From assembly GCF_003732275.1 (NCBI RefSeq), contig NZ_MOBM01000015.1, positions 49,862-113,861 of the forward strand: a DNA stretch of 64,000 bases. Direction: 5' to 3'. Every line of letters starts with the position of its first letter. The stretch's first letter is position 1. Source of the stretch: Pseudomonas frederiksbergensis (GTDB taxonomy: Bacteria; Pseudomonadota; Gammaproteobacteria; Pseudomonadales; Pseudomonadaceae). Of the stretch, positions 1-64,000 are shown piece by piece. A program made the translations under genes and the position numbers. The notes beneath the pieces are model-generated. The model saw only the letters and a list, made by a program, of their open reading frames with translations, did not search any database and was not told the DNA's origin.

Positions 1-9
1 TGCTCGCGA
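1..9. repeat. Partial REP arm at window edge
   Basis: The first nine bases (tgctcgcga) match the end of the REP arm gagcctgctcgcgat that recurs at several other places in this window. The rest of the element lies outside the window. Confidence 0.45.
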
Positions 10-32
10 TGAGGGCGCTACGGTCCAAAGCC

Positions 33-962
33 CTACACCTTATCGAGCTTCTTCTCATGCGCCGTGACCTGTTGGCACAACTCGATCATCTGCTCGCGCA
101 TCCAGCGGTTGGCCGGGTCCTGGTCGGTGCTTTCGTGCCAGTAAAGGTGAGTTTCCACCGGCGGGACCTCTTTAACCGGCAGGTTCTCCGCGTACAAGTC
201 ATGGTGACGGGCGAAGCGTTCCGGCACGGTCATGACCATGTCGGTCTGCTGCAACACCTGGGATGCCATCAGGTAATGCTGGGAGCGCAGGGCGATTTTG
301 CGCTGGATGCCCATTTTGCCCAGGGCCAGGTCGACATAGCCCAGACCGCTGCGACGGCTGGAGATGTGGATGTGGGTCAGGGACAGATAATCGTCGAGGG
401 TGAATTTCTCTTTGCCCGCCAGCGGATGGCCCTTGCGCATGGCGCACACATAACGGTCTTCCATCAACTTGACGTGGCGCACCTGCGGGTCGGTGTTGAG
501 CGGCGCATCCACCGCGAAATCCAGACGCCCGGCCGCCAGTTCCTTGGTGGTCTCGCGACGTTTGGACAGGAAGCTTTCGATGATCACCGTCGGCGCCAGG
601 CGTCGCAGGCGCTGGAATAGTGGCGGCAGGATCACCGCTTCAGTGAGGTCGGTCATGCTGATGCGGTAGGTCTTGACCGCCTGCAACGGGTTGAAGATGC
701 GGCTTTCCTGCACCGACACCCGCAGCAAAGAAAGGGCATTACGTACCGGGCCGATGATGTTCTGTGCCATCGGCGTGGGCACCATGCCTTGGGCGGTGCG
801 CACGAAAAGCGGATCGTTGAAGGTCTCGCGCAGGCGGGCCAGAGCGTTCGAGACTGCCGGTTGAGTAATGCCGACAATCTGCCCGGCGCGAGTCAGGTTG
901 GCTTCGGTGTAGATCGCGTCGAAGACGATGAAAAGGTTGAGGTCGACCTTGCTCAGATTCAT
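33..962 (-). CDS. LysR-family transcriptional regulator
   Basis: A 309-residue DNA-binding regulator of the usual LysR length. Residues about 1-65 form the N-terminal winged helix-turn-helix (VDLNLFIVFDAIY, then TQPAVSNALARLR and DPLFVR). The remainder is the type 2 periplasmic-binding-like effector domain. The N-terminal wording resembles the NodD/LeuO-type branch. It is divergent from the acyl-CoA dehydrogenase at 1132 across a gap of about 170 bp, the classic arrangement for a LysR protein that controls its neighbour. Its target and ligand cannot be read from the sequence. The start ATG (962) is the one that gives the canonical MNLSKVDLNL N-terminus. Confidence 0.93.
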   Translation of the reverse strand: MNLSKVDLNLFIVFDAIYTEANLTRAGQIVGITQPAVSNALARLRETFNDPLFVRTAQGMVPTPMAQNIIGPVRNALSLLRVSVQESRIFNPLQAVKTYRISMTDLTEAVILPPLFQRLRRLAPTVIIESFLSKRRETTKELAAGRLDFAVDAPLNTDPQVRHVKLMEDRYVCAMRKGHPLAGKEKFTLDDYLSLTHIHISSRRSGLGYVDLALGKMGIQRKIALRSQHYLMASQVLQQTDMVMTVPERFARHHDLYAENLPVKEVPPVETHLYWHESTDQDPANRWMREQMIELCQQVTAHEKKLDKV

Positions 963-1131
963 TGCGCTGCGCTCTCTGCTCTTGTTATCAGGAAGGGGGC
1001 TCGATCAGTCGATCATATATCGGTGATGAATGTTAATACACGCCGAGAATAGGCTAGGTAAATTATCAACGCTGTTCTAGCATCGATTGCATGCCCTGAA
1101 CAACCTCCCTTAAGTAAGAAGGTAGCTGCCC
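963..1131. promoter_or_regulatory. Divergent LysR / acyl-CoA dehydrogenase promoter region
   Basis: This 169-bp gap holds the promoters of the LysR gene (minus) and the acyl-CoA dehydrogenase gene (plus). It includes an AT-rich stretch around 1010-1070. A purine-rich ribosome-binding sequence (aagaaggtag) ends a few bases before the ATG at 1132. LysR proteins usually bind a T-N11-A site in such gaps; I did not identify one confidently. Confidence 0.5.
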
Positions 1132-2361
1132 ATGGATTTCGCTTATTCGCCCAAAGTGCAAGAACTGCGTGAGCGCGTGACTGCGTTCATGGACACCTAC
1201 GTTTATCCCGCTGAAGCGGTGTTCGAACGCCAGGTCGCCGAGGGCGATCGCTGGCAGCCGACAGCGATCATGGAAGAACTCAAACTCAAGGCCAAGGCCG
1301 AAGGCCTGTGGAATTTGTTTCTGCCTGAATCCGAACTCGGCGCCGGCCTGACCAACCTCGAATATGCGCCATTGGCGGAAATCATGGGCCGCTCGCTGCT
1401 GGGCCCTGAGCCGTTCAACTGCTCCGCGCCGGATACCGGCAATATGGAAGTGCTGGTGCGTTACGCCAATGAAGAACAGAAGCAACGCTGGCTCGAACCT
1501 CTGTTGCGCGGCGAGATCCGCTCGGCGTTCGCCATGACCGAGCCGGATGTGGCCTCGTCCGACGCCACCAACATGGCCGCCTGCGCTGTGCGTGATGGCG
1601 ACGAATGGGTGATCAACGGCAAGAAATGGTGGACCTCAGGGGCCTGTGATCCACGCTGCAAGATCCTGATCTTCATGGGCCTGAGCAACCCGGATGCACC
1701 GCGCCATGCGCAGCACTCGATGATTCTGGTGCCGGTGGATACCCCAGGCGTGAAGATTGTGCGTCCGCTACCGGTGTTCGGTTATGACGACGCGCCTCAC
1801 GGCCATGCCGAAGTGTTGTTCGAAAACGTCCGGGTGCCGTACGAAAACGTCCTGTTGGGTGAAGGACGCGGCTTCGAAATTGCTCAGGGTCGCCTCGGCC
1901 CAGGCCGGATTCACCACTGCATGCGTTCGATCGGCATGGCCGAGCGTGCGTTGGAGCTGATGTGCAAACGTGCGATCAACCGCACTGCGTTCGGCAAACC
2001 CCTGGCGCGTCTGGGCGGTAACATCGACAAAATCGCCGACTCGCGGATGGAGATCGATATGGCGCGCCTGCTGACGTTGAAAGCGGCGTACATGATGGAC
2101 ACGGTCGGCAACAAGGTGGCGAAGAGCGAGATCGCGCAGATCAAAGTCGTCGCACCGAACGTGGCATTGCGGGTGATCGACCGGGCGATCCAGATCCATG
2201 GCGGGGCAGGGGTTTCCAACGATTTCCCGCTGGCCTACATGTACGCCATGCAACGCACCCTGCGCCTGGCCGACGGCCCGGACGAAGTGCATCGCGCGGC
2301 GATCGGCAAGTTCGAGATCGGCAAATATGTGCCTAAAGAGATGATGCGTAGCGGTCAGTAA
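1132..2361 (+). CDS. Acyl-CoA dehydrogenase
   Basis: A 409-residue FAD-dependent acyl-CoA dehydrogenase, expected to introduce a C2-C3 double bond in an acyl-CoA thioester and pass electrons to ETF. The order is N-terminal helical domain, central beta domain ([15 protein letters not shown] around residues 135-150, then [14 protein letters not shown]), and C-terminal four-helix domain with the RTAFGKPLA and [15 protein letters not shown] signatures. The sequence resembles the long ACAD10/11-like branch in length and wording, so a branched or hydroxylated acyl-CoA may be the substrate. It is a single gene with no beta-oxidation partners beside it. The divergent LysR gene is its likely regulator. 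Confidence 0.93.
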
Positions 2362-2375
2362 GACTGGTGGGCTTT

Positions 2376-2510
2376 TGTGGCGAGGGAGCTTGCTCCCGCT
2401 GGGGCGCGAAGCGGCCCTGAAATATGGCAACCCGGTTGTTTCAGATGTACCGGGTTGTCTGACTTCGCGACTGCTTCGCAGCCGAGCGGGAGCAAGCTCC
2501 CTCGCCACAA
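2376..2510. repeat. REP pair (REPIN), gtggcgaggga family
   Basis: Two inverted arms, ttgtggcgagggagcttgct and its reverse complement at 2490-2510, surround a spacer of about 90 bases. They lie between the acyl-CoA dehydrogenase and the convergent PstS-OmpA gene. The same arm sequence recurs at 14645-14743. Confidence 0.85.
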
Positions 2511-2525
2511 TGGTCGGTGCTCACT

Positions 2526-3866
2526 TCAATACACCCAAACCTCAACCCGCCGATTCTTGATCCGCCCCTCATCCCCGCTGTTGGTCGCCACCGGCATCTC
2601 GGCGCCGAAACCGCGAATCTCGCGAAACACCACGCCGCTTTTCACCAGCTCTCGCCGCACCGCCATGGCCCGCAGTTTCGACAGCAGGTCGGCCCGCGCC
2701 GGGTCGCTCTTGGCGTCGCCAAACCCTACCAGCGTCACTTGCCGATTGGTTTTGTCGTGCTGCTTTATATAGTCGAGCACCCGCGACAGGTCTTGTCGGG
2801 CCTTGTTGTCCAGCGCTGCGCTGCCTTCTTCGAAGCGGAAATTCACCGTCAAACGCTGAGCATGGCGGCTGAGCGCCTGATAACCCTCGGGCATCAACGC
2901 ATTCGGCGCGACAGTCATGGCCTGAACGGTCTGTGCGATAAAACCATTGGCCGCGACGATCGCCTGGCCTTTGCTGCTTTGGGCGAATTTCACCAAGGCT
3001 TGGGCCCAGGGATTTTTCCCGGTCGGCGGTAGGTATAAGAACAGCCGACGGGACAATGGGTAATCTTCCGTCGCGATCAGGCTGTTGAGCGGCAGCATGG
3101 CCTGGGAATCGCCATCGACAATGGCCAAGGCTTTGGCCTGACGCACATAAGGCAAACCGATGAAGCCAATGCCTTGCGGGTCCAGACTGACGGCGTCGGA
3201 CAATTGCTCGCTGGATTCGAACCGTTTCGCGTTGCCGCTCAGAGTTTTCCCACGCGGGCTGAGGACCAGTTCCTTGAACGTGTCATAGGTGCCCGATTGA
3301 TCATCTCGCGCATAGAGATGAATCGTCCCACCGGTGCCGCCGAGTTCTTCCCAGGTTTTCGCTTCGCCGCTGAAGATCCGCGCCAGTTGTACGGTGTTGA
3401 GTTGCTTCAGCGGATTGTGCGGATGAAGGATGATTGCCAGCCCATCGATGGCGATGACTTGCTCGGCAACCGGGCTTTTCAGATCGCCCAGCGGTTCGAG
3501 ATCCAGCCGTTCGCTGTCCTTGATCGGGCGCGAGGAGGCCGCGAGATCGGCAGCGGCGATTTTCAGGGCTTTGAACCCGGTGCTGGAACCGTGGGCCGCG
3601 ACTTCCACTTCGACTCGGCGTCCCTGAACGGTTTCGCCGACGATGCGTTGTTCGTTGGCTTTGTCCGGGGTTTCGCGGTGAACCTTGAGCAGGCCCTGTT
3701 CACGCATCAACCCCTCGACCAGCGCCGGGCCCAATGCCGCGCCAATCGTGTTGGAGCCCTGGATGCGCAGCACCGGGCCACGTTCGGGCGTCGGCAAGTC
3801 GCTGGCCGACACCGTTAATGGCAGCAGGGCGGCGAGCATCGACAGAAACAACACGCGCAGCGTCAT
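2526..3866 (-). CDS. Phosphate-binding (PstS-like) protein fused to OmpA domain
   Basis: A 446-residue exported protein. Residues 1-21 form a signal peptide ending at SAS. Residues about 30-300 form a PstS-like periplasmic binding domain (LRIQGSNTIG near the start, DDQSGTYDTFKELV in the middle). Residues about 330-446 are an OmpA-type peptidoglycan-binding domain (VNFRFEEGS, GFGDAKSDPARAD, RIKNRRVEVWVY). The combination suggests a binding protein tethered to the cell wall rather than serving a permease, since no pst permease or ATPase genes adjoin. Binding of phosphate or a related oxyanion is inferred from the family. It may act as a sensor or scavenger. It is convergent with the gene at 1132. 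Confidence 0.85.
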   Translation of the reverse strand: MTLRVLFLSMLAALLPLTVSASDLPTPERGPVLRIQGSNTIGAALGPALVEGLMREQGLLKVHRETPDKANEQRIVGETVQGRRVEVEVAAHGSSTGFKALKIAAADLAASSRPIKDSERLDLEPLGDLKSPVAEQVIAIDGLAIILHPHNPLKQLNTVQLARIFSGEAKTWEELGGTGGTIHLYARDDQSGTYDTFKELVLSPRGKTLSGNAKRFESSEQLSDAVSLDPQGIGFIGLPYVRQAKALAIVDGDSQAMLPLNSLIATEDYPLSRRLFLYLPPTGKNPWAQALVKFAQSSKGQAIVAANGFIAQTVQAMTVAPNALMPEGYQALSRHAQRLTVNFRFEEGSAALDNKARQDLSRVLDYIKQHDKTNRQVTLVGFGDAKSDPARADLLSKLRAMAVRRELVKSGVVFREIRGFGAEMPVATNSGDEGRIKNRRVEVWVY

Positions 3867-3935
3867 GCCGGCACCTTATAAGCCTGGGAAAGTGCCGGGA
3901 GAATAAGTCAGTAAGGTTTCTGAACGATGACAGAT

Positions 3936-4015
3936 CAAAAGATCGCAGCCTGCGGCAGCTCCTACATTGGTTCGGTGTACACCCTGTAGGAGCTGCCGCA
4001 GGCTGCGATCTTTTG
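3936..4015. repeat. REP pair, gatcgcagcctgcggcagctcc family
   Basis: Inverted arms caaaagatcgcagcctgcgg and its complement, separated by about 27 bases, form a near-perfect long hairpin just downstream of xthA. This is a different REP family from the one at 2376. A related pair is at 23252. Confidence 0.85.
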
Positions 4016-4018
4016 CTT

Positions 4019-4831
4019 TTAGCTCAACTCAAGCCAGATCGGCGCGTGATCGGAGGGTTTTTCCATCCCGCGCAAGTCGTAATCCACGCCGGCATCCTTC
4101 ACTCGCGGCAACAACCCATGGGACGCCATGATCAAGTCAATCCGCAGCCCGCGCTTGGGTTCATCTTCAAACCCGCGGCTGCGGTAGTCGAACCAACTGA
4201 AACGGTCGGCAACGTCCGGGTTCAGGTGACGGAAACTGTCCACCAGGCCCCAATTCTTCAGGCGGGCCATCCACTCGCGTTCTTCCGGCAGGAAGCTGCA
4301 TTTGCCGGTTTTCAGCCAGCGTTTCATGTTGTCCGGGCCGATGCCGATGTCGCAGTCTTCCGGGGAAATGTTCACATCACCCATCACCACAATCGGTTGA
4401 TCATTGCTGAACTGGCTTTCCAGTAACTGCTGCAAATCGCTGTAGAAACGTTCCTTGGCCGGGAATTTGGTGGGGTGATCGCGGCTTTCGCCCTGTGGGA
4501 AATAGCCGTTCATGATGGTCACAGGCACGCCATTGGCGTCGGCGAACGTGCCCCAGATGAAGCGCCGCTGAGCATCTTCTTCGTCAGTGGTGAAGCCCTT
4601 GTACAACGCAATCGGTTCCTGGCGCGAGAGCAGGGCTACGCCGTAGTGGCCTTTTTGCCCATGGAAATGCACGTGATAACCCAGTGCCTGAACCTCGGCC
4701 AAGGGAAACTGGTCGTCGTGGACCTTGGTTTCCTGCAATCCGATCACGTCTGGTTGATGTTTCTCAATCAGCGCCGCCAGCTGATGCGGGCGAGCGCGCA
4801 GCCCGTTGATGTTGAAGGAGACGATCTTCAT
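4019..4831 (-). CDS. xthA: Exodeoxyribonuclease III
   Basis: A 270-residue AP endonuclease and 3'-5' exonuclease for base excision repair. The start was set at 4831 because it gives the family N-terminus [14 protein letters not shown] and the usual length of about 268-270. The reading frame stays open further upstream (to 5155), but that part has no family resemblance. Visible motifs of the EEP nuclease fold are N7 and N9 in FNING, the metal ligand in LQETKVHD, a [10 protein letters not shown] segment, [11 protein letters not shown], and the C-terminal RIDLIMAS and KPSDHAPIW (catalytic Asp-His). It stands alone, flanked by REP elements on both sides. Confidence 0.95.
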
Positions 4832-5132
4832 GGTCGGCAGTCCTGGCAAAAGTGCGATGCTAGCTGACATGTAGGAACGGGGCCAGCCTTGGGGTGAGGC
4901 GATTCGTTTTTGCCCGTCAGCTTTGTGTAGGCCGTTATGGCCCAATCGCGAGCAGGCTCGCTCCCACAGGTTATGAGTCTGGTCTATACCTTGTGGGAGC
5001 GAGCCTGCTCGCGATGACGGTTTAAGTACCACCACTGATTTCGGATCAGTCAGGAACTGTGCAAGCGCCAACACGCTCGTAACAATAAGAGCGCCGCCAT
5101 TTTTTAGCCGCGCCCAGGGGAGATCTACCGTT
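4832..5132. other. Intergenic region between xthA and GNAT gene
   Basis: About 300 bp between divergent genes. It holds the REP pair listed at 4945 and presumably both promoters. The 5' part of the apparent open frame upstream of xthA (4832-5155 minus) runs through the REP and is not coding. Confidence 0.6.
4945..5015. repeat. REP pair, gggagcgagcctgctcgcgat family
   Basis: Inverted arms atcgcgagcaggctcgctcc and its complement lie about 24 bases apart. This is the commonest REP family in the window, with further pairs at 11274, 16357, 21180, 29717 and 58916. Confidence 0.88.
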
Positions 5133-5783
5133 ATGCCCGAAACCTCGACCGTCATCGCCGATATTCACATGCTCGACAGCGGCTATTCCCGCGAAGCACG
5201 TTCCCTGCTGTACCAGGCGTACCGGCACGAGCCGACGTTCGGCTATCTGTTCGAAGCCGAGCGCCCCGGTTATGAACAGCGGGTACGGGCGACGGTGCGT
5301 GAACTGGTCAAACAGCACTTTTTGCAGGACTTGCCGGCCATCGGCCTGTTGGTGAATGACCGCTTGATCGGCATCGCCCTGATTGCGCCGCCGCAACGCC
5401 GCTTGGGCATCACCGAAAGCTGGGCCTGGCGCCTGCGGATGGTGCTCAGCACCGGGTTTCGCTGTACCCGACGTTACCTCGATTACCACGCCGCCGTGAT
5501 GGCGTGTGTGCCGTCCGACTCGGTGCATGTCTTGCCATTACTGGGGGTTCACCCGCAATTTCAGGGCAAACATTTCGGCGAACAATTGCTGCAAGCGGTC
5601 CATAACTGGTGCGCGGTCGATGAGCACTCCCAGGGCGTGATCCTCGACACCGGGAACCCTCGTTATCTGGAGTTCTATAAGCGACAGGGCTACGAGGAGA
5701 TCGGCGAAGTGGCCGTGGGGCCGATTCGTGAGCACGTGTTTTTCCACGCCAACCCGCAGGTGTTACAAACAGCAACGGCATAA
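5133..5783 (+). CDS. GNAT-family N-acetyltransferase
   Basis: A 216-residue protein with the acetyl-CoA-binding GNAT core in its C-terminal half. The [20 protein letters not shown] stretch at about residues 133-152 is motif A. It is followed by [20 protein letters not shown], which is motif B with the aromatic near the acyl site. The N-terminal 100 residues are less conserved and presumably bind the acceptor. The substrate is unknown. A purine-rich sequence (aggggagat) precedes the ATG. The gene is a single transcription unit, with tamA starting 64 bp downstream. Confidence 0.87.
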
Positions 5784-5847
5784 AGGTAGAACTTTCGCGG
5801 CAGGTCAGGCTCTATCAGGCCCCTAGGCTCGTGATAGCATCCGCGCT

Positions 5848-7575
5848 ATGAAGTTTTCCGGAAGATTTACCAGTGGCGTGCTGATGCTGATCTCCAGCTG
5901 CGCGGCGCTGGCGCAAAGTGAATTGGATGTGCGGATCAAACCGTCCAACGATGAACTGAAGGCCAATATAGAGGGCTATATCGGTAGCCTCGGCGATCGC
6001 GATGAAGAAGCCTTGCTGCGCTTCAGTCGTGGCGCCGAAGAACAGGCGCGCAAGGCCGCCCAGGCCTTGGGTTATTACCAGCCGCAAATCGACAGCGACG
6101 TGAAGGGCGGCAAGACGCCGCGCCTGGTGTTGAATATCGACCCCGGCGAGCCGATCCATTTGCGCAACGTCACGGTACGCATCGACGGCCCGGCGGCCTC
6201 GTTCAAATCCTTTCGTGTACCGAAAAGCGACCTGCTGAAACCCGGCGCAGTACTTAACCATGGCCGTTACGAAGACGCCAAGCGGCTGATCCAGAACCAG
6301 GCCTCTCGCTATGGCTTTTTCAGTGGACATTTCACCCGCCAGAAACTGTTGGTGGACCCGCGTGCCGGCGTCGCCGACATCGAATTGATCTACGACAGCG
6401 GCCCGCGCTATGCGCTGGGCAAAGTCAGTTTTGAAGGCGACACACCGTTCGATGAAGACCTGCTGCAACGCATGGTGCCGTTCAAGGCCGGTACGCCCTA
6501 TGACTCCGAACTGATCGCCGAACTCAATCAGGCGCTGCAATCGAGCGGCTATTTCGAGGGCGTGCGCGTGGACGCAGCACCGACCGCGTCCAAGGACGAC
6601 GTGATACCGGTGGCGGTCAAACTCGAAACCCGCAAGCCAAGGACCATGGGGCTCGGCCTGGGTTTTTCCACCGACGTCGGTCCACGGGTCAAAGCCAACT
6701 GGACCCGTCATTGGGTTAATCCTCAGGGGCACAGCTATGGCTGGGAGGCCGAGATTTCGGCGCCACGGCAGAACGTCGGGCTGTTTTACGACGTTCCGCT
6801 GGACCCACCATTGACCGACAAACTGCGCTTTGCCGGTGGTTATCAGTATGAAGAAATCGCTGGCACCGATACCCTCAGCAAGCTGCTGACCCTCGGTCCC
6901 GAGTGGCACAGCAAGTTGCCCAGCGGCTGGCAGCGGGTGGTGTCGCTCAAGTGGCAACGCGAGGAATACCAACTCGGTGACGATTCGGGGCTCAGCACCT
7001 TACTGATGCCCGGCGTGAGCTATTCGTACCTGAAAAGTGACAACCGCATCGATCCGCACAACGGCTATCGTCTGCAATTCGAAACCAAAGTCGCCAAGGA
7101 AGGACTGGGTTCGGACACCAATCTGGTCTACGGCACGGCGCTGGTCAAAGGCCTGACTACGGTCTTCGACAAACACCGCTTGCTCGGTCGGGTGCAGGTC
7201 GGCGGCAGCGCCACCAACGGCTACAAATCGGTGCCGCCGTCCTTGCGTTTCTTTGCCGGTGGCGATCAGAGTGTGCGCGGTTACGATTACCAGAGCCTGT
7301 CCCCGGAAAACTCCGATGGCGACCGTATCGGTGGCCGTTACATGGTGGCCGGCAGCGTCGAGTATCAATACTCCATCGCCGAAAAATGGCGGGTCGCTAC
7401 CTTCATCGACCAGGGCAACTCCTTCAACACACTCGAACTGCCGAACCTGAAGACGGGTGTCGGTATCGGCGTACGCTGGGTTTCGCCGGTGGGGCCGATT
7501 CGCCTCGACCTGGCCCACGCGATGGACGACGACGGCGGCATTCGACTGCACTTTTCCATGGGGCCTGAGCTGTGA
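5848..7575 (+). CDS. tamA: TamA, outer-membrane translocation and assembly module subunit
   Basis: A 575-residue Omp85-family protein. Residues 1-22 form a signal peptide (cleavage after ALAQ). Residues about 25-260 hold three POTRA domains, including GKVSFEGDTPFDEDLLQRMV in the third. The C-terminal 300 residues form the 16-stranded barrel with the characteristic FFAGGDQSVRGYDYQSL lid-lock motif. The last stretch (GPIRLDLAHAM and LHFSMGPEL) is the final beta strand. With TamB it assists insertion of autotransporters and other outer-membrane proteins and is also implicated in phospholipid transport. It overlaps tamB by four bases (GTGA), which indicates translational coupling. Confidence 0.96.
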   Translation: MKFSGRFTSGVLMLISSCAALAQSELDVRIKPSNDELKANIEGYIGSLGDRDEEALLRFSRGAEEQARKAAQALGYYQPQIDSDVKGGKTPRLVLNIDPGEPIHLRNVTVRIDGPAASFKSFRVPKSDLLKPGAVLNHGRYEDAKRLIQNQASRYGFFSGHFTRQKLLVDPRAGVADIELIYDSGPRYALGKVSFEGDTPFDEDLLQRMVPFKAGTPYDSELIAELNQALQSSGYFEGVRVDAAPTASKDDVIPVAVKLETRKPRTMGLGLGFSTDVGPRVKANWTRHWVNPQGHSYGWEAEISAPRQNVGLFYDVPLDPPLTDKLRFAGGYQYEEIAGTDTLSKLLTLGPEWHSKLPSGWQRVVSLKWQREEYQLGDDSGLSTLLMPGVSYSYLKSDNRIDPHNGYRLQFETKVAKEGLGSDTNLVYGTALVKGLTTVFDKHRLLGRVQVGGSATNGYKSVPPSLRFFAGGDQSVRGYDYQSLSPENSDGDRIGGRYMVAGSVEYQYSIAEKWRVATFIDQGNSFNTLELPNLKTGVGIGVRWVSPVGPIRLDLAHAMDDDGGIRLHFSMGPEL

Positions 7576-10500
7576 AGCGTGGTTTGAAAATAACGCTGCT
7601 GGCGATTCCGGCGCTGCTGATGCTGATCGTGCTGACACTGGTGACCGTGCTGGGCACTCCGACGGGCAGTCGCTGGGCCCTCGGGTTTGTGCCGGGTTTG
7701 ACCGTGGAGAATTTCCAGGGCCGTTTGGGTGGGCAGTGGAGCGCCGATCATCTGGTGTGGCAGCAGGACAGCAGCCGGGTTGAGCTGAACAAAGCGATTT
7801 TCGCCTGGTCGCCGCTGTGCCTGATGCGCATGACGTTGTGCATCGAGCAATTGCAGGCCGAGCAGGTCAGCCTGCAATTCCCGCCGGGCGTGGAAGAGCA
7901 AAGCAGTGGCCCGATCAGTCTGCCGGACTTGAAATTGCCGCTGGCCATCGAATTGGGCGACGTCAAAATCGGGCGTCTGGTGTTCAATGGCAGCGAAGAA
8001 CTCAAGGGGCTGCAACTGGCGGCGCACTGGACCGAGAAGGGTTTGCAGATCGACTCGGTGCATTTGCAGCGTGATGAACTGAGCCTGAACCTGTCCGGGC
8101 TGTTGCAACCGAGCGGTAACTGGCCGCTGACCGCTGAAGGCAAACTGACCCTGCCGTCGCCGGGTACCGAACCATGGGCACTGGTCCTGAAGGTCGACGG
8201 TGATTTGCTGAAAACCCTGAACCTGAAAGCCGACAGCAGCGGCTACCTGAATGGCCAACTCACTGGCGAGCTGCAACCGCTGGCGGAAAACCTGCCGGCC
8301 AACGTGCGCATCACCGCCGACGGCTTCAAACCCAGCGCCGATCTACCGGATACCTTGCAACTCAATCAACTGGAACTCACCGGCGACGGCGATCTGAAAA
8401 ACGGTTACCAATTGCTCGGTAAAGCCATGTTACCCGCAGAGCAAGGCCCGGTTGCGCTATTGCTGCAAGGCAAGGTCGACGCCAAGGGCGCGCAGATCGC
8501 TGGCCTCGACCTGACGGCCAACGACAAACAAAGCCTCAAGCTCACCGGGCAAGTGGATTGGAGCAAAGGCCTGAATGCCGAGGCGAAAATCGACTGGCTG
8601 GATTTCCCGTGGCACCGTCTCTATCCGCTGATCGACGAGCCGCAAGTGGCGCTGCGCAGCTTCAACGGTGAAGTCTCCTACACCGACGGCAACTACATCG
8701 GTAACTTCAAAGCCGCACTGGATGGCCCGGCCGGGGCGTTCAGCCTGAACAGCCCGTTCAGCGGCGATCTGACCAAAATCCACCTGCCGCAATTCAAACT
8801 CGAAGCCGGGCAGGGCAAGGCCGAAGGGCACCTGAATCTGCAGTTTGCCGACGGTATCGCCTGGGATACGGCGCTGGACCTCTCGGCAATCAACCCGGCG
8901 TACTGGCTCGCGGAGTTGCCAGGCACGTTGGCCGGTCCCTTGCGCAGCAAAGGCGAGATGAAGAACGAAACGCTCAGCCTGACCGCCGACCTGGACCTGA
9001 AAGGCAAGCTGCGCGGGCAACCGGCCATATTGCAAGCCAAGGCCGATGGTGGCGGCGAGCGATGGAACCTCAGTGCATTGCAGGTTCGTCTCGGTGACAA
9101 CAGCATCAATGGTCAGGGCAGCCTGCAACAGAAACTCGCCGGCCGGATCGACATCAAGATGCCGCGTCTGGCCCAGCTCTGGCCGCAACTGCGCGGTCAG
9201 CTCAATGGCCGGGTCGATGTCGCCGGCACGCTCAAAGCGCCACAAGGCAAGCTCGGCCTGCAAGGCACGCAACTGGCGTTCGAAGACAATCGCCTGCAAA
9301 GCCTCAATCTGGACGCCACCCTCGACAGCGCTCAGCGGGCGAAGATCGACCTCAAGGGCAGCGGCATTCAGACCGGCGACACGTCACTGGGCACGTTGAC
9401 CGCCAGCGGTCAGGGCGACATCAAAAACCAGAAACTCGCCCTCGACCTGCAAGGACCGAAGCTGAAACTGGCGCTCGGTCTCGACGGCGCACTGGATAAG
9501 GGCAACTGGCGCGGGCGCCTGGCCAGTGGCGATATCCAGGCTGGCGGTCAGGACTGGAAGCTGCAAAATCCGGCGAAGCTCGAGCGACTGGCGGACGGCA
9601 AAATCAACTTCGGCGCCCATTGCTGGATGTCCGGCCCGGCCAGCCTGTGCGGCGAAGACCAGCGTTTGATGCCCGAGCCGAAGCTGCGTTACCACCTCAA
9701 GCAATTCCCCATCGACAGCTTGGCGCAATGGCTGCCGAAGGATTTCGCCTGGAAGGGCAAGCTCAACGCCGATCTGCAACTGGATTTACCGGCCAGCGGC
9801 CCGAACGGCCAGATCAGCATCGACGCCAGTGGCGGCACCTTGCGTATGCGCGAGAAGGAGCAATGGCTGGACTTCCCGTACCAGACCCTGAAACTCACCA
9901 GCAAACTCACGCCGAAACGCATCGACACCGACCTCAACTTTGTCGGCGGCAAGCTCGGTGAGCTGATGGTTCAGGCGCAGATCAACCCGCTGCCGAAGAA
10001 CAAACCGCTGACCGGTTCATTCCGCCTCAGTGGTCTGGACTTGTCGGTGGCGCGGCCGTTTGTGCCGATGGTCGAGAAACTCACCGGGCATTTGAGCGGC
10101 AGCGGCACATTGTCCGGCGGGCTGCTGGCGCCGCTGGTCAACGGCAACCTTGAGCTGCGCGACGGTGAAATCTCCGGGCCTGAACTGCCGATGGCGCTCC
10201 AAGCCTTGCAACTTCAAGCCGTGATTGCCGGTGAAACCGTGCAACTGAACGGCGGCTGGAAAAGCGGCAAGAGCGGGCAGGGCAGCCTCAATGGCAACAT
10301 TGCCTGGGGCCAGGCGCTGGTGGTGGATCTGGCGCTCAAGGGCTCGCATTTACCGGTCACCGTTGAGCCCTACGCCGCGCTGGAAGTCGCGCCGGACCTG
10401 AAGATTTCCATGAAGGACGACAGACTGGCGATCGTCGGCAAGGTGCTGGTGCCCAAGGGCGAAATCACCGTGCGCGAACTGCCGCCATCAACCGTCAAGG

Positions 10501-11246
10501 TCTCCGATGACACGGTGATCGTCGGTCAGCAGACTGAAGAGGGCAAACCGCCGATGGCCATGGCGATGGACATCGATGTGGTGGTGGGGGAGGACAAGCT
10601 GAGTTTTACCGGGTTTGGCCTGACCGCCAACCTGCAAGGTCATGTGCATATCGGTGACAACATGGACACCCGAGGCGAGCTCTGGCTCAACGACGGGCGA
10701 TATCGCGCCTACGGTCAGCGACTGACGGTGCGCCGGGCGCGTCTGTTGTTTGCCGGTCCCATCGATCAGCCGTACCTCGATATCGAAGCGATTCGCCAGA
10801 CCGACGACGTCATCGCCGGCATTCGCCTGAGTGGCAGCGCCGAGCAGCCGACCACGCAGATCTTTTCCGAACCGGCGATGAGTCAGGAGCAGGCATTGTC
10901 CTATCTGGTGCTGGGGCGTCCGTTGAGCACGACCGGTGAAGACAACAACATGCTCGCCCAGGCCGCCCTCGGGTTGGGCTTGATGGGCAGCTCCGGCGTG
11001 ACCAGCGGCTTGGCCAAGGATCTGGGCATTCAGGACTTCCAGCTCGATACTCAGGGCAGCGGTACCAACACCGCAGTGGTGGCCAGCGGCAATATTTCGG
11101 AGAAACTCAGCCTGCGTTATGGCGTCGGCGTGTTCGAGCCGGCCAACACCATCGCCTTGCGCTACAAACTGAGCAAAAAGGTCTACCTCGAAGCCGCCAG
11201 CGGCGTGGCCAGTTCGCTGGACATCTTCTACAAGCGGGATTTCTAA
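7572..11246 (+). CDS. tamB: TamB, inner-membrane-anchored translocation/assembly module protein
   Basis: A 1,224-residue AsmA/VPS13-like bridge protein. An N-terminal hydrophobic anchor (residues about 7-28) is followed by a very long, low-complexity beta-rich body that forms a hydrophobic groove across the periplasm. The C-terminal DUF490 domain (from about residue 890) ends in aromatic YKRDF and is thought to engage TamA. The GTG start overlaps the tamA stop. The length is typical of Gram-negative TamB (about 1,200-1,260). The segment AQAALGLGLMGSSGVTSGLA near residues 1130-1150 belongs to the conserved C-terminal part. A REP pair follows the stop. Confidence 0.96.
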   Translation: MKRGLKITLLAIPALLMLIVLTLVTVLGTPTGSRWALGFVPGLTVENFQGRLGGQWSADHLVWQQDSSRVELNKAIFAWSPLCLMRMTLCIEQLQAEQVSLQFPPGVEEQSSGPISLPDLKLPLAIELGDVKIGRLVFNGSEELKGLQLAAHWTEKGLQIDSVHLQRDELSLNLSGLLQPSGNWPLTAEGKLTLPSPGTEPWALVLKVDGDLLKTLNLKADSSGYLNGQLTGELQPLAENLPANVRITADGFKPSADLPDTLQLNQLELTGDGDLKNGYQLLGKAMLPAEQGPVALLLQGKVDAKGAQIAGLDLTANDKQSLKLTGQVDWSKGLNAEAKIDWLDFPWHRLYPLIDEPQVALRSFNGEVSYTDGNYIGNFKAALDGPAGAFSLNSPFSGDLTKIHLPQFKLEAGQGKAEGHLNLQFADGIAWDTALDLSAINPAYWLAELPGTLAGPLRSKGEMKNETLSLTADLDLKGKLRGQPAILQAKADGGGERWNLSALQVRLGDNSINGQGSLQQKLAGRIDIKMPRLAQLWPQLRGQLNGRVDVAGTLKAPQGKLGLQGTQLAFEDNRLQSLNLDATLDSAQRAKIDLKGSGIQTGDTSLGTLTASGQGDIKNQKLALDLQGPKLKLALGLDGALDKGNWRGRLASGDIQAGGQDWKLQNPAKLERLADGKINFGAHCWMSGPASLCGEDQRLMPEPKLRYHLKQFPIDSLAQWLPKDFAWKGKLNADLQLDLPASGPNGQISIDASGGTLRMREKEQWLDFPYQTLKLTSKLTPKRIDTDLNFVGGKLGELMVQAQINPLPKNKPLTGSFRLSGLDLSVARPFVPMVEKLTGHLSGSGTLSGGLLAPLVNGNLELRDGEISGPELPMALQALQLQAVIAGETVQLNGGWKSGKSGQGSLNGNIAWGQALVVDLALKGSHLPVTVEPYAALEVAPDLKISMKDDRLAIVGKVLVPKGEITVRELPPSTVKVSDDTVIVGQQTEEGKPPMAMAMDIDVVVGEDKLSFTGFGLTANLQGHVHIGDNMDTRGELWLNDGRYRAYGQRLTVRRARLLFAGPIDQPYLDIEAIRQTDDVIAGIRLSGSAEQPTTQIFSEPAMSQEQALSYLVLGRPLSTTGEDNNMLAQAALGLGLMGSSGVTSGLAKDLGIQDFQLDTQGSGTNTAVVASGNISEKLSLRYGVGVFEPANTIALRYKLSKKVYLEAASGVASSLDIFYKRDF

Positions 11247-11273
11247 CCCGCGTACTTTCTCCAAACCGAGTTG

Positions 11274-11347
11274 CCGCTATCGCGAGCAGGCTCGCTCCCA
11301 CAGGGATCACACCGAACCTGTGGGAGCGAGCCTGCTCGCGATAGCGG
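11274..11347. repeat. REP pair, gggagcgagcctgctcgcgat family
   Basis: Inverted arms ccgctatcgcgagcaggctc and its complement form a compact hairpin of about 74 bases between tamB and the MarR gene. Confidence 0.88.
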
Positions 11348-11397
11348 TCTAACGGCTGCCATTTATCAGTCAAATACAAAGCAGCCTAACTATTGCG

Positions 11398-11425
11398 TTG
11401 ACATTCTCTGCCTAGGCAGTAACAT
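11398..11425 (+). promoter_or_regulatory. Predicted sigma-70 promoter of the MarR efflux operon
   Basis: A perfect -35 hexamer TTGACA at 11398-11403 is followed after 16 bases by TAACAT at 11420-11425 as the -10. The first MarR operator copy lies across the -35 end and spacer, so a bound repressor would block polymerase. Transcription would begin near 11432. Confidence 0.6.
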
Positions 11426-11452
11426 CTCGACATACATTCTCTGCTTAGGCAG
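11401..11452. promoter_or_regulatory. Two direct-repeat palindromic operators, probable MarR binding sites
   Basis: Two 19-base copies, acattctctgcctaggcag at 11401-11419 and acattctctgcttaggcag at 11434-11452, differ at one base. Each contains an inverted-repeat core (ctgcctaggcag and ctgcttaggcag). They are spaced 33 bp apart, about three helical turns, so two dimers would sit on the same face. One overlaps the promoter spacer and the other lies at the predicted transcription start. This fits autorepression by the MarR protein encoded 16 bp downstream. Confidence 0.75.
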
Positions 11453-11467
11453 CTAATTGGCGGTCAG

Positions 11468-11947
11468 ATGAAACATTTCTCCTCATACGATTTCCATAAT
11501 TGCCATCTCGGCCTTTTGCTCGGGCGCGCCGCGCTGCTCAAGGACCGGATCATCGACACGCACATGGAACCCCATGGCATCACCGCCGCGCAGTTCAAAG
11601 TGCTGATCATCATGGCCCAGTTCGGTGTCGATACCCCGGCCGAGCTGTGCCGTCACCTGTCGCTGGACAGCGGTTCGATGACCCGCATGCTCGATCGTCT
11701 GGAACAGAAAGGTTTCCTCGCCCGCCAACGCTCCGAGGCAGACCGGCGTCAGGTTCAGTTGGTGCTGACCGAACAGGGCCAGCAGCTGACCGATCAGCTG
11801 CCGCAGATCGGCGCCGATGCCATGAATGAGCTGGCCGGCGCCATCACGCCGGAAGAATTGAAAACCCTGGAACAGATCCTGAAGAAAATTCTGGTAGCCG
11901 CGGGTGACTCAATCACTCTGCTGCGGGTAGGTGGCCATGAACAGTAA
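11468..11947 (+). CDS. MarR-family transcriptional regulator of the efflux operon
   Basis: A 159-residue winged-helix repressor. Residues about 35-125 contain the helix-turn-helix (PAELCRHLSLDSGSMTRMLD) and the wing with the family signature RQRSEADRRQVQLVLTEQG. It is the first gene of an apparent operon whose next three genes encode a tripartite drug-efflux pump, so it is very likely the local repressor, released by a phenolic or drug-like ligand. Its 3' end overlaps the start of the outer-membrane component gene. Two palindromic repeats in its promoter are its probable operators. Confidence 0.92.
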   Translation: MKHFSSYDFHNCHLGLLLGRAALLKDRIIDTHMEPHGITAAQFKVLIIMAQFGVDTPAELCRHLSLDSGSMTRMLDRLEQKGFLARQRSEADRRQVQLVLTEQGQQLTDQLPQIGADAMNELAGAITPEELKTLEQILKKILVAAGDSITLLRVGGHEQ

Positions 11948-13406
11948 AAGCCTGCGTACCGGTCTGAGCCTGGTGCTGTTGGCCATGAGCCTCGCCGGTT
12001 GTGCCAGTTACAGCGGCCTGACCACCGAAGGCGTCAGCCTCGATGCGAAAAATCTCAAGGCCGGGCAATCCCTCAACGGCGTGACCCTGTCGCCCGCCGC
12101 GTGGCCAAAAAGCGATTGGTGGAAAAGCCTTGGCGATCCGCAACTCGATGGCCTGATCCGCGAAGCCCTGCACGACAGCCCCGACATGCAGATCGCCGAC
12201 GCCCGCGCCCATCAGGCCAGTGCCGCTGCCTATGCCGCCGACGCCGCGCGGATGCCGACCCTGGATGCCAGCGCTGGTGTCAGCCGTTCGCGTCTGGCCC
12301 GCGATCAGGACCCGAGCGGGCAGGGCGGCACCTATTCCACCGTGCGTAATCTCGGTGCGAGTTTCAATTACAACTTCGACCTTTGGGGCGGTCAGCGCGA
12401 TGCCTGGGAAGCCGCATTGGGCCAGGCCCGTGCCGCCGAAGTCGATCAGCAGGCCGCGCAGCTGACCTTGTCTGCCGATGTCGCCCGCGCCTACAGCGAT
12501 CTGGGGCAGGCGCACATCATCCATGACCTGGCCAGTGAAGACCTCAAGCGCACCCAACAAATGCTCGACCTCAGCCAGCGTCGCCTGAGCTCGGGGATCG
12601 ACAGTCAGTACCAGTTTCAACAGACCGAAAGCCTGGAAGCCAGCGCCGAAGCCAGCCTGATCGACGCCGAGAAACGCCTGCAAAGCGCGAAAATCGCCTT
12701 GGCGGTGCTGCTGGGCAAAGGCCCGGATCGCGGCAATGAAATCGCCCGACCGAAAGTTCTCCAGGCCAGCGCCGTGGCTTTGCCGTCGGTGCTGCCGGCG
12801 GAACTGCTTGGTCGTCGTCCGGACCTGGTGGCGGCACGCTGGCGGGTTGAAGCCGCGAGCAAAAACATCGCGGCGGGCAAGACTCAGTTTTACCCCAACC
12901 TCAACCTGAGCGCGGCGGCGGGTGTCGAGTCGTTGCTGGGCGATGCGATGTTCGGTTCTGCGAGTCGCTTCTTCAATGTCGCGCCAACGATCTCGGTGCC
13001 GATTTTCGACGGCGGCCGTTTGCGGGCCGACCTTGATTCCCGCGACGCCGATTACGACCTCGCGGTGGCGCAGTACAACAAAAGCCTGGTGAAAGCCCTG
13101 GGCGATGTCAGCGACACCATCAACCAGTTGCGCGATATCGGCCGGCAAATCGGCACCCAGCAGCACGCCACCGACATTGCCCAGGATTCTTACAACACCG
13201 TGGTCCAACGCTACGGTTCCGGCATCGGTAATTACCTGGACGTGCTCAGCATCGAGCAGCAATTGCTCCAGGCCCAGCGTCAGCTGGCCAACCTGAATGC
13301 CGAGCAGATCGACCTGTCGATTCAACTGATGCAAGCGCTGGGCGGCGGCTTCCAGGGCGAAACCCTGACCGCGGCCAACGCAACCCCAGCCACGCAGCAC
13401 AACTAA
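11937..13406 (+). CDS. NodT-family outer-membrane efflux lipoprotein
   Basis: An outer-membrane channel of about 489 residues of the TolC/OprM type. The N-terminus is a lipoprotein signal peptide with lipobox LAGC about 24 residues from the start. Two OEP repeats follow, rich in long helices that form the periplasmic tunnel. Typical elements are WWKSLGDPQLDGLIREAL and, near residues 285-300, LLGRRPDLVAARWRVEAAS. The start at ATG 11937 was preferred; an in-frame GTG lies two codons upstream at 11931. Both overlap the marR stop, suggesting coupling. It should carry drugs exported by the HlyD/DHA2 pair downstream across the outer membrane. Confidence 0.93.
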   Translation: MNSKSLRTGLSLVLLAMSLAGCASYSGLTTEGVSLDAKNLKAGQSLNGVTLSPAAWPKSDWWKSLGDPQLDGLIREALHDSPDMQIADARAHQASAAAYAADAARMPTLDASAGVSRSRLARDQDPSGQGGTYSTVRNLGASFNYNFDLWGGQRDAWEAALGQARAAEVDQQAAQLTLSADVARAYSDLGQAHIIHDLASEDLKRTQQMLDLSQRRLSSGIDSQYQFQQTESLEASAEASLIDAEKRLQSAKIALAVLLGKGPDRGNEIARPKVLQASAVALPSVLPAELLGRRPDLVAARWRVEAASKNIAAGKTQFYPNLNLSAAAGVESLLGDAMFGSASRFFNVAPTISVPIFDGGRLRADLDSRDADYDLAVAQYNKSLVKALGDVSDTINQLRDIGRQIGTQQHATDIAQDSYNTVVQRYGSGIGNYLDVLSIEQQLLQAQRQLANLNAEQIDLSIQLMQALGGGFQGETLTAANATPATQHN

Positions 13407-13421
13407 TTCAAGGTACCCGTC

Positions 13422-14624
13422 ATGGCCACTGTCGATACATCCCAAGCCCCTGACAACGCTCAAGACACGAGCAATCCACGCAAACGCAAAGTGATGCTGT
13501 TTGTACTAACCATCGTGGTGATCCTCGCCGGGCTCGGCGTCTGGGGTTATCACGAATTCTTCGGTCGCTGGAACGAAAGCACCGACGATGCCTACGTGAA
13601 CGGCAACGTGGTGGAAATCACTCCGTTGGTCACCGGGACTGTGGTCAGCATTGGTGCCGACGATGGCGATCTGGTCCACGAAGGCCAGGTGCTGGTCAAC
13701 TTTGACCCGAACGACGCTGAAGTCGGTCTGCAAAGTGCCCAGGCCAATCTGGCTCGCACCGTGCGCCAGGTGCGCGGCTTGTACAGCAATGTCGACGGCA
13801 TGAAAGCCCAGGTCAATGCGCAGCAGGCCGAAGTGCAAAAGGCTCAGGACAACTTCAATCGCCGGAAAAACCTTGCCGCTGGCGGGGCGATTTCCCAGGA
13901 AGAACTGTCCCACGCCCGCGACGACCTGACCTCGGCGCAAAACGCCCTGGCCAACGCCAAGCAGCAACTTATGACCACCAGCGCGCTGGTGGATGACACC
14001 GTGGTGTCGTCGCATCCAGACGTGATGTCCGCCGCCGCGCAATTGCGTCAGGCGTACCTGACCCATGCCCGCAGCACCTTGATCGCGCCGGTCACCGGTT
14101 ACGTTGCCAAACGCAGCGTGCAACTGGGTCAGCGGGTCCAACCAGGCACCGCGCTGATGGCGGTGATTCCGCTGGATCAGCTGTGGATCGACGCCAACTT
14201 CAAGGAAACCCAACTGCGTGACATGCGCATCGGTCAGCCGGTGGACATCGAGGCCGACCTTTACGGCAGCGACGTCAAATACAGCGGCACCATCGACAGC
14301 CTCGGCGCCGGGACCGGCAGCGCGTTTGCCTTGCTGCCGGCGCAGAACGCTACCGGTAACTGGATCAAGATCGTCCAGCGGGTGCCGGTGCGGATTCACA
14401 TCAACGCCGAAGAGCTGGCCAAGCACCCATTGCGGGTCGGCCTGTCGACTCAGGTCGATGTGAACCTGCGTGACCAGAGCGGTCCGGTGCTGGCGCAACA
14501 GCCGCCGCAAAAGGCGTCGTTCAGCACCGGCATCTACGACCGTCAGTTGGCCGAGGCCGACGCGATGATCACCCAATTGATCCACGACAACAGCGCAGCG
14601 GTCAGTAAAACCGCACACCGCTGA
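13422..14624 (+). CDS. EmrA-like HlyD-family membrane fusion protein
   Basis: A 400-residue periplasmic adaptor. After a cytoplasmic tail it has one transmembrane helix (residues about 25-45, VMLFVLTIVVILAGLGVWGY). A lipoyl half-motif follows (STDDAYVNGNVVEITPLVTG), then a helical hairpin (residues about 110-190) and the beta-barrel domain (LWIDANFKETQLRDMRIGQP). The STDDAYV signature and the DHA2 pump downstream place it in the EmrA/FarA branch. It links the inner-membrane MFS pump to the NodT-type channel, which ends 15 bp upstream. A REP element separates it from the pump gene. Confidence 0.93.
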   Translation: MATVDTSQAPDNAQDTSNPRKRKVMLFVLTIVVILAGLGVWGYHEFFGRWNESTDDAYVNGNVVEITPLVTGTVVSIGADDGDLVHEGQVLVNFDPNDAEVGLQSAQANLARTVRQVRGLYSNVDGMKAQVNAQQAEVQKAQDNFNRRKNLAAGGAISQEELSHARDDLTSAQNALANAKQQLMTTSALVDDTVVSSHPDVMSAAAQLRQAYLTHARSTLIAPVTGYVAKRSVQLGQRVQPGTALMAVIPLDQLWIDANFKETQLRDMRIGQPVDIEADLYGSDVKYSGTIDSLGAGTGSAFALLPAQNATGNWIKIVQRVPVRIHINAEELAKHPLRVGLSTQVDVNLRDQSGPVLAQQPPQKASFSTGIYDRQLAEADAMITQLIHDNSAAVSKTAHR

Positions 14625-14633
14625 CACCGACCC

Positions 14634-14756
14634 TGGGAGCGAGCCTTTGTGGCGAGGGAGCTTGCTCCCGCTCGGCTGCGAAGCAGTCGCAAAGCTTTTG
14701 GGGTCGCTTCGCGACCCAGCGGGAGCAAGCTCCCTCGCCACAAAGGCTCGCTCCCA
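14634..14756. repeat. Nested REP pair inside the efflux operon
   Basis: The outer arms tgggagcgagcc and ggctcgctccca match part of one REP family. Between them is a complete pair of another family, tttgtggcgagggagcttgc with its complement. The 123-bp element separates the adaptor gene from the pump gene. It looks like one REPIN inserted in, or recombined with, another. Confidence 0.8.
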
Positions 14757-14813
14757 CAAGGTCAGCTGCGTCAGTAACAGGCGCTGCGCCAATCAGGTTT
14801 CAAAGGATTTGCG

Positions 14814-16343
14814 ATGAGCAATAACGCGTCTTTCACGCCGCCCAGCCTGCTGCTCAGCACCATCGGCCTGTCGCTGGCGACTTTCATGCAGGTGCTCGAC
14901 ACCACCATCGCCAACGTGGCCTTGCCGACGATTTCCGGCAACCTGGGCGTGAGTTCGGAGCAGGGCACCTGGGTCATCACCTCGTTTGCCGTGAGCAACG
15001 CCATTGCACTGCCGCTGACCGGTTGGCTCAGTCGGCGCTTTGGTGAGGTGAAGCTGTTTCTCTGGGCAACGATACTGTTCGTGCTGGCCTCGTTTCTCTG
15101 TGGCATTTCGACTTCGATGCCGGAGCTGATCGGCTTTCGGGTGCTGCAAGGCCTGGTGGCCGGGCCGTTGTATCCGATGACGCAGACGCTGTTGATCGCG
15201 GTCTATCCGCCCGCCAGGCGAGGCATGGCCCTGGCGTTGCTGGCGATGGTCACGGTGGTGGCGCCGATTGCAGGGCCCATTCTCGGCGGCTGGATCACCG
15301 ACAGCTACAGCTGGCCGTGGATTTTCTTTATCAACGTACCGATCGGTGTTTTTGCGGTCATGGTCGTGCGCTCGCAGCTGAAGACGCGGCCGGTGGTGAC
15401 CAGTTACCAGCCGATGGATTACGTGGGTTTGATCACGTTGATCATCGGTGTCGGAGCGTTGCAGGTGATCCTCGACAAGGGCAATGACCTGGACTGGTTC
15501 GAATCGAATTTCATCCTGATCGGCGCGGCCATTTCGGTGATAGCACTGGCGGTGTTCGTGATCTGGGAAATGACCGACAAACACCCGGTGGTCAACCTGC
15601 GGCTGTTCGCTTACCGCAATTTCCGCATCGGCACCATTGTGCTGGTGTTGGGTTACGCCGGGTTCTTCGGGATCAACCTGATACTGCCGCAATGGCTGCA
15701 AACCCAGATGGGCTATACCGCGACTTGGGCGGGGCTGGCGGTGGCGCCGATCGGCATTCTGCCGGTGCTGCTGTCGCCGTTTGTCGGCAAGTACGCGCAC
15801 AAGTTCGATCTGCGATTGCTGGCCGGTGGTGCGTTCCTGTGCATCGGTTTGAGTTGCTTCATGCGTGCCGGGTTTACCAACGAAGTGGACTTCCAGCACA
15901 TCGCTTTGGTGCAGCTGTTCATGGGCATTGGCGTGGCGCTGTTCTTTATGCCGACCTTGAGCATTTTAATGTCGGATTTGCCGCCGAGCCAGATTGCCGA
16001 TGGCGCAGGCCTTGCGACGTTCCTGCGGACCTTGGGCGGCAGTTTTGCGGCGTCGTTGACCACCTGGATCTGGATTCGCCGCGCCGATCAGCACCATGCG
16101 TATTTGAGTGAAAGCATCACCACGTATGAGCCGGCGACCCGGGATGCCTTGAATGCGTTGGGCGGGGCGGGTAACCCGGCCTACGCGCAGCTGGACCATG
16201 TGCTGACCAGCCAGGCGTACATGCTCTCCACCGTGGATTACTTCACGTTGCTGGGATGGGCGTTCATGGGGTTGATTCTGCTGGTGTGGCTGGCGAAACC
16301 GCCGTTTGCGGCGAAGGCAGGACCGGCCTCGGCAGGCCATTAG
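14814..16343 (+). CDS. EmrB-like DHA2-family MFS drug:H+ antiporter
   Basis: A 509-residue inner-membrane transporter of the 14-helix DHA2 family. Residues about 15-40 carry the family motif FMQVLDTTIANVALPTI. Next comes a loop 2-3 motif (GWLSRRFGEVKLF) and, in helix 5, the antiporter motif C region (MVTVVAPIAGPILGGWI). The length and motif set match EmrB. It completes the tripartite system with the adaptor and outer-membrane factor upstream and should export amphipathic drugs or organic acids using the proton gradient. The 189-bp gap from the adaptor is filled by a REP element, unusual inside such an operon. Confidence 0.94.
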   Translation: MSNNASFTPPSLLLSTIGLSLATFMQVLDTTIANVALPTISGNLGVSSEQGTWVITSFAVSNAIALPLTGWLSRRFGEVKLFLWATILFVLASFLCGISTSMPELIGFRVLQGLVAGPLYPMTQTLLIAVYPPARRGMALALLAMVTVVAPIAGPILGGWITDSYSWPWIFFINVPIGVFAVMVVRSQLKTRPVVTSYQPMDYVGLITLIIGVGALQVILDKGNDLDWFESNFILIGAAISVIALAVFVIWEMTDKHPVVNLRLFAYRNFRIGTIVLVLGYAGFFGINLILPQWLQTQMGYTATWAGLAVAPIGILPVLLSPFVGKYAHKFDLRLLAGGAFLCIGLSCFMRAGFTNEVDFQHIALVQLFMGIGVALFFMPTLSILMSDLPPSQIADGAGLATFLRTLGGSFAASLTTWIWIRRADQHHAYLSESITTYEPATRDALNALGGAGNPAYAQLDHVLTSQAYMLSTVDYFTLLGWAFMGLILLVWLAKPPFAAKAGPASAGH

Positions 16344-16356
16344 TGGAACACAATCC

Positions 16357-16447
16357 CTGTGGGAGCGAGCCTGCTCGCGATAGCGGATTCAAATTCAACA
16401 TCTTTGTTGAGTGATACTCCGCTATCGCGAGCAGGCTCGCTCCCACA
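16357..16447. repeat. REP pair, gggagcgagcctgctcgcgat family
   Basis: Inverted arms ctgtgggagcgagcctgctc and its complement surround a spacer of about 35 bases. The pair lies between the convergent MFS and lpxH genes. Confidence 0.88.
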
Positions 16448-16467
16448 AGGGTTTTGTGTTTTGGCCG

Positions 16468-17220
16468 TTAGTTTGGGGGTGCTGCCAGTTGTGGCGGCGG
16501 GGTGAAGTCGAACGGCGCCAACGCAAACCCTTGCTCATCCACCTGCAACGCCCAGCCCTGACGATCCCAATCCCCCAACACAATGCGTTTGGCCGACTGC
16601 TCGCCAATCTGCAACTTGTGGATGGCCGGGCGATGGGTGTGCCCGTGGATCAAGGTTTTCACGCCATAATGCTGCATGACTCGCGGCACTTCTTCCGGCG
16701 TGACATCAACAATGTCATTGGCCTTCATCCGCGTTTGCGCGCGGCTTTCGCTGCGCAGCTTGCGCGCCAGTTTGTGGCGAGTGCGCAAGGGCAGATACCG
16801 CAGGATAAACAGGGTGATCGGGTTGCGCAGGTAACGTCGCAGCTTCATATAGCCGACGTCACGGGTGCAGAGGCTGTCGCCGTGCATCAACAGCACCGGC
16901 TCACCGTAAAACTGCACGACACTCGGGTCTTTCAACAACGTGCAGCCGGCCTGTTTGCAGAAGACCTGGCCAAGCATGAAGTCGCGATTGCCGTGCATCA
17001 GAAAAATGGCCGTGCCGCTGTCGCTAAGTTCGCGCAGGGCCTGGCAGATGGAACGCTGGAACGGCGTCATGGCATCGTCGCCAATCCACGCCTCGAAAAA
17101 GTCGCCCAGAATGTACAACGCACTCGCTGAGCGGGCACGTCCAGCGAGCAAATCCAGAAACGCCCGGGTAATGTCCGGGCGCTCCTCTTCCAGATGCAAG
17201 TCTGAAATCAGCAGTATCAC
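16468..17220 (-). CDS. lpxH: UDP-2,3-diacylglucosamine diphosphatase
   Basis: A 250-residue calcineurin-type metallophosphoesterase that hydrolyses UDP-2,3-diacylglucosamine to lipid X and UMP in lipid A synthesis, peripherally on the inner membrane. The metal-binding blocks are in order: [12 protein letters not shown] at the N-terminus, [12 protein letters not shown] near residues 45-57, HGNRDFMLG near 80, HGDSLC near 115 and HGHTHRPA near 200. The length is normal. It overlaps ppiB by four bases (17217-17220), so the two are probably co-transcribed, an arrangement common in gammaproteobacteria. Confidence 0.95.
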
Positions 17221-17720
17221 TCAATGATCTCGGCTTTCTCGATGATCACGTCTTCTGCTGGTACGTCCTGGTGGCCGGCTTTGGAAGTCGTGGCCACGCC
17301 TTTGATCTTGTCGACCACGTCGGTGCCTTCGACTACTTTGGCGAATACGGCGTAGCCCCAACCCTGAGCGGTTTTGCCGCTGTGGTTCAGGAAGCTGTTG
17401 TCAGCCACGTTGATGAAGAACTGGGCGGAAGCCGAATGCGGCTCCATGGTGCGGGCCATGGCTACGCTGTACTTCACGTTCGGCAGGCCGTTGTCGGCTT
17501 CGTTTTGGATGCTTGGGCGCTTGTCTTTCTTTTCTTTCATGCCTGGCTCGAAACCGCCGCCCTGGATCATGAAGTTACCGATGACACGGTGGAAAACAGT
17601 GTTTTCGTAGTGACCGGCTTTGACGTACTCGATGAAGTTGGCCACGGTGATCGGGGCTTTCTCAGCGTTCAGTTCCAGGACGATGTCGCCATGGTTGGTG
17701 GTCAGTTTGACTTGGGTCAT
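17217..17720 (-). CDS. ppiB: Peptidyl-prolyl cis-trans isomerase B (cyclophilin)
   Basis: A 167-residue cytoplasmic cyclophilin without a signal peptide, which accelerates proline isomerisation during folding. It shows the active-site segment [13 protein letters not shown] near residues 43-55 (catalytic Arg), then [19 protein letters not shown] and [18 protein letters not shown]. The length matches bacterial PpiB. It is divergent from glnS and upstream of lpxH in the same unit. The gap to glnS (about 265 bp) carries both promoters. Confidence 0.95.
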
Positions 17721-17985
17721 GATCGGTACTCTTTTTTCTATGAATTCGTGGGTTTCGGGGCGTTCAGGCCCTCAACCAGTCCGGCCAGTGTCGGCCAAGG
17801 CAGGCAGTTTAGCGTGCCGGGCGCGAATTTCGAGGCTGTTTTTCATTGGCAACCGATTAAATGCAGCCGATTGCCGGGCTGCTCTGTCAGCCACTTGACA
17901 GCATCGGCTATGATAAGCCCCTTTGATTTATAACAGCCGCTTTGATTTGGCCAACTGGCCGCGCACTTGTACGTTCAAGGATCCT
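17721..17985. promoter_or_regulatory. Divergent ppiB / glnS promoter region
   Basis: This 265-bp gap between divergent genes must contain both promoters. The sequence aaggatcct just before 17986 is the glnS ribosome-binding region. The reading frame remains open to 17923 upstream of glnS, but the extra residues do not resemble the family. Confidence 0.5.
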
Positions 17986-19683
17986 ATGAGCAAGCCCACT
18001 GTCGACCCTACCTCGAATTCCAAGACTGGCCCTGCCGTGCCGGTCAATTTCCTGCGCCCGATCATCCAGGCGGACCTGGACTCGGGTAAGCACACGCAGA
18101 TCGTCACCCGTTTCCCGCCTGAGCCCAACGGCTACCTGCACATCGGTCACGCCAAGTCGATCTGTGTGAACTTCGGTCTGGCCCAGGAATTCGGCGGCGT
18201 CACGCACCTGCGTTTCGACGACACCAACCCGGCCAAGGAAGACCAGGAATACATCGACGCGATCGAAAGCGACGTCAAATGGCTGGGCTTCAAATGGTCC
18301 GGTGAAGTGCGCTATGCCTCGCAGTATTTCGACCAGTTACACGACTGGGCGGTTGAGCTGATCAAGGCCGGCAAGGCCTATGTCGACGACCTGAGTCCTG
18401 AGCAGGCCAAGGAATACCGTGGCAGCCTGACCGAACCGGGCAAAAACAGCCCGTTCCGCGACCGCTCCGTGGAAGAAAACCTGGACTGGTTCGCCCGCAT
18501 GCGCGCCGGCGAGTTCCCGGACGGCGCACGCGTGCTGCGGGTCAAGATCGACATGGCCTCGCCGAACATGAACCTGCGCGACCCGATCATGTATCGCATC
18601 CGTCACGCGCATCACCACCAGACCGGCGACAAGTGGTGCATCTACCCGAACTACGACTTCACCCACGGTCAGTCGGATGCCATCGAAGGCATCACCCACT
18701 CGATCTGCACCCTGGAGTTCGAAAGCCACCGCCCGCTGTACGACTGGTTCCTCGACAACCTGCCCGTGCCGGCGCACCCGCGTCAGTACGAGTTCAGCCG
18801 TCTGAACCTGAACTACACCATCACCAGCAAGCGCAAGCTCAAGCAACTGGTTGATGAAAAGCACGTTCATGGCTGGGACGATCCGCGCATGTCCACGCTG
18901 TCGGGCTTCCGCCGCCGTGGCTACACGCCGAAATCGATCCGCAACTTCTGTGAAATGATCGGCACCAACCGTTCCGACGGCGTCGTCGATTTCGGCATGC
19001 TCGAATTCAGCATCCGTGACGACCTCGACCACAGCGCCCCGCGCGCCATGTGCGTATTGCGTCCGCTGAAAGTCGTGATCACCAACTACCCGGAAGGCCA
19101 GGTCGAAAATCTCGAATTGGCGTGCCACCCGAAAGAAGACATGGGCGTGCGCGTTCTGCCGTTCGCCCGTGAGCTCTACATCGACCGTGAAGACTTCATG
19201 GAAGAGCCGCCAAAAGGCTACAAGCGCCTGGAGCCGAACGGCGAAGTGCGTCTGCGCGGCAGCTACGTGATCCGTGCCGACGAAGCGATCAAGGACGCCG
19301 AGGGCAACATCGTCGAACTGCGTTGCTCTTACGATCCGCAAACCCTGGGCAAGAACCCTGAAGGCCGCAAGGTCAAAGGCGTGGTGCACTGGGTGCCGGC
19401 CGCGGCCAGCGTCGAATGCGAAGTGCGTCTGTACGATCGCCTGTTCCGTTCCGCGAACCCGGAGAAAGCCGAAGACAGCGCCAGTTTCCTGGACAACATC
19501 AACCCTGACTCGCTGCAAGTTCTCACCGGTTGTCGTGCCGAGCCTTCGCTTGGCAATGCACAGCCGGAAGACCGTTTCCAGTTCGAGCGCGAAGGTTACT
19601 TCGTCGCGGATATCAAGGACTCGAAGCCCGGTCATCCGGTGTTCAACCGTACCGTGACCCTGCGCGATTCGTGGGGCCAGTGA
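17986..19683 (+). CDS. glnS: Glutaminyl-tRNA synthetase
   Basis: A 565-residue class I aminoacyl-tRNA synthetase that charges tRNA-Gln. The HIGH signature is in [15 protein letters not shown] near residues 45-59. The KMSKS-equivalent is [11 protein letters not shown] near residue 280. The C-terminal half is the anticodon-binding beta-barrel pair. The start at ATG 17986 follows an AAGG ribosome-binding sequence and gives the usual length. The cysS gene begins 25 bp after its stop, and the two are likely co-transcribed. Confidence 0.97.
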
Positions 19684-19707
19684 TTCAGCGTTAAGGAAGG
19701 AGCATTC

Positions 19708-21090
19708 GTGCTTACGATCTACAACACGCTCACCAAGAGCAAAGAAGTCTTCAAGCCTCTGGATGGCAACAATGTACGCATGTACGTCTGCGGGATGACC
19801 GTGTATGACTACTGCCACATTGGCCATGGCCGCAGCATGGTCGCGTTCGACCTGGTGACCCGCTGGTTGCGGTTCAGCGGTTATAACCTGACCTATGTGC
19901 GCAACATCACCGACATCGAAGACAAGATCATCAATCGAGCGAAGGAGAACGGCGAGCCGTTCGACGTGCTGACCGAGCGCATGATTACTGCGATGCACGA
20001 GGACGAGGCGCGCCTCAACATCCTCAAGCCGGACATGGAACCGCGGGCCACCGATCATATCGCTGGCATGCAGAGCATGATCCAGACCTTGATCGACAAG
20101 GGTTACGCCTACGCACCGGGCAATGGCGACGTGTACTACCGCGTCGCCAAGTTCATGGGCTACGGCAAGCTGTCGCGCAAGAAGATCGAAGACCTGCGCA
20201 TCGGCGCACGGATCGAAGTCGACGAGTCGAAACAGGACCCGCTGGACTTCGTGCTGTGGAAAGGCGCCAAGCCGGGCGAACCGAGCTGGCCTTCGCCGTG
20301 GGGCGACGGTCGTCCGGGCTGGCACATCGAGTGCTCGGTGATGTCGACCTGCTGCCTCGGCGAGACCTTCGACATTCATGGCGGCGGCAGCGACCTCGAG
20401 TTCCCGCACCATGAAAACGAAATCGCCCAGAGCGAAGCAGCCACCGGCAAGACCTACGCCAACGCGTGGATGCATTGCGGCATGATTCGCATCAATGGCG
20501 AGAAGATGTCCAAGTCCTTGAACAACTTCTTCACCATTCGCGACGTGCTGGAAAAGTACCACCCGGAAGTCGTGCGTTACCTGCTGGTGTCGAGCCACTA
20601 CCGCAGCGCGATCAACTATTCGGAAGACAACCTCAAGGACGCCAAAGGCGCGCTCGAGCGTTTCTACCATGCGTTGAAAGGCCTGCCGAACGTGGCGCCA
20701 GCCGGTGGCGAAGCCTTCGTCGAGCGTTTCACTCAGGTGATGAACGACGACTTCGGCACGCCGGAAGCCTGTGCGGTGCTGTTCGAGATGGTCCGCGAGA
20801 TCAACCGCCTGCGCGAGAGCGATCTTGATGCTGCGGCCGGTCTGGCGGCACGCTTGAAGGAATTGGCCAGCGTGCTCGGTGTGTTGCAACTCGAAGCCGA
20901 TGACTTCCTGCAGGCCGGTGCCGAAGGGCGGGTCGATGCGGCTGAGGTCGATGCACTGATCCAGGCTCGTTTGACGGCTCGTGCCAATAAGGACTGGGCC
21001 GAATCCGACCGCATCCGCGACCAGCTCACCGCCATGGGCGTGGTGCTGGAAGACGGCAAGGGCGGGACGACCTGGCGATTGGCTGACTGA
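19708..21090 (+). CDS. cysS: Cysteinyl-tRNA synthetase
   Basis: A 460-residue class I synthetase that charges tRNA-Cys. The HIGH motif is in [18 protein letters not shown] near residues 27-44. The catalytic zinc is bound by the Cys of CGMTVYD, the Cys of ECSVMS and the His and Glu of FPHHENE. The KMSKS motif is in [11 protein letters not shown] near residue 268. The start is GTG at 19708, supported by a strong aaggaagga sequence ahead of it. A stem-loop terminator lies 22 bp after the stop. Confidence 0.97.
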
Positions 21091-21112
21091 TCGCAGCGTT
21101 TGCTACAAAACA

Positions 21113-21136
21113 AAACCCGCCTTGTGCGGGTTTTTG
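21113..21136 (+). terminator. Rho-independent terminator after cysS
   Basis: The stem aaacccgc / gcgggttt with loop cttgt is followed by further T residues. It is placed 22 bases after the cysS stop. Confidence 0.85.
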
Positions 21137-21179
21137 TTTATGTGCAGGGTGTAAGTATGGGAGTGTTTTGGCAGACGCC

Positions 21180-21272
21180 ATCGCGAGCAGGCTCGCTCCC
21201 ACACTGGATCTTCGCTATGTTTGAGTTCTGTGTACGACACAAGTCCCCTGTGGGAGCGAGCCTGCTCGCGAT
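21180..21272. repeat. REP pair, gggagcgagcctgctcgcgat family
   Basis: Inverted arms catcgcgagcaggctcgctc and its complement surround a spacer of about 46 bases, between convergent cysS and the sigma-54 activator gene. Confidence 0.87.
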
Positions 21273-21308
21273 GTTCTCAAGCCGAACGCCGCCAGTGCGG
21301 TTCACTCG

Positions 21309-23141
21309 TTACTCAACCTGGCGCAACCGCTTGTACAGGGTATTCCGGCTAACCCCCAACCGCCGTGCCAGGTGCGAAATATTCCCCCCAGCCGCCTGCA
21401 ATTGCCGATTCAATTCCTCGGCATCATTCAAATCAACCGCTATCGGCTCCGGCGAATCCACTGGCTCCATCTCCAGATCGACAAAAAAATCATCCGGCAA
21501 ATGCTCCGGCCGTACGGGTTGTTCCTCGGCCATGGCCAGCGCCACCTGCATCACACTGCTGACCTGGCGCAAATTCCCCGGCCACGGATGACGGCTGAAC
21601 AGCTCCATCACTTCACGGCTCAAGCCAGCCCATTGGCTCGGTTCGCGGTGCTGTTCCCACAGCCGTTTGAACAGCGCTTCTTTATCGCTGCGTTCCCGTA
21701 GCGGCGGCAGTTCCAGGGTCAAACCACCGATCCGGTAATACAAATCCTCACGAAACCGCCCCAGCTGAACCTGCTCGCGCAACGAGCGGTTAGTCGCTGA
21801 AATGATCCGAATGTCCACCGGGAACAACTCGCTGCTGCCCACCGGTTGCACGCAACGTTCTTGCAACACCCGCAGCAGCCGGGCCTGGGTCGGCAGCGGC
21901 ATGTCGCCGATTTCATCGAGAAACAGAGTGCCTTTGTCGGCCTTGCGGATCAGCCCGATGCTGCCTTTCTGATTGGCGCCGGTGAACGCGCCTTTTTCGT
22001 AGCCAAACAGCTCGGACTCCACCAGTTCGGCGGGGATCGCGGCACAGTTGACGGCAATGAACGGCTGTTTGCTGCGAGAGCTGGCCTGATGCAGGGCTTT
22101 GACGAAGACTTCCTTGCCGACTCCGGTTTCGCCGTGGATCAACAGGGGAATGTCCTTTTCCAGCAAGCGTTCGGCCTGGCGCACGGCTTTTTCCACGCGG
22201 CTATCGCCAAAATGCAGGGTGTTGAGGCTGATCGCGGCGGCCGCCACCACTGTGGCTTCGGCAAACACTCGGGCTTGAATCGGCGCTAGTTTTGGCCGTT
22301 TCAACAGGCATTGAAAACGGTTGCGCCCCGAGGCCTGCAGGGCAAACGGCAGGCCGTCCGGCTGGTTCAGGAGTTCCAGCAAAGAGACTTTGAACAGGCT
22401 TTCGACGCTGACCCGCGACAGGCTGATGCCCAGCAGGTTGTCGGCCCGGCGATTGGCCGACAGCACCTGACCGGTTTCATCGAAAATCAGTAGCCCGGCC
22501 CATTGGCTGTCGAGGTTGTTCAGCCCGGTGTTGAAGGTCAGCTGGAAATGCTGGCCATGGAACAGGTTGAGGATCAACCGGTTCTCCACGGTCTGGCTCA
22601 TCATCTTGACCATGCCCAGGGTGTGCGATGGAGGCAGATAGCTGTCGCTGGACACATCCAGCACCGCGATCACTTTGCGCTCGGCATCGAAAATCGGTGC
22701 GGCGGAACCGGTCATGAAGCGGTTGGCCTTGAGAAAATGTTCATCATGTTCGATATGCACGGCCTGTTCGCAAGCCAGCGCGGTGCCGATCGCATTGGTC
22801 CCGCTGCAACGTTCCATCCAGCTGGCGCCGGCGCTGAAACCGCGGGTCAGGCTCGGCTCGATGAAGCGCTGGGTGCCCCAGGACGTCAGCACTTGGCCCT
22901 GATTATCGGCAAGCATGATCAGGCAATTGGAGTTGCTGAGGATGTTCTCGTAATACGGCAGGACTTCCTGATGGGTGGTCTGCACCAGTGAATGCTGGCT
23001 CTCCAGCAACTGGGCGATGCCATCGGCCGGCAACTGATCGAACGCCGGCGCGCTCTGATGATCAAGCCCGAACGCGCGGCAGCGAGACCAGGAGTCCTGG
23101 ATGATGGCGTCGTGGGAGAGCGGCGGGGCGGGTGCGGCCAT
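21309..23141 (-). CDS. AcoR-type sigma-54-dependent transcriptional activator
   Basis: A 610-residue enhancer-binding protein. Residues about 60-190 form a GAF-like sensor domain and about 205-300 a PAS-like segment (GLLIFDETGQVLSANRRA). Residues about 315-545 are the AAA+ domain, with Walker A GETGVGKE at 337-344 and the sigma-54 contact loop GAFTGA at 384-389. The last 45 residues are a Fis-type helix-turn-helix (ISHLARRLGVSRNTLYKRLR). This layout is that of AcoR. It is divergent from the polyol-type ABC operon, whose promoter region holds a -24/-12 element and repeated TGTTCA boxes, so it almost certainly activates that operon. The ligand is unknown. Confidence 0.93.
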   Translation of the reverse strand: MAAPAPPLSHDAIIQDSWSRCRAFGLDHQSAPAFDQLPADGIAQLLESQHSLVQTTHQEVLPYYENILSNSNCLIMLADNQGQVLTSWGTQRFIEPSLTRGFSAGASWMERCSGTNAIGTALACEQAVHIEHDEHFLKANRFMTGSAAPIFDAERKVIAVLDVSSDSYLPPSHTLGMVKMMSQTVENRLILNLFHGQHFQLTFNTGLNNLDSQWAGLLIFDETGQVLSANRRADNLLGISLSRVSVESLFKVSLLELLNQPDGLPFALQASGRNRFQCLLKRPKLAPIQARVFAEATVVAAAAISLNTLHFGDSRVEKAVRQAERLLEKDIPLLIHGETGVGKEVFVKALHQASSRSKQPFIAVNCAAIPAELVESELFGYEKGAFTGANQKGSIGLIRKADKGTLFLDEIGDMPLPTQARLLRVLQERCVQPVGSSELFPVDIRIISATNRSLREQVQLGRFREDLYYRIGGLTLELPPLRERSDKEALFKRLWEQHREPSQWAGLSREVMELFSRHPWPGNLRQVSSVMQVALAMAEEQPVRPEHLPDDFFVDLEMEPVDSPEPIAVDLNDAEELNRQLQAAGGNISHLARRLGVSRNTLYKRLRQVE

Positions 23142-23251
23142 GGCAGTCGATCTCTGAGCAAGCTTTTATTGTTTTTATGGGTTTTGCAAAACGTTCAACA
23201 CGCCACAGAGCCTCTTTGGGCCGCCGTGATATCACGCCGAAAACAATACCT

Positions 23252-23341
23252 GTAGGAGCTGCCGAAGGCTGCGATCTTTTGATCTTCGGCGTTTGCACAG
23301 ACGCTAAAAGTCAAAAGATCGCAGCCTTCGGCAGCTCCTAC
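23252..23341. repeat. REP pair, gtaggagctgccgaaggctg family
   Basis: Inverted arms gtaggagctgccgaaggctg and its complement, each continuing into gatcttttg, surround a spacer of about 30 bases. The pair is related to that at 3936 but has gaaggc instead of gcaggc. Confidence 0.86.
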
Positions 23342-23402
23342 GGTGGCCGCGTTCATCACGAGATGAATGCGGCGGGCCGCGCAAAAAGCATCAGTAGAGT
23401 GT

Positions 23403-23472
23403 TGTTCACATTTGTTCATTGTCAATCTTTGAACTGTTCAATTGTTCAGTCGCAGTTGTTCATTTCTGTTCA
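23403..23472. promoter_or_regulatory. Array of six TGTTCA boxes, probable activator (UAS) sites
   Basis: The hexamer TGTTCA occurs at 23403, 23413, 23435, 23443, 23457 and 23467, all in the same orientation. The copy at 23435 is preceded by TGAAC, giving the inverted form TGAACTGTTCA. The block lies about 65-135 bases upstream of the -24/-12 promoter, the usual distance for enhancer sites of sigma-54 activators. The AcoR-like protein encoded divergently is the obvious ligand. Confidence 0.7.
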
Positions 23473-23536
23473 GCAACGAACGCGGTTTTCCCCTCTTTTT
23501 CGTGTTTTTAAAGCCAGATCAACCGCTTGGGATTTC

Positions 23537-23552
23537 TGGCACGAATGTCGCT
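23537..23552 (+). promoter_or_regulatory. Sigma-54 (-24/-12) promoter of the ABC operon
   Basis: TGGCAC at 23537-23542, five bases, then TCGCT at 23548-23552 match the consensus TGGCAC-N5-TTGCW except for one base. The GG and GC dinucleotides are exactly ten bases apart. Transcription would start about 12 bases later, some 35 bases before the first gene. Confidence 0.8.
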
Positions 23553-23596
23553 GTAGTGCTCAGGTCGCTTGACTCCAATAATAAAAAGGCCGAGCC

Positions 23597-24691
23597 ATGT
23601 CACTAATCCTGGAGCACGTCAGCCGTACCGTCGAGGGCCAGACCTGGATCGACGATGCGTGCCTCAACTTCGAACCCGGATCGTTCAACGTTTTGCTCGG
23701 TCGCACGCTGTCCGGCAAAACCAGCCTCATGCGCCTGATGGCCGGTCTGGACAAGCCCGACAGCGGCCGCATCCTGATGAATGGCGTCGACGTCACCCAG
23801 CGCCCGGTGCGTCTGCGCAATGTGTCGATGGTTTATCAGCAGTTCATCAATTACCCGACCATGACGGTGTTCGAGAACATCGCCTCGCCGCTGCGTCAGT
23901 CCGGCGTTTCCAATGAGCTGATCCAGAGCAAAGTGCTGGAAACCGCGAAGATGCTGCGCATCGAGAAATTCCTCCAGCGCCATCCTCTGGAACTCTCCGG
24001 CGGCCAACAGCAGCGTACGGCGATGGCCCGCGCGCTGGTCAAGGATGCCGAGCTGATTCTGTTCGACGAGCCGCTGGTCAACCTCGACTACAAGCTGCGC
24101 GAAGAGCTGCGCCAGGAAATGCGCGAGCTGTTCAAGGCCCGGCACACCATCGCGATTTACGCCACCACGGAACCCAACGAAGCCCTGGCGCTGGGCGGTA
24201 CCACCACGATTCTTCACGAAGGTCGGGTGATTCAGAGCGGCAAGTCCTCCGAGGTTTATCACCAGCCGCAAACTGTGCTGGCGGCGGAGTTGTTCTCCGA
24301 ACCGCCGATCAACCTGATGCCAGGGCGTATCGCCGGCAACGAAGTCAGTTTCGCCAATTTTGTGCATTTCCCGTTGAACGTCGATCTGCGACCGGTGGGC
24401 GAGGGCGAGTTCCGTTTCGGCGTGCGCCCCAGCCATATCTCGCTGGTGCCGAGCAACGACGATGACCTCGAACTGGCGGTAACTGTCGAGGTGGCGGAGA
24501 TCAGCGGTTCGGAAACCTTCCTGCACGTGCGCAATGAGTATTTCCTGCTGGTGCTGCACTTGCCGGGTGTTCACGAATACGACGTCGACGCGCCGATTCG
24601 CATCTATATCCCGACCCATAAACTGTTTGTGTTCGATATGCAGGGGCGGCTGGTTCAGGCGCCCGGTCGCCGCATTGCGAGGGTTGCCTGA
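23597..24691 (+). CDS. ABC transporter ATPase, GlpS-like (polyol/glycerol type)
   Basis: A 364-residue CUT1-type ATPase with a C-terminal TOBE/OB regulatory region (from about residue 240). Walker A is GRTLSGKT (35-42), the signature LSGGQ is at 133-137 and Walker B is ILFDEP (154-159). The position of the switch histidine reads YATTEP, so Thr191 replaces His. That should weaken one of the two ATP sites in the pair formed with the next gene product. Gene order (two ATPases, two permeases, small DUF2160 protein, large binding protein) resembles the rhizobial glycerol importer. Its stop overlaps the next start by one base (TGATG). Confidence 0.9.
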   Translation: MSLILEHVSRTVEGQTWIDDACLNFEPGSFNVLLGRTLSGKTSLMRLMAGLDKPDSGRILMNGVDVTQRPVRLRNVSMVYQQFINYPTMTVFENIASPLRQSGVSNELIQSKVLETAKMLRIEKFLQRHPLELSGGQQQRTAMARALVKDAELILFDEPLVNLDYKLREELRQEMRELFKARHTIAIYATTEPNEALALGGTTTILHEGRVIQSGKSSEVYHQPQTVLAAELFSEPPINLMPGRIAGNEVSFANFVHFPLNVDLRPVGEGEFRFGVRPSHISLVPSNDDDLELAVTVEVAEISGSETFLHVRNEYFLLVLHLPGVHEYDVDAPIRIYIPTHKLFVFDMQGRLVQAPGRRIARVA

Positions 24692-25788
24692 TGGCCGAAA
24701 TCCGTTTGCAGAGCCTTGCCCACAGCTACACCTCAACGCCGACCGGCCCCGAGGATTACGCGATCCGCGAGATGGACCATGTCTGGGAGCAGGGCGGTGC
24801 TTATGCGTTGCTCGGGCCTTCGGGGTGCGGCAAGTCGACCCTGCTCAACATCATTTCCGGGTTGCTCAGCCCGTCCCAGGGCCAAGTGCTGTTCGACAGT
24901 AAAGTGGTCAACGAACTGACCCCGGAAAAGCGCAACATCGCCCAGGTTTTCCAGTTTCCGGTGGTCTACGACACCATGACGGTGTTCGATAACCTGGCCT
25001 TCCCGTTGCGCAATCAGGGCATGGTTGAAGCGAAAATTTACAGCAAGGTGCATGAAATCGCCGAAGTCCTCGACCTTCAGGCGTTGCTGCACAAGAAGGC
25101 GCGCAACCTCACCGCCGATGAAAAACAGAAAGTCTCCATGGGCCGTGGGCTGGTGCGCGATGACGTGTCGGCGATCCTCTTCGATGAACCGCTGACGGTG
25201 ATCGACCCGCATTTGAAGTGGAAGCTGCGGCGCAAGCTCAAGCAGATCCACGAGCAGTTCAACATCACCATGGTCTATGTCACCCACGATCAGCTCGAAG
25301 CCTCGACCTTCGCTGACAAGATCGCGGTGATGTATGGCGGCCAAATCGTGCAGTTCGGTACGCCACGGGAGTTGTTCGAGCGGCCGAGCCACACCTTTGT
25401 CGGCTATTTCATCGGCAGCCCGGGGATGAACCTGATCGAGGTCCAGCCACAGGCCGGCGGTGTCGGTTTTGCCGGCACCCACTTGCCGTTGTCCGACGCG
25501 ATGCAGAAACGAATCGCCGACACCGAATGGAAAGCCCTGAAAGTCGGCATCCGTCCGGAGTTCGTTCATGTGTGGGAAGAACCCTTTGATGACGCGATGC
25601 AGGCACAGGTCGTACACGTCGAAGACTTGGGCACCTACAAGATCATGACCCTGAACCTCGACGGCGCGCCGCTGAAAGTACGCCTGGCCGAAGACAAACC
25701 GGTGCCCGAAGGCACGGCGTACATCAGTTTTCCGGCGCAATGGCTGATGGTCTACGCCGATGATTACCTGCTGGAGGTCCAGCCATGA
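24691..25788 (+). CDS. ABC transporter ATPase, GlpT-like (polyol/glycerol type)
   Basis: A 365-residue partner ATPase. Walker A is GPSGCGKS (42-49), Walker B ILFDEP (162-167), and the switch histidine is present (YVTHDQ, His199). The ABC signature is degenerate: LTADEKQ at 140-146 replaces LSGGQ. The two ATPases therefore complement each other. One composite site combines this Walker A and His with the other subunit's LSGGQ and should be active; the second is degenerate. A TOBE-like region follows from about residue 245. It overlaps the permease gene by four bases (ATGA). Confidence 0.9.
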   Translation: MAEIRLQSLAHSYTSTPTGPEDYAIREMDHVWEQGGAYALLGPSGCGKSTLLNIISGLLSPSQGQVLFDSKVVNELTPEKRNIAQVFQFPVVYDTMTVFDNLAFPLRNQGMVEAKIYSKVHEIAEVLDLQALLHKKARNLTADEKQKVSMGRGLVRDDVSAILFDEPLTVIDPHLKWKLRRKLKQIHEQFNITMVYVTHDQLEASTFADKIAVMYGGQIVQFGTPRELFERPSHTFVGYFIGSPGMNLIEVQPQAGGVGFAGTHLPLSDAMQKRIADTEWKALKVGIRPEFVHVWEEPFDDAMQAQVVHVEDLGTYKIMTLNLDGAPLKVRLAEDKPVPEGTAYISFPAQWLMVYADDYLLEVQP

Positions 25789-26651
25789 ACAAGGTGCAGA
25801 ACAACAAGGCCTGGTGGCTGGTGTTGCCGGTGTTCCTGCTGGTGGCGTTCAGTGCGGTGATCCCGATGATGACCGTGGTCAACTACTCGGTGCAGGACAT
25901 CTTCGACCAGTCGAGCCGCTACTTCGTTGGCGCCGACTGGTACAGGCAGGTGCTGCTCGACCCACGGTTGCATGACTCGCTGCTGCGCCAGTTCATCTAC
26001 TCCGGCTGCGTGTTGCTGATCGAAATCCCGTTGGGCATCGCCATCGCCCTGACCATGCCGATCAAGGGCCGCTGGTCGTCGCTGGTGTTGATCATTCTGG
26101 CGATTCCGCTGCTGATCCCTTGGAACGTGGTCGGCACCATCTGGCAGATTTTCGGCCGCGCGGACATTGGTCTGCTCGGCGCCAGCCTCAAGGCCATGGG
26201 CCTGAACTACAACTATGCATCCAACACCATGGACGCCTGGGTCACGGTGTTGGTGATGGACGTGTGGCACTGGACGTCGCTGGTGGCGCTGTTGTGTTTC
26301 TCCGGTTTGCGGGCGATTCCAGACGTGTATTACCAGGCGGCGCGGATTGATCGAGCGTCGGCTTGGGCGGTTTTCCGACACATCCAGTTGCCCAAGCTCA
26401 AGAGCGTGCTGCTGATCGCGGTGATGCTGCGGTTCATGGACAGTTTCATGATCTACACCGAGCCGTTCGTGCTGACGGGGGGCGGTCCGGGCAATGCCAC
26501 GACCTTCTTGAGTCAGACCTTGACCCAAATGGCCGTAGGGCAATTCGACCTTGGCCCGGCGGCGGCTTTCTCGCTGGTGTACTTCCTGATCATCCTGTTG
26601 GTGTCGTGGCTGTTCTACACCGCCATGACTCACTCTGACGCCAATCGGTGA
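25785..26651 (+). CDS. ABC transporter permease, GlpP-like
   Basis: A 288-residue inner-membrane permease of the MalF/UgpA branch with six predicted helices. The cytoplasmic EAA-like coupling loop reads YYQAARIDRASAWAVFRHIQLP near residues 184-205. The following FMIYTEPFVLTGGGPGNATTF stretch, with the GGGPG signature, is typical of sugar and glycerol-type importers. It is translationally coupled to the upstream ATPase gene by an ATGA overlap and followed closely by the second permease gene. Confidence 0.92.
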   Translation: MNKVQNNKAWWLVLPVFLLVAFSAVIPMMTVVNYSVQDIFDQSSRYFVGADWYRQVLLDPRLHDSLLRQFIYSGCVLLIEIPLGIAIALTMPIKGRWSSLVLIILAIPLLIPWNVVGTIWQIFGRADIGLLGASLKAMGLNYNYASNTMDAWVTVLVMDVWHWTSLVALLCFSGLRAIPDVYYQAARIDRASAWAVFRHIQLPKLKSVLLIAVMLRFMDSFMIYTEPFVLTGGGPGNATTFLSQTLTQMAVGQFDLGPAAAFSLVYFLIILLVSWLFYTAMTHSDANR

Positions 26652-26659
26652 GGCCTGCC

Positions 26660-27460
<801 letters not shown>

Positions 27461-27467
27461 GGAACTG

Positions 27468-27743
27468 ATGATGGAATGGATGAGTTGGACTGGCCCCACG
27501 GCGGCGTTCTTCAGCGTCATTGCCTTGATCCTGACGGGCATGACGACCTGGGAATTGCGTTCGCCGAGTATCCCTCGGCGTGGTTTTTTGCCGATTGCCA
27601 CTACCCGTGGCGATCGGCTGTTTATCGGTCTTCTCGGCAGCGCCTACCTGCATTTGCTGGTAATCGGCGTCACCGACTGGAGCATCTGGGTAGCGTTCGC
27701 GTTGTCCCTGGTGTGGCTGTTGGCTGTGATGCGCTGGGGATAG
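27468..27743 (+). CDS. Small DUF2160-type membrane protein of the ABC operon
   Basis: A 91-residue protein with three likely transmembrane segments (TAAFFSVIALILTGM, then LFIGLLGSAYLHLLVIGV, then WVAFALSLVWLLAVM). A GAGGAAC sequence sits just before ATG 27468. Small proteins of this type accompany glycerol-type ABC operons, where they are annotated DUF2160 or GlpU. No function is established, and a role as an accessory transporter subunit is inference. Its stop codon directly abuts the MITE-like element that follows. Confidence 0.82.
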   Translation: MMEWMSWTGPTAAFFSVIALILTGMTTWELRSPSIPRRGFLPIATTRGDRLFIGLLGSAYLHLLVIGVTDWSIWVAFALSLVWLLAVMRWG

Positions 27744-27745
27744 GG

Positions 27746-27880
27746 TCTGTACGAGAACTCGCCGAGCGGCGATCAGGCAAGGCAAAAACGGGCGAGGTAG
27801 CGGAGTTGACTTTGGTCAATGAGCATTCCGAGTCTGTTTTTAACGCGGCATGGTCGACGCGCAGGCAGTTCTCGTACAGA
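27746..27880. mobile_element. MITE-like element with 14-bp terminal inverted repeats
   Basis: The perfect inverted repeats TCTGTACGAGAACT (27746-27759) and AGTTCTCGTACAGA (27867-27880) enclose a 135-bp element with no gene. The match extends outward with GG on each side. It lies inside the ABC operon, between the DUF2160-type gene and the binding-protein gene. Its ends look like those of a small non-autonomous insertion sequence. No clear target-site duplication was seen and no parental transposase is in the window. Confidence 0.72.
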
Positions 27881-27910
27881 GCCTGCTCCGAAACCTAAAC
27901 AGGAGGTCTT

Positions 27911-29653
27911 ATGTTCGACAAAAACAATAAGCTGCGACATAGCGTTTCATTGGCAGCCATGCTGGCACTCAGCGGGTTGAGCGCTGCGGCCTGGGCCGAT
28001 GCCTATGAAGACGCCGCCAAGAAATGGATTGGCAGCGAGTTCAAACCGTCCACCCTGACCGAAGCCCAGCAGCTCGAAGAGCTGAAGTGGTTCATCAAAG
28101 CGTCCGAGCCGTTTCGCGGGATGAACATCAAGGTGGTTTCGGAAACCATTGCCACCCACGAATATGAATCCAAGGTGCTGGCCAAGGCTTTCACCGAGAT
28201 CACCGGGATCAAGCTGACCCACGACTTGCTGCAGGAAGGCGATGTGGTGGAAAAGCTGCAGACCCAGATGCAATCGGACAAGAACATCTATGACGGCTGG
28301 GTCAACGACTCGGACCTGATCGGTACGCACTTTCGCTACGGCAAGACCGAATCGATCACCGACCTGATGGCCAACGAAGGCAAGGCCTACACCTCTCCGA
28401 CGCTGGACATCAAAGACTTTATCGGCATCTCGTTCACCACCGCGCCGGACGGTAAAGTCTATCAACTGCCCGACCAGCAGTTCGCCAACCTCTACTGGTT
28501 CCGCGCCGACTGGTTCGAGCGGGCGGACCTGAAAGCGAAATTCAAAGAAAAATACGGTTATGAACTGGGCGTACCGGTGAACTGGTCGGCCTATGAAGAC
28601 ATCGCCAAATTCTTCAGCGAAGACGTCAAGGAAATCGACGGCAAACGCATCTACGGGCACATGGACTACGGCAAGAAAGACCCGTCCCTCGGCTGGCGCT
28701 TTACCGATGCCTGGTTCTCCATGGCCGGCGCTGGCGACAAGGGCATTCCCAACGGCTTGCCGGTGGACGAGTGGGGCATCCGTGTCGAAGACTGCCATCC
28801 GGTCGGTTCCAGCGTGACCCGCGGCGGCGACACCAACGGCCCGGCGGCGGTCTATGCAACCACCAAGTACGTCGACTGGCTGAAGAAATACGCGCCACCG
28901 GAAGCGGCGGGCATGACCTTCTCCGAGTCTGGCCCGGTGCCGTCCCAAGGCAACATCGCTCAGCAGATCTTCTGGTACACCGCGTTTACCGCCGACATGA
29001 CCAAACCCGGTCTGCCGGTGATGAATGCCGACGGCACGCCGAAATGGCGCATGGCACCCTCGCCGAAAGGTCCGTACTGGGAGGAGGGGATGAAGCTCGG
29101 TTATCAGGACGCCGGTTCCTGGACCTTCCTCAAGTCCACGCCTGAAAAGCAAAAACTCGCGGCCTGGCTGTACGCGCAGTTCGTGACGTCGAAAACCGTA
29201 TCCCTGAAGAAAACCATTGTCGGCCTGACCCCGATCCGCGAATCGGATATCAACTCGCAAGCCATGACCGACCTGGCACCGAAACTTGGTGGTCTGGTGG
29301 AGTTCTATCGCAGCCCGGCCCGCGTGCAGTGGACTCCGACCGGGACCAACGTGCCGGACTATCCTCGTTTGGCGCAACTGTGGTGGAGCCACATCGCGGA
29401 AGCGGCCAGTGGCGAGAAAACGCCACAACAGGCACTGGACGGTCTGGCCAAGGATCAGGATGCGATCATGACCCGTCTGGAGCGCTCCAAGGTACAACCG
29501 ACCTGCGGGCCGAAAATGAATCCGGAGCGGGATGCGCAGTACTGGTTCGATCAGCCGGGTGCGCCGAAAGCGAAACTGGCGAACGAGAAGCCTAAAGGCG
29601 AAACCGTGAGCTATGCCGAGCTGCTGAAATCGTGGGAGGCGGCGCGTAAGTAA
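27911..29653 (+). CDS. Large ABC substrate-binding protein, GlpV-like
   Basis: A 580-residue periplasmic protein, longer than the usual 400-450 residues of sugar-binding proteins but typical for the glycerol-type subgroup. Residues 1-30 are a signal peptide cleaved after AWA. The body is a type 1 extracellular solute-binding fold (LTHDLLQEGDVVEKLQTQM, then YQLPDQQFANLYWFRADWFE). Its position at the end of the operon after a MITE-like element is notable, since binding proteins must be made in excess. A purine-rich aggagg sits ahead of ATG 27911. Substrate specificity for glycerol or another polyol is inferred from operon type only. Confidence 0.9.
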   Translation: MFDKNNKLRHSVSLAAMLALSGLSAAAWADAYEDAAKKWIGSEFKPSTLTEAQQLEELKWFIKASEPFRGMNIKVVSETIATHEYESKVLAKAFTEITGIKLTHDLLQEGDVVEKLQTQMQSDKNIYDGWVNDSDLIGTHFRYGKTESITDLMANEGKAYTSPTLDIKDFIGISFTTAPDGKVYQLPDQQFANLYWFRADWFERADLKAKFKEKYGYELGVPVNWSAYEDIAKFFSEDVKEIDGKRIYGHMDYGKKDPSLGWRFTDAWFSMAGAGDKGIPNGLPVDEWGIRVEDCHPVGSSVTRGGDTNGPAAVYATTKYVDWLKKYAPPEAAGMTFSESGPVPSQGNIAQQIFWYTAFTADMTKPGLPVMNADGTPKWRMAPSPKGPYWEEGMKLGYQDAGSWTFLKSTPEKQKLAAWLYAQFVTSKTVSLKKTIVGLTPIRESDINSQAMTDLAPKLGGLVEFYRSPARVQWTPTGTNVPDYPRLAQLWWSHIAEAASGEKTPQQALDGLAKDQDAIMTRLERSKVQPTCGPKMNPERDAQYWFDQPGAPKAKLANEKPKGETVSYAELLKSWEAARK

Positions 29654-29673
29654 ACAGCTGGACTATGAAACGC

Positions 29674-29701
29674 AAACGGCACCGTAAGGTGCCGTTTTTG
29701 T
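29674..29701 (+). terminator. Rho-independent terminator after the ABC operon
   Basis: The stem aaacggcacc / ggtgccgttt with loop gtaa, followed by further T residues, lies 21 bases after the binding-protein stop. Confidence 0.87.
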
Positions 29702-29716
29702 TTGTGCCTGTTCCAC

Positions 29717-29808
29717 CGCCATCGCGAGCAGGCTCGCTCCCACAATTGAACTGCATTCTTTCTGACAGAACGTGACCCCCTGTGGGAGCGAGCCTGCTCG
29801 CGATGGCG
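29717..29808. repeat. REP pair, gggagcgagcctgctcgcgat family
   Basis: Inverted arms cgccatcgcgagcaggctcg and its complement surround a spacer of about 40 bases, between the ABC operon terminator and the convergent antitoxin gene. Confidence 0.88.
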
Positions 29809-29831
29809 TCATTGAAAACGCCGCAAACACT

Positions 29832-30146
29832 TCAGGTCAGCGCCGCCAGTTGTTGAACCGTCTCCGGAAAGCGCTCAACCAGTCGGATCAGTGTTGTCGC
29901 CTGAGCATTAGGTTTCGCCCGTCCTTGCTCCCAGTTCTCCAGCGTCCGGGTGTTGGTGCGCAAGTACATCGCAAACACCGGTCGGGAGAGATTCAGTTGC
30001 TGGCGGATGCCAACCACTTCCTCTGCCGTAATCGGAGCCAGTTTGGCCAGTTTTACTTTGTGCGTGCGTAGAGTGACCTTACCCTGGCGCTCATCGGCCA
30101 AGGCTTCAAACCCCTCTACCAGCTCGGAAAAAATGTCACGTTTCAT
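29832..30146 (-). CDS. HigA/NadS-like helix-turn-helix antitoxin
   Basis: A 104-residue XRE-type DNA-binding protein. The N-terminal 40 residues presumably bind the toxin. Residues about 45-95 carry the helix-turn-helix (VVGIRQQLNLSRPVFAMYLR and TRTLENWEQGRAKPN). This layout is that of HigA2/NadS antitoxins. It follows the toxin gene with an 11-bp overlap. Toxin-before-antitoxin order is characteristic of higBA systems, where the antitoxin also represses the pair. Confidence 0.88.
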   Translation of the reverse strand: MKRDIFSELVEGFEALADERQGKVTLRTHKVKLAKLAPITAEEVVGIRQQLNLSRPVFAMYLRTNTRTLENWEQGRAKPNAQATTLIRLVERFPETVQQLAALT

Positions 30147-30486
30147 CGCTCGTTCTCGCTTTGATTTCTCGATAAAGCATTTCTTTAAGCAGTTTTTTCT
30201 GTTGTGGCGTCAGATCGTCCTGTTCGTTTTTGCCATACAGGGTAAAGAGCCAGAATTGGTCGAAGCCGGACCACCAGTAATAGATCACCCTCAGTCCACC
30301 GCGCTTGCCCTTGTTTCGCCGCTCATCCACCACTCGAATTTTGCGCAGACCTCCGGTGCCTTCGACGACATCTCCCGCTTCCGGGTTTTGCAGCAGTTCC
30401 TGCTGGAGCCGATGAAACAGATCATCATCCAGGTAGTCACTTCGATGCTTTTGAAATACGGGTAATTCGATAAAAAGAGCGTCCAT
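30136..30486 (-). CDS. RelE/HigB-type toxin
   Basis: A 116-residue RelE-superfamily protein, probably a ribosome-dependent mRNA nuclease. Typical segments are GDVVEGTGGLRKIRVVDERR, GKRGGLRVIYYWW and FWLFTLYGKNEQDDLTPQQ, with the conserved basic and aromatic residues. ATG 30486 gives the usual N-terminus MDALFIELPVF; the frame is open further upstream but without family resemblance. It is the upstream partner of the HTH antitoxin. Exact activity is inferred from the family. Confidence 0.87.
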   Translation of the reverse strand: MDALFIELPVFQKHRSDYLDDDLFHRLQQELLQNPEAGDVVEGTGGLRKIRVVDERRNKGKRGGLRVIYYWWSGFDQFWLFTLYGKNEQDDLTPQQKKLLKEMLYREIKARTSDET

Positions 30487-30669
30487 GTTCTGTACGTTAC
30501 CTGCGTATATTTCTATCACAAGAATCGAATAGGTCAAGGCTTCTGTTCCTGCCCAATTCGGTCAAGTCATTACGTTAAAGTCGAAGGCAGGATCGGGATG
30601 TAGGACGCGGCTGATTCACCCGCGAGGCGATTCTGGATATCGGGGAGGAGAGGGGGAGAGGCGGACCGG

Positions 30670-31047
30670 TTAAACCAAAATTGCTAAATCTGTGTACCTG
30701 GCCACCAATGGGTCCGCGGTGAGCAGTTTCATTGGCTCTGTCATGGCCGTTGCAACAATGAGCCGATCGAATGGGTCACGGTGGTGATGTTCGAGGTCTT
30801 TCACTGCTATGGCGTGTTCTGAGGTCACTGGTAGTTCGATGAAACCGCTTTCGAGGCTGTACTGCCGGATTTCCTCCAGGTCAACGTCTAGCTTTCCTAG
30901 TCCAACCTTGATCGCCATCTCCCAGAATGTCGCTGCACTGATGTAAATATCGGCAGCATTCTCAATTAACTTTCTGGCTTTGCCAGATAGTTTGGGGTCA
31001 TCACTGAGCGTCCAAAGCAAGATATGTGTGTCGAGCAAAACCCTCAT
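30670..31047 (-). CDS. VapC-type PIN-domain toxin
   Basis: A 125-residue PIN-domain ribonuclease. The acidic metal-binding residues are visible at D6 (LLDTHILLW), E43 (SAATFWEMAIK) and D92/D96 (HHRDPFDRLIVATA), with a further Asp in LLTADP. The short form with LLDTHILLW and a Phd-like partner is a common subgroup. It is translationally coupled to the antitoxin gene by a four-base overlap (31044-31047). Confidence 0.9.
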   Translation of the reverse strand: MRVLLDTHILLWTLSDDPKLSGKARKLIENAADIYISAATFWEMAIKVGLGKLDVDLEEIRQYSLESGFIELPVTSEHAIAVKDLEHHHRDPFDRLIVATAMTEPMKLLTADPLVARYTDLAILV

Positions 31048-31283
31048 TCGTGAGTTCCCTCAAAAGCATCCAGCATTTCGTCGGGAAGCGGCGCGTCAAA
31101 GTCGTCAGCGAGAACCAGTTTGCCTTTCATTGCGCCGATACGACGTCCGCAGGGCTTGCCCACGGGGACTAATCGGGCAAGGGCTCGCCCATGTTTGGCA
31201 ATAGTGATGATCTGCCCGGCTGCCGCGTCATCGACGAGCTTGGACAAATTGTTTTTTGCTTCGGCTAACGGAACGATGATCAT
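31044..31283 (-). CDS. Phd/YefM-family antitoxin
   Basis: A 79-residue antitoxin. The N-terminal half is the Phd/YefM DNA-binding fold (VPLAEAKNNLSKLVDDAA, then ITIAKHGRALARLVP). The C-terminal tail (GKLVLADDFDAPLPDEMLDAF) is the toxin-wrapping segment, whose LADDFDAPL wording is typical. The start ATG at 31283 follows a strong gcaggaggac sequence. An upstream extension of the frame to 31427 lacks resemblance. Confidence 0.9.
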   Translation of the reverse strand: MIIVPLAEAKNNLSKLVDDAAAGQIITIAKHGRALARLVPVGKPCGRRIGAMKGKLVLADDFDAPLPDEMLDAFEGTHE

Positions 31284-31601
31284 AAGTCCTCCTGCATATT
31301 CTGGACAAATATAGCCAAAATATTTGGAGGCGGCAAAGGCGAGAGGACGATAGGTCAAACTGTTATGTGTCGAGTGAGCGGTGAATTCAAAACCATTTTC
31401 CGACCTCGAAAGAATTTCTAGCTTCATTGGATGCTCCTGATTAGCTCTTCACCCACCTTAGCGCTCAGTAGCAGCTGCCGGATGTCAGCCAATGCTGATG
31501 TCTTCGCAGTCCCTTTCCGAGAAAGGGGAGAGCAATCCCCAAACGCAAAAACGGCACCCGAAGGTGCCGTTTTTGTTTGTTACCGAGTATCGCTTAAGCG
31601 C
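31284..31601. other. Intergenic region between Phd antitoxin and nuoN
   Basis: About 318 bp holding the promoter of the toxin-antitoxin pair near its left end and the nuo operon terminator at 31546-31575. Nothing else is evident. Confidence 0.6.
31546..31575 (-). terminator. Terminator of the nuo operon
   Basis: On the minus strand the stem acggcacc / ggtgccgt with a TTCG tetraloop is followed by TTTTTG, 27 bases after the nuoN stop. The stem has T/A runs on both sides, so it may work in both directions. The stem sequence matches that of the terminator at 29674. Confidence 0.87.
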
Positions 31602-33065
31602 TCAACCCGCCAACCCCGACTGCTGAACCAGGTTCAGCAGCGGCTGTGGATACAGGCCGAGGAAGAACGCCAGTACAGCAATCGCCAGCAGCATCACGCC
31701 GCCTGCACGTTGTTCCCAGTGCAGCTGGGCATCGTGGCGACGCAGGTTCGGTTCCATCAAGTACAGGGTGACCATCACACGCAGGTAGTAGAAGACGCCG
31801 ATGGCGCTGCCCAGTACCAGGGAGCCGACCAACCACCATTGGTGTGATTCGACACCGGTAGCGATGATGTAGAACTTGCCGATGAAGCCCGCGGTCAGCG
31901 GGATACCGGCCAGGGACAGCATCATCACGGTCAGGACGGCGGTCAGGTACGGACGGCGCCAGAACAGGCCGCGGTATTCGTACAGGGCATCCGCGTCACG
32001 GCCGTTGTACGGCGAGGACATCAGGGTGATCACGCCGAACGCGCCGAGGCTGGTGATCACGTAGGTGACCAGGTACACGCCGATGGCTTCCACGGCCAGG
32101 CCTTTGCTCGCCACCAGGGCGATCAGCAGGTAGCCGAAGTGGGCGATGGACGAGTAACCCAGCAGACGCTTGAGGTTGCTCTGGGTCAGTGCCAGCAGGT
32201 TACCGAACAGGATCGACGCGATGGCGATGATGGTCAGTACGTCGCTCAGCACACCGCTGCTCGCTGCTGGCGAGATCTGGAACAAACGCACCATCACCGC
32301 GAACACAGCGACTTTCGACGCGGTGGCCAGGAACGCTGCCACCGGTGCCGGAGCACCTTCGTAAACGTCCGGGGTCCAGAGGTGGAACGGTACCAGCGAC
32401 AACTTGAACGCCAGGCCGATCAGCATCATGCCCAGGCCCAGTTGAGCCAGAGAGCTTGGCAGACCGGTGGCCGCCAGGGCCTGACCGATGCCGTTGAAGC
32501 TCAGGCTGCCAGCGTCGGCGTAGAGCAGGGCCATACCGAACAACAGGAACGCGGAACCGGCGGCCGACAGCACCATGTACTTGATACCGGCTTCCAGCGA
32601 GCGCTTGTTGAAGAAGGCGTAAGCCACCAGACCGTAAACCGGTACCGAGAGCAGTTCCAGACCGACGAACAACCCGGCCAGGTGCTGCGCGCTGACCAGT
32701 ACCAGGCCACCGGCGGCGGCCATCAGGATCAGCAGGTAAAGTTCTTCACGGTTGCCCGGGTAACCCGAACCGCCATCGCCCAGGTAGGCGTGGGCGAGAG
32801 TCACACAAGCGAGGGTGGCGACCAGGATCAGTGCCATGTACAAGCAAGCGAAGGTGTCGATCTGCAGCAGTGGAGTCACGGCCAGCGGCGCGACTTTCAG
32901 GGCTGGCAGGATCGACAGCAGAGCCAGGTTCAGACCTGCCACCGACAGCAGGAAGGTCTGTGAGTGGTTGCGGCGCCATGCGATCGCCAGCATCACCACG
33001 ATGATCGTGGCGCTGGTGATCAACAACGGCGCAAGCGCGATAAAGTGTTGAGTCGTGAATTCCAT
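31602..33065 (-). CDS. nuoN: NADH-quinone oxidoreductase subunit N
   Basis: A 487-residue polytopic proton-pumping subunit of complex I, homologous to Mrp antiporters, with about 14 helices. ATG 33065 ([16 protein letters not shown]) was chosen because it gives the usual length of about 485-490; the frame is open further upstream. It contains the conserved antiporter segment [45 protein letters not shown] and [14 protein letters not shown]. It is the last gene of the nuoA-N operon. Confidence 0.96.
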
Positions 33066-33072
33066 AGCGCTC

Positions 33073-34605
33073 TTACCGGGCCGAAGCGAGTTGAGTGAAG
33101 GCGGTGCCGAGCCACTGCTGCACGCCATGCATCGTCGCGGCAGAGGTATCGAGGAACGGCTGCGGGTACACGCCGATGTAGATCAGCAGCGCCGCAAGTC
33201 CAACCACCATGATCAGTTCGCGACCGTCCATGCCATGCAACACCGCGTCCGATTTCGACGGGCCGAAGTAGGCACGGTGGATCATGATCAGCGAGTAGAC
33301 CGAACCGAACACCAGGCCGGACGTCGCGATCACAGTGATCCATGGGGCGCTGGCGAAGGTACCGATCAGGATCAGGAACTCACCGACAAAGTTACCGGTC
33401 GCCGGCAAGCCCAGCGACGCGGCGGCGAAGAACAGGCTCAAAGCCGGCAGGTAGGCAATCTTCGACCACAGGCCACCCATCTCACGCATATCGCGGGTGT
33501 GGGTACGCTCGTACAGCTGACCGGAGAGGATAAAGAGTGCCGCGGCCGACAGACCGTGCGCCAGCATCTGCATCACTGCGCCCTGCAGCGCCAGTTGGCT
33601 GCCAGAGTAGATGCCGATCAGCACGAAGCCCATGTGGGAAACGGACGAGAAGGCGATCAGACGCTTGATGTCGGTTTGCGCGAAGGCCAGGAACGCACCG
33701 TAGAAGATCCCGATCAGACCCAGGGTCATGGCGAACGGCGCGAACTCGGCCGAGGCATTCGGGAACAGCGGCAGGGCGAAACGCAGCAGGCCATACGCAG
33801 CAGTCTTCAACAAGATACCGGCCAGGTCCACGGAACCCGCGGTCGGCGCCTGGGCGTGAGCGTCAGGCAACCAGGAGTGGAACGGCACCACTGGCAGCTT
33901 GACCGCGAAGGCGATGAAGAAGCCGAGCATCAGAATGTACTCGGTGGTCATCGACATCTTGGTCTTCAACAGATCGGCGTAGTTGAAGGTAATCACGCCG
34001 GTGTCGTTGAAGTTGACCAGTACCAGACCCAGGATCGCCACCAACATGATCAGGCCGGAAGCCTGAGTGAAGATGAAGAACTTGGTCGCCGCGTAGATCC
34101 GGGTTTTCTTGCCGTCCGAAGAACTGTGACCCCAGAGCGCGATGAGGAAGTACATCGGCACCAGCATCATTTCCCAGAAGAAGAAGAACATGAACAGGTC
34201 GAGGGCGAGGAACACACCGACGACACCGCCCAGGATCCACATCAGGTTCAGGTGGAAGAAGCCCACGTGACGCTGGATCTCTTTCCACGAGCAGAGTACC
34301 GAGAGGACACCCAGCAGGCCGGTCAGCAGGATCATCAACAGCGACAGGCCGTCGAGGGCCAGATGCACGTTGATGCCGAAACGCTGGATCCAGACGTGTT
34401 TGAACTCAATCACCCAGGTCGGATCGGCGCCAGGCGCCGGAGCAAATGAATAGTCACCGTTGGCCCACAGCCAGAGGCCGAGGGAGAGCAGCAGGGACAT
34501 GGTGATCAGCGCAATCCAGCGGGGGAGGGTAGCGCCGAAGCGCTCACCCATCCAGCACAGCAGGCCGCCGATGAAGGGGATCAGGATTAGCCAAGGCAGA
34601 ATCAT
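33073..34605 (-). CDS. nuoM: NADH-quinone oxidoreductase subunit M
   Basis: A 510-residue antiporter-like membrane subunit. The key proton-channel lysine and glutamate lie in the [17 protein letters not shown] segment and in [44 protein letters not shown] is also conserved. Length is typical. It lies between nuoL (39 bp upstream) and nuoN (7 bp downstream). Confidence 0.97.
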
Positions 34606-34644
34606 GACGGGCTCGTTTCCTTTCGCAAGTTCGCAAGGTTCATA

Positions 34645-36498
34645 TCAGACCGCTACCAGCACGACGGCGCCGATTACCAGCACGGCACCAGCAGCCATCG
34701 AGGCGGCATACCAACGCAATTGACCGGTCTCGGTGCGGCTCAGGGCGGTGTGACCGCCTTTGGCCATACGCGGGATCAGACCGATAGTCTGGTCGAGCGG
34801 GTCTTTGCGCAGTACATGGCTGATCGCAAGGTAAGGCTTGACGAACAGTTTGTCGTAGATCCAGTCGAAGCCCCAGGCAGCGAACCACCAGGCCGAAAGG
34901 AAGCGGCCGACGCCGCTGTTGGCGACGGCGGTGACGAAGCGACGCTTGCCGAGGAACAGCAGCGCGGCCAGCAGGATACCGGCCAGGGCAATGGCGCCCG
35001 AGGCGATTTCCAGACTGTGCTTGGCTTCGCCGCCGGCATGGCCGACGCTTTGGGGCAGTACACCGTGCAGCGGCGGAACGATCATCGCGCCGACGAACGT
35101 CGACAGTACGATCAGCACCGACAGTGGCAGCCAGTGAGAGATACCGTGACCGGCATGCGCTTCGGTCTTCGCTTCACCGTGGAACGCGATGAAGATCAGG
35201 CGGAAGGTGTACAGCGACGTCATGAAGGCACCGACCAGACCTGCATAAAGCAGACCCTGGTTACCGCTGGCGAACGCTTCCCAGAGGATTTCATCCTTGG
35301 AGTAGAAGCCCGCGGTTACCAGAGGCAAGGCCGCCAGGGCCGCGCCGCCGACGATGAAGCTGGCGTAGGCCAGTGGCAGTTTCTTCCACAGGCCGCCCAT
35401 CTTGAAGATGTTCTGCTCGTGGTGGCAGGCAACGATCACCGCACCGGATGCAAGGAACAACAGCGCCTTGAAGAACGCGTGAGTCATCAGGTGGAAAATC
35501 GCGCCGTCCCACGCACCTACGCCCAGGGCCAGGAACATGTAGCCGATCTGGCTCATGGTCGAGTAGGCGAGGATACGTTTGATGTCGGTCTGAACCAGTG
35601 CGGCAAAACCTGCCAGCACCAGCGTCACGCCACCGACAACACCCACCAGGTGCAGGATATCCGGCGCCAGGGCGAACAGACCGTGGGTACGGGCGATCAG
35701 GTAGACACCGGCGGTCACCATGGTCGCGGCGTGGATCAGTGCCGAAACCGGAGTCGGGCCGGCCATCGCATCCGCCAGCCAGGTTTGCAGCGGCAGTTGC
35801 GCGGATTTACCGACAGCGCCGCCCAGCAGCATCAGGGTCGCCAGAACGATCCAGAAGTCACCGGCCTTGAAGTGCTCAGGCGCCTTGACCAGCAGTTCCT
35901 GGATGTTCAGCGTGCCCAGCTGTTGGAACAGGATGAACAGGCCGATGGCCATGAACACGTCGCCGACGCGGGTCACGATGAAGGCTTTGAGTGCCGCGTT
36001 ACCGTTGTTGCGGTTGCTGTAGTAGAAACCGATCAACAGGTACGAGCACAGGCCCACGCCTTCCCAGCCGAAGTACACGAACAGCAGGTTATCGGCCAGG
36101 ACCAGGAACAGCATGCTGGCGATAAACAGGTTGGTGTAGGCGAAGAAGCGCGAGTAACCGGCTTCACCGCGCATGTACCAGGACGCGAACAGGTGGATCA
36201 GGAAGCCCACGCCGACCACCACACCGAGCATGGTCAGTGACAGACCATCCAGGTACAGCGCGAAGTTAGGCGTGAAGCCTTCTACCGCCATCCACTGCCA
36301 CAACACGTGGGTGTAGTGACCGCCTTCAGGTGGCGCAACGTTGAACTGCCAGATGATGTAAGCAGTGACGATTGCCGACAGGCCAATGGAGCCGACGCCG
36401 ATCAGCGCCGAAAGGTTTTCCGACCAGCGACCGCGTGAGAACGCCAGCAGCAGGAAACCTATGAGAGGGAATACGAAAGTCAGATAGAGAAGGTTCAT
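34645..36498 (-). CDS. nuoL: NADH-quinone oxidoreductase subunit L
   Basis: A 617-residue antiporter-like subunit at the far end of the membrane arm. Besides the conserved proton-channel core ([29 protein letters not shown]) it has the C-terminal extension that forms the long lateral helix and a final transmembrane anchor. [20 protein letters not shown] is also present. It overlaps nuoK by four bases (36495-36498). Confidence 0.97.
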
Positions 36499-36803
36499 CC
36501 GCGCATCTCGCTGGCAGCGTCGATATCGAGAGTGTGGAAGCGGCGATACAGCTGCAACAGAATCGCCAGGCCAATACTGGCCTCGGCGGCTGCCAGGCTG
36601 ATCACCAGGATGAACATGATCTGTCCATCCGGCTGCGCCCAGCGGCTACCGGCAACGATGAACGCCAACGCGGAGGCATTCATCATGACCTCCAGGCTCA
36701 TCAGCACGAAAAGAATGTTGCGCCGGACCATCAGGCCGACCAGACCGAGGCAGAACAGGATGCCGGCAACCGCCAGACCATGCTCCATAGGGATAGCAGG
36801 CAT
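36495..36803 (-). CDS. nuoK: NADH-quinone oxidoreductase subunit K
   Basis: A 102-residue, three-helix membrane subunit. The conserved glutamates of helices 2 and 3 lie in [17 protein letters not shown] and [16 protein letters not shown] 36803 was selected because an AAGGAG sequence lies 8 bases upstream. A second ATG at 36809, two codons earlier, overlaps the nuoJ stop but is only 2 bases from that sequence. Confidence 0.95.
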
Positions 36804-36805
36804 CG

Positions 36806-37309
36806 TCATTGCTCCTTGGCTTCGTTGCGGCCCAAGTGGAACGCCGTGACGGCTGCGGCGAGCAGCAGCATCGAGGCGAGTTCGACCACCAGCAGATAAG
36901 GACCGAACAGGCTGATGCCCACGGCCTTGGCGTCTACGGTGGTGTGGCCGATGGCCTGGCCACTCTGATGGGCGAACAGCACGTACAGCAGTTCAGCCAG
37001 CAGCAGGGCGCCGAGTGCGACCGGGCCCAGCCAGATACCGGGCTTGAGCCAGACGCGCTCTTGCTGAACCGAGGCCGGGCCCAGGTTCAGCATCATCACC
37101 ACGAACACGAACAGCACCATGATGGCGCCAGCGTAGGCGATCACTTCCAGTACACCGGCAAACGGTGCGCCGAGGGCGAAGAACGTCATGGCCACGGCGA
37201 TCAGCGAAATGATCAGGTAGAGCAGGGCGTGCACGGGGTTGGTGTTGGTGATCACGCGAAGCGTGGACACAACAGCGATACCCGATGCGAAATAGAAAGC
37301 GAATTCCAT
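36806..37309 (-). CDS. nuoJ: NADH-quinone oxidoreductase subunit J
   Basis: A 167-residue, five-helix membrane subunit. It includes the conserved third-helix segment [26 protein letters not shown], which contains the pi-bulge associated with gating between the arms. Length is typical for Pseudomonas (E. coli 184). It lies between nuoI, 9 bp upstream, and nuoK. Confidence 0.96.
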
Positions 37310-37318
37310 CTTTCTTCC

Positions 37319-37864
37319 TTAAGGCAGCAAGCTCTTCACGTTGATCGGCTGGGCTTCATTCTGCGCGGAGCCTTTTGGCTTACCGGCAATCGCCATACCT
37401 GCAACACGATAGAAGTTGTAATCAGGGTTTTTGCCGGGGCCGGAGATCAACAGATCTTCTTTCTCGTACACCAGGTCCTGACGTTTGAACTCGGCCATCT
37501 CGAAATCCGGTGTCAGCTGGATCGCGGTGGTCGGGCAGGCTTCCTCGCAGAGGCCGCAGAAAATGCAGCGCGAGAAGTTGATACGGAAAAACTCCGGGTA
37601 CCAGCGACCGTCGTCGGTTTCAGCTTTCTGCAGCGAGATGCAACCCACCGGGCACGCCACGGCGCACAGGTTGCAGGCTACACAACGTTCTTCGCCGTCG
37701 GGGTCGCGGGTCAGCACGATACGTCCACGGAAGCGCGGCGGCAGGTACACGGCTTCTTCCGGGTACTGCAGCGTGTCGCGCTTGCGGAAGGCGTGGCCGA
37801 AGATCATCACCAGGCTGCGAAGCTGGGTGAAGAAGCCATGCACGATGTCAAAAATGTACTTCAT
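37319..37864 (-). CDS. nuoI: NADH-quinone oxidoreductase subunit I
   Basis: A 181-residue ferredoxin-like subunit carrying clusters N6a and N6b. The two CxxCxxCxxxCP motifs are [15 protein letters not shown] near residue 60 and [15 protein letters not shown] near residue 99. It passes electrons from NuoG towards NuoB. The N-terminal amphipathic helix attaches it to the membrane. Confidence 0.97.
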
Positions 37865-37876
37865 GATTCTCTATCC

Positions 37877-38884
37877 TCACTGAGCCGCGACGGCGGGCGT
37901 GTTGAGCAACACGACCGCAGCGGTCACCAGCATGTTGACGAGGGTCAGCGGCAGGCAGAACTTCCAGCTGAAATCCATCACTTGGTCATACCGTGGGCGC
38001 GGAATCGAGGCGCGCAGCAGGATGAAGAACATGATGAAGAACGCGGTTTTCAGTGCGAACCAGATGAACGGGATCTGCGGCAGAATGCCGAACGGACCGT
38101 GCCAGCCACCGAAGAACAACGTCACCAGCAGCGCCGAAATCAGCACGATGCCGATGTATTCACCGACGAAGAACATGCCCCATTTCATGCCGGCGTATTC
38201 AATGTGGTAACCGTCGGCCAGTTCCTGTTCCGCTTCCGGTTGGTCGAACGGGTGACGGTGAGTCACGGCGACGCCAGCGATGAAGAAGGTCAGGAAACCG
38301 AAGATTTGCGGAATGACAAACCACAGGTTCTGCGCCTGGTATTCAACGATGTCGCGCATGTTGAACGAGCCGACCTGGATCACGATGCCCATCAGCGACA
38401 GGCCCATGAACACTTCGTACGACACGGTTTGTGCCGAGGCCCGCAAGCTGCCCAACAGGGCGAACTTGTTGTTACTCGACCAGCCGGCGAACAGCACCGC
38501 GTAGACCGACAGACCCGCCATGGCGAAGAAGAACAGAATGCCGATGTTGATATCCGCCACGCCCCAGGTCGGGGTGATCGGGATGATCGCGAAGGCAATC
38601 AGCAGGGCGCTCATGGCCACGACCGGTGCCAAGGTGAAGATCACTTTGTCGGCGAACGGCGGGGTCCAGTCTTCCTTGAAGAACATCTTGATCATGTCGG
38701 CCGCAATCTGGAACGCGCCGAACGGGCCGACGCGGTTCGGACCGTAACGGTCCTGCCAGAGGGCGAGCAGACGACGCTCGACCCAGCTCAGCAGCGCGCC
38801 GCACACCACCACGGCGAGCAGAATCACGATGGCCTTGAGGACCGCGATGATTACGTCGATCACTTCAGGAGTGAACAAGGTCAT
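37877..38884 (-). CDS. nuoH: NADH-quinone oxidoreductase subunit H
   Basis: A 335-residue membrane subunit that forms the quinone-access cavity, with eight or nine helices. The conserved cytoplasmic loop [20 protein letters not shown] is near residue 30. [22 protein letters not shown] near residue 205 holds the conserved acidic residues at the Q chamber. It overlaps the nuoG stop by four bases (38881-38884). Confidence 0.97.
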
Positions 38885-41595
38885 AGCGCTGCCTCCTGCA
38901 GACCATCAACGGATTTGCCAAAGATCGCGGGCGGAATGCCAGCGATACCGGCCGGCAATGCGACCAGACCGGCACCCAGCTCTTCGTTGATGCGCAGCGG
39001 CAGACGCAAGGTCTGGCCGGCTACGTTCAGGCTCAGCAGGGCACCGTCATTGACACCCAGGCGATCGGCTTCGGACTTGGCCAGCGACAGGTAAGCAGCT
39101 GGAATGCGTTCTTGCACCGGCGCGGCTTTGGAAGAGTTCTCTTCGCTGCCGAACAGGTGGAAGAACGGCACGACCTGCCAGGTGCCCGGAGCCGGGTTGA
39201 ACGCGCGCGGAACACTGGCGAACCAGTTCAGCGAATCACCGGTGCTTTCGATCAAGCGAGTGCCCGGGTCGCCAGCGCGGATGTGACCACCGACTTCGTC
39301 CTGGAACTTGTTCCAGGCTTGCGGCGAGTTCCAGCCCGGAGACCAGGCGAATGGTACTTGCTGACGCGGTTCGACCGAGCCCGAGTAACCTTCCATGGAG
39401 AACGAGAACGCGGTGTCGTTGTCCTGGGAAGTACGCGGTTCATGCACGCTGATGTCGGCGCGCATGGCGGTCCGGCCGCTGTAACGCAGCGGTTCGCGAG
39501 CCAGTTTCAGGCCTTTGATACGGAACGCAGCGGACGGTGCGGCATCGACGATGCGCGCCAGTTGCGGTTTGCTCGCAGCAACGGCAGCGGTGACGTGGTC
39601 CAGTTGGGTCCAGTCGATCGGCTGGTTCAGCAGGGTCGAACGCAGGGCATGCAGCCAGCGCCAGCCTTCGTGAACCAGAATGCTTGCGTCGAGGTAAGTC
39701 GGGTCGAATACCTGGAAGAAACGCTGGGCGCGGCCTTCCTGGCTGACCAGCGTACCGTCGCCTTCCGCGAAGCTGGCGGCTGGCAGAACCAGGTGCGCGC
39801 GATCGCTGGTGGCGGTCTTCTGATGGTCCGCCACGATCACCACTTTCGCGGCGTTCAGGGCCGCGTCGACAAGGGCTTTGTCGGTGCGGGTGTACAGATC
39901 GTTTTCCAGCACGACGATGGCGTCGGCCTTACCGTCGATCACCGCTTGCAGGGCTGCGTCGACCGAATCACCACCGAGCATGGCCAGGCCGAGGCTGTTG
40001 GCCTCTGGCACGATCAGGCTGATGGAACCGTTCTTCTCGCGCAGCTTCAGGGCCTTGGCGATGTTCGCTGCGGCTTCGATCAGCGCCTTGGAACCCAGCG
40101 AGGTACCGGCAATGATCAATGGACGCTTGGCAGCGAGCAGGGCGTTGGCGATGCGCTGAGCCAGTTCGAGGGCTTCAGCGTCCAGGCCTTCAACGGCCGG
40201 CGCGCTGGCATCGAGGGCGTGAGCCACGGCGAAACCGATGCGGGCCAGGTCGTCGGGAGCTGCGTGAACGCATTCTTCAGCCACGTCGTCGAGCTTGGTT
40301 TCAGCCAGGCTGGCGATGAACAGCGGGTTCAGCGCGTTCTGACCGATGTTCTTCACCGCGGCATCGAGCCACGGCTGAACGCGCATGGCGTCGGCCATGT
40401 CTTCGGCCTTGCCCTTGACCGATTGACGCAGGGCCAGGGCCATGCGCGCAGCGGTCTGGGTCAGGTCTTCGCCGAGGACGAAAATCGCATCGTGATCTTC
40501 GATGTCGCGCATGTTCGGGATCGGCAGCGGGCTGTCTTTGAGCACCTGTACAACCAGACGAATGCGCTCAAGCTCAGCGGCTTCGATACCGGAGTAGAAG
40601 TGCTCGGCGCCGACCAGTTCAAGCAACGCGTAGTTGCTTTCGAGGCTGGCGCGTGGCGAACCAATACCGACGATGTTGCGACCGCGCAGCAGATCAGCGG
40701 CTTTATCCAGCGCTTCGTCGAGGCCCAGCTTGGCGCCGTTGGCCAGCAGTGGCTGACGCGGGCGGTCTTCGCGGTTGACGTAGCCATAGCCGAAACGGCC
40801 ACGGTCGCACAGGAAGTACTGGTTCACCGAACCGTTGAAACGGTTTTCGATGCGACGCAGTTCGCCGTAACGCTCGCCCGGGGAAATGTTGCAACCGCTG
40901 GAGCAGCCATGGCAGATGCTCGGCGAGAACTGCATGTCCCACTTACGGTTGTAGCGCTCGGAGTGAGTCTTGTCAGTGAACACACCGGTCGGGCAGACCT
41001 CGGTGAGGTTGCCGGAGAACTCGCTTTCGAGGGTGCCGTCTTCAACGCGACCGAAGTACACGTTGTCGTGAGCACCGAATACGCCCAGGTCGGTACCGCC
41101 GGCGTAGTCCTTATAGAAGCGCACGCAGCGATAGCAAGCGATGCAGCGGTTCATTTCGTGGGAAATGAACGGGCCCAGTTGCTGGTTCTGGTGGGTACGC
41201 TTGGTGAAGCGATAGCGGCGCTCGTTGTGGCCGGTCATCACCGTCATGTCTTGCAGGTGGCAGTGACCGCCTTCCTCACAGACCGGGCAGTCGTGAGGGT
41301 GGTTGGTCATCAACCATTCAACGACGCTGGCGCGAAACACTTTCGCTTCTTCGTCGTCGATGGAGATCCAGCTGCCGTCGGTGGCGGGGGTCATGCAGGA
41401 CATGACGATCCGACCACGCTTGTCGTTCTCGTCGGTGTACTGCTTGACCGCGCACTGGCGGCAAGCGCCAACGCTGCCAAGGGCTGGGTGCCAGCAGAAA
41501 TAAGGGATATCGAGGCCTAGCGACAGACACGCCTGTAACAGGTTGTCTGCCCCATCGACTTCGAGCTCTTTGCCGTCTACGTGGATAGTGGCCAT
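38881..41595 (-). CDS. nuoG: NADH-quinone oxidoreductase subunit G
   Basis: A 904-residue peripheral subunit. The N-terminal 230 residues hold a plant-ferredoxin [2Fe-2S] domain (CRQCAVKQY and a later [10 protein letters not shown]), the His-Cys3 ligand block [18 protein letters not shown] and the [17 protein letters not shown] cluster. Next is [14 protein letters not shown], ligands of the extra cluster N7 found in E. coli-type complex I. The remainder is a molybdopterin-oxidoreductase-like domain without cofactor. It starts 138 bp after the nuoF stop, the largest gap in the operon. Confidence 0.96.
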
Positions 41596-41699
41596 GGTTC
41601 AAAGTTCTTCGTTGGCCCGGTGTCAGCGGGCGTGGCTAATGGAATCTTGTTATTCGCGTGAATCAACACAGCCGTTTACGGCGTCATCACACGAGAAGA

Positions 41700-41727
41700 C
41701 GAAGGGCACGGACCCTTCGCCTTTTTT
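41700..41727. other. Hairpin in the nuoF-nuoG gap
   Basis: A 7-bp stem cgaaggg / cccttcg with loop cacgga is followed on the plus strand by ccTTTTTT. In the direction of nuo transcription (minus) the U-run would precede, not follow, the stem. It is therefore not a terminator for nuo but could end an antisense transcript or stabilise the mRNA ends. Confidence 0.55.
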
Positions 41728-41733
41728 AAGCGT

Positions 41734-43089
41734 TTACGCGCCGACTACGATCGGCTTTGCCAGAGGCGGGACGACGGCGCTGGTGGGCGCGATGCCGGCT
41801 TCGAACTCTGGACGGAAGTATTTGATGGCGCTGCCCAACGGCTCCACGGCACCCGGTGCGTGAGCACAGAAGGTCTTGCCCGGGCCGAGGAAACCGACCA
41901 GACCCAGCAGGGTCTCGATATCGCCGGCTTGCCCTTCACCATTCTCGATCGCGCGCAGCAGCTTGACGCTCCACGGCAGACCGTCACGGCACGGGGTGCA
42001 GAAGCCACAGGATTCGCGGGAGAAGAACTCTTCCATATTGCGCAGCAAGGACACCATGTTGACGCTGTCGTCCACCGCCATGGCCAGGCCGGTACCCATA
42101 CGGGTGCCCACTTTGGCGATGCCGCCGGCATACATTTGTGCGTCCAGGTGTTCCGGCAACAGGAAACCGGTACCGGCGCCGCCTGGCTGCCAGCACTTGA
42201 GCTTGCAACCGTCGCGCATGCCGCCGGCGTAGTCTTCGAACAACTCGCGACCGGTGACGCCGAACGGCAACTCCCACAGGCCAGGGTTCTTGACCTTGCC
42301 GGAGAAGCCCATGAGCTTGGTGCCCATGTCTTCGCTGCCTTCGCGGGCCAACGATTTGTACCAGTCCACGCCGTCGGCAATGATCGCCGGTACGTTGCAC
42401 AGGGTTTCAACGTTGTTCACGCAAGTCGGCTTGCCCCACACGCCCACGGCGGCAGGGAAGGGCGGCTTGGAGCGCGGGTTGGCGCGGCGGCCTTCGAGGG
42501 AGTTGATCAGTGCGGTTTCTTCACCGCAGATATAACGCCCGGCACCGGTGTGCACGAACAGCTCGAAATCGAAGCCGCTGCCCAGGATGTTTTTACCCAG
42601 CAGGCCTGCTGCCTTGGCTTCTTCCACGGCACGGTTCAGGTGCTTGGCGGCGGTGGTGTATTCGCCACGCAGGAAGATGTAGCCACGATAGGTTTTCAGC
42701 GCGCGAGCACTGATCAGCATGCCTTCGATCAGCAGATGGGGCAGTTGCTCCATCAGCATGCGGTCTTTCCAGGTGTTCGGCTCCATCTCATCCGCGTTGC
42801 ACAGCAGGTAACGGATGTTGATGGATTCGTCCTTGGGCATCAGGCCCCACTTCACGCCCGTGGGGAAGCCTGCACCGCCGCGGCCCTTGAGGCCGGAGTC
42901 TTTCACGGTCTGGACGATGTCGTTCTGGGCCATGTCGGCGAAGGCCTTGCGCGCAGCGGCGTAACCGTTCTTGGCCTGGTATTCGTCGAGCCATACGGCT
43001 TCGCCGTCGTCACGCAGACGCCAGGTGAGCGGGTGAGTCTCGGCCGAACGCTTGATGCGGTTGGCTGGACCAAAGGAAGTCAGGGTCAT
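41734..43089 (-). CDS. nuoF: NADH-quinone oxidoreductase subunit F
   Basis: A 451-residue flavoprotein that oxidises NADH. The nucleotide-binding glycine-rich segment is [17 protein letters not shown] near residue 65. The FMN region includes [17 protein letters not shown]. The N3 [4Fe-4S] ligands are in [13 protein letters not shown] near residue 355, with the fourth Cys in KTFCAHAPG. It overlaps nuoE by four bases. The 3' gap before nuoG contains a hairpin. Confidence 0.97.
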
Positions 43090-43583
43090 ACGTAGCCCTC
43101 GAGCAATTTGGCAACGCCGGCAGGCTGCACATCACCGAACGTGTCGTCGTCGATCATCAGCGCCGGCGCCTTGTCACAGTTGCCGAGGCAGCAGACCGGC
43201 AGCAGGGTGAAACGACCGTCGACGGTGGTCTGACCCAGGCCGATGCCCAGCTTGCTCTGGATTTCGCTGACCACCGACTCGTGGCCACCGATGTAGCAGA
43301 CCATGCTGTCGCAGACGCGAATGATGTGACGGCCCACGGGCTGACGGAAGATCTGGCTGTAGAACGTCGCCACCCCTTCAACGTCGCTGGCCGGAATGCC
43401 GAGGATCTCGCCGATGGCGTAGAGCGCGCCGTCAGGCACCCAGCCACGTTCCTTCTGAACGATCTTCAGGGCTTCGATCGACGCCGCGCGCGGGTCTTCG
43501 TAGTGATGCAACTCGTGCTCGATGGCCGAGCGCTCGGTTTCGCTCAGGGCGAAACGGTCTGTCTGGATAAGCGGGCTGTTCAT
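43086..43583 (-). CDS. nuoE: NADH-quinone oxidoreductase subunit E
   Basis: A 165-residue thioredoxin-fold subunit with cluster N1a. The ligand pairs are in [11 protein letters not shown] (Cys-x4-Cys) and [13 protein letters not shown]. The start lies 3 bp after the nuoCD stop. It forms the NADH-oxidising module with NuoF and NuoG. Confidence 0.96.
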
Positions 43584-43585
43584 GC

Positions 43586-45370
43586 TTAGCGGTCCACGTC
43601 GGCCATAACGAAATCGATACTACCCAGGTACGCGATCAAGTCCGCGACCATGCTGCCTTTGATCACCGAAGGGATCTGCTGCAGGTGCGGGAAGCTTGGG
43701 GTACGAATCCGGGTGCGGTAGCTCATGGTGCCGCCATCGCTCGTCAGGTAATAACTGTTGATGCCCTTGGTCGCTTCGATCATCTGGAAGGATTCGTTGG
43801 CCGGCATGACCGGGCCCCACGAAACTTGCAGGAAGTGCGTGATCAGGGTCTCGATGTGCTGCAGCGTGCGCTCTTTGGGCGGCGGCGTGGTCAGCGGATG
43901 ATCCGCCTTGTACGGGCCTTCCGGCATGTTGCGCATGCACTGCTCGATGATCTTGATGCTCTGGCGCATTTCTTCGACGCGAACGATGCAACGGTCGTAG
44001 GCATCGCCATTGGCCGCCAGCGGGACTTCGAATTCGAAGTTCTCGTAGCCGGAGTACGGGCGTGCCTTACGCAGGTCGAAATCGCAACCGGTGGCGCGCA
44101 GGCCGGAACCGGTAACACCCCATTCCAGGGCCTCTTTGGTGTTGTAGTCGGCGACACCGATGGTGCGGCCACGCAGGATGCTGTTGTCCAGGGCGGCTTT
44201 CTGGTATTCGTCCAGACGCTTTGGCATCCACTCGACGAAGTCCTTGACCAGTTTTTCCCAGCCGCGCGGCAGGTCGTGGGCGACACCACCGATGCGGTAC
44301 CAGGCCGGGTGCAGACGGAAACCGGTGATGGCTTCGATCACCGTGTACGCCTTCTGGCGGTCGGTGAAGGTGAAGAACACCGGGGTCATGGCGCCGACGT
44401 CCTGGATGTAAGTCCCCAGGAACAGCAGGTGGCTGGTGATCCGGAAGAACTCGGCCATCATGATGCGGATGACGTCGACCTTCTCGGGCACCTTGATGCC
44501 GGCCAGCTTCTCGACCGAGAGCACGTACGGCAGGTTGTTCATCACGCCGCCGAGGTAGTCGATACGGTCGGTGTACGGAATGAAGCTGTGCCAGGACTGA
44601 CGCTCGGCCATCTTCTCGGCACCACGGTGGTGGTAACCGACGTCCGGCACGCAGTCGACGATCTCTTCGCCGTCCAGCTGCAGGATGATACGGAAAGCAC
44701 CGTGCGCCGAAGGGTGGTTCGGACCCAGGTTGAGGAACATGTAGTCCTCGTTCGGCCCGGAACGCTTCATGCCCCAGTCTTCAGGCTTGAAGCGCGCGGC
44801 TTCTTCCTCAAGCTGTTGCTTGGCCAGGGTCAGGCTGAACGGGTCGAACTCGGTGGCACGGGCCGGGAAGTCCTTGCGCAGCGGGTGACCTTCCCAGGTC
44901 GGCGGCATCATGATGCGGGTCAGGTGCGGGTGACCGGCAAAGTTGATGCCGTACATGTCCCACACTTCACGCTCGTACCAGTTGGCGTTCGGCCAAAGAC
45001 CGGTAACGGTCGGCACGCTGAGGTCGCTCTCGGACAAGGCGACCTTGATCATTACGTCACTATTACGTTCGATCGACATCAAGTGATAGAACACAGTGAA
45101 GTCGGCGCCGCTTGGCAGCCCTTGACGCTTGGTGCGCAGACGTTCGTCCACGCCGTGCAGGTCATAGAGCATGACGTACGGCTTGGGCAGGTTGCGCAGG
45201 AAGGTCAGGACTTCGACGAGTTTGGCGCGGGCAACCCAAAGCACCGGCATGCCGGTGCGGGTTGGCTGGGCGGTGAACGCCTCCGGGCCAAAACGATTGT
45301 TCAGTTCGACGACCACATCCTGGTCGTCTGCCTTATAAGGCGGGATGTACAGAGCACTGCCTGTAGTCAT
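43586..45370 (-). CDS. nuoCD: NADH-quinone oxidoreductase fused subunit C/D
   Basis: A 594-residue fusion. The N-terminal 190 residues are the 30-kDa NuoC domain ([21 protein letters not shown]). The C-terminal 390 residues are the 49-kDa NuoD domain, related to hydrogenase large subunits, with [13 protein letters not shown] near residue 217 and the tail [16 protein letters not shown]. Fusion of C and D is typical of enterobacteria and Pseudomonas. Residues at the quinone pocket (HPSAHG) are intact. Confidence 0.97.
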
Positions 45371-45442
45371 GGTTATTTATCGCTTTCGGTCAACGTAAAG
45401 AATGAAGCCAGTTTCTCGTTTCTTTGTAAGAACAGATCTGGA

Positions 45443-46117
45443 TCAGACTTCGTCGGGGCTGCGCAGGTTGGTTACCTGAATACGCTGTTCGCGGCGCTGT
45501 TCCTTTTGTGAAGGCATCTCGGCGCGGTAAACGCCTTGATCGCCAACGACCCAGGAAAGTGGGCGACGCTCCTGGCCAATCGACTCCTGCAACAGCATCA
45601 AGCCTTGCAGAAAAGCTTCAGGGCGGGGCGGGCAGCCAGGCACGTAGACGTCCACGGGCAGGAACTTGTCCACCCCTTGAACGACGGAGTAGATGTCGTA
45701 CATGCCACCGGAGTTGGCGCACGAACCCATGGAAATGACCCATTTAGGCTCGAGCATTTGCTCGTAGAGACGCTGAATGATCGGCGCCATCTTGATGAAG
45801 CAGGTACCGGCGATAACCATGAAATCCGCCTGACGCGGCGATGCCCGGATAACCTCGGCGCCAAAGCGCGCGATGTCGTGGGGCGCCGTGAAGGCGGTGG
45901 TCATTTCCACGTAGCAGCACGAAAGACCGAAGTTATACGGCCACAGGGAGTTCTTGCGCCCCCAGTTGATCGTGCCGTTGAGCACGTCTTCGAGCTTGCC
46001 CATGAAAATGTTTTTGTGGACTTGATCTTCTAACGGATCGGAAACGGTTTCCCGTTTGCCAATCGGATACTGCTCGTTAGGAGCATCGGGGTCGATCCTG
46101 GTGAGATTGTATTGCAT
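45443..46117 (-). CDS. nuoB: NADH-quinone oxidoreductase subunit B
   Basis: A 224-residue subunit carrying cluster N2, the last iron-sulfur centre before quinone. The ligands are in [11 protein letters not shown] near residue 67, [11 protein letters not shown] near residue 133 and [13 protein letters not shown] 46117 ([10 protein letters not shown]) was chosen; a TTG two codons upstream is in frame. A 72-bp gap separates it from nuoCD and a 10-bp gap from nuoA. Confidence 0.96.
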
Positions 46118-46127
46118 TGCCAAAGCC

Positions 46128-46541
46128 TCATTGTTTCAGCTTCGCTTGCCGCTTACGACGAGCTTCCGGAGCCCAGTCAAGGGCGCCCACTCGGAATAGG
46201 TAGACAAGACCTGCCAACAGAATTGCTATGAAAACGAGAGCTTCGACGAATCCGGTCCAGCCGCTTTCGCGGACGGACACAGACCAGGCAAAGAGAAAAA
46301 GGGCTTCGATATCGAAGATCACGAAGAGCATCGCGACCAGATAGAATTTGGCTGAGAGCCGCAAGCGGGCGCCACCGGTAGGTAGCATGCCGGACTCGAA
46401 CGGTTCGTTTTTGCTGCGGCCCCAGGCTTTTGACCCGAGGAGGCTGGAGACGCCGAGCATGAAGGCGCAAAGGCCGCCGACACCCAGAAGGAAAATGGCA
46501 AAGCCCCAGTTGTGGGCCATGAGTCCGGTCGCTTCGGGCAT
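46128..46541 (-). CDS. nuoA: NADH-quinone oxidoreductase subunit A
   Basis: A 137-residue, three-helix membrane subunit and first gene of the operon. The conserved loop [42 protein letters not shown] contains the PFESG motif and the acidic residues of helix 2. ATG 46541 gives the usual N-terminus; the frame extends upstream without resemblance. The long region upstream should contain the operon promoter. Confidence 0.95.
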
Positions 46542-46793
46542 GCTGGTAATCCTTAACAGAGAGCAAAGGTCTCTGAGCTTGAAAAGAAACAAAGCAGTGA
46601 CGATATGTCGCAGCAATCAATCGCGGTGATTTTATGGCTAAACACCGAGCAAGTAAAATTCCGATAGCGAAATTATTTACAAGAATAAGGACATAGCATG
46701 CCTCCAAAGCCCTGTAGCCCATGCCGCTCGGGCATTAGCGGGGGTTTTGTCAAATATGTTTTGTAGGGAATGTAACGAACATAGCCGTCGCTA

Positions 46794-46809
46794 AATGATA
46801 ATCAATATT
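46794..46809. promoter_or_regulatory. Possible Fur box upstream of nuoA
   Basis: AATGATAATCAATATT agrees with the core of the 19-base Fur consensus GATAATGATAATCATTATC at 14 of 16 aligned positions. It lies about 255 bases upstream of the nuoA start. Binding by Fur is inference from the match alone. Confidence 0.35.
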
Positions 46810-46969
46810 GTTTGAGGTGGTTTTCAAACTGTTTAACGGGCAAAGGGTCACGAAGTTGTCTTATATGCGCGTTACTGCAAGTAGCAGGCGCCCCCGTTTT
46901 ACCCTCTTTTTCTGATCGCGACACCGCTCTGGATCAATGTTTTTGTCTGCATTTTGTGGGTTGACTCAT

Positions 46970-47066
46970 CCCTGTGGGAGCCGGGCTTGCCCGCAATGGC
47001 GGTGTGTCAGACGCTGCAGATGTTGGCTGAAAGGTCGCCATCGCGGGCAAGCCCGCTCCCACAGGG
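46970..47066. repeat. REP pair, gggagccgggcttgcccgc family
   Basis: Inverted arms ccctgtgggagccgggcttg and a near complement (one mismatch) enclose about 45 bases. This REP variant, with ggcttgccc, is not seen elsewhere in the window. It lies just outside the 9-kb cassette. Confidence 0.84.
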
Positions 47067-47091
47067 TTTTGCGGGGTTGTTAAATCGCAGG

Positions 47092-47171
47092 CAAAAAAAC
47101 GCCCCGAACCAGTCGGGGCGTCAGATGAGCGGCTTTGCGGTCAGCTTTTTATTCGGTCCGCACCGGCCGTT
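47092..47171. repeat. Left copy of 80-bp direct repeat flanking the cassette
   Basis: The 80 bases at 47092-47171 match 56087-56166 in the same orientation with three differences (47142, 47163, 47164). The first 71 bases differ at only one position. The right copy is the 3' flank and terminator of aceA. The left copy occupies the same place relative to the SDR gene. Confidence 0.93.
47093..47120 (-). terminator. Terminator of the SDR gene (duplicated aceA terminator)
   Basis: On the minus strand the stem cgccccga / tcggggcg, with a five-base loop, is followed by seven T residues. It lies about 65 bases after the SDR stop and is identical to the terminator after aceA. Confidence 0.87.
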
Positions 47172-47184
47172 CGTTCCGGCATCT

Positions 47185-47946
47185 CTATATGCAGCTGTGA
47201 CCTCCGTCGATGACCAGGTCGGCCCCGGTCATCCATGAAGATTCATCAGATGCCAGAAGGATGGCAGCGCCGGCCATATCTGAAGGAATCCCGGCGCGCT
47301 GCATGGGAATGTCCTTTTTTCTGTTTTGCCAAATTTCCGGGGCGTCCCGCCACTGGTTGGCGTTACCACTGGTCGCAGTCAGTCCGGGTGAAATAGTGTT
47401 GACTCTGATGCCATAGGGAGCCAGTTCTAGTGCGCAGCTTCGCGAGAGCATCGACAGCGCTGCTTTGCTCGCCTGATAAGCTGACATTCGGCTGACCGCC
47501 CTGAAGGCGCTGACCGATGAAATATTAATGATGCTGCCGCCCTGTTTACGAGCAATGCAGGCTTTTGCAAAGCATTGAGTCATAAAGAAGGGAAAGCGGA
47601 GATTGACTTCAAGAGTCTGTTCATATTCGTCTTCGCTCAATTCCAGAAATGGAGTGCGAGTTATAAAGGCTGGGTTATTGACGAGTATGTCTAATGGTCC
47701 GATGGCAGCATGCGCTTTCTCAAGAAGTGCATCAGCACTAGTACTAGCAGCATCCATGATTGTGAAGCCGGCCCGCTGGCCAGGGTGCTCAGCTAACGCA
47801 ATGACTGCATGAGCCCCGGTTTCATCGGTACGGGCGGTAATGAAAACATCGGCGCCCTCCGCAATGAAGGTTTCGGCGATAGCTCTTCCAATACCGGCCG
47901 ATGCGCCAGTCACAAGTGCGCGTTTGCCTCTTAGTCTTCCATTCAT
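47185..47946 (-). CDS. SDR-family oxidoreductase of the cassette
   Basis: A 253-residue classical short-chain dehydrogenase, FabG-like. The NAD(P)-binding TGASAGIG is at residues 13-20. The catalytic Ser lies in NISSVSAF and the Tyr-Lys pair in SAYQASKAAL. The usual NNAG motif reads NNPAF. The C-terminal ASDESSWMTGADLVIDGG is typical. ATG 47946 was chosen; an in-frame GTG lies seven codons upstream. It is divergent from the eight-gene unit and ends in a duplicate of the aceA terminator. It probably reduces or oxidises a keto/hydroxy intermediate of the cassette's product. Substrate unknown. Confidence 0.88.
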   Translation of the reverse strand: MNGRLRGKRALVTGASAGIGRAIAETFIAEGADVFITARTDETGAHAVIALAEHPGQRAGFTIMDAASTSADALLEKAHAAIGPLDILVNNPAFITRTPFLELSEDEYEQTLEVNLRFPFFMTQCFAKACIARKQGGSIINISSVSAFRAVSRMSAYQASKAALSMLSRSCALELAPYGIRVNTISPGLTATSGNANQWRDAPEIWQNRKKDIPMQRAGIPSDMAGAAILLASDESSWMTGADLVIDGGHSCI

Positions 47947-48272
47947 AAGTGATTCTCTGCAGGACACGTCTGATGGCCGCGCGCGTGCTGCGAGCGGAGG
48001 AATTGGTTTTATCTGATTTTCGGGAGGATTTAGTAAAGCTGATTATTACAGTTTCAAGATATGCAATGGTTTTTCAGAGGATTCCTACAGGTCATTCGTT
48101 TTCTGGTGAAGGGCTTTTCTTGAGTGTTGGTAATGGGTGGTTTTTTTAAGCTAATGGAGAGTTTTTATTAGGTAGGATCAACCGCTAAATAGTTGGCGCG
48201 TATTGGATGTTGGCTGAGGGTTGGTTGTTCGGATGATCCTGTTATATAGGCTCTTATAAAAAGAGGTCGTGC
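47947..48272. promoter_or_regulatory. Divergent promoter region of the cassette
   Basis: This 326-bp AT-rich gap separates the SDR gene from the eight-gene operon. A candidate plus-strand promoter is TTGGTT (48221-48226), 16 bases, then TATATA (48243-48248). The ribosome-binding sequence AAGAGG (48261-48266) lies six bases before ATG 48273. No operator for a regulator was recognised and no regulator gene is in the cassette. Confidence 0.5.
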
Positions 48273-49511
48273 ATGCCAGAGCAAAAAAACAAGTATATAA
48301 ATACTGCTAAGTCCGTCGAAATCGGTAATCCATCCTGGGCGCTTGCGCAAGATTCGGGGCTTACCGATTTGAGTGTCGAGCATACTCGACAGGGTCGCAT
48401 GCAAGATCAGAGCGGTCATGAGTTCATGAATATGTGCTCTTGTTCATATTTGGGACTTGAGGTCGATGAGCGTTTGGCGCGACGTGCCGCAGACTATGTA
48501 TTGAGCTGCGGTACCGTGAATTTGCCCACCTCGCGTATCAGAATAAGATTGAAAGAGCTCGATGAGCTGGAAGACGCCTTGTCTGCGCATTTCAATTGTC
48601 GAGCATTTACAGCGACTTCTTGCAGCGCGGGCATCGTCGCGTCTCTGCCCCTGCTGGCAGCCGGTATGTTTACTGATGGCCAGCGCCCTGTGATGGTTTT
48701 TGATAAGCATGCTCATTTCGCATTGAACCAGGTCAAGGCCATCTGTGGTGATGAAACGCAGGTTGTCACTTGCAATCACAATGACGTCGACTTCATTGAG
48801 GATATGTGCAAGCGGCATCCTTTGGTCGCTTATATTGCTGACGGTGCTTACAGCATGGGGGGAAGTGCACCAATTGAGCGGCTGATGGATTTGCAGGACA
48901 AGTATGGGTTGTTTCTCTACTTTGATGACTCTCACTCATTGAGTGCCTACGGCGAACGGGGCGAGGGCTATGTTCGTACTTTCATGCCTGAGCTCAATCC
49001 ACGGACCCTGCTGGTTTATTCATTGGCCAAGGCATTTGGCGCCAATGGTGGCGGCATATTCATGTCAGAGAAGGCCAACTATCAAAGTGTTTTCCGTCGT
49101 TTTGGCGGTCCTATGTCCTATTCGCAATATGTAAATCCCGCCGCTATAGGCGCGGCCATGGCTTCTCTGGATATTCACCAGACCAGTGAGCTTGGCGTTT
49201 TGCAGCAGAAACTCTGTGCCAATATTCGTCTGTTCGACAGCTTGTTTGAGACGGAACACTCGGGCTCGGGTCTACCGATTCGGGTTATTCCATTGGACAG
49301 TCCGGATATGGCGATTGGCGTTTCCGAGGGGGTCTTCAAACGAGGCTATTACACCTCGGCAGTATTCTTCCCCATCGTGGCCAGGAACAAGTCCGGTTTG
49401 CGCGTGATGATGCGTGCAGACATGTCCCAAGGAGATGTTCGGAGTTTCTGCTCTGCTGTCCAGGCAGAAGTCGAAGAGTCCCGTCTGAACATGAAACCTG
49501 TCCAGGGTTGA
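48273..49511 (+). CDS. Alpha-oxoamine-synthase-like PLP-dependent enzyme
   Basis: A 412-residue fold-type I PLP enzyme resembling 8-amino-7-oxononanoate synthase, KBL and CqsA. The PLP-binding lysine is K253 in SLAKAFGANGGG. The segment YFDDSHSLSAYGERGEG (D219, H221) corresponds to the cofactor-binding DEAHS region. MNMCSCSYLGL near residue 52 matches the N-terminal YLGL motif. Family members condense an acyl-CoA or acyl-ACP with an amino acid and lose CO2, giving an alpha-amino ketone. It is the first gene of the eight-gene unit and ends 9 bp before the next gene. Its substrates are unknown; DDSHS in place of DEAHS suggests a divergent member. Confidence 0.87.
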   Translation: MPEQKNKYINTAKSVEIGNPSWALAQDSGLTDLSVEHTRQGRMQDQSGHEFMNMCSCSYLGLEVDERLARRAADYVLSCGTVNLPTSRIRIRLKELDELEDALSAHFNCRAFTATSCSAGIVASLPLLAAGMFTDGQRPVMVFDKHAHFALNQVKAICGDETQVVTCNHNDVDFIEDMCKRHPLVAYIADGAYSMGGSAPIERLMDLQDKYGLFLYFDDSHSLSAYGERGEGYVRTFMPELNPRTLLVYSLAKAFGANGGGIFMSEKANYQSVFRRFGGPMSYSQYVNPAAIGAAMASLDIHQTSELGVLQQKLCANIRLFDSLFETEHSGSGLPIRVIPLDSPDMAIGVSEGVFKRGYYTSAVFFPIVARNKSGLRVMMRADMSQGDVRSFCSAVQAEVEESRLNMKPVQG

Positions 49512-49520
49512 GAGGATACG

Positions 49521-50348
49521 ATGACCAATCCTATACCAAGAAGTTTGCTGTATTGCTCGGCCTTACACCCTGAGCAATATGCCAAAAGTGCTCTGACGGA
49601 TGTGATGGTGATAGATCTGGAGGATGGTGTTCCGCTTACCAGGAAAGCTGAAGCCCGGTTGTGTGTCGAACAGTTCTATCGCTCTCCTGTTGCGCAGCGT
49701 ACGGCACTGCGTATCAATCCTCTGCGTGATAATCAAGGGTTGCTCGATCTGCTGCTGGTGCTGTCGCTTGAACAGCGGCCCGAATTTATCGTCTTGGCAA
49801 TGACTGAAGCGGCGGCCGAGATAGAGGTGGTGCGCTCCAATTTAAATCGCAATGGAGAAAGTCCGAAAATATTGGTCACCGTCGAAACACCGACCTGTCT
49901 GCGTGATATTTACGCCATTGCATCAAGTGCCGACGGACTGATCTTTGGTTCCGCCGACTATGCGGCCAGTCTGGGCGTGCAGATCGGTGGCTGGAGCAAC
50001 ATCCTGCATGCGCGCGGGAGCATCGTCGCAGCCGCAAGCGCCGCGGGTGTTCCCGCGTTCGACACCGCTTACTTCAATCTCGACGACGAAGCGGGCCTGC
50101 TGAAGGAATGCCAGGACACCCGGGAGTTGGGATTCAGTGGCAAGACCTCCATTCACCCAAGGCAGATTCCCATCATCAATGATGTATTCACTCCATCCAT
50201 CGCTGAGTACGAACATGCCTTGGCAGTTGTGCAGGCTGCGCAGAACAGTGGGGAAAAAATCACCCGGTTGAAAAACCTCATGGTGGGGCCGCCGTTTGTG
50301 AAGCAAGCCAGGAAGCTTATCCAGCGCGCCCGGGAACTGGGTCTCTAA
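49521..50348 (+). CDS. CitE/HpcH-family CoA-ester lyase
   Basis: A 275-residue TIM-barrel protein related to CitE, malyl-CoA lyase and citramalyl-CoA lyase. Conserved residues include the DLEDGV segment (32-37), Arg64 in LRINPL, Glu122 in VTVETPT, Asp146 in GSADYAAS and the SIHPRQIPIIND signature. The family cleaves, or in reverse forms, 3-hydroxyacyl-CoA esters, often with glyoxylate, pyruvate or oxaloacetate as the keto partner, with Mg2+ held by the Glu and Asp. The gene begins 9 bp after the PLP enzyme gene and ends 10 bp before a MaoC-like gene. That pairing is known from beta-methylmalyl-CoA and itaconyl-CoA pathways. Confidence 0.87.
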   Translation: MTNPIPRSLLYCSALHPEQYAKSALTDVMVIDLEDGVPLTRKAEARLCVEQFYRSPVAQRTALRINPLRDNQGLLDLLLVLSLEQRPEFIVLAMTEAAAEIEVVRSNLNRNGESPKILVTVETPTCLRDIYAIASSADGLIFGSADYAASLGVQIGGWSNILHARGSIVAAASAAGVPAFDTAYFNLDDEAGLLKECQDTRELGFSGKTSIHPRQIPIINDVFTPSIAEYEHALAVVQAAQNSGEKITRLKNLMVGPPFVKQARKLIQRARELGL

Positions 50349-50358
50349 GGAGAAAGAT

Positions 50359-50883
50359 ATGGAACCGATGATTCCGGCCCATGTACGGATCGATGCTAAC
50401 CGCTACCGTGAATCTTATGGCCTGCATTACGAAGAGTTTGTAGTGGGTGATGTGTTCGAACACCGCCCCGGCCGTACTGTGACGGAGCTGGACAACATCT
50501 GGCAGTCACTGGTGAACATGAACAACCATCCAGCCCATATCGACGTTGCTTATGCCCAGCGCACCGAATTCGAGAAGTTGCTAGTCAACAGCTCGGTGAC
50601 GTTGTCGATCATCAGCGGCATGACGGTAGCGACCATGAGTGCCCGGGCAATCGCAAACCTGGGCTGGGACGAAATTCGTCTGCCCAATCCGGTTTATGTT
50701 GGCGACACCTTGTACGCCGAGAGCGAGGTTGTCTCCAAGCGTGAATCCCGATCGCGTCCCGGCCAGGGCATCGTCACCATCAGGGTTATTGGGCGTAAGC
50801 AGGATGGCACCCCCGTGATCACTTACCTGCGCACCTTTCTGGTTCCAAAGCAGGGGCATTCCCAGGACTACCCGGTCGGCTAG
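50359..50883 (+). CDS. MaoC-family acyl-CoA dehydratase/hydratase
   Basis: A 174-residue hot-dog-fold protein. The hydratase active site (Asp and His) lies in VTELDNIWQSLVNMNNHPAHID, with D45 and H60 as likely catalytic residues. The WQSLVNMNNHPAH wording resembles mesaconyl-CoA and itaconyl-CoA hydratases rather than fatty-acid R-hydratases. A central PVYVGDTLYAESEVVSKRES segment fits the fold. Together with the lyase upstream it could interconvert a hydroxy-dicarboxylyl-CoA and an unsaturated acyl-CoA. The exact substrate is not determinable. Confidence 0.87.
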   Translation: MEPMIPAHVRIDANRYRESYGLHYEEFVVGDVFEHRPGRTVTELDNIWQSLVNMNNHPAHIDVAYAQRTEFEKLLVNSSVTLSIISGMTVATMSARAIANLGWDEIRLPNPVYVGDTLYAESEVVSKRESRSRPGQGIVTIRVIGRKQDGTPVITYLRTFLVPKQGHSQDYPVG

Positions 50884-50949
50884 ATGTCTGTGCTGCCAGC
50901 TCGAGGATGGCTGGTAACTTCAAAAAGCGTTGATGGAAAAGGAAAAGCC

Positions 50950-51939
50950 ATGCTGCTTCTTAATCGCGAAGATATCGGGCGTTGTGTCGAGTTGCCAACG
51001 CTTGTCCGCGCACTTGAAAAAGCCCACCAGGGGTTTGCGCTCTCACCTCCCGTGGTTCCGCAGCGCTCGATCATCACTCACGAGCGACAAAAAGCGTTCT
51101 CTTTGTTCATGCCGGCCTTTTTGCCCGGAAGCCAGACGCTGGGCATCAAAGTGTCGTCGTTTCATCCCGGCAACGCGGTGCACGGATTATCGGCGGTCAA
51201 TGGTGCGGTCTTGTTGATCGATATCGTAAGCGGGCAATTGTTGGCGATGCTTGACAGTGCAGCCCTGACGGCGATTCGTACCAGTGCCATGAGTGCGCTG
51301 GCGACGGACAAGCTCTGCCTTCGGATACGGCTTGATCTGGCGGTGATCGGCGCAGGGGCTCAGGCTGCTGCGCATATCAAGGCGATGGCTGCTATCAGGG
51401 ATCTTGGCCAGATCAGGATATTTTCCCGTTGCCTGGCCCGAAGTGTCGCTTTGGCCGAGCGCCTGTCCATTGAGCTTTCGCTACCGGTAGAGGCCGTGAA
51501 CCGGATGGAGGAGGCGCTGGCCGATGCGGACATTGTCTGCACGACGACCTCCCATGACAGCCCGCTGCCCTTGATTGGGGCGAATCAGCTCAAACCCGAT
51601 GCCCATATCAATGCCATTGGTGGCAGTACACCTCAGGCGTGCGAAATCGATCCGCGGTTACTGGGCAATGCGCGGGTTCATGTTGATCATCCGGGCGCCG
51701 CATGCCGTGAGTCGGGCGAAATTGCCCAGGCGCTGGCGTTGGCGGTGATTGATCGCAAGGACATTCAGGAGATTGGTGCCTTGGCTATCGAGCAGCCTTC
51801 GCCGGCAACCCGCAAACAAGGTCTGAGTTACTTCCGCAGCGTTGGACATGCCAGTCAGGACATGGTGGTTGCCGCCTGCCTCTACGACGCGGCCGTGTCG
51901 GGGCATATCGGCAAACAGTGCCACTACCTCAGTGCCTGA
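50950..51939 (+). CDS. Ornithine cyclodeaminase/mu-crystallin-family protein
   Basis: A 329-residue NAD(P)-binding protein. The Rossmann motif GAGAQA is at residues 134-139. Family residues are K67 in IKVSSFHPGN and the block TAIRTSAMSALA near 107-118. Members include ornithine cyclodeaminase, ketimine reductases, alanine dehydrogenase and the siderophore enzyme SbnB, so the reaction may be deamination or imine reduction. ATG 50950 was chosen because an AAGGA sequence precedes it and the family N-terminus begins there. An earlier in-frame ATG at 50884 abuts the previous stop. Confidence 0.83.
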   Translation: MLLLNREDIGRCVELPTLVRALEKAHQGFALSPPVVPQRSIITHERQKAFSLFMPAFLPGSQTLGIKVSSFHPGNAVHGLSAVNGAVLLIDIVSGQLLAMLDSAALTAIRTSAMSALATDKLCLRIRLDLAVIGAGAQAAAHIKAMAAIRDLGQIRIFSRCLARSVALAERLSIELSLPVEAVNRMEEALADADIVCTTTSHDSPLPLIGANQLKPDAHINAIGGSTPQACEIDPRLLGNARVHVDHPGAACRESGEIAQALALAVIDRKDIQEIGALAIEQPSPATRKQGLSYFRSVGHASQDMVVAACLYDAAVSGHIGKQCHYLSA

Positions 51940-51995
51940 GAGCCACGAGGTGAGTAATTTTGAATCGGCGGTGCTGCCGGTCAGGGAGGGAAAAG

Positions 51996-52979
51996 ATGCC
52001 CATGAATATTCTGATGATCGATTCGCAGAGAGTGAATTATGTCGACCCCGGGGAGTATGTCCCGGGTCCGGAGCATCGACGCTATAGCCTTGAGGTCACA
52101 TCCCGGCCCTCGGATGAACAATTGGCCCGGGCCGAGGGGATCATCGCCTTTCATTCGGTCGTCATCGACGCGCCATTGGTTGCCAGGATGCATCGTTGCC
52201 GCGCATTGGTGAAGGCAACCATTGGCCTTGATGATGTGGATGTCGAGGCTTTGAGCGCGAAAGGCATTCTTTGTTCGAACATCGGCTCTGTGGGGGCGGA
52301 GGAAGTCGCGGAGCACGCCCTGGCGTTGATCCTCTTCGCCCAGCGCAAGCTTCTCGACTACGCCAGACACACCCGGCAGGGCGGCTGGAGCTGGCGAGCT
52401 CATACCGGCGAGGTCAAAGCCTGCGCAGACACGGTCCTGGGGTTGATCGGTTATGGCGCAACAGGGCGAGCATTGGCGCGCAGAGCGGCGGCCCTGGGTT
52501 ACCGGATCCGTTTTTACGATCCTGGGGTCGAGCGCTGTGTCGCAGGTATTGCGCAGGGCGACACGCTGGAGTCGTTGCTCGATACGGCCGATGTCATATC
52601 GCTGCATCTGCCTCTTACCCCGGACACAGCGCATTTGATGAACGATGGGCGATTTTTGCGGATGAAACGCGGTGCGACCCTGGTCAATACTGCGCGAGGT
52701 GGCCTCGTCGATACCGATGCTTTGCTCCGGGCTCTGCAATCCGGTGGTGTGTCCATGGCACTGCTGGATGTCGTGGAAGAGGAGCCGGCACCTCCCCGGG
52801 CCTTGATCGAGCATGAGCGTGTGTTACTGACACCGCATGCCGCTTTTTACAGCGAGCGTTCTCTGGCGCAATTGAAGGCCAATGCCCTGGAAACGATGCT
52901 CGGTCTGCTACAGGGAAAAACAGTCAAAACGGTGGTTAATCCCGATTGCGTATCGGGAGAGGCAAAAGGAAATGCCTGA
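51996..52979 (+). CDS. D-2-hydroxyacid dehydrogenase-family protein
   Basis: A 327-residue NAD-dependent dehydrogenase. The Rossmann glycine motif GYGATG is at residues 152-157. The catalytic Arg, Glu and His are R234 in NTARGGLVDTDALL, E263 in VEEEPAPP and H281 in LLTPHAAFYSE, so the catalytic set is complete. A GGGAGGG sequence five bases before ATG 51996 supports this start. It should interconvert a 2-keto acid and a D-2-hydroxy acid. It overlaps the next gene by eight bases. Confidence 0.87.
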   Translation: MPMNILMIDSQRVNYVDPGEYVPGPEHRRYSLEVTSRPSDEQLARAEGIIAFHSVVIDAPLVARMHRCRALVKATIGLDDVDVEALSAKGILCSNIGSVGAEEVAEHALALILFAQRKLLDYARHTRQGGWSWRAHTGEVKACADTVLGLIGYGATGRALARRAAALGYRIRFYDPGVERCVAGIAQGDTLESLLDTADVISLHLPLTPDTAHLMNDGRFLRMKRGATLVNTARGGLVDTDALLRALQSGGVSMALLDVVEEEPAPPRALIEHERVLLTPHAAFYSERSLAQLKANALETMLGLLQGKTVKTVVNPDCVSGEAKGNA

Positions 52980-53715
52980 ACTAAAGCGTGTGGGACTCGA
53001 ACCTTCCCGAGCCGGGTTGCCAGCCTGGTTCGATGTGACGATCGGCAACAGCATTGTTCAATACGGTCAGCGCCTGGCGGCGCGACAGCTATTGGTCAAT
53101 ACGCTGGGCAATATCGCCGTACGCTGTCACTGCCCGTATTGGCAGCGCGAAGTGATCTACACCAAACACCGCGGCGTCTCCCTGGAAGAGTGCGGTCTTG
53201 AACATCTGGCTGTGCTGGATATGCAATCCGATGAGCTTTTGCACGGTCGTTTCAGGCCCAGCCTGGGGCATCAGATGCACCGGGAAATCATGCGCTGTCG
53301 CGCTGATGTCAATGCCACGGTGCATCTTCATCCCAATGAAGTCATTTCCTTCTTCGCTGTCATGCAGTGGCGTGAGATGGAGTACGTGTCGAACGACACG
53401 GCACTGGTCATGGGCAAGCCGCCGTGCATTCTGGGCGAAGGTGTGAATATAGAGCTGGATGTCAGTGCCATCGGCCGCTGCGCCAGTGACACCAACTGCA
53501 TTGTCATGCCCAGCCATGGCATTACCTGTTTTGGCCGCGACCTGTCCGAGGCGTTTCATCGTGCCGTGGCATTCACTGCGGAAATCAGCCGTTTGATTAC
53601 CAGCCAGTATTTGTCGGCAGCCACGGGGAAGTCGGTGGTGTATGCCAGCGGCGAAGAGGTCAGGCAGATGTATGCGGCTGGCGAACAGATTATCTATGGA
53701 GGGATGCACAAATGA
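52972..53715 (+). CDS. Class II aldolase/adducin-family protein lacking the usual catalytic Glu
   Basis: A 247-residue zinc-type class II aldolase/epimerase/dehydratase homologue (FucA, AraD and MtnB family). Zinc ligands H118 and H120 lie in TVHLHPNE and H182 in PSHGITCFG. The residue four before H103, the position of the catalytic Glu73 in FucA (SSEWRFH), is Gly99 here (LGHQMH). The normal acid-base residue therefore appears absent, and the reaction may differ from the family. ATG 52972 overlaps the dehydrogenase stop and follows an aaaagga sequence. It is coupled to the aminotransferase gene by a four-base overlap. Confidence 0.82.
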   Translation: MPELKRVGLEPSRAGLPAWFDVTIGNSIVQYGQRLAARQLLVNTLGNIAVRCHCPYWQREVIYTKHRGVSLEECGLEHLAVLDMQSDELLHGRFRPSLGHQMHREIMRCRADVNATVHLHPNEVISFFAVMQWREMEYVSNDTALVMGKPPCILGEGVNIELDVSAIGRCASDTNCIVMPSHGITCFGRDLSEAFHRAVAFTAEISRLITSQYLSAATGKSVVYASGEEVRQMYAAGEQIIYGGMHK

Positions 53716-54857
53716 AGTTTCATGATCACATCTCGTGTTCCGGATTATGGAAAGCGCCGGAGCGCGATCTTTCATCGGTGTTGCTGGATCTGAATGAAAA
53801 CCAGTTTTTACATAAGTTTCTGGCAGGGTTCATTGCCAACGAATTGAAGCCCCAGGATCTGTTCGCCTATCCCAATTATCAGCCTCTCCTTAACGAACTG
53901 TCACAGTATTGCAAGGTTTCGACCGACAGTTTGCTGCTGACCAATGGGGCGGATCAGGCCATCGATCTGGTGATACGGTCAGTGTTTTCGCCAGGGGACA
54001 GGGTGGTGGTTCCTTCTCCGATTTTTTCCTTCTATTACCAGATGCTCGAAGTCAATGGCGTGGTGCCGGTGATCGTGGGGTTCGAGAAGCAAGCCGAAAA
54101 ATTCGTGCTACCCACCGAGGCTGTACTCCAATCCTTGCAAACCAGCCATGGACTGATCCTGTGTAACCCCAATAACCCCCTGGGCGTACGCATCGATCCT
54201 GAGCAATTGAAAGTTCTGGTCGAGGCTTGTGTAAGGCAAGACAAGCCGATGATCGTTGACGAATGCTACTTTGAGTACCTGCAACAATCGTGTCTGGATA
54301 CATTTGGCGCAGTCAGGCAGCTATTTGTCATTCGTTCGTTCTCCAAGTACTTCGGTCTCGCCGGGTTACGGCTGGGGTATGTGGTCATGCGACCGGAATC
54401 AGTCCGTGAACTGTTGAAAGTGCGCGGCCCTTGGGATGTAAACCATGTGGCGGTGAAAGCTGCGTTGTTCTGTTTGCAGAACCAGCAAGCCTTGCAGCAG
54501 GCGCACGATAATCTCGCGCAGATCAAGAGTGAAATTGTCGAAGTCTGTCGGGCCAACTCGATCGTCGTGTACGAGAGCGATACGAATTTTCTGCTGCTAC
54601 AGGATGAGCGCGATGGTCGTCTGGCCAACGCTTTCGCTCAGGCCAATATTCGCGTAAGCAACTGTTCGCAATACCCTCACAGCTTTGGCCTGCTCAACAA
54701 TTTATTGCGTGTGGCCGTTCCTTCGTCGTCGGATCTCAAAACATTTCTGATGGCGTTATTGCGTGGGAGCTGCAGTGCGGCTTGCTTGAGCGATGTGAAA
54801 CTGAAGTACTGGATTGCCCAAAGGCCAGCGTTGCGAACTTGCGGAGTATCAAGGTGA
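53712..54857 (+). CDS. HisC-like class I/II aminotransferase
   Basis: A 381-residue PLP enzyme in the histidinol-phosphate aminotransferase branch. Cofactor residues are N154 in CNPNNPLG, D183 in IVDECYFEY, K212 in RSFSKYFGLAGLRLGY and the distal Arg near residue 343 in LLRVAVPS. The final 30 residues (from about 352) extend past the normal HisC end and are rich in Cys and Arg. Their reading may reflect overlap with the next gene's leader. It could introduce an amino group on a 2-keto or aldehyde intermediate, or make the amino donor. Substrate unknown. Confidence 0.85.
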   Translation: MKFHDHISCSGLWKAPERDLSSVLLDLNENQFLHKFLAGFIANELKPQDLFAYPNYQPLLNELSQYCKVSTDSLLLTNGADQAIDLVIRSVFSPGDRVVVPSPIFSFYYQMLEVNGVVPVIVGFEKQAEKFVLPTEAVLQSLQTSHGLILCNPNNPLGVRIDPEQLKVLVEACVRQDKPMIVDECYFEYLQQSCLDTFGAVRQLFVIRSFSKYFGLAGLRLGYVVMRPESVRELLKVRGPWDVNHVAVKAALFCLQNQQALQQAHDNLAQIKSEIVEVCRANSIVVYESDTNFLLLQDERDGRLANAFAQANIRVSNCSQYPHSFGLLNNLLRVAVPSSSDLKTFLMALLRGSCSAACLSDVKLKYWIAQRPALRTCGVSR

Positions 54858-54864
54858 TCCTCAA

Positions 54865-56058
54865 GTGACGGTGTGGCTGAAAAGGATCGGTCTGGCGGCA
54901 GGGATGCGCAATATCATTCTTCTCCGGTTGCTGTTCGTCATGGCCAATGCGTTGGGGCCTTTTGCTGCCCTGTTTTTCCAGCGGCACTACCAGCTCGACA
55001 GCTCGGCGGTGGCCTGGGTGATCACGCTGATGTCGGCGTTTTATCTGCTGGGCAATCTATTGGGCGGGGCGCTGATCGGTCGTTGTTCCTTCCGGACACT
55101 TTTGATTTGTACCTCTTCCTGTTCATCGCTGTTTTTGTTGGTCGCTGCCGTGCTCGGTTCGTCGATCGCATCCACTGTGATGGTGCTGTTGTTCATGCTG
55201 TGCGCGGGCCTGATCACGCCGGTATTCAGTGTTCTTACGTCTTTGGCGGCGGACGAAAGCAATCGCATCGCCTCTTTTGGCTATCTGCACCTGGCCAGCA
55301 ATCTGGGGGGCGCGTTACTGTTCGTGATCGGTGGGTACTTGCTCGGCCTCGACAGCCACTATCTGGTGCTGTTTGCGATGGTCGCCAGCGTGTTGTGCCT
55401 TTTGGCGAGTGTCTTTCTGGCGTTGCCGGAACGCCAGAACGCTATGACTGAGGCCAGAAGGACCTCCATTGGCGCTTTAGTCGATGTGCCAAGGATCGTG
55501 ATCGTTGCGGGCGCGATGTTCTTTGTGTTGTCGGTTCTGGATGCGCAGCGCGAATATCAATTGCCGCTATGGCTTGATGGGGTGACGGCGGGCAAGGCCG
55601 CCGGCCTGTTCGGCGCGGTAGGTATCGTGAATGCGTTGCTGGTGGTCGTGTTGACGCAACCACTGATTGCATTGACGTCGCGTTTCGGGGCGTTGACCAA
55701 TCTGTCCCTGGCGGCGGTTTTTTACGGTATCGGATTTGGCGCCTATGCCTTTTTCGAGCAGACCATTCTGATCCTCTCGTTTGTGTTTTTCTGGACGCTG
55801 GGTGAGATTCTCGGCGTTACCTACGTCACTGCGTTGATTGCGCAGAAAACCACATTGCAAACCCAGGCCAGTTTGTTCTCCCTTATTCCGATCCTGCTGG
55901 CGGGGGCGAGGATGGTGTCCGTAGGCATTGGCGCCTCGTTGATCACAGGGGTCGGTTTCCAGCTGAGCTGGAGTATCTATGGGCTGTTGGGCGTCTTGTT
56001 CGGGGGAGGTTGTCTTCTGCTTGCTGCCAGGAGGAACCGCTACGCGACCTCAGTATGA
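54865..56058 (+). CDS. MFS transporter of the cassette
   Basis: A 397-residue, roughly 12-helix major facilitator protein. The helix 2-3 loop and helices 4-5 are recognisable (SAFYLLGNLLGGALIGR, then LHLASNLGGALLFVIGGYLLG). The start is uncertain: GTG 54865 was chosen because an aaggtga sequence lies about eight bases upstream and gives a normal cytoplasmic N-terminus. ATG 54904 is an alternative. It ends the operon, convergent with aceA. Its position suggests export of the product or resistance to it. Confidence 0.83.
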   Translation: MTVWLKRIGLAAGMRNIILLRLLFVMANALGPFAALFFQRHYQLDSSAVAWVITLMSAFYLLGNLLGGALIGRCSFRTLLICTSSCSSLFLLVAAVLGSSIASTVMVLLFMLCAGLITPVFSVLTSLAADESNRIASFGYLHLASNLGGALLFVIGGYLLGLDSHYLVLFAMVASVLCLLASVFLALPERQNAMTEARRTSIGALVDVPRIVIVAGAMFFVLSVLDAQREYQLPLWLDGVTAGKAAGLFGAVGIVNALLVVVLTQPLIALTSRFGALTNLSLAAVFYGIGFGAYAFFEQTILILSFVFFWTLGEILGVTYVTALIAQKTTLQTQASLFSLIPILLAGARMVSVGIGASLITGVGFQLSWSIYGLLGVLFGGGCLLLAARRNRYATSV

Positions 56059-56086
56059 TCCGGCGCAGTGATGGAAAAAACGCGGA

Positions 56087-56166
56087 CAAAAAAACGCCCC
56101 GAACCAGTCGGGGCGTCAGATGAGCGGCTTTGCGGTTAGCTTTTTATTCGGTCCGCAAGGGCCGTT
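56087..56166. repeat. Right copy of 80-bp direct repeat flanking the cassette
   Basis: This copy, next to the aceA stop at 56184, has 77/80 identity to 47092-47171. It contains the aceA terminator hairpin and the ggctttgcgg segment downstream of it. Confidence 0.93.
56088..56115 (-). terminator. Terminator of aceA
   Basis: On the minus strand the stem cgccccga / tcggggcg is followed by seven T residues, some 70 bases after the aceA stop. The same structure ends the SDR gene at the other side of the cassette. Confidence 0.87.
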
Positions 56167-56183
56167 TGCTTATAAGAAGCAGA

Positions 56184-57509
56184 TCAGTGGAACTGTTCTT
56201 CTTCGGTCGAACCAGTCAGTGCGGTCACCGAGGACGTGCCACCTTGAATCACGGTGGTCATGTCGTCGAAGTAGCCGGTGCCCACTTCCTGCTGGTGAGC
56301 CACGAAGGTGTAACCCTTGGCAGCGTCAGCGAACTCTTGCTCTTGCAGCTTCACGTAGGCAGTCATGTCGTTGCGGGCGTAGTCGTGCGCCAGGTTGAAC
56401 ATGCTGTGCCACATGTTGTGAATGCCGGCCAGGGTGATGAACTGGTGCTTGTAGCCCATGGCGGACAGTTCGCGCTGGAACTTGGCGATGGTCGCGTCGT
56501 CCAGGTTCTTCTTCCAGTTGAAGGAAGGCGAGCAGTTGTACGACAGCAGTTGGTCCGGGTATTCCTTTTTGATCGCTTCGGCGAAGCGACGAGCCTCGTC
56601 CAGATCCGGCTTGGCAGTTTCGCACCAGATCAGGTCGGCGAACGGTGCGTAGGCCAGGCCGCGAGCGATGGCCTGGTCGAGACCGGCGCGCACTTTGTAG
56701 AAGCCTTCCTGGGTACGTTCGCCAGTCACGAATGGCTGGTCGTACGGGTCGCAATCGGACGTCAGCAAGTCGGCTGCGTTAGCGTCGGTACGGGCCAGGA
56801 TGATGGTCGGTGTACCGGCAACGTCAGCGGCCAGGCGAGCAGCGGTCAGCTTCTGCACGGCTTCCTGGGTAGGAACCAGTACCTTGCCGCCCATGTGGCC
56901 GCATTTTTTCACGGAAGCCAGTTGGTCTTCGAAGTGAACGCCGGCGGCGCCTGCTTCGATCATGCTCTTCATCAGCTCGTAGGCGTTCAGAACGCCGCCG
57001 AAACCGGCTTCGGCGTCAGCCACGATCGGGGCGAAGTAGTCGATGTAACCTTCGTCGCCCGGGTTCTTGCCGGCTTTCCACTGGATCTGGTCAGCGCGAC
57101 GGAACGAGTTGTTGATGCGCTTGACCACGGTCGGAACCGAATCCACCGGGTACAGCGACTGATCCGGGTACATCGATTCGGCGGAGTTGTTGTCCGCAGC
57201 CACTTGCCAGCCCGACAGGTAGATCGCCTGGATACCGGCCTTGACTTGTTGCACAGCCTGGCCGCCGGTCAGGGCGCCCATGCAGTTGACGAAATCTTTC
57301 TCAGGACGGAAGGACGGCTTGGCACCCTGGGTTACCAGGTTCCAAAGCTTGTCGGCGCCCATTTTTGCAAAGGTGTGCTCAGGTTGAACCGAGCCACGCA
57401 GGCGGACGACGTCAGCAGCGGAGTAATTGCGTGTCACGCCTTTCCAGCGCGGGTTTTCAGCCCAATCTTTTTCGAGGGCTGCAATTTGCTGTTCGCGTGT
57501 CAGTGCCAT
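56184..57509 (-). CDS. aceA: Isocitrate lyase
   Basis: A 441-residue enzyme of the glyoxylate shunt that splits isocitrate into succinate and glyoxylate, needed for growth on acetate and fatty acids. The catalytic Cys203 is in KKCGHMGGK, the family signature. [16 protein letters not shown] near residue 166 holds metal-binding residues. ATG 57509 gives the Pseudomonas-type length and the N-terminus [10 protein letters not shown], with a GAGG sequence ahead; the frame is open upstream to 57713 without resemblance. Its terminator region is duplicated at the other end of the cassette. It supplies glyoxylate, a possible substrate for the neighbouring CitE-like lyase. Confidence 0.97.
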
Positions 57510-58019
57510 GGGGATAAACCTCGTCGCGTCTTTAATCGAAAGTGGTTCTGGGTGGACAATTCCTGTGTGCCAAATACGCATTTCAAAGGGGCGTAAAAGG
57601 CTGCTCGCTGACCAGAAGCTTAGGCGGTCAAGTCGGGTTCGGCGGGGATGGCGACGGGATGAACGATGGGCTCGAGGGGAAGTGAGCAGGTAAGGGCGAA
57701 CTGGCGAGCGCATTCGGGCGTCGTGGGCCTTGGTACGAACTTCAGTGTGGAGCCGGGTTACCTAATTACGCTTCCGTCCCTCGGGACAACTTCGTTCCAG
57801 TCGGCAACCTCGTCAAACACACCTTGTGGGCGGTACAGACACGAATCGGCTCGCGGGGTAGGTGCGAACAGCGACTCGAAAGCCCTTGCCAGGGCCTCTG
57901 ATTAGCGGGAGCGAGGCCATCATGCCTTTGCTTTTTTGGCTCGTCAAACGTTTTGTAGTGCTTTTTTTAAAGCACTACATCTTTGGTCTAATACGACTAA
58001 TCAGTCAGTTTTTGGTGCT
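57510..58019. other. Long region upstream of aceA
   Basis: About 510 bp without a convincing gene. It is GC-rich and has several short hairpins: gtccctcgggac at 57776-57787, an interrupted stem ggcctc/gaggcc at 57893-57918, and a 9-bp palindrome gtagtgctt/aagcactac at 57955-57978. A long structured leader or small RNA is possible but unproven. The aceA promoter must lie here. Confidence 0.5.
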
Positions 58020-58781
58020 TTAGTCCAACGTATCGACTTTCACCCGCAGAGTCATGTCATCCCGGCCTTGAGTCGAGTAGCTGCGGGTCAGGCCCTGTTT
58101 GTCGGCCTGAGTCTGGCGATTTACGCCGGCCAGGGTGATCCACTCGCCCAGTCGACCGCTGACAGTTGTGTCGGTACTTTGCACGTTCACTACATCGGAA
58201 CGTTCCTGGCTCATCCGGTCACGGTTAGTACTGATTGCCAGATGAACGATGTCGCCGGTGACGCTGGCGGTGACGTAGAAGCCTTGGGTGACATTGCGGT
58301 ATTCGGTCTGGCTGCGCAGGTCGCCATAGCTGTCGGTCTGGGTGCTGGTGAGCGGTACGCTCTGGCCGACCTGGATCAGTGCCGGTGTGCCTTCGCTGGC
58401 CTGAACCTGCTGTATACCGCCGTCGCGGCTGTCGGTGCTGCGGTTGATGATGCGAGTCTGGCTCGGCTTGGCACCGTTCACCGAATAACCCTGATCGCCC
58501 TGGAAGTTGTTTTCGTTGGTGTCGACGGTGATCAGCAAGCGCTTGGCGGCCACATCGAGTTGGCTGATCAAGGCCTTAAGTTCGTCGATCCTGCGCTGTT
58601 CTGCATTGACAATCAGCTGATTGCCATAGGCGCTGACCTGGCCGTCCTTGCCGATGAAATTCTGCGCCACCGGCAGCAGATCGTCGCTGGTGCGATAATT
58701 CAGGGGCACGATCTCGGTAGCGGCCATGACCGAAAAACTGCAGGTCAGCAGCAGCGTGGTGAGCAGGGTGCGTAGGGACAT
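58020..58781 (-). CDS. Secretin N-domain-like exported protein
   Basis: A 253-residue protein with a signal peptide (residues 1-20, cleavage after VMA). The N-terminal half (IVPLNYRTSDDLLPVAQNFIG to about residue 80) resembles secretin N-domains, which form rings in type II/III secretion and pilus channels. The second half (ALIQVGQSVPL, then GRLGEWITLAGVNR) resembles the start of a secretin beta domain, but the gene is far too short for a full secretin. No secretion genes adjoin, so this is an orphan periplasmic protein of unknown function. Confidence 0.82.
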   Translation of the reverse strand: MSLRTLLTTLLLTCSFSVMAATEIVPLNYRTSDDLLPVAQNFIGKDGQVSAYGNQLIVNAEQRRIDELKALISQLDVAAKRLLITVDTNENNFQGDQGYSVNGAKPSQTRIINRSTDSRDGGIQQVQASEGTPALIQVGQSVPLTSTQTDSYGDLRSQTEYRNVTQGFYVTASVTGDIVHLAISTNRDRMSQERSDVVNVQSTDTTVSGRLGEWITLAGVNRQTQADKQGLTRSYSTQGRDDMTLRVKVDTLD

Positions 58782-58860
58782 ATCCGTTATCTCCGGCCTT
58801 CAAAGTCTTGATATTGCCAGTTTGTCGGCCCGCAGTGGGGCAAGTTGAATCGTAGACAGC

Positions 58861-58897
58861 AAAACGCCCCGGCATCCGAGGATGGCGGGGCGTTTTA
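58861..58897 (-). terminator. Terminator after the roxA-GNAT pair
   Basis: A stem with outer arms aaaacgcccc and ggggcgtttt and an inner catcc/ggatg stem lies between the REP pair and the secretin-like gene. On the minus strand it ends in TTTT and would terminate transcription from the GNAT gene at 59025. Confidence 0.72.
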
Positions 58898-58915
58898 GGG
58901 GGGGCTTCAGGGCCT

Positions 58916-59010
58916 CATCGCGAGCAGGCTCACTCCCACAGGGTTTTAGGTGTTGTTACAGATTGCAGCAACACCATCAATCCACTGTGGGAGCGAGCCT
59001 GCTCGCGATG
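58916..59010. repeat. REP pair, gggagcgagcctgctcgcgat family
   Basis: Inverted arms catcgcgagcaggctcactc and the complement of the standard arm (one mismatch, ctcactcc for ctcgctcc) enclose about 45 bases. Confidence 0.87.
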
Positions 59011-59024
59011 GCAGCACCTCGGTC

Positions 59025-59450
59025 TCACGCCGAATGCCGCACCATATCCACATGCGGAATCCCGGCTTCCAGGAATTCCTCACTGACCATGCTGAAACCC
59101 AAGCGCTCATAGAACGCCGTGGCCTGCACTTGCGCGCTTAGCATCTGCTGCTTCAACCCACGTTCCTCGGCTTCACCGATCACCGCTTGCATCAGCGCAT
59201 CGCCGACTTTCAAGCCGCGCCAGTCCTTCAGCACCGACACCCGGCCGATGTGACCATCGGGCAGCAGGCGGGCGGTGCCGATCGGGAAGTCGCCTTCAAA
59301 GGCCAGAAAGTGGACTGCCGTTGCGTCATCAGCATCCCATTCCAGCTCAGGCGGAACGGATTGCTCGGAGATGAACACCGTCTCACGAATGCGCCGGATC
59401 TCGGCGTTGTCCTTTTGCCAGTCTGCGACACGTACGTGAATTTTATTCAT
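59025..59450 (-). CDS. GNAT-family N-acetyltransferase
   Basis: A 141-residue acetyltransferase of the ElaA-like small type. Motif A is RVSVLKDWRGLKVGDALMQAV near residues 70-90 and motif B includes AQVQATAFYERLGFSMVSEEF. The start at 59450 (MNKIHVRVADW) overlaps the upstream oxygenase gene by eight bases. Substrate unknown. Confidence 0.9.
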   Translation of the reverse strand: MNKIHVRVADWQKDNAEIRRIRETVFISEQSVPPELEWDADDATAVHFLAFEGDFPIGTARLLPDGHIGRVSVLKDWRGLKVGDALMQAVIGEAEERGLKQQMLSAQVQATAFYERLGFSMVSEEFLEAGIPHVDMVRHSA

Positions 59451-60612
59451 CGGCAAACCCCAGGCTGCCTTGCTTGACCAGCTCGCACAGCAGACCGCGA
59501 CCGTCTTCGTCACTGAGCCAGTCGCCGAGATTGTCGACATGCAGCGCGTCGGCGGCGCAAATCATCTTCAGCAGCTCGCGCAGTTTGCCCGGCAGATAAC
59601 GGCTCTGACCGCTGGCGAACAGCAGAAGATCGTCATCGACTTCAGACCAGGCCAGGCGCGCGCTCGGGTTGCGGATCAGCACCGCGCCTTGCTCGAGGCT
59701 GGCGAGCAGGTCGCCTTCTTCGATCTCTTCCGGGCCAACCACCAGCTCCGGGTAGCGCGGCTCGGTCATGAACTGGCCGAACCAGGTCAGCAGCAGGCGC
59801 TCGTCGCTCATGTGCTCGGCCAGCAGGCTTTTCAGGCGATCGAGGGCGTCGTGCTGGATCTGATGAGGATCGACCGCCGGCAGGGCGTCGGCGTCAGTGT
59901 AGCGCTCTTCGTCAGTCAGGAACTGGCTGAGGAAGTCGGTGAAGTGAGTCAGCACTTCAGAGGCGCTCGGGGCGCGGAAACCGACCGAGTAGGTCATGCA
60001 GTCGTCAATCGCGACGCCGCAATGGGCCAGGCGCGGCGGCAGGTAGAGCATGTCGCCCGGTTCCAGAACCCACTCTTCGGTGGCTTCGAAGTCGGCGAGG
60101 ATGCGCAGGTCTGCGTGGGGCAGCAGTTTGCTCTCGGAATCGCACATCTGGCCGATTTTCCAGTTGCGCTTGCCGTGACCTTGCAGCAGGAACACATCGT
60201 AGTTATCGAAGTGCGGGCCGACGCTGCCACCCGGAGCAGCGAAGCTGATCATCACGTCGTCGACGCGCCAGCTCGGCAGGAAGCGGAAGTTCTCCAGCAG
60301 TTCGCCGACTTCTGGCACGAACTGGTCGACTGCTTGAACCAGCAGGGTCCACTCGGTCTCCGGCAGTTTGCTGAACTCGTCTTCAGCGAACGGGCCGCGA
60401 CGCAATTCCCATGGGCGCTCGCCGTGCTCGATCACCAGGCGCGATTCAACTTCTTCTTCCAGCGCCAGTCCGGCCAGTTCGTCGGGATCGATCGGGCTCT
60501 CGAAATCAGGGATCGCCTGGCGGATCAGCAGCGGTTTTTTCTGCCAGTAGTCACGCAGGAATTCGCGCGCCGTGATGCCACCCAGAAGTTGAAGAGGAAT
60601 ATCAGGATTCAT
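59443..60612 (-). CDS. roxA: Ribosomal protein uL16 3-hydroxylase-type JmjC oxygenase
   Basis: A 389-residue 2-oxoglutarate/Fe(II)-dependent oxygenase of the YcfD/RoxA type, which hydroxylates an arginine of ribosomal protein uL16. The iron-binding HxD motif is H134-F-D136 in VGPHFDNYDVFLLQG. The distal His lies in LAHCGVAIDDCMTYSVGFR near residue 196. The WQKKPLLIRQAIP segment near the N-terminus is characteristic. The C-terminal helical region is of normal length. ATG 60612 was chosen over an upstream extension. Confidence 0.93.
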   Translation of the reverse strand: MNPDIPLQLLGGITAREFLRDYWQKKPLLIRQAIPDFESPIDPDELAGLALEEEVESRLVIEHGERPWELRRGPFAEDEFSKLPETEWTLLVQAVDQFVPEVGELLENFRFLPSWRVDDVMISFAAPGGSVGPHFDNYDVFLLQGHGKRNWKIGQMCDSESKLLPHADLRILADFEATEEWVLEPGDMLYLPPRLAHCGVAIDDCMTYSVGFRAPSASEVLTHFTDFLSQFLTDEERYTDADALPAVDPHQIQHDALDRLKSLLAEHMSDERLLLTWFGQFMTEPRYPELVVGPEEIEEGDLLASLEQGAVLIRNPSARLAWSEVDDDLLLFASGQSRYLPGKLRELLKMICAADALHVDNLGDWLSDEDGRGLLCELVKQGSLGFADE

Positions 60613-60651
60613 GTGTAACCTATTGAAAAAATGCACTTTTCAGACGGGAAT

Positions 60652-60676
60652 AAAAACGCCCGGCGCTGCCGGGCGT
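60652..60676 (-). terminator. Terminator of the purB unit
   Basis: On the minus strand the stem acgcccggc / gccgggcgt with a three-base loop is followed by TTTTT, about 23 bases after the purB stop. Confidence 0.87.
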
Positions 60677-60698
60677 CTCAAAAGGGTAAAGCGGTCGA

Positions 60699-62156
<1,458 letters not shown>

Positions 62157-62196
62157 TTACGCGTTACTGACTACAAAGCGGTATTGCGGGCGCGGT

Positions 62197-62820
62197 TCAG
62201 CTGCTGCGCATCAGCGGGTAAAGCTCTTTAAGCAGCTTGCGCCGGCTGATCACCAACTGCCAGCGATGACCGCCCAACTGCCGCCACAGGCGTGCCGAAC
62301 GGATCCCGGCCAGCAACAGCGCGCGAATCTTCGAGGCATTGCTAGGTTGCTGCAGGTTGCGCATGTCGCCATGCACCTGAATCCGTTGGCGCAGGGTGCT
62401 CAGGGTGTCCTGATACAGCGCACCGCAGGCGGCGATTACGTTTTCATGAGCCGGGCCGAAGTGTTCGACCTGGGACTGGATCTGTGGCAAACGCTTGCCG
62501 ATCACTTCCAGCATGTCTTCGCGCTTGGCCAATTGACGCTCCAGCCCCAGCATTGACAGGGCATAGCGCAGCGGTTCGCGCTGAAGGGTGCTGGGGTCGC
62601 GCTCCAGAGCACCGATCAGCGCGCGGTAACCTTCACGCAAGTTGATGTCGTCACCGCCATAGACTTCCAGCGTGTCCTTGGGGTCGCGAATCAACAGGCT
62701 GCCGAGCATGCAGGTCAGGCCGGCTTCGTTGGTCTGGCCACTTTTGGCGATTTTGTCGACCAGTACGGCGGCGAGAAACACGCCGCCCAGGGCCGTCAGT
62801 TGCTCCTGAGTCGGGCTCAT
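62197..62820 (-). CDS. hflD: HflD-family lysogenisation regulator
   Basis: A 207-residue all-helical protein associated with the inner membrane. In E. coli it influences lambda lysogenisation by binding CII; its general role is unclear. Recognisable parts are [22 protein letters not shown] at the N-terminus and [20 protein letters not shown] near residue 170. It overlaps mnmA by four bases (62817-62820), a conserved gene pair. Confidence 0.95.
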
Positions 62821-63950
62821 GGGCGCTGGCCCTTGCTGGTCCAGGGTTCGGCCACTTCGATCACGCCGCCACCGAGGCAGATTTCACCGTCGTAGAACAC
62901 CACGGATTGGCCTGGGGTGACCGCGCGTTGCGGGTCATCGAAGGTCGCGCGGTAGCCGCTGGCGGTCTTTTCCAGCGTGCAAGGCTGGTCGCTCTGGCGA
63001 TAACGCACCTTGGCGGTCAGTTTGCGCGGCTCGGTCAAGTCGATCGGGTTGACCCAATAGATGTCCGAGGCGAGCAGGGCACGGGAGAACAAATAAGGGT
63101 GGTCATTGCCCTGGCCGACGATCAGTTCGTTGTGTTCCAGATCCTTGATCAGCACGTACCATGGCTCGTCGCTGGCGTCTTTCAAGCCGCCGATGCCCAG
63201 GCCCTGGCGCTGGCCAATGGTGTGATACATCAAGCCGTGGTGACGGCCAATGACCTCGCCTTCGGTGGTCTTGATCTCGCCTGGCTGGGCCGGCAGGTAT
63301 TGCTTGAGGAAGTCGCTGAAGCGGCGTTCGCCGATAAAGCAGATCCCGGTGGAATCCTTTTTCTTCGCGGTGGCCAGGTCGTTTTTCTCGGCAATCGCGC
63401 GCACTTCGGGTTTTTCCAGCTCGCCGACCGGGAACAGCGTCTTGGCGATCTGTTCGCCGCCGACGGCGTGCAGGAAGTAGCTCTGGTCCTTGTTCGGATC
63501 CAGGCCCTTGAGCAATTGGGTGCGACCATCGATGTCGCGGCGGCGCACGTAGTGGCCGGTGGCGATCAGGTCGGCGCCGAGCATCATGGCGTAGTCGAGG
63601 AACGCCTTGAACTTGATTTCGCGGTTGCAGAGGATGTCCGGGTTCGGCGTGCGACCGGCCTTGTATTCGGCCAGGAAATGCTCGAACACGTTGTCCCAGT
63701 ACTCGGCGGCGAAGTTGGCGGTGTGCAGCTTGATGCCAATTTTGTCGCACACGGCCTGAGCGTCCGCCAGGTCATCCATGGCGGTGCAGTACTCGGTTCC
63801 ATCGTCTTCTTCCCAGTTCTTCATGAACAGGCCTTCCACCTCATAGCCCTGCTCGATCAGCAGGAGAGCGGAAACGGAAGAGTCCACGCCGCCGGACATG
63901 CCGACAATGACGCGCTTCTTTTGTGTGTCAGAAGGGGCTGGATCACGCAT
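62817..63950 (-). CDS. mnmA: tRNA-specific 2-thiouridylase MnmA
   Basis: A 377-residue ATP-pyrophosphatase that adds sulfur to uridine 34 of tRNA-Lys, -Glu and -Gln. The PP-loop is [15 protein letters not shown] near residues 18-32. The two catalytic Cys are in [11 protein letters not shown] near residue 106 and [12 protein letters not shown] near residue 206. The C-terminal beta-barrel is of normal length. The start codon at 63950 lies 50 bases from the window edge. Confidence 0.97.
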
Positions 63951-64000
63951 AGGGATTCAATGAGTGTCTTGAAAAAGGACGCGATTCTAGCAGGCTGGAG

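What the first reader, a model, noticed from the sequence alone, without database searches (positions are those of the whole stretch)
47092..56166. Nine-gene biosynthesis and export cassette between nuoA and aceA
An SDR and eight close-packed genes encode an alpha-oxoamine-synthase-like enzyme, CitE-like lyase, MaoC-like hydratase, ornithine-cyclodeaminase-like protein, D-2-hydroxyacid dehydrogenase, class II aldolase-like protein, HisC-like aminotransferase and MFS exporter. No NRPS, PKS or carrier protein is present. The set suggests construction of a small amino-ketone or non-standard amino acid. I could not match the combination to a described pathway; that is a statement about my recall, not a search.
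Basis: partly seen in the sequence, partly recalled or inferred. Interest (0 to 1): 0.88.

Follow-up and report, generated by a model that had tools for sequence, protein, structure and literature searches.

The report
Probable leucine-mimic antibiotic gene cluster
A small set of enzyme genes in this Pseudomonas probably makes and exports an amino-acid-like antibiotic; in some sister strains the same set sits beside a spare leucyl-tRNA synthetase, a likely self-protection gene, which points to the target.

Summary
The nine genes are real and intact, inserted between nuoA and aceA and bounded by two copies of the 80-bp aceA terminator. The eight-gene core is found in seven Pseudomonas loci. Window-type AOS occurs in 6 of 298 Pseudomonas genomes, so it is not universal. 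The new fact lies outside the window: in 4 of 7 core loci, and in one partial cluster, a full-length second leucyl-tRNA synthetase (51-54% identical to housekeeping copies) follows the exporter, directly or after one gene. Seven of 298 genomes carry this gene. At nuoA-aceA one has it alone and one has it with only the exporter intact, which suggests producer, resistant-only and empty alleles. Two other clusters with AOS and CitE-like genes carry an extra methionyl-tRNA synthetase; 15 AOS-only loci show neither. Best reading: a carrier-free pathway to a leucine-like antimetabolite aimed at LeuRS. Against it: the window strain, GM80 and G189 lack the second LeuRS, and no residue unique to their three housekeeping LeuRS was found. 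Product, activity and resistance are inferred. Text searches listed no matching pathway; MIBiG could not be searched.

The parts
47092..47171 (.). 80-bp direct repeat, nuoA-side copy of the aceA terminator
   Evidence: 96% identical to 56087-56166; 10-pair terminator stem on the - strand. Of eight empty-site loci compared (L089-L096), six match over 78-80 bp at 85% or more, beside aceA; L095 and L096 match more weakly
47185..47967 (-). SDR oxidoreductase, divergently transcribed; variable member
   Evidence: PF13561/PF00106; orthologue in PS833 and AS1; only a 26-residue fragment in GM80; a different SDR in G190, GD04091, G189
48273..49511 (+). alpha-oxoamine-synthase-like PLP enzyme (AOS, PRK07505 group)
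   Evidence: nearest solved chains 8xha/8xhd/8xhk/8i7u; PMC11906848 names 8XHA as Alb29; catalytic Lys aligned
49521..50348 (+). CitE/HpcH-type lyase, RipC-like
   Evidence: RipC_Ccl 192.2 bits (cutoff 375), citE 119.7
50359..50883 (+). MaoC-type enoyl-CoA hydratase/dehydratase, RipB-like
   Evidence: RipB_Ich 224.2 bits (cutoff 340)
50950..51939 (+). ornithine-cyclodeaminase/mu-crystallin-like reductase (longest frame starts 50884)
   Evidence: start chosen by comparison with relatives
51996..52979 (+). D-2-hydroxyacid dehydrogenase-like (longest frame starts 51960)
52972..53715 (+). class II aldolase-like protein (longest frame starts 52882)
   Evidence: only weak similarity to solved aldolases
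53712..54857 (+). HisC/CobD-like PLP aminotransferase or decarboxylase
54865..56058 (+). MFS exporter (longest frame starts 54814)
   Evidence: PF07690; orthologue in all seven full-core loci
56087..56166 (.). 80-bp direct repeat, aceA-side (native) copy of the terminator. In AS1 a second leuS lies between MFS and aceA; in PS833 it follows MFS and the contig ends soon after. Here it is absent

Best explanation
The eight core genes form a biosynthetic operon for a small, exported, leucine-like antimetabolite aimed at leucyl-tRNA synthetase. Inferred route: the CitE-like and MaoC-like enzymes make an unsaturated branched acyl-CoA (by homology to the itaconate enzymes RipC/RipB, run in the forming direction). 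The AOS joins it to an amino acid with loss of CO2 and CoA. OCD, D-hydroxyacid dehydrogenase, class II aldolase, the HisC/CobD-like enzyme and an SDR finish the molecule, and the MFS protein exports it. Producers with the complete locus protect themselves with a second, divergent LeuRS encoded just downstream of the exporter. The window strain has the pathway but not that gene. Shown: gene content, synteny, purifying selection, linkage of the second LeuRS in sister loci, and the polymorphic insertion site. Inferred: chemistry, product, toxicity, resistance function.
For: Full-length second LeuRS (TIGR00396, 978.5 bits, cutoff 548.4) directly downstream of MFS in PS833 and AS1, behind one extra desaturase-fold gene in GD04091 and G190, and in the partial cluster of G037. 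Catalytic motifs HMGH and KMSKS are intact in the eight copies aligned. Second LeuRS in 7 of 298 Pseudomonas genomes, window-type AOS in 6 of 298, both in 3 (hypergeometric P 1.6e-4, relatedness ignored). Resistant-only states at nuoA-aceA: G252 has leuS alone; G243 has MFS plus leuS with SDR, DHDH and AT remnants. Two other AOS clusters carry an extra MetRS: G366 (52% to its other copy) and G076. None of 15 AOS-only loci has a LeuRS or MetRS hit (other synthetases not sought). ATP-grasp ligase in G190, nearest BacD, and its 79% relative in G037. dN/dS 0.039-0.228 in 26 comparisons. Not on plasmids as a cassette: no DNA match, no aldolase match at 1e-30.
Against: The window strain, GM80 and G189 have an apparently complete core but a single, housekeeping LeuRS, so the second LeuRS is absent from 3 of 7 full-core loci. 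Window and GM80 group together (support 0.955), which suggests one old loss while the genes stayed under purifying selection between these two. No residue is shared by the housekeeping LeuRS of those three strains and absent from the six other strains aligned (private changes in one strain were not examined). Four of the seven genomes with the second LeuRS have no window-type AOS. Of eight other AOS + CitE loci, six have no LeuRS or MetRS. No substrate, product or activity has been tested. RipB/RipC scores are below cutoff.
Confidence: 0.6

Rival explanations
1. The operon makes a non-toxic small molecule (signal, osmolyte, volatile or metal ligand) and the second LeuRS in some relatives is a separate resistance gene that landed at the same site.
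For: Window, GM80 and G189 keep the core without the second LeuRS. leuS also occurs alone at nuoA-aceA in G252 and elsewhere in G077 and G204.
Against: LeuRS follows the exporter at nuoA-aceA (AS1; PS833 seen from the nuoA side only) and also in GD04091, G190 and G037, whose fetched stretches hold no nuoA or aceA. In G243 it is kept with the exporter while the enzymes are reduced to remnants. Extra MetRS genes occur in two other AOS-CitE clusters.
Confidence: 0.2
2. Self-protection differs: the product is exported as an inactive conjugate or acts on another target, and the second LeuRS is an optional extra or a LeuRS with altered specificity that keeps the unusual amino acid out of proteins.
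For: A BacD-like ligase in G190 and G037 would make a dipeptide prodrug. All seven full-core loci keep the MFS gene.
Against: No relative of that ligase in the window, GM80, PS833, AS1, GD04091 or G189 loci. Otherwise not separable from the best explanation by sequence.
Confidence: 0.3
3. A catabolic operon of the itaconate type (RipB/RipC) or amino-acid breakdown.
For: CitE and MaoC are nearest RipC and RipB in NCBIfam.
Against: No CoA-transferase (RipA) among the nine. Scores are below the equivalog cutoffs. Window-type AOS is in only 6 of 298 genomes. Linked synthetase genes in relatives do not fit breakdown.
Confidence: 0.07

Closest known systems
Agrocin 84 / AgnB2 (Agrobacterium K84; PMC5059758, passages read)
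   Same: A producer locus protected by a second, insensitive LeuRS.
   Different: TM84 is a leucyl-adenylate-like nucleotide analogue. AgnB2 has KQSKS and lacks the LS domain (PMC5059758); the Pseudomonas copies have KMSKS and near-normal length, 860-864 against 868 residues. The agrocin enzyme set was not compared. The gene is absent from the window.
Alb29 alpha-oxoamine synthase of the albogrisin pathway (8xha; named in PMC11906848, passages read)
   Same: Nearest solved relative of the window AOS (E 1.3e-87). Alb29 is reported to use L-glutamate and acyl-CoAs.
   Different: Substrate of the window enzyme unknown; the rest of the albogrisin cluster was not compared.
Itaconate degradation RipB/RipC
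   Same: Nearest NCBIfam families of MaoC and CitE.
   Different: Below cutoffs, no RipA, embedded in an operon with an exporter.
Bacilysin (BacD ligase)
   Same: Carrier-free amino-acid antibiotic logic (recalled); a BacD-like ligase in G190 and G037.
   Different: No ligase in the window cassette; the other bacilysin genes were not compared.
Furanomycin of P. fluorescens SBW25 (PMC3662646, passages read)
   Same: Pseudomonad non-proteinogenic amino acid charged by a branched-chain synthetase (IleRS); its effect is reversed by Leu, Ile, Val.
   Different: Target is IleRS; the passages read name no biosynthetic genes; no link to this cassette was tested.

Membership tests
Antimetabolite cluster with self-resistant aminoacyl-tRNA synthetase | Second synthetase gene inside the locus | tested here: inconclusive
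   Met in PS833, AS1, GD04091, G190 and partial G037; NOT met in the window, GM80 and G189
Antimetabolite cluster with self-resistant aminoacyl-tRNA synthetase | Synthetase copy apparently intact and distinct from housekeeping copy (in the relatives that have it) | tested here: met
   51-54% identity, motifs intact, full length; the G204 copy has one internal stop
Antimetabolite cluster with self-resistant aminoacyl-tRNA synthetase | Product inhibits the housekeeping enzyme but not the copy | not testable with these tools
   needs compound and enzymes
AgnB2 (agrocin 84 LeuRS) | KQSKS loop in place of KMSKS | tested here: not met
   KMSKS in the eight cluster-type copies aligned
Itaconate catabolism (rip operon) | RipA CoA-transferase present | tested here: not met
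   none among the nine proteins
Itaconate catabolism (rip operon) | RipB and RipC scores at or above the NCBIfam cutoff | tested here: not met
   224.2 vs 340 and 192.2 vs 375
Alpha-oxoamine synthases | PLP-dependent family with Schiff-base lysine in the SxxKxxGxxGG-type motif (motif recalled) | tested here: met
   SLAKAFGANGGG aligned with SLNKGFGASGGA of 8xha
Alpha-oxoamine synthases | Decarboxylative condensation of acyl-CoA and amino acid | not testable with these tools
   needs enzyme assay
NRPS/PKS clusters | Carrier, condensation, adenylation or ketosynthase domains | tested here: not met
   none among the nine; the SDR has a secondary KR-model hit (32.1 bits)
Bacilysin-type dipeptide antibiotics | L-amino-acid ligase in the cluster | tested here: not met
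   Absent from the window cassette; of the eight window-type loci present in G190 and G037 only
Known cluster in MIBiG | Matching gene set in the database | not testable with these tools
   MIBiG not available; text searches only

The most novel reading that the evidence does not exclude
AOS plus CitE-like plus MaoC-like (often OCD, SDR) is the core of an unrecognised family of carrier-free antimetabolite clusters spread over Pseudomonas, other gammaproteobacteria and Rhizobium. Each makes a different amino-acid mimic, and some are paired with a spare copy of the synthetase they poison (LeuRS in the window family, MetRS in G366 and G076). The nuoA-aceA site of Pseudomonas is an arena of producer, resistant-only and empty alleles.
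Probability: 0.42. Interest if true: 0.85.

Novelty: new variant of a known kind. Interest (0 to 1): 0.7.

Why it matters
If true, a set of genes that NRPS/PKS-based mining may well not flag makes a LeuRS-directed antibiotic whose target can be read from a neighbour gene. It offers a direct test (gene removal, leucine rescue, two enzymes side by side), a natural producer/resistant/empty polymorphism at one chromosomal site, and a search handle (AOS + CitE + MaoC + spare synthetase) for more such compounds.

Tried and rejected
Considered and dropped: the CitE-containing antibacterial cluster of Pseudomonas sp. P482 (PMC4880745, passages read), which has different genes; furanomycin, with IleRS as target and no genes named in the passages read; a resistant housekeeping LeuRS in the strains without the second copy (no residue unique to the three together); plasmid carriage of the cassette (no match; single genes below 60% identity do occur on plasmids: MaoC in 39 records, and AOS in 128); riboswitch or leader RNA (the one Rfam hit lies outside the cassette); promoter scan (6 found against a mean of 6.4 in shuffles, uninformative). 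Differences between the two LeuRS types exist (144 alignment columns fixed differently, a few of them gap columns), but no resistance residue can be named. The structure-prediction and fold-search tools were not used.

Literature searches. Judged from the listings (titles, starts of abstracts), none describes this combination. One search listed 20 of 39 papers, one search listed 10 of 2,692 and one search listed 12 of 1,210. The library holds open-licence PubMed Central papers only. Passages were read in PMC4880745, PMC11906848, PMC5059758 and PMC3662646; no paper was read whole.
Full report
OBSERVATION. The window lies on a 195-kb contig (C17) of a 7.24-Mb genome in 44 contigs, contamination estimate 9.64%; the genus is Pseudomonas by its near relatives. 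The cassette is continuous with nuo genes and aceA, so it is not a stray contig. GC is 54.7% against 59.9% and 59.8% in the flanks. The stated limits are the outer edges of two 80-bp direct repeats, 96% identical, each carrying the aceA terminator hairpin.

INSERTION SITE. In eleven relatives fetched (L089-L099) aceA and nuoA lie within about 1.2 kb of each other, and none of the cluster proteins compared matches there. Eight of them (L089-L096) were searched for the repeat: six match over 78-80 bp at 85% or more, beside aceA; in L095 and L096 the match is weaker or partial. On the nuoA side G243 carries a second terminator copy plus a 43-residue piece of aceA, and G189 carries broken pieces of aceA. 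The insert therefore seems to come with a duplication of the aceA 3' end, of which the window keeps only the terminator. Recombination there is inference.

DISTRIBUTION. An AOS at least 74% identical occurs in 6 of 298 Pseudomonas genomes: G000, G208, G230, G190, G037, G189. The other 59 of the 65 genomes with hits carry 37-47% relatives. A pattern scan of the GTDB contigs with the aldolase, which finds close relatives only, gave five loci, all Pseudomonas: GM80, PS833, AS1, GD04091, and a broken piece in P. rubra. The eight-gene core is found in seven loci: window, GM80, PS833, AS1, GD04091, G190, G189. In GD04091 the aldolase is split over two frames. The window, GM80, AS1 and G189 lie between nuoA and aceA. 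PS833 shows nuoA on one side and its contig ends soon after leuS. The fetched stretches of GD04091, G190 and G037 hold neither nuoA nor aceA. Pairwise dN/dS of window genes against GM80, PS833 and AS1 is 0.039-0.228 in 26 comparisons. No plasmid match of the cassette was found.

THE SECOND LEUCYL-tRNA SYNTHETASE. In PS833 and AS1 the frame after the exporter is a full-length leucyl-tRNA synthetase (TIGR00396 978.5 bits). GD04091 and G190 have it behind a fatty-acid-desaturase-fold gene. G037 has it in a reduced cluster with AOS, a BacD-like ligase, exporter and desaturase-fold gene. The PS833 copy is 51-54% identical to housekeeping LeuRS in the matches listed. Over 298 genomes the cluster-type copy (74% or more) occurs in seven: G208, G252, G243, G077, G037, G190 and G204; the G204 copy has one internal stop. 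Three of these seven also hold a window-type AOS; hypergeometric P for three or more is 1.6e-4, ignoring relatedness. G252 has leuS alone between aceA and nuoA. G243 has exporter plus leuS there, with short remnants of SDR, hydroxyacid dehydrogenase and aminotransferase. G077 and G204 have leuS without the cluster elsewhere. Empty, resistant-only and full alleles thus exist at one site; 'resistant' is inference.

WHAT SPEAKS AGAINST. G000 (the window), G230 (GM80) and G189 have one LeuRS only, the housekeeping type. In the tree of six joined core proteins, window and GM80 are sisters (support 0.955), so a single old loss is the simplest account, and the genes still show purifying selection between these two. 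An alignment of eight cluster-type and nine housekeeping enzymes found no residue shared by the housekeeping enzymes of the three strains and absent from the other six. These strains may rely on export, on a prodrug or on low production, or the LeuRS reading may be wrong.

WIDER FAMILY. AOS, CitE, MaoC and OCD also stand together in three Pseudomonas genomes with another MFS gene (L033, L076, L077), in G392 (L116) and, with an SDR about 50% identical to the window's, on a Rhizobium lusitanum plasmid (L108). In G366, AOS, a distant CitE-like gene (26%), SDR and MaoC are accompanied by an extra methionyl-tRNA synthetase, 52% identical to the copy elsewhere in that genome. In G076, AOS, CitE and SDR (no MaoC hit) are accompanied by a divergent second MetRS on the same 16-kb contig; the other copy is on another contig. 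G998 has AOS, CitE and MaoC with a 409-residue 2-isopropylmalate synthase that matches about the first 384 of 516 profile positions; a longer copy, 58% identical, lies elsewhere in that genome. Counting distinct loci, a LeuRS or MetRS gene lies in 5 of 8 window-type loci (G037 included, which lacks CitE) and in 2 of 8 other AOS + CitE loci, against 0 of 15 AOS-only loci. The loci are not independent, their lengths differ, and G366 is a draft of 88% completeness.

MECHANISM. The AOS is nearest Alb29 (8xha), reported to use L-glutamate with acyl-CoAs (PMC11906848, passages read). CitE and MaoC are nearest RipC and RipB, well below the cutoffs that define those enzymes. Run in the forming direction they could give an itaconyl- or mesaconyl-type CoA, whose branched carbon skeleton resembles the side chain of leucine; this is inference. 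The remaining enzymes could reduce, cleave or transaminate it to an amino acid. A BacD-like ligase in G190 and G037 fits an amino-acid warhead. None of the steps has been assayed.

KNOWN SYSTEMS. The nearest precedent for the logic is agrocin 84 with its self-immunity LeuRS AgnB2 (PMC5059758, passages read). The Pseudomonas enzymes do not share the AgnB2 KQSKS change. Searches of the open literature listed no description of this gene set, judged from listings; MIBiG and subscription journals could not be searched.

VERDICT. A real, rare, conserved cassette. The most likely function is synthesis and export of a leucine-like antimetabolite. The window carries a version without the presumed immunity gene seen in several of its sisters.

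Noticed in passing
window 57684-57902 (-): Match to the Rfam sRNA family SrbA (RF02872, 84.2 bits, gathering 69) upstream of aceA.
   Followed up: no
L026 8261-8720 (G189) and L101 6082-6210 (G243): Broken second copies of part of aceA on the nuoA side of the insert, beside the duplicated terminator in G243: traces of how the insert arrived.
   Followed up: partly
L028-L032, L034, L037, L039: A pair of a 42-47% AOS relative and an MFS gene (28-32% identical to the MFS of L033) recurs in Pseudomonas, with no CitE or MaoC hit nearby. Function unknown.
   Followed up: partly
L112 (G366) 1-9692: Cluster with AOS, CitE-like, SDR, extra MetRS, 4-HPPD-like protein, FMN 2-hydroxyacid oxidase-like protein, Glu/Leu-dehydrogenase-like protein and MaoC; the HPPD-plus-oxidase pair recalls hydroxyphenylglycine synthesis (recalled).
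   Followed up: partly
L027 (G076) 2400-12352: Pseudomonas cluster with AOS, CitE, second HpcH/HpaI protein, SDR, alcohol dehydrogenase, methyltransferase and a second, divergent MetRS.
   Followed up: partly
L113 (G998) 1111-11992: AOS, CitE, MaoC, MATE exporter, desaturase-fold protein and a short second 2-isopropylmalate synthase in one region.
   Followed up: partly
L024 16266-17003 and L026 15673-16407: AbiEi-type antitoxin-like regulator between aminotransferase and exporter in G190 and G189; no partner toxin looked for.
   Followed up: no
L021 10001-10221: P. rubra holds only a broken piece of the aldolase gene: a relic of the cluster.
   Followed up: partly
window 46970-47066 and elsewhere: Palindromic REP-like repeats upstream of nuoA with weaker copies at 16352-16456, 29778-29808 and 58916-58958.
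   Followed up: no
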